This document shows positions 1-28,652 of a stretch of 28,652 bases of DNA, piece by piece. The notes under the pieces were generated by a model. The model did no database searches. It was not told where the DNA came from and saw only the letters and a program-made list of their open reading frames with translations. How positions within the stretch are numbered: the stretch's first letter is position 1; each line of letters starts with the position of its first letter. A program made the position numbers and the translations under genes. The DNA lies in the IMG/VR virus record IMGVR_UViG_3300024264_003058, positions 1 through 28,652 of that record; one strand, 5' to 3'. Origin of the DNA: a virus.

Positions 1-47
1 TATACGACCCCTCCTCCGGGTAACCTAATTTTTTCGCGGGAATCTTA
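1..47 (-). repeat. 47-bp imperfect direct repeat, copy 2
   Basis: Read on the minus strand this segment aligns without gaps to 192-238; by eye about two thirds of positions match. Shared blocks are TAAGA at the start, a CGAAAAAA run, TAGG, TACC and a terminal GTCGTATA. It begins directly after the U-tract of the terminator at 44-66, as the other copy begins at the stop codon of the first gene. It touches the window edge, so its full length is unknown. It may be a promoter-bearing or transcript-end module; its function is unknown. Confidence 0.55.
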
Positions 48-66
48 AAATAAAGCCCGCGGGGCT
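44..66 (-). terminator. Rho-independent terminator
   Basis: On the minus strand a GC-rich 5-bp hairpin (AGCCC, loop CGC, GGGCT; plus positions 54-66) is followed directly by TTTATTTT (plus 53-46). It lies downstream of the last gene of the glycan block and is the only convincing intrinsic terminator seen in the window. It probably ends the long leftward transcription unit. Confidence 0.7.
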
Positions 67-191
67 AAGTTGTTAAGCAGTAGATTGAAACCACATACAA
101 TTAAGATTAGTGGATTGTGTTTTACACTTTATTTTGGATCTTTTACCTGGACTTCTCACACCAGCTTTGACCTTAACTAACTTGGTGTGAA
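67..191. other. Non-coding segment with possible RNA structure
   Basis: No ORF with plausible length or composition is seen on either strand. On the minus strand the segment starts with an 8-bp inverted repeat (156-163 with 183-190) and then a weaker stem around CCAC/GTGG, before reaching the terminator at 44-66. It could be the 3' untranslated region of the upstream operon or a small structured RNA. There is no homology to a known RNA family that can be recognised by eye. Confidence 0.4.
156..190. repeat. Inverted repeat TCACACCA...TGGTGTGA
   Basis: Perfect 8-bp inverted repeat (156-163 and 183-190) separated by 19 bases. It begins just downstream (minus strand) of the GTCGTATA end of the first 47-bp repeat copy. 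The long loop and lack of a following U-tract argue against an intrinsic terminator; a protein-binding site or an RNA stem is possible. Confidence 0.5.
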
Positions 192-238
192 TATACGACC
201 TTTATCTGTGGTATCCTAGTTTTTTCGTGGAAGTCTTA
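192..238 (-). repeat. 47-bp imperfect direct repeat, copy 1
   Basis: Gapless partner of the repeat at 1-47; the two copies are 191 bp apart. The first three bases on the minus strand are the TAA stop codon of the DUF6445-type gene ending at 236. The copy ends in GTCGTATA followed by TT, which resembles a bacterial -10 hexamer (TATATT). No -35 like TTGACA is visible at the right spacing. Confidence 0.55.
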
Positions 239-802
239 CTCAGTATGGAAGAAAAATGTTTGATGTAATCTGCAGTACTCTGATGAATGTCCAAAATATT
301 GAGTTGCTGCATGGAAGAATTTGCCCTCATATATAACAGCTCTATTAAATACATTACCAATATAATCAGTCATTTCCCAAGCAGTAAAATCTAAACCATC
401 TTTAGCTATTTCTTTTTGTAATGCTTTATCTTCAGGCTGTACTCTATATCCAGTTTTTTTATGTTTATATAAACCTGTACCTGTAGATAATGGTGCATCT
501 GGAGTTAAATATATTACAACAGCCCAATCTGTTCCATGGTCTGTATGTATCCAACATCTGTCTTGTTGTGTACAAAGATTATAACACCCACTATGGGTAT
601 TCCATTCAGCATCCCAAGTTGTAATTTTTTTACCTAATACATCTTCAAATGCGTGTTTAACACTATCATGCTTATCAGGGTGTGTTCTTTTACCTGGATG
701 ATTACCATGTTTATCCATCCATTCCATTTTATCAAGTGCTTTGTGTCGCATATAAAGTGGATCAGAATAAAAATCGTCTATTGTGTATATTGATGCTCCC
801 AT
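236..802 (-). CDS. DUF6445-type putative 2OG-Fe(II) oxygenase
   Basis: The 188-aa protein has the layout of phage DUF6445 proteins: an N-terminal IDDFY segment, then a cupin-like core with a probable iron triad of H86, D88 and H164 and a 2-oxoglutarate-binding R178 near the C-terminus. Fe(II)/2-oxoglutarate enzymes hydroxylate proteins, sugars or nucleic acid bases; the substrate here cannot be told. It is a paralogue of the protein at 16276-16902, sharing the N-terminal motif, the GT-x(2)-YKHK/YAHK block with KTG or ETG, and the C-terminal HAA-x-x-YFG and FFF stretches. It is the last gene of the glycan block, 5 nt after the dehydrogenase-like gene, so modification of a glycan or glycoprotein is a fair guess. 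Confidence 0.75.
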   Translation of the reverse strand: MGASIYTIDDFYSDPLYMRHKALDKMEWMDKHGNHPGKRTHPDKHDSVKHAFEDVLGKKITTWDAEWNTHSGCYNLCTQQDRCWIHTDHGTDWAVVIYLTPDAPLSTGTGLYKHKKTGYRVQPEDKALQKEIAKDGLDFTAWEMTDYIGNVFNRAVIYEGKFFHAATQYFGHSSEYCRLHQTFFFHTE

Positions 803-807
803 ATTTT

Positions 808-1632
808 TTATATTATTGCTCTACCTTTCATTAATTCCCAGTCTTTATTTTTTCTAATTTGTTCATTCTTTTCATCTGCTGCTATTAACATAAGTGGGAA
901 AATATTATTTTCATTTGCCACTTCAATTAACGCTTTCACATCTTTTGGAAAACAATGACCACCATAACCTAAATCACCATCGGGACCAGGAACTGACCAA
1001 TGTGATTTACCTAATCGTTTATCATACGTAGCATATTCTATTACCTTATCATAATCAACATCTAACCCATTACATATTTCATACATTTCGTTTGCAAATG
1101 ATACTTTAGTTGCTAAGAATGAGTTAGTAACATACTTAACCATTTCAGCATATGTTGAATCAGTTTTAACTATAGTTGCTTTAGGGAATACTTTAGAATA
1201 TATAGTTTTTAATTTAGTAGTTGATTTTCTAGGTCCACCTAATATAATTCGTGTTTGATTTTCAAAATCTGATATCGCATTAGCTTCAGTTAAAAATTCT
1301 GGGTTGAATATAATATCAATATTATTATATTTTTTATTCCATTTTGCTACTGTACCTGGAGGTACTGTTGATTTAATTACTACAATATTATCTTTATTTA
1401 AATCAGATATATCAGCTACTGCTTTTTCAACTATATCTATATGGCAACTACCATTTTTATTCATTGGAGTAGGTAAACAAACAAATACAATACCACATGA
1501 CATAGTATCTTGTTTATTACTAGTACAATGCATTATACCTTTAATATCAAATGTTTTAATATCATAATAATTTTTAAACTTTTGGTAAATTGCATTACCA
1601 ACAAAACCTTGACCAATGATTCCTATTTCCAT
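808..1632 (-). CDS. UDP-glucose/GDP-mannose dehydrogenase-like protein, short form
   Basis: UDP-glucose dehydrogenases oxidise a nucleotide sugar twice to the uronic acid using NAD+. The 274-aa protein opens with a Rossmann motif (GxGxxG at residues 7-12), has the family NPEFL segment with E112, and keeps the catalytic cysteine C227 within GGHCFPKD. Family members are usually about 390-450 aa; this one stops about 47 residues after the active-site cysteine and lacks nearly all of the C-terminal UDP-binding domain. There is no in-frame remnant before the next gene. It is therefore a minimal form, or possibly inactive. It sits with an epimerase and many glycosyltransferases, consistent with making an activated sugar. 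Confidence 0.85.
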   Translation of the reverse strand: MEIGIIGQGFVGNAIYQKFKNYYDIKTFDIKGIMHCTSNKQDTMSCGIVFVCLPTPMNKNGSCHIDIVEKAVADISDLNKDNIVVIKSTVPPGTVAKWNKKYNNIDIIFNPEFLTEANAISDFENQTRIILGGPRKSTTKLKTIYSKVFPKATIVKTDSTYAEMVKYVTNSFLATKVSFANEMYEICNGLDVDYDKVIEYATYDKRLGKSHWSVPGPDGDLGYGGHCFPKDVKALIEVANENNIFPLMLIAADEKNEQIRKNKDWELMKGRAII

Positions 1633-1635
1633 TAT

Positions 1636-2154
1636 TTATTTAATTAATTTTTTATTTATATGATGTCCAAAACTTAACATAATTCTTGGTTTTTCACCTT
1701 GCACTTTAGATGTGCCATGAAATACTTCACCCGCTTTACAAACCCATACTTCATTTTCTTTGACTTTAATTTCATCCCCATCAATAATAGGATTTCCACC
1801 TTTAAAAGGTTTTGAAACCATAACATTAAATCTAACTATTAAAGTATCTTCATTAGGGTTTTTGTCTTTATGTGTATGTACTATGTGTCCATCTTCTGAA
1901 TATGAAATAAAATGACCATCATGCTTACAGATTGGTGTATTTAATTTATAACCATGTTCTTTTAATATGTAGTTATTTATTTCTTTTAATTCTTTATATA
2001 ATGGAAATGATTTTTTATTTGTAAATCTAGCTCCAAATACAACACCTTTATGTTCTGGTGGTTTAGCATCTAAATATTTTTTTCTATTACTTAGCTTATT
2101 AACCCATTTAACAACAGGTATAGTTAGTTCTGTTGGTATTTTAATTGTGGACAT
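1636..2154 (-). CDS. Putative 2OG-Fe(II) oxygenase
   Basis: The 172-aa protein ends in a double-stranded beta-helix-like region carrying H95-x-D97 and H146 as probable iron ligands and R157 as the probable 2-oxoglutarate-binding residue. The spacing is typical of phage 2OG-Fe(II) oxygenases. The reaction would be an Fe(II)-dependent hydroxylation in the cytoplasm; the substrate is unknown. It lies 3 nt upstream of the dehydrogenase-like gene, and its start overlaps the end of the glycosyltransferase before it by 14 nt, so it is translated within the glycan operon. It is not obviously a paralogue of the DUF6445-type proteins; sequence resemblance is limited to the catalytic motif. Confidence 0.7.
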   Translation of the reverse strand: MSTIKIPTELTIPVVKWVNKLSNRKKYLDAKPPEHKGVVFGARFTNKKSFPLYKELKEINNYILKEHGYKLNTPICKHDGHFISYSEDGHIVHTHKDKNPNEDTLIVRFNVMVSKPFKGGNPIIDGDEIKVKENEVWVCKAGEVFHGTSKVQGEKPRIMLSFGHHINKKLIK

Positions 2155-2725
2155 ATAGTGCTTTTTTTATGTGATTAATTCTACTGGGATATAATGTAAT
2201 ATACTTTTCTGCAAAAATCCAGTCTGCTGTATATTTTTTTACATCTAATTTTAATCGTTTAGAATATTTAGTTTTTGTAGCAAAACATCCCATATCAATA
2301 TTCCCTTCACTTAAACTAGCTTCTAGTAAATTATAATGTTTATAATGGGCTTCGTTATGAACCATGTCACAAAATATAAAATTATAGTTAGGATCTGAAT
2401 CTGATACCTTAATAAATTCACTTACAAAATCAGGCATATAATAATTATCTGCTCCTGTCATTACAACCCACTCTGCAGTAGAATTTTTTAAACCATAATT
2501 TCTAGCTGTATGTCCCCAATCGTTATTAGGACCTTCAATAGTTGAAAATTTAATTTTATTATTTAAACAAAAATGCTGTTCTACCTCTTTATAATCAGTA
2601 TAACTACCATCTGATACTACATGAGCTATCCAATTTTCGTTAGTTTGATTTACTAATGAATAGAGCATACCCATTAGTTTATTACTATCTCTATAAGTCG
2701 GTATTACAAATTCTATTGTTTCCAA
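2141..2725 (-). CDS. Glycosyltransferase family 2 (TTG start)
   Basis: A short (194 aa) GT-A fold transferase. It opens with a typical beta-strand/VIPTYR nucleotide-binding segment, has VSDGS at about residues 38-42, and a GADNYY stretch at about 106-111 in the place of the DxD metal motif. Such enzymes move a sugar from a nucleotide donor to a lipid, protein or sugar acceptor. No ATG precedes the conserved N-terminal strand; the only fitting start is TTG at 2725, inside the last 13 nt of the epimerase gene, pointing to coupled translation. The length is at the low end for the family, with little beyond the catalytic domain. Confidence 0.8.
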   Translation of the reverse strand: METIEFVIPTYRDSNKLMGMLYSLVNQTNENWIAHVVSDGSYTDYKEVEQHFCLNNKIKFSTIEGPNNDWGHTARNYGLKNSTAEWVVMTGADNYYMPDFVSEFIKVSDSDPNYNFIFCDMVHNEAHYKHYNLLEASLSEGNIDMGCFATKTKYSKRLKLDVKKYTADWIFAEKYITLYPSRINHIKKALYVHN

Positions 2726-3729
2726 AATGAATAAATGCCTTTATCTAGTTCATAACTAGGCCATACGAATCTATCTCTACTAGGTTGTCTTAAAGCCCAT
2801 TGATACATTTCTCTTAACCCTTCTTTTAATGATGTTTTATGTTCAAAACCTAATATATCAACTGATTTTTGATATGTCGGAATTGAATGTTTAACCTCGT
2901 GTCTACCTTCTAAAAATATAGTTTCTGGTCTTTTACCTCCAAATTCACCCATTACTTCTTTAAGTATTACACTTGCACCTATGATTGAATGTTCTTCAAT
3001 ACCACCTAAATTAATAATTTGTTTACTAGCTTCTGGTTTAATAGCTGCATTCCAAAGTGGTTCTAATGAATCATCTATATAACTGAATGCTCTTGTTTGA
3101 TCTCCAGTACCAAATATAGTCATTGGTTGTTTATTTAAATGTTGGAACATCCAAATACCGAGTACATTTCTATACTTATCCCAAATGTTTTGATTAATAC
3201 CATAAACATTATGTGGTCTAATTATACAAAAATCTAACCCATGTTGTTCAGCAGCAATTTGAATATCCATCTCACAAGCATATTTTGCTACTCCATAAGG
3301 ATCTATTGGAGCTTGTTGTTGTTCTTCATCAAATATGCCACCATTTCCATGACCATATACAGCTAATGTAGACGTAAATACCAATCTTTTAACGTCGTTC
3401 TTTATACATTCATTAACTATGCGGGCTGTTGCTTTTAAATTGTTATCATAGTTGTAAGAACGTATAAAAGGCGATAACCCTTCAGCAGCATAAGCAGCAA
3501 AATGATATACGTAATCAATTTTATGAAATTCAAATATATTTTCAATTGGATGGTTAACTAAATCCATCTGCCAAAATTTAACTTCTGGATTAACATTTTC
3601 TCTAAACCCACCACTTAAATCATCAACACCAATTACTTGGTATTCATCACCTTTATTTTCAATTATCCAATCAGCTAGTCTACTACCTAATAGACCTGCT
3701 ACTCCTGTTATTAATACATTTTTTTTCAT
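2713..3729 (-). CDS. NAD-dependent sugar epimerase (UDP-glucose 4-epimerase-like)
   Basis: This 338-aa protein is an extended short-chain dehydrogenase/reductase. The NAD-binding GxxGxxG is at residues 9-15, D36-D37 ends the second strand, the catalytic Ser/Thr lies in FTST (119-122), and the YxxxK pair is Y145/K149. The C-terminal half has the RPHNVYG and GDQTRAFSYIDD segments typical of UDP-glucose/UDP-galactose 4-epimerases and related dehydratases. It would interconvert nucleotide sugars in the cytoplasm and so supply donors for the surrounding transferases. It overlaps both neighbours (4 nt upstream, 13 nt downstream). GalE is the nearest named member, but GDP-sugar or dTDP-sugar substrates cannot be excluded. 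Confidence 0.88.
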   Translation of the reverse strand: MKKNVLITGVAGLLGSRLADWIIENKGDEYQVIGVDDLSGGFRENVNPEVKFWQMDLVNHPIENIFEFHKIDYVYHFAAYAAEGLSPFIRSYNYDNNLKATARIVNECIKNDVKRLVFTSTLAVYGHGNGGIFDEEQQQAPIDPYGVAKYACEMDIQIAAEQHGLDFCIIRPHNVYGINQNIWDKYRNVLGIWMFQHLNKQPMTIFGTGDQTRAFSYIDDSLEPLWNAAIKPEASKQIINLGGIEEHSIIGASVILKEVMGEFGGKRPETIFLEGRHEVKHSIPTYQKSVDILGFEHKTSLKEGLREMYQWALRQPSRDRFVWPSYELDKGIYSFWKQ

Positions 3730-4415
3730 ATTTTACTCCAATCTGTTAAAGGTGATAACCAAGCTGTTTCTCCATGAGTAGCATAACCTGGTATCGGGGT
3801 TACTAATAATTGTTTTGCATATCTTAATTCTAAAAACATTTGAAAGTCATCTGGGTGTGTACCTGAAGTCCAATTTCTAAGTGTATGCTCATTTTCTCTT
3901 AATGTACTTACCTGTGATGCAAATGTCATTGTTGTACTATTTGTTATCTTCCAATGTACGGAATCGGTTAAGTATACCCTAGTATCTTCTGCTCCTCCTT
4001 CACAATAAGGATTACCACCTTTATCTGGTGATAAATACTTATCTGGATGATCATATAATGAAACAAATTTGGCTCCTAATGTGAATCCTTCTTCAATAAT
4101 AATTCTAGAATCTGGTTTATGTAAGTAATCATTTTCTAAAAAATAAACAGTATCACTATCTGACATTTTAAGTGCTTCATCTAAAGCAATATTAAATGTA
4201 GCAGCACCATTACCTTTATTAACATATAAAATATGATCTTTAGATTTATATTTTTCAATCATATCACTAGTTTCCTTAGAAACATTATCTGCTATAATAG
4301 ACCACTCACAATCATCAAATACTTTAACTGCATTTGCTAAACATGCTTCATTTGTAATGTAATCAGGTTTTACTTTATTATAACCTGAATCTGATATCCT
4401 GTATATTACTTTCAT
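3726..4415 (-). CDS. Probable glycosyltransferase, GT-A type
   Basis: The 229-aa product has alternating beta-alpha segments like GT-A transferases. A GNGAATFNIALDEAL segment at about residues 68-82 is followed by VYFLENDYLH (about 90-99), where the END triplet would be the metal-binding DxD equivalent. Further on are a serine/threonine-rich stretch and a WTSGTHPDD segment that may contribute to the acceptor side. It overlaps the GT2 gene upstream and the epimerase downstream by 4 nt each (ATGA-type junctions). Donor and acceptor are not predictable. The family assignment rests on fold-like pattern and context, so it is less certain than for its neighbours. Confidence 0.65.
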   Translation of the reverse strand: MKVIYRISDSGYNKVKPDYITNEACLANAVKVFDDCEWSIIADNVSKETSDMIEKYKSKDHILYVNKGNGAATFNIALDEALKMSDSDTVYFLENDYLHKPDSRIIIEEGFTLGAKFVSLYDHPDKYLSPDKGGNPYCEGGAEDTRVYLTDSVHWKITNSTTMTFASQVSTLRENEHTLRNWTSGTHPDDFQMFLELRYAKQLLVTPIPGYATHGETAWLSPLTDWSKI

Positions 4416-5209
4416 TCGAATTTAATACCTTTTATAATTAAACCATTTTTAGGATTATGGCTATGGTTTTTAAATAATTGAGGTGGAATACCCCATTTAT
4501 ACATGAATACATTAGCTGCAGGTCCTTCTGTTGCTTTAAATTTTTCACCTTCATTTCCATTTTTAGTAGCTGTACTTCCAAAATGGTATAAATGAGCATT
4601 ATGTGATCTTGTAAAACCTAAACCAATTAAATCTAACTTTAAGAAGAAATCCCAATCACAAATAAATGGTGACTTATACATTACGTCAAATCCACCTGCT
4701 GCCATATAATATTTTTTATACATCGCAAATGGGAAAATACCACCATCAATAGTTAATTCATCTTTTCTAATTGATTGTTCATACTTAATAAATTCATCAT
4801 ATTTAAATTCCTCTGGGTTGCGTCCAAAATCTTTAACTGGAAAGTTAAATATACCAGGACCTTCAGGTTCAATCTGATTTAATGTTAATACATTTTTTTC
4901 TTTAAGTTGTGCTTCAATTTCTAAATCAAAATCCTTACTAAAAACATTATCATCATTTACAATAAATATTTTTTCATTAGTAGCATTCATTACACCATAA
5001 TTAAGTGCACTTTGCATACCTTGATTTTTACCTAAATCTAAAACATTAATTTGTTCTTTATATTTTTCTAATACTGCTTTACTTTCATCTATAAAACCAT
5101 CTACAGCAACAATAATTTCATTTTTGTTGTGTTGTTGTTCAATACAAGATTTTAAACATATATCTAAATAATTTGGATTTCTATAAGTTGGAATAATAAT
5201 ACTAATCAT
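4412..5209 (-). CDS. Glycosyltransferase family 2
   Basis: A 265-aa GT2 enzyme. It starts with ISIIIPTYRNPNYLDICL, the classic nucleotide-binding opening. It then has VAVDG (about 34-38), a GKNQGMQSALNYG segment, and VNDDN (about 79-83) as the DxD-type metal site. A later GGFD-x(8)-CDWDFFLKL segment matches the acceptor-side ED/DWD motif common in this family. It would transfer a sugar from a nucleotide donor in the cytoplasm. It lies 4 nt after the methyltransferase gene and overlaps the next transferase by 4 nt. The size is normal for a single-domain GT2. Confidence 0.88.
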   Translation of the reverse strand: MISIIIPTYRNPNYLDICLKSCIEQQHNKNEIIVAVDGFIDESKAVLEKYKEQINVLDLGKNQGMQSALNYGVMNATNEKIFIVNDDNVFSKDFDLEIEAQLKEKNVLTLNQIEPEGPGIFNFPVKDFGRNPEEFKYDEFIKYEQSIRKDELTIDGGIFPFAMYKKYYMAAGGFDVMYKSPFICDWDFFLKLDLIGLGFTRSHNAHLYHFGSTATKNGNEGEKFKATEGPAANVFMYKWGIPPQLFKNHSHNPKNGLIIKGIKFE

Positions 5210-5213
5210 ATTC

Positions 5214-5789
5214 TTAAAATTTTAAAATTATTAAAGCATCGTCGTAACGATTTTTCTTTTCTCTACCATCATATATTTCAATATCATCATGTCTTTCTTC
5301 AAATTCAATAGCATCAATTGTAATATTAGCTACATCTTCAATTATAAACAAACCACCAGGATTCATTCTATCTTTTAATAATTCATATGTTGCTATTTGA
5401 TCATAAAGCATATGTGAACCATCGTCAATAATAATATCAAATTTAGTATCACCTATTACATCTAAAAATTCAGGTTTTGTTGCATCTGAGATCCATATTG
5501 TAAATCGTTCATCATCTTTATACCCACCTGGTTTGAATTGATCACTAAATATTTCTATATCATGGATATCAGCTCCAAATACATTTGCATTAGTAAAATA
5601 TTTATCCCATAGCTCTAAAGATTCACCATAAGCAATACCTATTTCTAATATATTAATTTTTTTATCTCTATATGGTTTAAATAATCTTTCGTATTCTGGG
5701 ATGTAAGTATGTACTGTACCTTTATCTCCATGTCCAGCTCCGCTACCCCCATTATTATGGTCTTTATATATTTCTTCTAGTGTTTTCAT
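5214..5789 (-). CDS. Class I SAM-dependent methyltransferase
   Basis: The 191-aa product has a Rossmann-like methyltransferase core: ILEIGIAYGESL at about residues 47-58 (motif I, binding SAM), an acidic GADIHD at about 73-78 (motif II) and DIIIDDGSHMLYDQ at about 119-132 with the DDGSH signature of the CmcI/Methyltransf_24-like group. These are often found in polysaccharide-modifying clusters. The N-terminus includes a glycine-rich NNGGSGAGHGDKG run. Its start overlaps the upstream transferase stop by 4 nt (ATGA). The likely role is O- or N-methylation of a sugar or of a small molecule used in glycan synthesis; the substrate is unknown. Confidence 0.82.
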   Translation of the reverse strand: MKTLEEIYKDHNNGGSGAGHGDKGTVHTYIPEYERLFKPYRDKKINILEIGIAYGESLELWDKYFTNANVFGADIHDIEIFSDQFKPGGYKDDERFTIWISDATKPEFLDVIGDTKFDIIIDDGSHMLYDQIATYELLKDRMNPGGLFIIEDVANITIDAIEFEERHDDIEIYDGREKKNRYDDALIILKF

Positions 5790-6433
5790 GATTGTGTTCT
5801 GTTAATTTCTCCTAATGAATCGTAATAATCATTTTGTTTTACTTGCCTTAATATGTCTTTTGGGTGGTATAATGATAATTCTTCTTGTTGAGGTAATAAA
5901 GCATATTTTTTAAAACCTTCTAATACTTCATGTACTTTATTTTTCCATTTAATTTCAGGTTTGTTTTTCCAAATCCTCCATTGATAATCAGGGTAATTAA
6001 CCCACTTTTTATCATTTAATTTCCACTGCCATTTAATAATATATTCTGGTGTTAAATCTGTTACAGTATTAACTCTAGGAACTAAATAAACTTCATTATC
6101 TGGATTTGATTCTAATATACCTGGGAGGTGTGATAATAATGTTTCATGTGGGTATTCATCTGCATCTATCTGGAATATATAATCTCCAGTACAGTAAGAT
6201 GACAATTTATTTTTCCAATCTGCAAAATGATGTTTAAATGTAGCTGAGTGTATAGTACAATTTTGTTCACCAATTAATTCTTGTAAACGAGACCATACTT
6301 CAGGTGTACCGCTTTTTTTATCAAATAAAACTACAATTTCATCTGTTTTACGTCTTCGTTTTAATAATAAATTAAGTAATTTGGTTATTTCCTCCAATTC
6401 ATTACAAACTGTTATTGCATAACTTATCTTCAT
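5786..6433 (-). CDS. Glycosyltransferase family 2 (LPS glucosyltransferase-like)
   Basis: The product reads MKISYAITVCNE from the ATG at 6433, a typical GT2 opening. A longer frame starts upstream but would add 16 residues lying in the preceding gene, so 6433 (2 nt after that gene's stop) is chosen. The metal site is IDADEYPH (about residues 89-96). Downstream are PRVNT and a tryptophan-rich region with WRIWKNKPEIKW and VHEVLEG, features seen in small beta-1,4-glucosyltransferases acting on lipopolysaccharide cores. The length is 215 aa. It is translationally coupled to the methyltransferase gene by a 4-nt overlap. The acceptor is unknown. Confidence 0.85.
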   Translation of the reverse strand: MKISYAITVCNELEEITKLLNLLLKRRRKTDEIVVLFDKKSGTPEVWSRLQELIGEQNCTIHSATFKHHFADWKNKLSSYCTGDYIFQIDADEYPHETLLSHLPGILESNPDNEVYLVPRVNTVTDLTPEYIIKWQWKLNDKKWVNYPDYQWRIWKNKPEIKWKNKVHEVLEGFKKYALLPQQEELSLYHPKDILRQVKQNDYYDSLGEINRTQS

Positions 6434-6434
6434 A

Positions 6435-6875
6435 TTATCCTGGTAATACTCCAATATACGACAAAGCATCCATATAATCACGCTCAGAGAAATAAGCTAT
6501 TGTCTTCATATCAGTTTTATGAGTTGTTTTAAATTTTTCTTGTTCTTCTTTATTTAATTCTCTAGCTTTAACAGCAGCCCATTTCCAATCTTCAGCACTA
6601 GTACCACTAGCATAAACCATTCCAATTTCCGGATCATTTATTGAATGGGGTAGCCATACTAAATCGGTTTTTACATCTAACCAAGATAAGTCTTTATATA
6701 ATTCTGGGAGTACTTCCATTTGTTGGTTATAAAATTCTTCTCCAACTTTCATTAAACTATTAGTCCAAAACCCACATGATATACTATAATAATTAGTAAC
6801 TTCAGGGCTTACCTCTGTTTTATAACATAAATCACCTCCTGATCTAGGACAATCTATAATTTCATCGTGTTGCAT
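6435..6875 (-). CDS. Conserved-looking phage protein with paired cysteines
   Basis: A 146-aa protein I do not recognise beyond resemblance to small hypothetical proteins of marine T4-like phages. The N-terminus carries C9, C17 and C34 in a CPRSGGDLCY...SISCGFW setting, which might bind a metal, although a full four-ligand zinc site is not evident. The central part is rich in tryptophan (WLDVKTDLVWLP, AEDWKWAAV) and the C-terminus has a YFSERDYMDAL segment. No signal peptide or membrane segment is seen. It lies between a GT4 and a GT2 gene with 3-nt and 1-nt gaps, so it is part of the glycan operon by position; its own role is unknown. Confidence 0.7.
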   Translation of the reverse strand: MQHDEIIDCPRSGGDLCYKTEVSPEVTNYYSISCGFWTNSLMKVGEEFYNQQMEVLPELYKDLSWLDVKTDLVWLPHSINDPEIGMVYASGTSAEDWKWAAVKARELNKEEQEKFKTTHKTDMKTIAYFSERDYMDALSYIGVLPG

Positions 6876-6878
6876 ATT

Positions 6879-8153
6879 TTATAATTTAGGTGTTTCCATT
6901 GTTGGTAACGTTAATTCTACTTGTTTTGGAAATTCTGGAATGTTTTTATCTAAAATTTCACCGATTAATTTTTTCATATTATCAAAACTAAATTTTGTTT
7001 TAATATGATGGCCTTGTTGTTTAGCTGGTGTAATAAACTTTTTATATTTTTGATGTACTGATTTTAAAGCATTTATAAAATGTTTAGGACTAACTTGAAA
7101 CCATTGTGTTTCTGCTTTTAACCACTGATTAGCAGCACTTGCATGTACATTTTCTAAATTACCTGGTAATAAAGTTGTGTACATAGGATTTAAGAAATCA
7201 ATTTGTCCTGACCATCCTGAAGCTATAATTGGTTTTTTGCTTAATCCAAACTCAGCTAATGGTCTACCATATCCTTCTCCTTTAGTCATACTAATCATAG
7301 CTTTTACTTTAGAATGATTATATAATTCATTCATTTGTTCATCTGTTAAATTTCCATTTAATAAATAAATACTTGGAAAATCTGTATCTCTAGGATAGGT
7401 ATTTTTAATTTTTCTAATTTTATTTAGTATTAGTTCTCTACCTATATAACTATTTCTACCTGAAGATGCTTTTAATATTAACCCAGGTGATGATTTTTTG
7501 TTTTTATAAGTGTCAATAAAATATCTAATCATAAGACCTACATTTTTTCTGTCATGTCCTACAGCACCATTCATCCAATGCCCTACAAATAAAAAGTTAA
7601 ATGCTTCTTTAACACCCTTTAGATCAAAACTAACTTCAGATGGTTTTAAATGTTTATATAAATCTAAATCAACACCTTCAAATACCACTTCCATTGGTTT
7701 TTCTAATTGAACTTTACCTTCAACAATGTTTGTTTGTTTATTTCTTTTTTCAAATGATATTTTAGAAAATACATCTTTGCTATGTGTAGATGAAACCCAA
7801 TTTAAATCCATTCTATTTAAACCCTCAATCCATGATGCATCACATCCTGTACTTTCAATTCCGGCTGTACATCCAATATTATATTTACCTACTGGTTGGA
7901 ATTCACTTGGAATTGTTATTTGCATCCAAATATCTGGTTTTGATTTTATACTTGGAATAAGATAAGATTGTAAAAACTTCCAGTTTTCATGGTCGTTTAA
8001 AAAACCTCCTGGTGTATCACCCCACCTTTGAGGTAATATTTTAACATCAAATTTATCTAACTCGATTATTGATTTAACTACATCTCTAGAACGTGCTCCA
8101 TATCCACTATAAGTGTCAATTGGGCAACTTATATAAAAAACTGATTTGCTCAT
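6879..8153 (-). CDS. Glycosyltransferase, GT4-like (GT-B fold)
   Basis: A 424-aa GT-B type transferase. The N-terminal half has DTYSGYGARSRDVV (the glycine-rich acceptor-side loop) and SSTHSKDVF at about residues 121-129. The C-terminal half has NFLFVGHW and the nucleotide-sugar-binding block KGEGYGRPLAEFGLSKKPII, where the E-x7-E pattern is partly replaced (only one clear glutamate). Such enzymes transfer hexoses from nucleotide donors with retention of configuration. Its ATG shares bases with the stop of the GT4 gene before it, so the two are coupled and may act in sequence. No membrane anchor is seen, so a soluble cytoplasmic enzyme is likely. Confidence 0.85.
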   Translation of the reverse strand: MSKSVFYISCPIDTYSGYGARSRDVVKSIIELDKFDVKILPQRWGDTPGGFLNDHENWKFLQSYLIPSIKSKPDIWMQITIPSEFQPVGKYNIGCTAGIESTGCDASWIEGLNRMDLNWVSSTHSKDVFSKISFEKRNKQTNIVEGKVQLEKPMEVVFEGVDLDLYKHLKPSEVSFDLKGVKEAFNFLFVGHWMNGAVGHDRKNVGLMIRYFIDTYKNKKSSPGLILKASSGRNSYIGRELILNKIRKIKNTYPRDTDFPSIYLLNGNLTDEQMNELYNHSKVKAMISMTKGEGYGRPLAEFGLSKKPIIASGWSGQIDFLNPMYTTLLPGNLENVHASAANQWLKAETQWFQVSPKHFINALKSVHQKYKKFITPAKQQGHHIKTKFSFDNMKKLIGEILDKNIPEFPKQVELTLPTMETPKL

Positions 8154-9604
8154 TAATATGTTATTTTGTGATTTAAATATTTTCCTTTAACTTCTGAAGT
8201 ATTGATTAATTCATAATCAGCTCTTGGTTTCCATTTTTCAAATAGTTCATCAAATGCTTCAATTACTCTTTCACCTTGTTTAGCTGAGTAGAATCCTGCT
8301 TCTTCACTTAAACACCATTCTCTACCTTTTAATCCTCTAGCTTCACGTTCTTCTTTACTTAAATTATAAACTTCTGTTATTCTAGCTGATATATCATCAA
8401 ATGAAGCTCTATCATCGTAAATATAAGGTGTCATTGGTGAACCTTGAATTGATATATTAGTTGGGTAAACTGGAAATGCCCATTCACCATGTTTCTTAAA
8501 TGTACCTCTATGGTTAGAAGGAATGTCTGCATCTGGTGTAAACCAATTATCATTATCATCTACAAATCTCATTTGATCTTGCATTCCACCTGTTGTATTA
8601 GCTATAATAGGTGTACCTGATAGCATTGCTTCGGTTAATGTTAATCCCCATCCTTCATTTGAAGTACATAATGTTTGAACATCTGCTAAATTGTATAAAT
8701 AATTTAGTCCTTTTTTGTCTAATTTATTAGTTGAAAATACAACACAACGATTATATTTTTCTCCAAATAAATATTCTTTTACTGCTTCTAAATCAGTACC
8801 ATGATCTGTTGATAATTCAGTATGTAAAACTAATCTACATTTTAATGCCTCTTCTAATTCTAATGAATCTAAATGTAATCTAAAAGCCATCATCGTATCT
8901 GGAATTTGTTTACGTCTAATGTTTCTAGAGTTAAAGAATGTAACAAAATTTACCTCATCACCTTTAAATACTTCTGATCTAAACTTTTTAAAGTCATTAT
9001 ATTCTTCATGACCTTCTTTAATTGGATAAAAGTGTTTATGATCTAATCCGTGTGGGATATATTTAAATATTCTGTTTTCATTATCACAATCAGCTAAAAC
9101 CAATTTATTAATATTAACTGTTTGTTTTGAAATACCCATTAGTAAATCACAAGCTTCATAATATGGTTGGTTATATCTTGGTGCTGGATAATCATCCCAA
9201 ATGTTTAAATATGCTATAGGGCATATTTTTCTAATTTGATCTTCCATATTAAATATGTGTAAGAAATACCTAGGATCAGTAAATAACATTACAGCATCTG
9301 GTTTCTCCATATTAATAATATTATGGATTTCTTGTGTTGTGCCATAACCATTTACACAATACATAAAAACTGAAGCATCTTCTACTCCAGTTACTTTTTT
9401 AGTATCTGCACTTAAATCTAATCTTTTCCCGTTTTCTGGATGTTTAATAGCTCCACCTACATTTACCCAATTAAAGTGTTGGCAAGTATGTGTAACAATT
9501 TCTTTAGCAACAGTAGCTACTCCTGAATGTACTCTAATATCATCACAGATTAGTAGTATTTTCTTTCTCTCATTAGGAGGAAGATATTTAAAACTTTTAT
9601 TCAT
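8153..9604 (-). CDS. Glycosyltransferase, GT4-like (GT-B fold)
   Basis: The 483-aa product has ICDDIRVHSGVATVAKEIV near the N-terminus (residues 19-37), the acceptor-side glycine loop of GT4 enzymes, and near residues 320-345 the donor-binding motif NEGWGLTLTEAMLSGTPIIA. It resembles the neighbour at 6879-8153 in fold but is longer and only distantly alike. It starts 12 nt after the ribbon-helix-helix gene, so it is the first sugar gene of the block. Large GT4 enzymes of this kind are common in marine T4-like phages; whether they modify DNA, virion proteins or host surface glycans cannot be read from the sequence. Confidence 0.87.
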   Translation of the reverse strand: MNKSFKYLPPNERKKILLICDDIRVHSGVATVAKEIVTHTCQHFNWVNVGGAIKHPENGKRLDLSADTKKVTGVEDASVFMYCVNGYGTTQEIHNIINMEKPDAVMLFTDPRYFLHIFNMEDQIRKICPIAYLNIWDDYPAPRYNQPYYEACDLLMGISKQTVNINKLVLADCDNENRIFKYIPHGLDHKHFYPIKEGHEEYNDFKKFRSEVFKGDEVNFVTFFNSRNIRRKQIPDTMMAFRLHLDSLELEEALKCRLVLHTELSTDHGTDLEAVKEYLFGEKYNRCVVFSTNKLDKKGLNYLYNLADVQTLCTSNEGWGLTLTEAMLSGTPIIANTTGGMQDQMRFVDDNDNWFTPDADIPSNHRGTFKKHGEWAFPVYPTNISIQGSPMTPYIYDDRASFDDISARITEVYNLSKEEREARGLKGREWCLSEEAGFYSAKQGERVIEAFDELFEKWKPRADYELINTSEVKGKYLNHKITY

Positions 9605-9616
9605 TCGATTTGTTAT

Positions 9617-9805
9617 TTATAGTTCGATGTTAGTTTGATTGTTGATTTTTTTCCTAAAATCTTCGTCCGTAAGATACAAAAATATTGATCGATCAGCAAG
9701 TTTTTGGAAAGAAAATTTACGTCTTACACATTCAACTTTAAAATCATCAAATAGATTGCTTTGTACTTTAACACTCGTTAGTGTCATTTTTGCTTTATTG
9801 GCCAT
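9617..9805 (-). CDS. Small ribbon-helix-helix-like protein
   Basis: The 62-aa basic protein has a short strand (SVKVQSNLFDDF) followed by two predicted helices (KVECVRRKFSFQKLADRSIFLYLTD), the order expected of ribbon-helix-helix/Arc-type DNA-binding proteins. Proteins of this size and pattern recur in T4-like marine phages. It would bind DNA as a dimer and could act as a transcription regulator. It follows a 45-nt intergenic gap holding a TATAAT hexamer on the same strand, so it may head a transcription unit with the glycosyltransferase block, 12 nt downstream. The family call rests on pattern only. Confidence 0.65.
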   Translation of the reverse strand: MANKAKMTLTSVKVQSNLFDDFKVECVRRKFSFQKLADRSIFLYLTDEDFRKKINNQTNIEL

Positions 9806-9830
9806 AATTTTTATTTTTTAATAACGTTTA

Positions 9831-9836
9831 ATTATA
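9831..9836 (-). promoter_or_regulatory. Candidate -10 element
   Basis: On the minus strand this gap reads ATGTATAAT, an exact sigma70-type TATAAT hexamer with an upstream TG, 25 nt before the ATG of the ribbon-helix-helix gene at 9805. No good -35 is visible at 16-18 nt. In such AT-rich DNA the match could be chance, but it lies in one of the few true intergenic gaps (9806-9850). Confidence 0.4.
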
Positions 9837-9850
9837 CATATATCAGAATA

Positions 9851-10822
9851 TCAATAAATTATCCCTTTGTCACATAGTTCCTTTTCTTCCTTATAAGGAC
9901 AAAAAGTACAAGTCCATTTAGACGGTGTTGCTGGGTATTCTTTATCTTTATGTTTACCTGTAGAACTAAAACACTCTGATATAAAGTCGTTTATTGCTGT
10001 TTTAGCTCTTCCTAATTTTATTTTTCCACTTGGTGGTACAAATTGCTGTACTCTATATGCTTGGTATGGTGACATAATATTGTCATCATCTATGTCTAAT
10101 ACCTTCCTTTTAAGTATAAAAAATTCAATCTCAATTTTATCTAAAGGTATCCCGTATTGTTCAGAGAAAAATTGTTTGTAAAGTAATAATTGGTATTGTT
10201 TATCCTCATCTTTTTTAGCATAATCATTCCACCCCTTAGTACTGGTTTTAATGTCGATTATCTTAAATGTCTCTGTTGCTTCGTGGTATGTGACAACATC
10301 AAGATATCCCATATATAACACGTTATTTAACATTTTATTTGGTGCTATTACAATAGGTATTTCACAACCAACTAAATATGTACCTTTTTTACTAAAATAT
10401 CTGCTACGTTTTTTCTTAAACCATTCTAAAATAGCAATCCCATCTTCAAAAAATTCCCTCATTTCAGTTGCATCTGAGAAGTGAGAATTATTATTTTTTT
10501 TATATTGTGCTTGATATTCAGAGATATAAGCGTTTTGGAAATGGTCTTTTATATCTATTTCTCTATCTGCAGCAGCAAATGATTTTTCATATGCTACATC
10601 TAAATAGTGTTGCATTGATTCGTGTACAGCAGTTCCAAATACAGTATGAATTGAAGATGTAAAACGTTTGATTTTATCCTTATATTGTAACTTCCACCTT
10701 TGAGGGCACCCTCTAAATATACTCATTTGGGAAAAAGAAACATTTTTCTGGAATGCGTAATTCAATGGTGGGGGAGGATTATTTCTAATCTCCTTAACTA
10801 TATTAGGAATTTTTTTAGCCAA
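9851..10822 (-). CDS. PD-(D/E)XK nuclease, Cas4/RecB-like with C-terminal cysteine cluster
   Basis: A 323-aa protein with the RecB/Cas4 nuclease pattern: H67 in GTAVHESM, E154, D175 in GYLD, then IIDIKTS with D190 and K192, followed by a QYQLLLYK helix (the QhxxY motif). C39 in the N-terminal FRGCPQRW and C305, C308 and C317 near the C-terminus are spaced as the four cysteines of the Fe-S clasp in AddB and Cas4. It is likely a DNA exonuclease in recombination or host DNA breakdown. The start is TTG at 10822, one base after the upstream stop; the next in-frame ATG (residue 33) would lose the first cysteine's flank. No CRISPR array accompanies it. Confidence 0.85.
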   Translation of the reverse strand: MAKKIPNIVKEIRNNPPPPLNYAFQKNVSFSQMSIFRGCPQRWKLQYKDKIKRFTSSIHTVFGTAVHESMQHYLDVAYEKSFAAADREIDIKDHFQNAYISEYQAQYKKNNNSHFSDATEMREFFEDGIAILEWFKKKRSRYFSKKGTYLVGCEIPIVIAPNKMLNNVLYMGYLDVVTYHEATETFKIIDIKTSTKGWNDYAKKDEDKQYQLLLYKQFFSEQYGIPLDKIEIEFFILKRKVLDIDDDNIMSPYQAYRVQQFVPPSGKIKLGRAKTAINDFISECFSSTGKHKDKEYPATPSKWTCTFCPYKEEKELCDKGIIY

Positions 10823-10823
10823 A

Positions 10824-11330
10824 CTATTTTTTCCATTTGTTACGACCTACTAAAAGACCGATTATACCATAATTGGCAATATCAATAAATGTATCTTGTA
10901 TACCTTCACCTTCAACAAATGATTTACCATTAATTAATAGGTTTTTTAAACGTGATATTTTATCAGTTAATCTAATACATAACCCAGTTAGTGAGAATTG
11001 TTTGTCATCGCTGTTATTAACGATATCCCCGCCTAAAGCAATGTTATTTAACCCATAATCCATATGTTTACGGGCAAACATTTCATACATTTCTTTTTGT
11101 ATATTTTGAAACTCTTTAGATAATTCTGGGTATTCATGTTCGAATATTTCTATAGGGGTTGAATTTATATTTGGTACTTGCTTTTTAGGTCTTTTTAAGC
11201 CTCCCTTGGCATCCATTATTTCTCTATCACTCATAACTTTTTCTAATTGTATAGCATTGGCACCAAAGTGACCAGTACTATTGATTTTGTTTTCTAAACT
11301 TTCCATGTATTTTTTAACTGAATCACCCAT
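10824..11330 (-). CDS. DUF1599/Nmad1-like domain protein
   Basis: The 168-aa product has a non-descript, lysine-rich N-terminal 65 residues. From about residue 70 comes a helical domain with KEMYEMFARKHMDYG, then IRLTDKISRLKNLL and a final DTFIDIANYGIIGLLV. This layout matches the DUF1599 family, also called Nmad1 (nucleotide modification associated domain 1), whose members are often found in phages with modified bases. The aspartates and glutamates along the helices resemble an all-alpha NTP pyrophosphatase arrangement. A link to the preQ0 genes at the other end of the window is an inference. It overlaps the 74-aa gene before it by 8 nt. Confidence 0.65.
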   Translation of the reverse strand: MGDSVKKYMESLENKINSTGHFGANAIQLEKVMSDREIMDAKGGLKRPKKQVPNINSTPIEIFEHEYPELSKEFQNIQKEMYEMFARKHMDYGLNNIALGGDIVNNSDDKQFSLTGLCIRLTDKISRLKNLLINGKSFVEGEGIQDTFIDIANYGIIGLLVGRNKWKK

Positions 11331-11547
11331 TGATCTGCTGTTCTAGTGAAAAATACTTATCTATTGCTGCTAACCTATCATCGGCATCAACTAACATAGC
11401 AAGTGCTTCTTCAGCATTTTTATAAAAGTCTCCTGTTGTGTGGTCACCAATTCCGACTGCTCTATCACCTAATAATTCAAGTGATAATAGTGCTTTTGCT
11501 TTATCTGCTATTGCAGATGTACGTAGCATATCTATTAATTTATTCAT
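11323..11547 (-). CDS. Small unknown protein
   Basis: A 74-aa, alanine- and leucine-rich, mildly acidic protein that is probably all helical. It shows no membrane segment, cysteine pair or recognised motif; a central GIGDHTTGDFY loop separates two helices. It sits between gp62 (4-nt overlap, ATGA junction) and the DUF1599-like gene (8-nt overlap), so it is expressed with the clamp-loader genes. Small helical proteins in this position are common in marine T4-like phages, but I do not recognise a function. Confidence 0.65.
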   Translation of the reverse strand: MNKLIDMLRTSAIADKAKALLSLELLGDRAVGIGDHTTGDFYKNAEEALAMLVDADDRLAAIDKYFSLEQQING

Positions 11548-11957
11548 TTTAAAATTTTAGTTATTTCTTTTTTTTCTAATCCTTGATCCTCTAATATACG
11601 ACGAATTTGTTTGGTATCCAACAAATTCATGTAGTCTTTTGCTTCAATCCTCGAACATTCCCAATAACTAGATAATTTTTCTAATAATTCTTTACTCGGT
11701 TGCTTTATTTTTGATTTAATGTATTTATTCCATTGGTTATTTCTAGGTATAAATTCTCTATAAATATTATATATCATTCGTTTTTCTTGGGGCGGCATTT
11801 CTTGAACATAATTTACTACCTCAATATAATCTTTGTTCATAGACATAAACCTATGAATCATATAACTATTAAATACTTCCCAATCTTTATCGCTGAAATC
11901 ACTTACAGGTTGTTTAATGGAATTTATTTGTTTTAACCAATCGAATACATTATTCAT
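11544..11957 (-). CDS. 62: Clamp loader small subunit gp62
   Basis: gp62 joins four copies of gp44 to form the clamp loader that places the gp45 ring on primed DNA. The 137-aa protein is shorter than T4 gp62 (187 aa), as is usual in marine T4-like phages. It keeps the family's N-terminal FDWLKQINSIKQP segment, the FNSYMIHRFMSM helix and a basic C-terminal region. Identification rests on these patterns and on position: gp44 lies just upstream, separated only by an 83-aa small gene, as in the T4-type 44-62 pair. It contains no Walker motifs, as expected for this non-ATPase subunit. Confidence 0.8.
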   Translation of the reverse strand: MNNVFDWLKQINSIKQPVSDFSDKDWEVFNSYMIHRFMSMNKDYIEVVNYVQEMPPQEKRMIYNIYREFIPRNNQWNKYIKSKIKQPSKELLEKLSSYWECSRIEAKDYMNLLDTKQIRRILEDQGLEKKEITKILK

Positions 11958-12209
11958 TTAGCAAAGCTCATCTTTAAGTTCTTCTCTTAATTCTGCTGGA
12001 ATTCCTTCACCTAATATTTTCATATTTGTTGGATCATAAAATACAGGGATTGGCATAATAGCATCATTATCTGTTCCTGCTACGAATTTTGAGATTTTTC
12101 TTAAGATAACTCCTGATTGGAATATACTTTTGCCCTCGGCGTTTGTAATACCTTCTGTTGTCTTTAGATCAACATTCATTTGAGGGACTTGTTGGTTTTG
12201 ATGTTTCAT
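11958..12209 (-). CDS. Small unknown protein between gp44 and gp62
   Basis: An 83-aa protein with a VILRKISKFV segment and a following PIPVFYDPTNMKILGEG stretch, probably forming a small beta domain; it ends with a charged helix (PAELREELKDELC). It has no membrane span. It starts right at the end of gp44 and abuts the gp62 start with no gap, so the three are surely co-expressed. I have the impression of similar hypothetical proteins in cyanophage-like genomes, but no function is known to me. Insertion of a small gene between 44 and 62 differs from T4 itself. Confidence 0.65.
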   Translation of the reverse strand: MKHQNQQVPQMNVDLKTTEGITNAEGKSIFQSGVILRKISKFVAGTDNDAIMPIPVFYDPTNMKILGEGIPAELREELKDELC

Positions 12210-13124
12210 TTATTTATTATTTATTATTTGATTAATTAAACTCATTGCATTAATTTCTTTATCTATTCTAAAATTAGCTTTATATTGGTGATCATTTATT
12301 AATACTGCTACTGTACCTATTTTGTTAGGCAAATATTCATCAGCATTATCATATAAAAATTTAAATAATTGATCAAAATCATCTATATTAGAATCAGCTA
12401 TTATCTGTCTAATAGTAACAAAACTTGGTTTAGATTTTTTAAGTTCCCCAAGGATAGTAGCTAAATAACTTGTTGATACTAGTAATGAATCATCCAGATC
12501 TAGACTTCCATCTTTACTACTGGATTGAATCGTGTTAAGCATTTTTCTTAAGTCAGGGTAGTATTGATTAACTACTTTACCAATGGCAATAGGTTCGAAC
12601 TTAATACCTTCCTTTTTACATATATCAGCTAAGTGTATAGCTACTTCCTTTTTGGTTGGAGGAACTACCTTCAAAACTTGACACCTTGATTGTAAGGGGT
12701 CGATTATTCTTTCTACAAAATTACAAGTTAAAATAAAACGCGTCGTACGTGAGAAAGTTTCAATGATATTACGGAGAGAAGCTTGCGCTTGGATAGTAAG
12801 AAAATCAGCTTCATCCAGAATGACCACTTTAAGTGGTTTAAAAGACATTGTGCTCGCAAATCCTTGTACTTTATCCCTAATCGTCTCAATCCCTCTTTCA
12901 TCAGAGGCGTTGATATAAAGATGATCGCAATCAAGATTTTTAATACAAAGTTTTGCCAAAGTAGTCTTTCCTGTTCCAGCTGGTCCATAAAATAAATAAT
13001 TTTGGATATCGTTGTTTTTTAATTGCTGCGCAATTGATGCTTTTAATTTAGCATTACCAACGTATGTATCTAAAGTTACTGGTCTATATTTCTCGTTTAA
13101 TAAACTATTGTCCGTATTCGCCAT
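12210..13124 (-). CDS. 44: Clamp loader large subunit gp44 (AAA+ ATPase)
   Basis: gp44 is the ATPase of the sliding-clamp loader. From the ATG at 13124 the protein is 304 aa with Walker A GPAGTGKT (47-54), Walker B VILDEAD (about 101-107), sensor 1 LTCNF (132-136) and the arginine-finger SRC motif (146-148), in the order of RFC/gp44 AAA+ proteins. T4 gp44 is 319 aa. A longer frame could begin at TTG 13157, but that adds 11 non-homologous residues inside the 91-aa gene, whereas [15 protein letters not shown] matches the family's N-terminal NEKYRP box. It overlaps the preceding gene by 20 nt. Confidence 0.95.
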
Positions 13125-13380
13125 AAATTGAAAATAATTTTTCTTTTGGTGCTTCAATTACTACTTCTTCTGCGTTGATTGCATATAATGAACTTTGCAA
13201 TGGTTCTAATCTATAATGACCTTTAAATCCAGTTTTAACCATATACGCTTCCAGAGTATCAGTTAATGTTTTATGGATAGGACCATTAGGGGCATTTGCA
13301 ATCAATTGCCACTTATCGCCAGGAGGAACTCTCTTGGCGATTAGTATATTATTTTCTTCTATTTTAATTTTATTGTTCAT
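13105..13380 (-). CDS. Small unknown protein upstream of gp44
   Basis: A 91-aa protein of mixed beta/alpha character. Its N-terminal strand ([22 protein letters not shown]) is followed by a helix ([15 protein letters not shown]) and a second beta stretch. No catalytic motif, cysteine or membrane span is seen. It lies 10 nt after groEL and overlaps gp44 by 20 nt, so it bridges the chaperone and clamp-loader genes in one transcript. No function can be assigned. Confidence 0.65.
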
Positions 13381-13390
13381 AATTTAATTA

Positions 13391-15022
13391 TTACATTAAT
13401 GATCCAGTTTGAACATCAGAGGCTATTTTTAATTTTTCCTCAATTGATTTTTTATCTTGAGCCAAAGTACATTCTGTTAATAATACAGTACCTGCTACTG
13501 ATGCGGCATTTAGTAACGCTAATCTACAAACTTTAGTTGGATCTATCACGCCTTTTTCTCTAAAATTAACAATATCTCCTGAATCAACATCAACACCCGC
13601 CCAATGATCATTTCCTGAATTAATTAAGTTATCGGCTAGTATTTGACCTTTGACTTCATCATAACCAGCATTAACTAAAATCTGATTAAATGGTTTTGAA
13701 CAAGCAGTTTTTACAATATTTGCTCCAATTGAATCGGCTTCAATACCTGAGGAAGCATATAATAATGCTACTCCACCCCCTGGAACGATACCTTCATCTA
13801 ATGCTGCTTTTGTAGCATGTAGAGCATCATCTACTCTATCTTTTTTCTCTAACATTTCTGTTTCAGTGTTACCACCTACATGAACAATTGCTACTCCTCC
13901 GACGAATTTTGATAATCGGTTTTGGAGTTGTTCTGTTTCGTACGGGGTCGTGGCTTTCTCGATTTGCGATTGTAGCTCTTCAACACGTGCTTCAATTGAT
14001 TCAGCTTCTCCTTTTCCATCTACTATTGTTGTTTGTTCTTTAGTTACTGTTGCTTTTCTTGCTTCACCAAACCATTCCCAAGAGAATTTGTCTAGTTTCA
14101 TTCCTTTTTGTTTATCAAATACTTTACCACCAGTTGTGATTGCAATATCTTCTAAAACTAATTTACGTCTATCACCAAAATCAGGTGCTTTTACAGCACA
14201 CACATTAATTGTACCTCTCATTTTATTTACAATCAAAGTAGCTAATGCTTCGTTATCAATATCTTCTGCTATAATTAATAATGATTTACCTTGAGCTGAT
14301 ACTGCTTCTAATATTGGTAGTAATTCTTTTACTGAACTTAATCTATGATCCATAATTAAAATAGCTGGATTATCTAATATACTTTGCATTGAACCATTAT
14401 CGGTTACAAAATAAGGTGATTTAAATCCTCTATCAAATTGCATTCCTTCTACAGTTTCAAGATAAGTGTCTCCAGTTTTAGATTCTTCAACGTGTACTAC
14501 ACCTTCTAAACCTACTTTTTCAATTGCTTTAGCAATTAATTTACCTGTTTCTTCATCATTATTAGATGATATTGTTGCAATTTGTTCTAATTGGTTTTCA
14601 CCTGATATATCTTCAGCTATATTACTTTTAAGATTTTCTATAACTTTTTTAACTGTTTTATCAATATCTCTTTTAATTTGGACAGCATTTTCACCATTAT
14701 CTAATGCTTGTAGACCATTTTTAATCATCTCTCTAGCTAATAATGTTGATGTTGTTGTACCATCACCTGCTTTATCTGCTGTTCTCATTGCTGCTTGTCT
14801 AAGCAATAATTGCCCTAAATGCTCTTCAGGATCAGATGTTAAAAATGATTTCGCAACTGTTACACCATCTTTAGTTGATTGTGGTGCTTCATTGTGCCCT
14901 CTAAATATAACAACATTTCTACCATTTGGTCCTAATGTTGACACTACTGCGTCTGCAAGTTTATCAATACCTCTTAATAATCCTTGTCTTGCTTCTTTAC
15001 CGTACTTTACTTGATTTTCCAT
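13391..15022 (-). CDS. groEL: Phage-encoded GroEL chaperonin
   Basis: The 543-aa protein aligns over essentially the whole GroEL family length (E. coli 548). It has LGPNGRNVVI near residue 30, the ATP-site GDGTTTSTLLA around 86-96, the apical region with TVEGMQFDRGFKSPYF, and the intermediate/equatorial VGGNTETEM and VPGGGVALLYA segments, all hallmarks of type I chaperonins. The C-terminal GGM repeat of bacterial GroEL is absent; it ends in QTGSLM. It would fold phage or host proteins in a cage capped by GroES, whose gene directly precedes it (start and stop share one base). It is probably needed for capsid or glycan-enzyme folding during infection. Confidence 0.96.
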   Translation of the reverse strand: MENQVKYGKEARQGLLRGIDKLADAVVSTLGPNGRNVVIFRGHNEAPQSTKDGVTVAKSFLTSDPEEHLGQLLLRQAAMRTADKAGDGTTTSTLLAREMIKNGLQALDNGENAVQIKRDIDKTVKKVIENLKSNIAEDISGENQLEQIATISSNNDEETGKLIAKAIEKVGLEGVVHVEESKTGDTYLETVEGMQFDRGFKSPYFVTDNGSMQSILDNPAILIMDHRLSSVKELLPILEAVSAQGKSLLIIAEDIDNEALATLIVNKMRGTINVCAVKAPDFGDRRKLVLEDIAITTGGKVFDKQKGMKLDKFSWEWFGEARKATVTKEQTTIVDGKGEAESIEARVEELQSQIEKATTPYETEQLQNRLSKFVGGVAIVHVGGNTETEMLEKKDRVDDALHATKAALDEGIVPGGGVALLYASSGIEADSIGANIVKTACSKPFNQILVNAGYDEVKGQILADNLINSGNDHWAGVDVDSGDIVNFREKGVIDPTKVCRLALLNAASVAGTVLLTECTLAQDKKSIEEKLKIASDVQTGSLM

Positions 15023-15387
15023 TAAATATCTGTTAAATTTTCTTTATCTTGTTCACTTATTTCTGTTGATTCTAAAGCATCTTCTATACTCACTTCTCGA
15101 TCCATTCTTGCAAGGACATTATTTTCAGGTCCTACAAGATAATCTTCACCATTAAATGGTAATTTTGTGAATCCTTGAGTTGGTAGAACTACTCTATCAC
15201 CTACTTTTAGTTGTGTTGGGATTTTATCACCTGTTAAGGTAAAATTACCATCTCCAACAGAAACTACTTCACCAAAAGTATTTGTTTCTTTACCCATATC
15301 TGGAACAATAATGTTCCCATATGTTTCTTCTTCAGCCTCTATAGGCTTAACTATCACTGCGTTATACAGTGCGACTAACTTGCTCAT
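15022..15387 (-). CDS. groES: Phage GroES-type co-chaperonin
   Basis: A 121-aa GroES-like protein. It starts with the strand LYNAVIVKPI, has a mobile-loop region around residues 18-35 (EEETYGNIIVPDMGKET), the FGEVVSVGDG strand, and the LKVGDRVVLP and GEDYLVGPENNVLA barrel strands at the positions expected for the seven-bladed lid. It is longer than bacterial GroES (about 95-97 aa) because of an acidic C-terminal tail of about 25 residues, and shorter-looped than T4 gp31 in overall plan. It overlaps the 107-aa gene upstream by 26 nt and groEL downstream by one base, making a coupled groES-groEL pair. Confidence 0.93.
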   Translation of the reverse strand: MSKLVALYNAVIVKPIEAEEETYGNIIVPDMGKETNTFGEVVSVGDGNFTLTGDKIPTQLKVGDRVVLPTQGFTKLPFNGEDYLVGPENNVLARMDREVSIEDALESTEISEQDKENLTDI

Positions 15388-15685
15388 TTATAAATTGTTT
15401 AAGGTTTAATTCTATTGTTTTAAATTGTTCTAATACTTCATCTAAGTTTCTAGTCTCTTTATCATGTTGAAGGGCTTTAGATATAGCAAATAAAGCTGTA
15501 CCTAAATTAGCATGGAATGAAATAGATTTTTCATAAGATTTGCTACCATTACCTTTACTTCTAAAGTGATTAGAATCTTTTTGTATAGTTTGGTTAACGG
15601 TGCAACAATTATCATCAATTGTTACAAAATACGGTTCCAATAAAGGATCCTTGATTACGGTGTGTGATTTTGCTTTTCTAGCCAT
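15362..15685 (-). CDS. Unknown protein upstream of groES
   Basis: A 107-aa basic protein with an N-terminal KDPLLEPYFVTIDDNCCTVNQTI segment and a helical C-terminal half (GTALFAISKALQ...LDEVLEQFKTIELNLKQFINEQ). Two adjacent cysteines (C28, C29) are present but no metal site is apparent. It looks like a conserved phage hypothetical; I do not recognise a domain. It is first after a 73-nt gap with promoter-like sequence, and its end overlaps groES by 26 nt, so it may lead the chaperone transcript and affect groES translation. Confidence 0.65.
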   Translation of the reverse strand: MARKAKSHTVIKDPLLEPYFVTIDDNCCTVNQTIQKDSNHFRSKGNGSKSYEKSISFHANLGTALFAISKALQHDKETRNLDEVLEQFKTIELNLKQFINEQVSRTV

Positions 15686-15758
15686 ATAACTTATTATTTT
15701 TCGTTGACCTAAATATACGAAATAGGATGCGCTAGGACACGCTTTTTTGGTAAAACTT
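15686..15758 (-). promoter_or_regulatory. Candidate promoter region before the groES-groEL genes
   Basis: This 73-nt gap carries TCGTATATT on the minus strand (TATATT at plus 15712-15717), about 26 nt before the ATG at 15685. The same CGTATA core recurs in other gaps of the window. A GC-rich GCGTGTCCTAGCGC block (about 15725-15742) lies upstream of it and stands out from the AT-rich surroundings; it may be an operator. No consensus -35 is visible. Confidence 0.4.
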
Positions 15759-16178
15759 TTATTTTATTTTAATAGACTTTGGTTTAGCTTCCTCAGCTAA
15801 TGGTATAAAAATTTCTAATAAACCATTTTCTAAGGTGGCATCAATTTTTCCTAAATCAAATTTAGGTGCTATTTTATACCTTAAATCAAATGATTTTTTA
15901 GATAAACCATTATGAATCATTCCATCAGGGAAGTCATCTTCTGGTTTGTTATAACTTATTTTTAAAGTATCCCCTTCAATATCTAAGACTACGTCTTTTT
16001 TAGTTAGACCAGTACAGGCAACTTCAAAATGAAGTCCTTCATCGTCAAAGAAAATATTAAGTGGATGTGGTTGTTTGAAATTTCCAACAGGTTGAAATGT
16101 GCTGTCAGAGTTAAAGTGATTCCTAAAAAGGATGTCGAAAGGACTTAAGTGCCTCTCTAATAATTGTAATGTACTCAT
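15759..16178 (-). CDS. Small heat-shock protein (Hsp20/alpha-crystallin family)
   Basis: A 139-aa ATP-independent holdase-type chaperone. An N-terminal arm with SPFDILFRNHF is followed by an alpha-crystallin domain (about residues 38-126) with FEVACTGLTKKDVVLDIEGDTLKIS, SFDLRYKIAP and the signature A-T-L-x-NGLLEIFIP (114-126). The tail ends in KSIKIK, containing the I-x-I motif used in oligomer assembly. Hsp20-like genes are a regular part of marine T4-like phage genomes, often near replication or capsid genes. Here it precedes the groES-groEL genes, giving a three-gene chaperone cluster. It would bind unfolding proteins and pass them to the chaperonin. Confidence 0.92.
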   Translation of the reverse strand: MSTLQLLERHLSPFDILFRNHFNSDSTFQPVGNFKQPHPLNIFFDDEGLHFEVACTGLTKKDVVLDIEGDTLKISYNKPEDDFPDGMIHNGLSKKSFDLRYKIAPKFDLGKIDATLENGLLEIFIPLAEEAKPKSIKIK

Positions 16179-16275
16179 ATCATTTGTTTTTGTGGAGCCG
16201 AAGCTTCCGGTTAATTTAATTTAAACATAACACGTGCCCTAGCTACATCTTATGTTCGGTTATACGTATATAAAA
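16179..16275 (-). promoter_or_regulatory. Leader/promoter region of the Hsp20 gene
   Basis: A 97-nt gap. On the minus strand it has ACGTATAAC (TATAAC at plus 16259-16264), then GCTAGGGCACG, and close to the start codon a small hairpin CCGGA-AGC-TTCGG. No clear Shine-Dalgarno is seen before the ATG at 16178. The leader is long for this compact genome, so regulation at the RNA level is possible but not shown. Confidence 0.4.
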
Positions 16276-16902
16276 TTATTTCTCTGTATCAAAGAAAAAT
16301 ACTTGTGTTAATCTTGCTGTATCTATATTATGACCAAAGTAAGTAGGAGCTGCATGAATTAATTTTGCATCCCATATTACTAAACGATTAAAAATATTAG
16401 CTGCATGATCAATTCTTACATATGGGGTTGGATCAACCCATGTATCTCCAGCAAACGCTGCTCCAATATTGTCTTCTCCACCTCTTAATCCTGTTTCTTT
16501 ATGTGCATAAAATGAAGTACCTGCTTCATAAGGAGCATCTATGTTACCATACCAAGCTGCTGCCCAAGTTTGACTATCACAATGATAAACAGGTCTAAAA
16601 TCTGCTTTATGACTTTGGAATCTAGCATTCATACCATGTTCTTCCCATACAGTAATTTTTTCACCTATTGTTTCTTCAAATTTTTCTTTTACACCTTTAA
16701 AAAAGAATTGTTTTCTTGTTCTTAAACCTTCGAATCCTTCATCATCAAAAAACCATTGATTAATAGCAAAATTTCTTAGTTCTTTAGGGTTAGTATAGAA
16801 ATCATCTATTATGAATATTCTATGTTTATGGTTATCATTTAATTGGAAATTGTCAGTGTGTACTACACCCCATTCTCCATTTGGGTCTGAATCTTTATAC
16901 AT
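16276..16902 (-). CDS. DUF6445-type putative 2OG-Fe(II) oxygenase
   Basis: The 208-aa protein is a paralogue of the one at 236-802. It has IIDDFYTNPKELR at about residues 31-43, iron ligands H107, D109 and H183, and R197 for 2-oxoglutarate. Shared blocks include GTSFYAHKETG, the FNRLVIWDAKLIHAAPTYFG region and the C-terminal VFFFDTEK. A short N-terminal extension (DPNGEWGVVHTDN) is not in the paralogue. It lies between gp45 (2-nt gap) and the hsp20 leader, away from the sugar genes, so the two copies may have different substrates or act on a common polymer. Confidence 0.75.
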   Translation of the reverse strand: MYKDSDPNGEWGVVHTDNFQLNDNHKHRIFIIDDFYTNPKELRNFAINQWFFDDEGFEGLRTRKQFFFKGVKEKFEETIGEKITVWEEHGMNARFQSHKADFRPVYHCDSQTWAAAWYGNIDAPYEAGTSFYAHKETGLRGGEDNIGAAFAGDTWVDPTPYVRIDHAANIFNRLVIWDAKLIHAAPTYFGHNIDTARLTQVFFFDTEK

Positions 16903-16904
16903 AA

Positions 16905-17639
16905 TTAATCTATTATTTGTTCGTTTCTTGTTATAAAATATATACTTGATATATCTTCATTATCAAATGTAAATTTAGCTAATCCTTTTGTTGATAAATA
17001 TAGCTTAGTTGAATCACTGTCTTTATTTACATTTAATATTTCTTTAAATCTTTGAGAATCAAATGGAAGTTGCAACATTAAGAAATCATCACTTATATCC
17101 CCCTCAATTTGATACGTTACTTTACTTGAAAAATCTGTATTATCCCCAAATGTAAATTGACATACTGTTTTATCATCTAAATCCTTTATACCTTCTAGTA
17201 CTAATGTGCTATATTCAGATAATGCATTTTTTGCTTTTAGTAAATTGTCTATATCATCTCTGCTTAAATCCAATTCCATATCCCATTCAACATCTTTAAA
17301 CCAATTAATTTTTGGTATAACTTCTGGGGAGGATAATGAATAACTTAATTCAAAATTAGCATCATTAATTAAAAGTTTTCTAGATAGTTCGCCTTGTGAT
17401 TCTGTCCCTAATAATAAATCACCACTAGTTATGCCTATTAGTTTTTGAAGTTTGGAACTATCATATACTCCTAATACCGCGTTTTCTATGGGAAAATCGT
17501 TGATATAAACACCAGCAGCAACTCCTCCACTACCTACGTGAACAGCTAATTTATTGTCTTTTATAACCCATTTAGCTTGATTAAATTCATTCAAATAGTA
17601 TTTTGAAATGAACGATTGTAACTTATTTTTATTTATCAT
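16905..17639 (-). CDS. 45: Sliding clamp gp45
   Basis: The 244-aa product matches T4-type gp45 (228 aa) in length and pattern: a two-domain, beta-rich, acidic protein with no catalytic motif, as expected for one subunit of the trimeric processivity ring. Recognisable parts are the early strand-helix region (INKNKLQSFISKYYLNEFNQ, N-terminal 20 residues), a central acidic linker and the C-terminal strands ending YFITRN. It tethers the polymerase to DNA and, in T4, also activates late transcription. It follows polymerase part B by 3 nt. In T4 gene 45 precedes 44-62 and 43 comes last; here both polymerase pieces precede gp45. Confidence 0.85.
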   Translation of the reverse strand: MINKNKLQSFISKYYLNEFNQAKWVIKDNKLAVHVGSGGVAAGVYINDFPIENAVLGVYDSSKLQKLIGITSGDLLLGTESQGELSRKLLINDANFELSYSLSSPEVIPKINWFKDVEWDMELDLSRDDIDNLLKAKNALSEYSTLVLEGIKDLDDKTVCQFTFGDNTDFSSKVTYQIEGDISDDFLMLQLPFDSQRFKEILNVNKDSDSTKLYLSTKGLAKFTFDNEDISSIYFITRNEQIID

Positions 17640-17642
17640 AAC

Positions 17643-18587
17643 TTATATTTCTATTGTTTCAAATGCTGTGTTATATGGGTTTAAATCTAAACTCCATTGT
17701 AAATCATTAAAAAATCCTTCTAATTTATTAAGTAAAATGGATTCAAATACGTTTTTTTTATCTGCAAACATTTCTAAAAAATCAACTATTTTTGTTGGCA
17801 TATCATAATCTAAAAATGCTAATGCTTCTATTTTATAGGGATTATCTTTTAAATATATCCATTTAACTTTGTCTGATTTAGTAATTTGATTATGACTTTT
17901 ATCTAATTTCCAGAATCTAAGTAAATCATTATATCGTATAGCAGCTTTTACAGCAGCAGGTGCTCCCTTTTTTATTCCACTAAACATTTCTCCTGCTCTA
18001 GCCCTAACACCTACGTAATCATCATATTTTTTTACTGAGGTGGGGTTACCTAATTTTACAATTGGTATACCACCACTCAATATTTTTTTCTTCATTTCTT
18101 TTATTTGATCTAAAATGTCTTCTCGTTTAGCACCTTTTAATACTTGAGTTAATAAATCACTAAAAAATGCTCCTAATACTGGTGGGAAATTTGCTTTTTT
18201 AAATTCCAAACCTTTTACATCAAGGATATCTTTTTCAATACCTTCTTGTTTAGTAATCCATTGTGCATATCTTCTATTTGCTCTAAAATAAGCTGATCTA
18301 ATAACACATTCGGTTTTCATTTCTAAGAAATGCTCTTGATCATTAGGTACATTAAAACAATCTTCAGCTAATGATGTATAATAATCATTAATTTCATGTT
18401 CAAACTGGAATGCCACTTGTTCAGCATTATTGTCCTTAATTTCATTACTCATTTCATCATAATCATTCCATAAGAATCTTAGTAATGGAGCAGCATCAAT
18501 ATAATTAGAATCTGTATCAACGTAAGCACAGTAATTAATTTTACCGGGTTCACAAATAAATTCTGGGGTTTCTTGTAATTGTTTCAT
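17643..18587 (-). CDS. 43: DNA polymerase gp43, C-terminal part (motif C, thumb)
   Basis: The 314-aa protein carries the family-B polymerase motif C as YVDTDS with catalytic D24 and D26, then the second half of the palm and the thumb, including the AAVKAAIRYNDLL and WIYLKDNPY segments typical of T4-like polymerases, and a C-terminal tail (NKLEGFFNDLQWSLD) where gp43 binds the clamp. It has no exonuclease, motif A or motif B; these are in the ORF at 20022-21818. The two together total 912 aa, close to T4 gp43 (898). ATG 18587 is preceded in frame by a stop (TAA) 21 nt upstream, so it is a true separate ORF. It must join part A to form an active enzyme. Confidence 0.93.
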   Translation of the reverse strand: MKQLQETPEFICEPGKINYCAYVDTDSNYIDAAPLLRFLWNDYDEMSNEIKDNNAEQVAFQFEHEINDYYTSLAEDCFNVPNDQEHFLEMKTECVIRSAYFRANRRYAQWITKQEGIEKDILDVKGLEFKKANFPPVLGAFFSDLLTQVLKGAKREDILDQIKEMKKKILSGGIPIVKLGNPTSVKKYDDYVGVRARAGEMFSGIKKGAPAAVKAAIRYNDLLRFWKLDKSHNQITKSDKVKWIYLKDNPYKIEALAFLDYDMPTKIVDFLEMFADKKNVFESILLNKLEGFFNDLQWSLDLNPYNTAFETIEI

Positions 18588-18625
18588 CGACGTGAATATA
18601 ATTATAATTTATTGGGAATCCAAAT

Positions 18626-19393
18626 TTATTTTAAAAGACATATATTTTCAAATTTAACATTTTTAAATCCAAACTTACCCCAATCAAAGTAATTTTCTAC
18701 TTTATCACATTCAATTTTATAGAATTCTTTTAAAAAGGGACTACTATTTTTATTTTGCATTATTTTTTTACCATCTAAGGCTCTAAAAAATTCAGTTGGA
18801 TGTTCAAACGAAATTAAATCCATTTTACCATATTTGCCTGCGTAACCAACCATTGAAGCTTTATCATCTCTACCTAAAAATTTATTTATATGGATTCCTA
18901 AACATCCAGGACCACAAAAATTCATTATATTTTCAGCTGGTAATTCTTCTTTGTTTACAATTTCAACTATGTGATCAATACAACTTTTTAAAATAGGGTG
19001 TCCTGGTGTACTACCTATAAAAGCATTTGCTACATTATGATATTCTAAATCACCTAAATTTAAATCTGTTGCTGCAACGAATTCAGTATCTTCATTTATA
19101 AACATATTTAATGATCCTAGACATATAGAATCAATATCAATATAAAACCCTCCATAAACATATAATATACAATATCTCCATAAATCAGATTTAAATGCCC
19201 CGGGAAGTATTCTATTATAAGCATCATATACTTCTCCTTGGAAGAAATGTCTCATAAAAATTTGCCTATCATTAGCATCAAAAAACTGGTAATCGTACTC
19301 TGGGTTTTCTAATCTCCAATCATCAACAATATATTGAAATTGAAGTTCAAAATTTCCATGCTCAAATGTTTGAAATATTCTTTTAGGTATCAT
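18626..19393 (-). CDS. DXD-type glycosyltransferase inserted between polymerase halves
   Basis: A 255-aa transferase of the Gly_transf_sug (capsular/mannosyltransferase OCH1-like) type. MIPKRIFQTFEHG at the N-terminus and LWRYCILYVYGGFYIDIDS at residues 71-89 are the signatures; D86-x-D88 binds the metal-nucleotide. The start is set at ATG 19393 because MIPKxIxQT is the usual N-terminus; a longer frame from 19417 would deepen the overlap with the gene before it from 11 to 35 nt. It would transfer a hexose to a glycan or other acceptor. It is out of place: other sugar genes are 9 kb away, and it sits with two small genes inside the split polymerase. Confidence 0.88.
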   Translation of the reverse strand: MIPKRIFQTFEHGNFELQFQYIVDDWRLENPEYDYQFFDANDRQIFMRHFFQGEVYDAYNRILPGAFKSDLWRYCILYVYGGFYIDIDSICLGSLNMFINEDTEFVAATDLNLGDLEYHNVANAFIGSTPGHPILKSCIDHIVEIVNKEELPAENIMNFCGPGCLGIHINKFLGRDDKASMVGYAGKYGKMDLISFEHPTEFFRALDGKKIMQNKNSSPFLKEFYKIECDKVENYFDWGKFGFKNVKFENICLLK

Positions 19394-19754
19394 ATTCTTT
19401 TGCTTCAAAAACTTCACTCCCAGTTATTAAATTAATATCATTTTTAAAACTATTTCTTTGTTCGTTTAGTTTAAATATTTGTTTAGAAGCATTTATAAAT
19501 TCTTTATCTCTTAAAGTTCCACTTCTTACTTTATTTTCTAAATCCCATAATGCACCATTTATTCTAGCCAATTCCAAATATAGTACTTGTAAAGTTGAAT
19601 CGTTTTGAGTAAATAAACTTATACATTTTTTATTTAATATCAAAAATTCTTTTTCCACTACAGCTAAATTAGCTGCATCTTTCATTCTTAATTTTTTTAA
19701 TTCAAGAATTGAAATTCTATCTAATAATTCCCCATTTGATATCTTTATATTCAT
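19383..19754 (-). CDS. DUF6165-like protein
   Basis: From ATG 19754 (one base after the upstream stop) the 123-aa protein reads MNIKISNGELLDRISILELKK, then a long helical region with KEFLILNKKC, LYLELARINGALWDLENKVR and FKLNEQRNSFKNDIN. This matches my recollection of DUF6165, a small helical family often found next to glycosyltransferases in bacteria and phages. The function is unknown. Its end overlaps the DXD glycosyltransferase by 11 nt, so the two probably moved together as a pair. A longer frame from 19772 would lie within the 89-aa gene and lacks support. Confidence 0.65.
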   Translation of the reverse strand: MNIKISNGELLDRISILELKKLRMKDAANLAVVEKEFLILNKKCISLFTQNDSTLQVLYLELARINGALWDLENKVRSGTLRDKEFINASKQIFKLNEQRNSFKNDINLITGSEVFEAKEYDT

Positions 19755-19755
19755 C

Positions 19756-20025
19756 TTAAAATGTTCTTTCACCTGGAAGTGGTGGTACTGTTACTGGTTT
19801 ATTCCCCGCTGAATCTATATCTGTTCTTTCTGCAACTGTAACTCTAAACTTATTACCATTAACTTTAAACTCACCTCCTTGTTTTAACATTTTTTTAAAG
19901 AATTTTTCTTGTGTTTCACTCCATTCTTCACTTAGTTTAATTACTTCGTCTTTATGTAAGGGTTCCTTACTAATACCTAAGTATATGGTTTGGTTAGCTC
20001 TAATAGATTGTCTTTTTAATGTCAT
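19756..20025 (-). CDS. Small unknown protein overlapping polymerase part A
   Basis: An 89-aa basic protein, with a helical middle (KLSEEWSETQEKFFKKMLKQG) and two beta strands (GEFKVNGNKFRVTVAER) before a proline-rich tail. No nuclease motif (LAGLIDADG, GIY-YIG, HNH) and no intein block can be seen, so it is not a recognisable homing enzyme. Its ATG overlaps the TGA of polymerase part A (ATGA), which shows translational coupling. Function unknown. Confidence 0.65.
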   Translation of the reverse strand: MTLKRQSIRANQTIYLGISKEPLHKDEVIKLSEEWSETQEKFFKKMLKQGGEFKVNGNKFRVTVAERTDIDSAGNKPVTVPPLPGERTF

Positions 20026-21818
20026 ATTTTTAGTTTTGAGATGAATTTATCTTTTGGGATTTCCCCTTCCATTATTTTACTATAGTACTTGTTAGCACAT
20101 AAAGCACTTTCTTGGATAATTCTGTGACCTGATAATGTAATTGCTTCACTTAAAATAGAATGATTCATACCATATCTAAAACTTGGAACAGCTGTAGCAC
20201 CATATAAACTATTAAGTAAAATTTTCATTGTATACTGCATTAAGTAATAATACTTACCCTTTTCAGTGTCTTTAGCTTTATATGCTTTTTTCATTAAGTT
20301 TTTATACTCAACTCTTTCATTAAACCACTTTTCTAAAATAACAGATAATGTTGATTTTTTAGAACTTGAGAAAAATGATCCATTAGCAGCAACTCTATAT
20401 TTTCCTTTTTCAATCGCTTTAACAATTTTCCCTACTTCCCATCTTTCATGTAGCATTTTAGTAGTTTCAAATACAACGCTAGTTTTAGGATCCATTGCCT
20501 TTAAATCATTTAATCCTAAACGATTATTTCTATCATCAGCATCAATAATTCTTCCAACATAAGTTTCTCTCCCAATATTAATAGTTCTAATAATAGCTGG
20601 GTATAGTGAAGTTAAATCTAAATCAAACATATTTTCATATAAACCTGCTTGGGGACAAAATAACCAACCACCAGCATAACCATCTTTCTTTTGAGGGTTC
20701 ATTTCTCTGTTTGGTGGCACAATACCTTGACCTAATAAGTAAGCTGATATTGCTCCATCTTGAGTTGTAGTGTTAGCATATACTTCACTATAGTTATGTT
20801 TTCCTTTATGTGAGATATTTCTAGTTAATGCTAAGTATTCTAATTTTTTATCTAGTTCTACTAATATTTCAACATCACGAAAGTTATAATCAACAAACTT
20901 TTGAATATCGTCTCTATATAAATCATTTAGATTACCATCATATTCAATCTTCTTTATACCAACATATTTTTCTCCAATAGCATCTAATTTCCAACTTGGT
21001 TCATCTTGCCAACCATATTTTTTATGTAATCTCATATAATCCAGAGATTCAATACCTTTAATATCAACAAAAAATCCAGTTCTTGTAAAAAATGAATTTT
21101 GGTCTGCTCTAGCCATTACAGGTTGGTTAACATAGCCATAAAGAGGAGACATTTGGTCTGCACGATCTTTTCCACAAACATTAACAATTCTCCAATACAA
21201 ATAAGGCATATCAAAGTTATCACTATTATACCCTATTAAAGAATCTGGTCTTGAATCTATAATTATTTGTACCCAACAATCAAGTAATTCTTTTTCAGTT
21301 CTAAAAGTGGCTACCTGTTGTTTAGCATTGGGATCAACTTTAACTATACCCTTAGGATCTAAAACTATACAACCCCATTTATCAGCTTGTTTATGATAAA
21401 ATGCTATTGATGTAACTGTTTTATTGGCTTTAGCAATTTCATCTGGTTCAAATGAGTCTAACATTTCACACTCAATATCAAAAAACATTTCTTGATGTCC
21501 AGTAGATGGTTCATCATTAGTTCCATATTCGTTTATTAGAAATTTTTGATGAATAGCATTACTACTCCTCATATCTGCCCAATAAAGTCCTGGTGTGTTT
21601 TTATGTTTATTTTTACCTCTAGTATAATAGAAATCAAGTGTAGGTTTTAAAGATCCCCCATCTATAGATTTCATAGTTTCTTCTGATGGATCACATTCTA
21701 TGTAAGCAAAGTCTTCGTACAATATTTTTTTATGTTCACCATCTGATTCCCACAGATGCATTTCCCATGTATTTTTTAACCCTTGTACTTTATCTCCTTG
21801 ATAACACTTTTTATACAT
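20022..21818 (-). CDS. 43: DNA polymerase gp43, N-terminal part (exonuclease, motifs A and B)
   Basis: The 598-aa product holds the 3'-5' proofreading exonuclease, with Exo I FFDIECE (D114, E116), Exo II GYNSDNFD (196-203) and Exo III YNFRD (311-315). It also holds the first half of the family-B polymerase domain, with motif A DLTSLYP (D401) and motif B KILLNSLYG (532-540). It ends soon after motif B, before motif C; the end reads IPKDKFISKLKI and then TGA. Motif C is supplied by the ORF at 17643-18587. Gene 43 splits near this point are known in some T4-like phages (for example Aeromonas phages). It starts right after mazG-like gene's stop and overlaps the 89-aa gene by 4 nt. Confidence 0.94.
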   Translation of the reverse strand: MYKKCYQGDKVQGLKNTWEMHLWESDGEHKKILYEDFAYIECDPSEETMKSIDGGSLKPTLDFYYTRGKNKHKNTPGLYWADMRSSNAIHQKFLINEYGTNDEPSTGHQEMFFDIECEMLDSFEPDEIAKANKTVTSIAFYHKQADKWGCIVLDPKGIVKVDPNAKQQVATFRTEKELLDCWVQIIIDSRPDSLIGYNSDNFDMPYLYWRIVNVCGKDRADQMSPLYGYVNQPVMARADQNSFFTRTGFFVDIKGIESLDYMRLHKKYGWQDEPSWKLDAIGEKYVGIKKIEYDGNLNDLYRDDIQKFVDYNFRDVEILVELDKKLEYLALTRNISHKGKHNYSEVYANTTTQDGAISAYLLGQGIVPPNREMNPQKKDGYAGGWLFCPQAGLYENMFDLDLTSLYPAIIRTINIGRETYVGRIIDADDRNNRLGLNDLKAMDPKTSVVFETTKMLHERWEVGKIVKAIEKGKYRVAANGSFFSSSKKSTLSVILEKWFNERVEYKNLMKKAYKAKDTEKGKYYYLMQYTMKILLNSLYGATAVPSFRYGMNHSILSEAITLSGHRIIQESALCANKYYSKIMEGEIPKDKFISKLKI

Positions 21819-22382
21819 TTATATAACAGTTCCTGGTTGGTGAAATTTTTGTAATTCATCTCCTGTAAAAAATTGTTGGAGATCTGGTTTGAAGTAATTA
21901 ATATTTTTCATTACTTTTCTGTCTCTCGTTCTATATACAATATACCGTCCTTCCTCAAGTTTTTCAAAATGGCAGGCCTCACCTTGTTCCTTACTTCGTT
22001 GGCTGACACTTTGTATGGCCTCTTCTTCAGTTTTACAAGCTTTTGACATATTACTTGCTTGTACTTCTTGATACGCTGGCCATATCTTATCCTTAAGGCC
22101 GTGTAACATAGTACCGTTCCCAAGGGAAACATAAGCAATATCGCACAAAGCGTCCAAAACTTCCACAATGTCGCCTCGTTCGCAAGCTTCTCTATATTCT
22201 TCGAGTTCTTCAAGGATGAAATCGTATACAAATTTCCACTCTTTTTCTTCTGGGATTGTTGGTTCATAATTATTTGGTTTACCAAATGTGGCGTTAAATG
22301 TTTCTACCTCGCTAACAAATGGTACTTCGTTAACCCATACTGGTAGTTCTTCTTCTTTAAATAATTTTAATTGTTTACTCAT
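21819..22382 (-). CDS. MazG-like nucleotide pyrophosphohydrolase
   Basis: The 187-aa protein has an all-alpha NTP pyrophosphatase core: E58/E59 and E62 in the EELEEYREA helix, then E74, D77 and D81 in VEVLDALCDIAYV, the paired metal-binding helices of the MazG/HisE-like superfamily. These enzymes hydrolyse (d)NTPs to NMP and pyrophosphate. Marine T4-like phages often carry a MazG-like gene and it is thought to adjust nucleotide pools. A C-terminal basic/aromatic region (about residues 130-187) may bind substrate. It overlaps the phosphoribosyltransferase gene by 8 nt and abuts the polymerase start, a logical place for a nucleotide-pool enzyme. Confidence 0.8.
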   Translation of the reverse strand: MSKQLKLFKEEELPVWVNEVPFVSEVETFNATFGKPNNYEPTIPEEKEWKFVYDFILEELEEYREACERGDIVEVLDALCDIAYVSLGNGTMLHGLKDKIWPAYQEVQASNMSKACKTEEEAIQSVSQRSKEQGEACHFEKLEEGRYIVYRTRDRKVMKNINYFKPDLQQFFTGDELQKFHQPGTVI

Positions 22383-22917
22383 CTTTCTGTTTATTTACAA
22401 ATTTCATAAATGATCCTTCTTTATCATTTGTTAATCCTCCTATCGTATGTAATTTACAATCTTCTTCTGGAAAAACCACGCTATTATCTTCTCTTTCTGC
22501 AAATTCTAAAAATTCATCACTTTTCAAATAGTCTTGAATTGGATCTGATTCTTTTGTTTCCCAAGGATAAATCAACCATTCATCCCCATCATGTGTTTCA
22601 GACCATATAGTAGGTTGAAAACAAGATGTATGTGGTTTATAATGTAACACGGCTGTATAAACTCCAGGACCTTTTTCTAGTGTAACTCCAGAATCACATA
22701 TATCATCAACTACTAATGTATTTGGACCTACTGCACCTACGTAAGGTAAACCTAATTTATGTGATATTAATACTGCTGGAATTAATCCACCTCTGGGAAT
22801 GCCATGAACTGAATCTATATTCATTAGATCGTGTCTAATTTTATCACATAAATTGTTAACTGCTTTATCTATATCATCCCAACATAGGAATATTTTATTA
22901 TCTGCTTTTAATGCCAT
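22375..22917 (-). CDS. Phosphoribosyltransferase-like protein
   Basis: A 180-aa type I phosphoribosyltransferase. The PRPP-binding signature TLVVDDICDSGVT (67-79, with D71/D72 and D75) is clear, and HGIPRGGLIPAVL (38-50) gives the upstream PRPP loop. Type I enzymes join or remove ribose-5-phosphate on bases, for example hypoxanthine or xanthine salvage; the base specificity is not readable. The C-terminal third contains an acidic stretch (ESDPIQDYLKSDEFLEFAERED) not usual in the family. It lies 5 nt after folE and overlaps the MazG-like gene by 8 nt, pointing to a purine-handling operon. Confidence 0.85.
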   Translation of the reverse strand: MALKADNKIFLCWDDIDKAVNNLCDKIRHDLMNIDSVHGIPRGGLIPAVLISHKLGLPYVGAVGPNTLVVDDICDSGVTLEKGPGVYTAVLHYKPHTSCFQPTIWSETHDGDEWLIYPWETKESDPIQDYLKSDEFLEFAEREDNSVVFPEEDCKLHTIGGLTNDKEGSFMKFVNKQKDE

Positions 22918-22922
22918 TTCTC

Positions 22923-23615
22923 TTATATGTTATGTCCTCCGTTATTTATTTTTAAACTATCAAAAAATTCTTTTCTAGCTAAATTAGTATTATCTTTAAA
23001 TACACCTGATGCTTTAGTTGTAACCATTGCTGCACCTTGATGTTTAACACCTCTACAGCTAACACAATTATGTGTTCCAACTATAGTAACAATTACACCT
23101 TTATTACCTTCAGTAATTTTATCTACTGCATTGTGGATAGCTGATGTTAATTGTTCTTGTATTGCTCCTCTTCTACCAAATAGCTCTACAATTCGGTTTA
23201 ATTTGGATAAACCAATTACTCTACCTTCATCTCCTGCTATATAACCGATGTGAACAACACCTCCAATGGTTTGATGATGGTGTGAACACATTGATGTTAA
23301 TGGAATATTTCTTTCAATAACAATACCATCATAACCATCTGATGGAAATGATGTTATGGGGGACATTTCAGTGTATCTACCTGCCCATAAATCGTTAACA
23401 TAGGCTTTTGCTACACGTTTAGGTGTTTCAGCTGAATTTGGGTCTCTTCTCCAATCACATTTTAATTCATCTAAAAACAGACCAAATTTATGGGCTGCTT
23501 TTTCTATCATATCTTTCTTTTGGGCATCATTAAAAGGGAATCCTGGCGCGACACCATTCGCAAACCCCTCTTGTACTACTTCTAATTCTTGGTGTAATTT
23601 TCTACGATTGCTCAT
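22923..23615 (-). CDS. folE: GTP cyclohydrolase I
   Basis: FolE opens GTP to dihydroneopterin triphosphate, the first step towards folate and, with QueD, towards preQ0. The 230-aa protein (E. coli 222) has the ETPKRVAKAY helix (63-72) and ERNIPLTSMCSHHHQTIGG with zinc ligand C110 and H113. It also has the RVIGLSKLNRIVELFGRR substrate region and GTHNCVSCRGVKHQGA (180-195) with the second zinc cysteine C184 and R188. All expected active-site residues are seen. In this genome it completes the four-enzyme preQ0 route with queD, queE and queC. It is separated from queE by an oxygenase gene and a 45-aa ORF. Confidence 0.95.
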   Translation of the reverse strand: MSNRRKLHQELEVVQEGFANGVAPGFPFNDAQKKDMIEKAAHKFGLFLDELKCDWRRDPNSAETPKRVAKAYVNDLWAGRYTEMSPITSFPSDGYDGIVIERNIPLTSMCSHHHQTIGGVVHIGYIAGDEGRVIGLSKLNRIVELFGRRGAIQEQLTSAIHNAVDKITEGNKGVIVTIVGTHNCVSCRGVKHQGAAMVTTKASGVFKDNTNLARKEFFDSLKINNGGHNI

Positions 23616-23739
23616 TTATATAACTTTTTAATTTATCTATTAATACTAACACATCATCTGGGTCCATTGTAATAGCACAGCATGTGTTTACATTTTCTTC
23701 TATATCATCTAATATACGAAGGGCTTCTAACTTATCCAA
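23602..23739 (-). CDS. Small ORF (45 aa, TTG start) between oxygenase and folE
   Basis: A 45-codon frame fills what would otherwise be a 126-nt gap. It starts at TTG 23739, two bases after the stop of the oxygenase gene, and ends 14 nt inside folE. The peptide is acidic and helical (LDKLEALRILDDIEENVN, then DPDDVLVLIDKLKSYINE) with a CC pair at residues 19-20. Phase with both neighbours, the lack of another use for the gap and protein-like composition support it; the lack of an ATG and of clear relatives argues for caution. Confidence 0.5.
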   Translation of the reverse strand: MDKLEALRILDDIEENVNTCCAITMDPDDVLVLIDKLKSYINEQS

Positions 23740-23741
23740 AC

Positions 23742-24359
23742 CTATTTATTATAAAGTAACCAAGTTGTTAAAATATACTTATCATCAGATTTTGGCATGT
23801 ATCCTTTATGAATATAAGGCCAACTAGCAGGATGAATAATCAATTTTCCAGCTTCAGGTTTAACTTTAAAGAAATCATTTGTATCTTCATCTTTAAATAA
23901 AAATCCTGTTTCTCCTCCTTCTTCAACATCATTTAAATAGAAAATAAAAACAAACATTCTATTTGTAGTATTTAAATCTTCTTTTTCAGTATGCCATGTG
24001 TTGTAATGACCTGAATTTTGGTCATATTTTTGAATTTGAAGTAATGGATAAAATGTTTTACCATTTACTATTCTATGATGATTGAATTCATTACTATGTG
24101 GGAAATTTTCCAAATAATGGTTACTTAAATAATCATTAAATCTATCCATTACTAGATTAGAAAGGTCTTTATTGCTTTGATGGTTAGATTCTAATAAATT
24201 AAAATCATTACTTTTTTTATACTCAGATTCTCCATCACCACTTTTTCCTGTATATGTAGTACCTTCTACTATCGCGTTTTCAAATTGTTGGATTAATAAT
24301 GCACATTCTTCTTTACTAAAGGCATTATTATAAACTCCTATTGTGTCTTTTAATTTCAT
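23742..24359 (-). CDS. Prolyl 4-hydroxylase-like 2OG-Fe(II) oxygenase
   Basis: The 205-aa protein has the prolyl-4-hydroxylase layout. QIQKYDQNSGHYNTWHTEKE gives H123 and E125 as the first metal ligands (H-x-E rather than the usual H-x-D). The FIFYLNDVEEGGETGF strand-turn is diagnostic. PEAGKLIIHP and H184 (third ligand) follow, with K194 as the probable 2-oxoglutarate lysine. It likely hydroxylates a peptide or another substrate in the cytoplasm. It starts just after queE (3-nt gap). This is a different subfamily from the DUF6445-type and the 26072 proteins. Confidence 0.85.
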   Translation of the reverse strand: MKLKDTIGVYNNAFSKEECALLIQQFENAIVEGTTYTGKSGDGESEYKKSNDFNLLESNHQSNKDLSNLVMDRFNDYLSNHYLENFPHSNEFNHHRIVNGKTFYPLLQIQKYDQNSGHYNTWHTEKEDLNTTNRMFVFIFYLNDVEEGGETGFLFKDEDTNDFFKVKPEAGKLIIHPASWPYIHKGYMPKSDDKYILTTWLLYNK

Positions 24360-24362
24360 ATT

Positions 24363-25223
24363 TTATACTTCTCTTTTATCTTCAAATGCAATGATATGGG
24401 GTCTCCATGTCATTCTATAACCATTATCTCTAACCCAATCAAATAATACAGGATAAGATTTAAATAATGCTTCTCTGGAATCTCCAGCAGGCATAAACCA
24501 AACTTTTTCAGGTTTAACATCTAATATAGAAATACATTCCATAATTTCTGCTAAAGCTCCTTCATCTTTACCATCCCATACTGGTTTAATATGATAATCT
24601 GAGTGGTAAGCAATTGATTGTTTTATTGATTCATAATTAAGTCTAAGCTTATTATGACGTTTTACCATTCTTTCGTCCGTGATTCCACCTTGAGGAGTTT
24701 TGACTCCGACCACAGGGATCGAATTCGAGAATTTAGGAGATATAGATAATAAATTGATCGGATAATCAGTGGGTAAAAAATGTGACCCCTCAGTTTCGAT
24801 AGTAATAAATATCTTTTTTTCATGTGCAAAATGTGTTAATTCATTTACTAAAGCTGGGTGCATAGTAGGTGAACCACCTGTAAGCATCATTTCTTTAATA
24901 TGGGGATTCTCCTCATATGCTTTAATAATGTCGTTAAAATTAAAATGTCCTTTTTCTGGATGGATACTTGTATACCAACTATCACACCAACCACCTTCAC
25001 CAAAATAACATCGGTGAGTGCATCCTGTTGTTCTAATTACTACTGTGGGGTATCCTGCTCTAGAGCCTTCGGATTGAACTGCAGTGTAAATTTCTACAAT
25101 TGGGAGGTTTTTTTCGTAGTCCTCAATACGTTTCAATTGTTTGTGCATATTGTTAATTTTTTTAAGTGGTTTTTCATTCACTAATAACTTATTATTCGCA
25201 GTAATAGGCTGCATTTTTACCAT
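24363..25223 (-). CDS. queE: 7-carboxy-7-deazaguanine synthase (radical SAM)
   Basis: QueE converts 6-carboxytetrahydropterin to 7-carboxy-7-deazaguanine. The 286-aa product has IVEIYTAVQSEGSRAG (42-57), the family's opening. A cysteine motif of C68-x3-C72-x7-C80 replaces the standard C-x3-C-x2-C of radical SAM enzymes; the cluster loop is thus 5 residues longer. TGGSPTMHP (115-123) stands for the usual GGEP SAM motif. The C-terminal part ends with a WFMPAGDS segment. It overlaps queD by 32 nt if started at 25223; ATG at 25214 or 25148 are alternatives, and the 40-odd residues before the conserved core are of uncertain length. Confidence 0.92.
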   Translation of the reverse strand: MVKMQPITANNKLLVNEKPLKKINNMHKQLKRIEDYEKNLPIVEIYTAVQSEGSRAGYPTVVIRTTGCTHRCYFGEGGWCDSWYTSIHPEKGHFNFNDIIKAYEENPHIKEMMLTGGSPTMHPALVNELTHFAHEKKIFITIETEGSHFLPTDYPINLLSISPKFSNSIPVVGVKTPQGGITDERMVKRHNKLRLNYESIKQSIAYHSDYHIKPVWDGKDEGALAEIMECISILDVKPEKVWFMPAGDSREALFKSYPVLFDWVRDNGYRMTWRPHIIAFEDKREV

Positions 25224-25656
25224 GTTCCATGAATTTAACTTTAGTAACTCTAACCCTATTATTAGTTTCAGTCTTTACAAATTCATTTAACTTATTATAA
25301 ATATATTCTGAAAATTTTTCAGCGCCAGTAGCTGGAATTACTCTTACTTGAGCTACACCTACTGTATCCATTTGTTGAAATGCTCTTAATTCAGGATCAT
25401 CCTCAGCTATAATCATAGTATGATCAAACATATAATCCATCCAAGCTTTTGGTTGTTTCCCATCAATTAAGGTTTTAGCTCGTTTCATTCCTCCAAAGTC
25501 CCAAACCCAATTTCTATCATCTAAGTCACCTTCGAAATAAACTTTAAATGAAATTCCATAACCATGCACAAATCTACAATGTGTTGTTTCTGCTTTCCAT
25601 TGACGAAATACTGTGCTAAATCCGTCAAATACTTTGCTTGATTGAAATTTACCCAT
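25192..25656 (-). CDS. queD: 6-carboxy-5,6,7,8-tetrahydropterin synthase
   Basis: QueD makes 6-carboxytetrahydropterin from dihydroneopterin triphosphate, the second step to preQ0. The 154-aa protein keeps the catalytic-loop pattern C27-x3-H31-G-Y33, where the usual zinc motif HGH has become HGY. H26 just before the cysteine may supply a ligand. A FDHTM segment (77-81) and the C-terminal MEHGKNAAYYCE match the family. T-fold enzymes of this kind assemble as hexamers. It overlaps thioredoxin upstream by 8 nt and queE downstream by 32 nt. Confidence 0.9.
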   Translation of the reverse strand: MGKFQSSKVFDGFSTVFRQWKAETTHCRFVHGYGISFKVYFEGDLDDRNWVWDFGGMKRAKTLIDGKQPKAWMDYMFDHTMIIAEDDPELRAFQQMDTVGVAQVRVIPATGAEKFSEYIYNKLNEFVKTETNNRVRVTKVKFMEHGKNAAYYCE

Positions 25657-25888
25657 TATACCATGCTTTAATTTCTGTTATTGGTTTATTACCAACTATT
25701 CTATCAACTTCGTTTCCACTAGCATCTACTTTAACTATAGTAGGAACATTTCTAATTCCATACTTAGTTGATAATTCAGTATCACTATCAACATTTACTT
25801 TTGTATAAGGCAATCCACTTTTTTCCATTTGTGGTCCTAATACCTTACAAGGTCCGCACCAAGGTGCACTAAAATAATATAATTTCAT
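25649..25888 (-). CDS. Thioredoxin/glutaredoxin-like protein
   Basis: A short (79 aa) thioredoxin-fold protein with the WCGPC redox site (W10, C11, C14), a cis-proline in NVPTIV (residues 47-52) and a C-terminal helix. Bacterial thioredoxins have about 105-110 residues; the N-terminal strand and helix are missing here, as in T4 glutaredoxin (nrdC) and NrdH. It would donate electrons to ribonucleotide reductase or other enzymes in the cytoplasm; no reductase gene is in this window. Its 3' end overlaps queD by 8 nt. Confidence 0.9.
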   Translation of the reverse strand: MKLYYFSAPWCGPCKVLGPQMEKSGLPYTKVNVDSDTELSTKYGIRNVPTIVKVDASGNEVDRIVGNKPITEIKAWYNG

Positions 25889-25907
25889 AATTTATTGTTT
25901 TTTTTAT

Positions 25908-26075
25908 TTATACTAATTCTTCTACTATTCCAATTATCTCCGATAATATAAGAACAATAGTTGCAATCTCCAAGCTAAATGGAAGAAAAGCGTAACCTGC
26001 TATACGTATCGCGGATTTAATAAAACTTATTTTTTGATGCATATAAGCATCTGGGAGTTCTTGTTTTTCTTTCAT
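25908..26075 (-). CDS. Small membrane protein (55 aa)
   Basis: A frame of 55 codons starting at ATG 26075, whose ATGA overlaps the stop of the oxygenase gene at 26072. The N-terminal part is charged (MKEKQELPDAYMHQK), and the C-terminal 35 residues are hydrophobic (AIRIAGYAFLPF...ATIVLILSEIIGIV) with room for one or two membrane passes. No signal peptide or known family is recognised. The tight coupling and the composition make a real gene likely; function unknown. Confidence 0.65.
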   Translation of the reverse strand: MKEKQELPDAYMHQKISFIKSAIRIAGYAFLPFSLEIATIVLILSEIIGIVEELV

Positions 26076-26734
26076 GGTGTAATATTATAATTTACTACTA
26101 TTCGTTTTTTTGAATTAATAGGAGGACATCCAGCATGTAGTAAATTTTGTTTAAATAAAACTAAACGCCCCCTTTTATTTTTTATAACTTTTTTAACACT
26201 TATCTCTTCATTATTTCTAATAGGTTCATTTCCCTTTTCATTAAAAATAACTGTATCACCATCACTTTCATTAACAAAATAAATTCCTGTCCATCCTCCA
26301 CCTTTTTCTATATCAACATGAGGTACATAACAAGATCCTTTATTTTCAATTACTTCTTGAAGATTAAAGTTTGTTTTAATTCTTTGAATATCATATGGAG
26401 AATTTAATGCACTTAAAGGTGTACACATTGTTTTTTGAAAATTTGGGTTTTTACTCCACCAAACCCAACCACTATAAACTTCATAACATTCTCCACACAT
26501 CAAACCAGGTCTACTCTGATTCCAAAATTTATTATCTTTAATTTTTATTTTACCATCTTTAGGAGCATCAAAAGCTAAAGGTCTAGAATCTCCTAAGTCA
26601 GATAAATTAGGTTTTTCAAAAACACCCCCATAAGAAGATCTCCACTTAAAAAAAGTATTGACAATAATTTCTTTTTCAATTTTATCTTGCTGTTCTATAG
26701 AAAGAAAATCATCAAAGATTAGTATATCATCCAT
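26072..26734 (-). CDS. Putative 2OG-Fe(II) oxygenase
   Basis: From the ATG at 26734 (220 aa) the protein begins MDDILIFDDFLS, the usual opening of this group. A longer frame exists only from a TTG at 26747-26749 and is not needed. The iron ligands are H139, D141 and H200, with R211 as 2-oxoglutarate ligand. The middle holds WTGIYFVNESDGDTVIFNE, like other phage and bacterial sugar- or protein-modifying oxygenases. It overlaps the small membrane protein gene before it by 8 nt and the 55-aa gene after it by 4 nt. The substrate is unknown. Confidence 0.8.
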   Translation of the reverse strand: MDDILIFDDFLSIEQQDKIEKEIIVNTFFKWRSSYGGVFEKPNLSDLGDSRPLAFDAPKDGKIKIKDNKFWNQSRPGLMCGECYEVYSGWVWWSKNPNFQKTMCTPLSALNSPYDIQRIKTNFNLQEVIENKGSCYVPHVDIEKGGGWTGIYFVNESDGDTVIFNEKGNEPIRNNEEISVKKVIKNKRGRLVLFKQNLLHAGCPPINSKKRIVVNYNITP

Positions 26735-26912
26735 TTTTCTTATAATCAATTATAAATCCTATTGCTACTAAGACGTTTAATCCTATGCTAGCAATTATTT
26801 CGTGAATATCCTGGTATGTGCTAATGCTTAAGTGAACATGACCTACTACCCAAAATGGAATAGCCATTTGTTGGCTGTACCAAATTAAAGCGAATGTTAA
26901 AAACTTTTTCAT
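26727..26912 (-). CDS. Small membrane protein (61 aa)
   Basis: From ATG 26912 the product reads MKKFLTFALIWYSQQMAIPFWVVG, with a hydrophobic first segment, then a polar stretch with HVHLSISTYQDIHE, and a second hydrophobic stretch (ASIGLNVLVAIGFIID). It is therefore probably a two-pass inner-membrane protein. A longer frame beginning at 26984 runs into the tRNA-Gln gene and is rejected as the start. It overlaps the oxygenase gene after it by 8 nt. No function recognised. Confidence 0.7.
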   Translation of the reverse strand: MKKFLTFALIWYSQQMAIPFWVVGHVHLSISTYQDIHEIIASIGLNVLVAIGFIIDYKKNG

Positions 26913-26926
26913 ATCATAACTCTTTG

Positions 26927-26999
26927 TTATCCCGACAGGTCTCGAACCTATACTCTTCTGGACCAAAACCAGACGTGTTACCAATTACACCACGGGATA
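26927..26999 (-). tRNA. tRNA-Gln (anticodon TTG)
   Basis: A full cloverleaf can be folded by eye: a 7-bp acceptor stem (TATCCCG/CGGGATA), a D-arm GTG...CAC, a 5-bp anticodon stem (TCTGG/CCAGA) with loop TTTTGGT giving anticodon TTG, and a 5-bp T-stem with TTCGAGA loop (one G-U pair). The discriminator is A; CCA is not encoded. It would read CAA (and perhaps CAG) codons. It sits 3 nt from tRNA-Ala and 14 nt before the small membrane gene. Confidence 0.92.
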
Positions 27000-27002
27000 T
27001 TG

Positions 27003-27076
<74 letters not shown>

Positions 27077-27080
27077 TCCT

Positions 27081-27227
27081 TTAGATTGATCGGTTTCGTC
27101 TTCGACCATCCCAATAAACCTTTTTGCTATTACCTAGCATACTTAGTTTAGCTACCTTGTGATTAAACGTGTTACGAGCAGTATTCAACTGCTCGTTACC
27201 GTTATTTGATTGTTGATTTGTTGTCAT
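27081..27227 (-). CDS. Small basic protein (48 aa)
   Basis: A frame from ATG 27227 to TAA 27081 encodes 48 aa. The N-terminal half is glutamine- and asparagine-rich (MTTNQQSNNGNEQ) and the C-terminal half is basic (FNHKVAKLSMLGNSKKVYWDGRRRNRSI), suggesting nucleic-acid binding, though no known domain is seen. It fills the gap between queC and the tRNA genes. A strong hairpin lies inside it at 27174-27196, so the region might instead be an RNA leader. Confidence 0.5.
   Translation of the reverse strand: MTTNQQSNNGNEQLNTARNTFNHKVAKLSMLGNSKKVYWDGRRRNRSI
27171..27199. repeat. Strong inverted repeat within the 48-aa ORF
   Basis: A perfect 9-bp stem (ACGAGCAGT/ACTGCTCGT, 27174-27182 and 27188-27196) with a 5-nt loop. 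Beyond one mismatch the stem gains two more pairs, to 27171 and 27199. No U-tract follows on either strand, so it is not a classic terminator. It could slow translation, serve as an RNA processing site ahead of the tRNAs, or be a protein-binding palindrome. Confidence 0.65.
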
Positions 27228-27254
27228 TACTATAGTTTATTAATTTATATATTC

Positions 27255-28043
27255 CTATACGTATTCAGCAAGGACTTTCTCAACATGAGCTTTCGCTACT
27301 TCATAATCAACTTCACCACTTTCGTCTTCATATTGGACAGGATCTTTCCTACCCAAAGCAATAAATGCCTCAATTCGCTCAACAGAAGAAGCAGACTTAT
27401 AATCACTATTCCCACTAGGGTAAGGCTTATAACTAGTATTAGTTCTAGAATAGACTTCATTGAATTCAATTTTTAATATTTCACATAATTTTTCTCCATC
27501 TTGTAAAATACCAAACTTATCAGTATCTAAATAAGGAGTAAAGTAACCTACTCTATCTGCATCCCAATTGCCAATTCTAAAAGCTGCATCATCTGCATCT
27601 CTAAATTCTTGTCTACAATCAGGGTAAACAGCATGATCTCCAGCATGAATACCTAAAGCAATATCACAAACGTCTTCTGTTTTATTTGCTACAGATAATG
27701 CTACTGCTTGTGTAATAGAAGCAAACATTTTATTCCTGTTAGGAACAACTGTTTCTTTCATATTATCTTGCTCATAATGTCCTTCTGGTACATCATCACC
27801 ACCTTGAACTAAAGCTGAGTCTAGTAAATCTACTAATCCATCTAATTTAATTTGACGGTAATTTACTTTGTGACCTTTACTTGCAAGGTAATCAATTAAT
27901 TGTTGAGCTCTTTCAAGTTCAACTCTATGTTTTTGACCATAGTCAAATGAAATACCTGTTACAGTATCATATTTCTCGATAGCTCTTAACAATAAGGTGC
28001 TACTATCCATTCCACCACTTAAACTTACTACACAATGTGCCAT
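27255..28043 (-). CDS. queC: 7-cyano-7-deazaguanine synthase (zinc cysteines replaced)
   Basis: QueC turns 7-carboxy-7-deazaguanine into preQ0 with ATP and ammonia. The 262-aa protein has the N-type ATP pyrophosphatase PP-loop SLSGGMDSST (7-16), FDYGQKH (33-39) and the VVPNRNKMF and GIHAGDHAVYPDCR segments, all typical of QueC. The C-terminal zinc site of other QueC proteins, which has four cysteines before and within the CxxCxxCxER block, is altered: the segment reads TNTSY...DYKSASSVERIEAF, with no cysteine. The fold may hold without zinc, or the enzyme may use another metal or partner. Its stop overlaps a TACGTATAGG motif. Confidence 0.93.
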   Translation of the reverse strand: MAHCVVSLSGGMDSSTLLLRAIEKYDTVTGISFDYGQKHRVELERAQQLIDYLASKGHKVNYRQIKLDGLVDLLDSALVQGGDDVPEGHYEQDNMKETVVPNRNKMFASITQAVALSVANKTEDVCDIALGIHAGDHAVYPDCRQEFRDADDAAFRIGNWDADRVGYFTPYLDTDKFGILQDGEKLCEILKIEFNEVYSRTNTSYKPYPSGNSDYKSASSVERIEAFIALGRKDPVQYEDESGEVDYEVAKAHVEKVLAEYV

Positions 28044-28045
28044 AT

Positions 28046-28231
28046 TTATTTATTTAATTTTTGCCAGGTATTTTGCGTATAGGCTAACGCTTGATTAAAT
28101 TTACATTTTATATACAATCGAACATACGAAAATATAGTGGATAATCCTACTCCTCCTAAAAGAAGTGTCCAAATATTTGGATGAAAGTGCTCTCCACAAA
28201 ACCCTAATGCGTGTTTTATTACTTCTGCCAT
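28046..28231 (-). CDS. Small membrane protein (61 aa)
   Basis: A 61-aa product with one likely membrane span (IWTLLLGGVGLSTIFSYVRLYI, about residues 20-41) between a histidine-containing N-terminus (HALGFCGEHFHP) and a basic C-terminal tail. Two cysteines (C12, C43) are on either side of the span. No family recognised. It lies 2 nt upstream of queC and 1 nt after the 65-aa gene, within one operon. Confidence 0.65.
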   Translation of the reverse strand: MAEVIKHALGFCGEHFHPNIWTLLLGGVGLSTIFSYVRLYIKCKFNQALAYTQNTWQKLNK

Positions 28232-28232
28232 A

Positions 28233-28430
28233 TTAATCGTTTTCTACAAATTCTGGTTCGCTATAATCATCAATTGGTTTATCCCTTACTAGGTCCCAAT
28301 CTGCATCATCTATGATTTCTTGTTGAAGGTCTTCATCACCTGTTTTCCACTTTGCTAGTTCTTCTTCTGTTAAGACATATTCTTCCCATCTGAAGTTAGC
28401 ATAATTTACTGTTCTTGTTAATTTAGCCAT
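28233..28430 (-). CDS. Small acidic protein (65 aa)
   Basis: The 65-aa protein starts with a basic, beta-like segment (MAKLTRTVNYANFRWEEYVLTEEELAKW) and continues as a strongly acidic tail rich in D and E that ends PEFVEND. Small acidic proteins of this kind are common in marine T4-like phages and some mimic DNA or modulate host enzymes, but no specific family is recognised. Its ATG overlaps the end of the partial gene before it by 8 nt. Confidence 0.65.
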   Translation of the reverse strand: MAKLTRTVNYANFRWEEYVLTEEELAKWKTGDEDLQQEIIDDADWDLVRDKPIDDYSEPEFVEND

Positions 28431-28652
28431 AATGTTTAATTTTCTCTATATTATTTATTTCTCTAAACTTAGTTGTATTATGAATTATATTTAAATAATT
28501 AACTTTTTCAAAGTCAATATCAAAATAATCATTCATATTTGCTTTAGGTTTTTTATTCAAACCATGATCACTATAAAGTGTATCTTCTAACCCAGCCATT
28601 ACTGGATTTGAAGTATCTATTGATTCAATTTGTGAGTGGTTATCATACCATC
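28423..28652 (-). CDS. 3' end of an unidentified gene (truncated by window edge)
   Basis: An open frame runs from the window edge (reading from 28652) to a TAA at 28423 and encodes about 76 C-terminal residues. They include WYDNHSQIES, NPVMAGLEDTLYSDHG and NMNDYFDIDFEKVNYLNIIH. No family can be named from this fragment. The 8-nt overlap with the 65-aa gene and the reading frame's length in AT-rich DNA support it as coding. Confidence 0.6.
   Translation of the reverse strand, partial: WYDNHSQIESIDTSNPVMAGLEDTLYSDHGLNKKPKANMNDYFDIDFEKVNYLNIIHNTTKFREINNIEKIKHYG

Follow-up and report, generated by a model that had tools for sequence, protein, structure and literature searches.

A predicted two-part T4-type DNA polymerase with a variable gene gap at its split site in marine phages

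Organization of the locus

The window (the whole 28,652-nt stretch of viral DNA that was analysed, positions 1 to 28,652 of IMG/VR record IMGVR_UViG_3300024264_003058) contains two ORFs, parts A and B, that correspond to successive portions of a DNA polymerase and enclose three small genes (Table 1). The ORF coordinates of the preliminary description were exact, and the two products together comprise 912 aa. As that description had it, the insert consists of an 89-aa gene without a family match (U89), a DUF6165-type gene and a DXD glycosyltransferase gene. No reliable PHROG match was found for U89, and its predicted structure (pLDDT 70) had no match in BFVD or the PDB; it is the commonest gene in this gap across the clade described below. 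Of the short overlaps proposed earlier, that between part A and U89 measures 4 nt. The DUF6165 gene most likely starts at ATG 19754 and not at GTG 19772. The glycosyltransferase gene and part B are 38 nt apart.

The gap in the window contains neither a homing endonuclease gene nor an untranslated spacer. No Rfam intron was detected in the window at the gathering threshold, which leaves it without a recognizable group I or group II intron, and neither part A nor part B contains an intein domain or remnant, their ends at the break being short tails. The 244-aa gene downstream of part B had no Pfam match; its junction with part B served as the fixed control for gap comparisons.

Table 1. Features of the split polymerase locus and its neighbours
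Feature	Position	Strand	Description
244-aa gene	16905..17639	(-)	Adjoins part B downstream; weak phrog_12062 match
Polymerase part B	17643..18587	(-)	314 aa; conserved head of 16-20 aa, motif C (YVDTDS), palm remainder, thumb, C-terminus
Cargo interval between polymerase halves	18588..20021	(-)	About 1.4 kb, three small genes
DXD glycosyltransferase, Gly_transf_sug (PF04488)	18626..19417	(-)	Start GTG 19417 or ATG 19393
DUF6165-type gene (PF19662)	19383..19754	(-)	Start ATG 19754 preferred over GTG 19772
U89, 89-aa gene	19756..20025	(-)	Start overlaps the part A stop by 4 nt
Polymerase part A	20022..21818	(-)	598 aa; 3'-5' exonuclease, palm motif A, fingers, motif B
MazG-like pyrophosphohydrolase	21819..22382	(-)	Adjoins part A upstream; conserved neighbour

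The two parts of the polymerase

Part A contains FFDIE (at 112), GYNSDNFDMPYL (at 196) and YNFRDVEIL (at 311), followed by the polymerase motifs DLTSLYPAI (at 401) and KILLNSLYG (at 532), and part B contains YVDTDS (at 22) and RRYAQW (at 105); the exonuclease motifs and motifs A, B and C of a gp43 polymerase are all present, spread over the two parts. Part A carries the Pfam domains PF03104 and PF00136 and matched positions 20-567 of 856 in the PHROG DNA-polymerase profile phrog_262 (E 1e-102), and part B matched positions 563-842 of the same profile (E 8e-37), giving coverage that runs unbroken from A into B. Homology of part A with the RB69/T4 polymerases was evident from its alignment with residues 190-609 of RB69 gp43 (E 2e-36), which places the break in the loop immediately preceding motif C (D621/D623 in RB69). 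Because the break falls between motifs B and C, the motif A carboxylate (D401) is in part A and the motif C pair (D24/D26) is in part B. Part B by itself had no significant match among PDB sequences, and an AlphaFold prediction of part B alone with 35 relatives was unusable (pLDDT 52.6); part B can be aligned with one-piece homologues. The motif placement and the phrog_262 matches of both ORFs bear out the earlier reading that a polymerase of the T4 type is broken between motifs B and C, and the two parts are predicted to be the paired subunits of a single replicative family-B enzyme of that type.

The ends at the break had been described as added tails. This description suits the head of part B (MKxLxxTPxxIC...NYCAY), which is conserved throughout the clade, where part B also has its own start codon in all members; it does not suit the tail of part A, which is variable and almost missing in some members (L255 and L272). 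The word "added" is further qualified by the nearest one-piece polymerases (L257 and L260), which already have approximately 16 additional residues at the split position.

Distribution of the split

A screen of relatives, as suggested in the preliminary description, revealed the same split site with different cargo. The split characterizes an entire clade of marine T4-like phages, placed in each case in the loop that immediately precedes motif C, and well over 100 contigs drawn from numerous metagenomes show it. Parts A and B were separate ORFs at 75 of 75 B-anchored loci, with gaps of -4 to 4214 nt. The split clade is monophyletic (SH-aLRT 100), with the split present in 29/29 of its members on the tree, and the tree as a whole contains at least five split origins. 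When the one-piece polymerases L257 and L260 were treated as re-fusions and compared with their placement as an unsplit sister group, the AU test did not discriminate between the two (p 0.185). Pelagibacter phage HTVC008M was considered as a close relative and ruled out, since its polymerase is one-piece and distant. We found no report of a motif B/C polymerase split in marine phages in the literature covered, which included few subscription papers.

The same loop is occupied by homing endonucleases and inteins in more distant relatives. GIY-YIG-type genes split the polymerase in L009, L016 and L021, and a NUMOD3 gene lies between the halves in L044, where part A has an intein-like tail. L065/L066 contain a 164-aa in-frame intein, and LR756508 combines a split at the motif-C loop with inteins in both A and B.

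Gene content of the gap

Approximately 30 interchangeable gap arrangements were found, which mostly comprise the 89-aa gene together with glycan or nucleotide-sugar genes. The cargo includes MannoseP_isomer cupin, cytidylyltransferase, DegT aminotransferase, FkbM and other methyltransferases, GNAT, formyltransferase, epimerase and PALP enzyme genes; the label "sugar" fits only part of it, since no family match was obtained for certain kinds of cargo. In the wider sample, no gene was present in the gap at 29 of 81 loci (several with a 4-nt overlap), a frequency that, like the other cargo frequencies, varies with the query because each scan comprised its best 80 loci. The empty gaps are scattered over the tree. 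Some relatives in the clade have a single endonuclease gene within the gap, of the HNH type in L206/L207/L340 and of the GIY-YIG type in L389-L391. The GIY-YIG protein of L389 is 49% identical to its counterpart in L009, which splits, at this same loop, a sister polymerase that is otherwise in one piece. A reading of the HNH-bearing L206/L207 as the earliest-branching split lineage, which would have pointed to an endonuclease origin, was rejected when the wider sample nested them among endonuclease-free relatives.

Of the five junctions compared in the region, the A-B gap varied most: 41 of 42 non-redundant loci had 250 nt or more there, as against 2/35, 6/42, 4/28 and 0/12 for the four neighbouring junctions. 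Where part B is 94-99.5% identical between phages, the cargo usually differs and the next junction is constant; in pairs at 94-97% identity, the cargo arrangement was equal in 10% and the length of the junction downstream of part B in 91%. Between closely related phages, U89, DUF6165 and the glycosyltransferase also differ more than do the polymerase halves on either side. The glycosyltransferase cassette had been thought to have split the polymerase. This is not supported: the split is common to the whole clade, including the 29 loci with empty gaps, and the glycosyltransferase occurs in the gap only within the immediate subclade of the window.

Integrity and origin of the split

A decayed polymerase or an assembly chimera would account for a reading frame that is broken relative to T4; this explanation is scarcely credible. 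The same junctions recur at 99-100% identity in independent metagenomes (L001 and L002), which disposes of the assembly error that the preliminary description wished to exclude. The motifs are intact, and dN/dS values of 0.05-0.12 between close pairs indicate strong purifying selection on both halves. Nor did the other suspicion raised there, a full-length gp43 elsewhere with these parts in decay, hold: no second polymerase was found in contigs of the split clade, which reached 119 kb, and each of 12 such records had one match to B and at most one to A, two fragments having no match to A. The earlier view of a polymerase maintained in two pieces around sugar-related genes is thus far supported. 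It is also very unlikely that the halves are rejoined into one polypeptide through an intron, a split intein or a programmed frameshift. Inteins at the split site in relatives and overlapping frames in several members would fit such rejoining; however, the window has no Rfam intron, A and B have short tails and no intein domain, part B has its own start codon and a conserved head clade-wide, and as much as 4.2 kb of complete genes can lie between the halves.

Two origins of the split were weighed. We consider it an even question whether gene 43 was broken when an endonuclease gene or a fractured intein entered the motif-C loop, an element since lost and replaced by other cargo. The loop has been struck independently in the relatives listed above, the tree has at least five split origins, two endonuclease families occur in gaps of the window's own clade, and a seg gene beside the split gene 43 of phage 25 provides a precedent (PMC2988022). 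However, the endonuclease-bearing tips of this clade are nested among endonuclease-free relatives and so look like later invaders, and no intein remnant was found in the window's A and B. Simple gene fission is a serious possibility toward which we lean a little less than halfway: a stop codon and, overlapping it by 4 nt (ATGA), a new start codon would have arisen in an extended loop, and cargo would have been inserted between the two cistrons afterwards. It is favoured by the loci with no gene between the halves, several with that overlap, and by the extended loop of L257 and L260, where fission would be tolerated; but the scattered empty gaps may represent secondary loss of cargo, and L257 and L260 may themselves be re-fusions.

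Proposed model

These results suggest that the clade very probably has a constitutive two-subunit polymerase whose split site has turned into a hotspot of cargo exchange. Both halves would be made from one polycistronic message, and neither would polymerise alone; they would assemble via the palm, helped by the conserved head of part B. The selection on both halves suggests that A and B may indeed form an active complex. The divergence contrasts point to exchange of cargo by homologous recombination between phages, in which the conserved halves, often with U89, may act as homology arms, and which may sometimes begin with a GIY-YIG or HNH endonuclease cutting at the split loop. The glycosyltransferase cassette of the window would be one such cargo.

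More tentatively, and with some doubt on our part, the split may be kept since the gap is an exchange site, the conserved, essential halves serving co-infecting phages as homology arms for swaps of glycan-modifying and other accessory genes and endonucleases visiting the loop, so that the split would be selected for flexibility and not merely tolerated. If this were true, a replication gene would be a landing platform for accessory-gene turnover. The fixation of a two-part polymerase across a large, widely sampled marine clade, together with its most variable gap, opens two questions to testing: by what means essential enzymes tolerate being broken at the active site, and what allows phages such rapid turnover of glycan-modifying genes. 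A natural series of one-piece, split-empty, split-with-cargo and split-with-endonuclease relatives is in hand.

Comparison with known systems

Phage replication enzymes in split form are mostly isolated curiosities that are attributed to a resident homing endonuclease. Fractured genes that combine split inteins with a free-standing endonuclease were reportedly described by Dassa et al. in 2009 (cited in PMC10448857); they resemble the present case in that a phage metagenomic gene is broken at a conserved loop with an endonuclease between the parts in some relatives, but the window has no intein halves and its parts must associate without splicing. In Methanothermobacter, the family-B polymerase PolB1 is made as two polypeptides, the smaller of which has motif C; that system is archaeal and distant, and is not known to have a cargo system.

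In HEG-islands, endonucleases lie beside essential genes, and the neighbouring genes have been proposed to be mobile as cargo (PMC10448857). There, essential genes are the cargo and endonucleases flank it, whereas here essential halves flank accessory genes, mostly without an endonuclease, and no endonucleases flank a block in the window's gap. T4-like precedents include NrdA of Aeh1 (mobE) and the topoisomerase gp39/gp60 of T4 (mobA) (PMC2988022), in which an essential replication enzyme likewise became two polypeptides after insertion between cistrons; there the endonuclease is regarded as the inserted gene, whereas the gap in the window has metabolic genes and no endonuclease.

The kind is already known from the split gp43 of Aeromonas phages 25 and 44RR, whose T4-type PolB is encoded by two adjacent cistrons, 43A and 43B, separated by a homing endonuclease gene in phage 25 and by an untranslated spacer in 44RR; the phage 25 products co-purify and have polymerase activity (Petrov et al. 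2010, reviewed in PMC2988022). The window shares the two adjacent cistrons but not the break position: 43A of phage 25 is only 498 aa, which places its break upstream of motif B, whereas part A of the window includes that motif within 598 aa. It differs further in the fixation of its split throughout a large clade and in the interchangeable metabolic cargo of the gap.

A DNA polymerase gene split before motif C

The window, an incomplete IMG/VR contig of 28,652 bases, derives from an AT-rich T4-like phage (GC 0.30), an assignment supported by gp23 major capsid matches in two of seven records; most of its major genes are encoded on the minus strand. As the preliminary description proposed, the T4-type DNA polymerase (gp43) is split between motifs B and C into parts A and B, with the domains and motifs distributed as in the table. 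A single PHROG profile of 856 positions was covered from 20 to 567 by A and from 563 to 842 by B, and since the RB69 gp43 alignment of A extends to residue 609, the break lies within the short loop before motif C. The start of U89, the first gene in the gap, overlaps the stop of A by 4 nt.

Features of the window and of related loci
Feature	Sequence	Position	Strand	Content
Polymerase part A	Window	20022-21818	-	Intact ORF; exonuclease domain, motifs A and B
Polymerase part B	Window	17643-18587	-	Intact ORF; motif C and C-terminal part
Gap contents	Window			U89 (89 aa), DUF6165 gene, DXD glycosyltransferase; then 38 nt, then B
GroEL and GroES	Window	13391-15387		Phage-encoded
Large glycan cluster	Window	800-9604		UDP-glucose dehydrogenase-like, nucleotide-sugar epimerase, several glycosyltransferases, methyltransferase
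Queuosine/deazapurine genes	Window	22923-28043		GTP cyclohydrolase, QueE-like, QueD-like, QueC-like; also thioredoxin
Two tRNAs	Window	26927-27076		Alongside queuosine/deazapurine genes
DUF6445 genes	Window	236-802 and 16276-16902		
One-piece polymerase	L257	3800-6466		Extended junction loop
Split polymerase	L044	5032-7770		Endonuclease-like gene between halves
Split polymerase	L161 (LR756508.1)	2364-5417 and 8423-10288		Other ORFs between the parts
U89 homologue	L230	6001-6270		No polymerase context; after FkbM-like methyltransferase gene, before queuosine genes

Our IMG/VR scan with B alone as the query matched 459 stretches, 456 of which were relatives. Among the matches listed, A and B were separate ORFs in all 75 B-anchored loci with both ends readable; the halves in these loci overlapped by 4 nt at one extreme and were 4.2 kb apart at the other, and B began at the same residue (MK-L--TP--IC...NYCAYVDTDS) throughout. 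A tree computed without the junction columns recovered the window's clade as monophyletic with full SH-aLRT support, and all 29 of its rows were split. In farther relatives a single ORF of ~830-890 aa mostly encodes the polymerase, and the loop at the split point is short.

Pairwise dN/dS was 0.05-0.12 for A and B in close relatives; selection maintains both halves. Each of twelve records of 39-119 kb contained a single B match and no more than one A match (absent from two fragments), with no additional polymerase matched by A or B.

The gap as a hotspot for cargo

The gap was at least 250 nt long in 41 of 42 non-redundant loci, compared with 2/35 for the MazG-A junction, 6/42 for that between B and its downstream gene, and 4/28 and 0/12 for two others; it is a hotspot. 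Phage pairs with B 94-97% identical had matching cargo arrangements in 10% of cases, and the length of the B-downstream junction was unchanged in 91% of such pairs. Comparing the window with L003 gives 95% and 92% identity for the halves, but 72% for U89 and 67% for the glycosyltransferase. Contrasts of this kind would be expected from cassette exchange by recombination.

At least 26 gap arrangements were found across the first two samples, in which U89 was a nearly constant occupant, and several more came from the third, chiefly relatives of a deeper branch. U89 lay within the gap in 77 of 78 U89-anchored loci, and the gap was empty in 29 of 81 split loci of the third sample (both among the matches listed). 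In a sister-clade locus (L020), U89 is located just downstream of GroEL, not in the polymerase gap. Further gap occupants were DUF6165, a mannose-6-phosphate isomerase-type cupin, cytidylyltransferase, DegT aminotransferase, FkbM and other methyltransferases, GNAT, formyltransferase, NAD epimerase, a PALP enzyme and others.

Origin of the split

A glycosyltransferase cassette had been proposed to split the gene; however, among the matches listed, the window's own subclade was the only one with this glycosyltransferase in the gap, and the window's insert is cargo, not the cause of the split. Endonucleases and inteins occur at the same loop. Three sister-clade loci (L009, L016 and L021) have a polymerase split here with a GIY-YIG-type gene after A, the family being assigned directly for L009 and through similarity for L021. 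The split polymerase of L044 has an intein-like A tail (VLENGKTIEL...SELTVNDDVLI), after which comes a NUMOD3 endonuclease-like gene; the first residues of its B are in a different frame. L065/L066 carry an in-frame intein of 164 aa at motif C. The 484-kb phage LR756508 is likewise split at this loop and has inteins in both parts (327 aa in A near motif B, and 312 aa inside B at motif C), so that a single polymerase gene is disrupted three times. At least five split origins were required on the tree. Within the window's own clade, the gap holds an HNH endonuclease in L206/L207/L340 and, in L389-L391, a GIY-YIG gene 49% identical to that of L009. Since our wider tree placed these carriers amid endonuclease-free relatives, their endonucleases look like later visitors.

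The junction ends had been described as added tails. This description suits the head of B, which is conserved: across 35 sequences T7, P8, C12, N18 and C20-Y22 do not vary, and the divergent branch L261-L271 has a variant form. It does not suit the tail of A, which is variable and, in L255 and L272, almost lacking. Relative to T4, the loop has ~16 extra residues in L257 and L260, the nearest one-piece polymerases, which may represent either an unsplit sister lineage whose loop already existed or re-fused halves; an AU test of these alternatives gave p 0.185.

Host and comparison with known systems

Seven matching contigs were found in prokaryote assemblies, four binned with Flavobacteriaceae or Flavobacteriales and one with Pelagibacter. 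Among 32 window genes, only 2 had an upstream Shine-Dalgarno-like sequence, a scarcity known for Bacteroidota and their phages. The host is likely flavobacterial.

Among known systems, the split gene 43 of Aeromonas phages 25 and 44RR comes closest; its break lies elsewhere, and an endonuclease or spacer fills its gap. HEG-islands are related in spirit to the window locus, but their layout is inverted.
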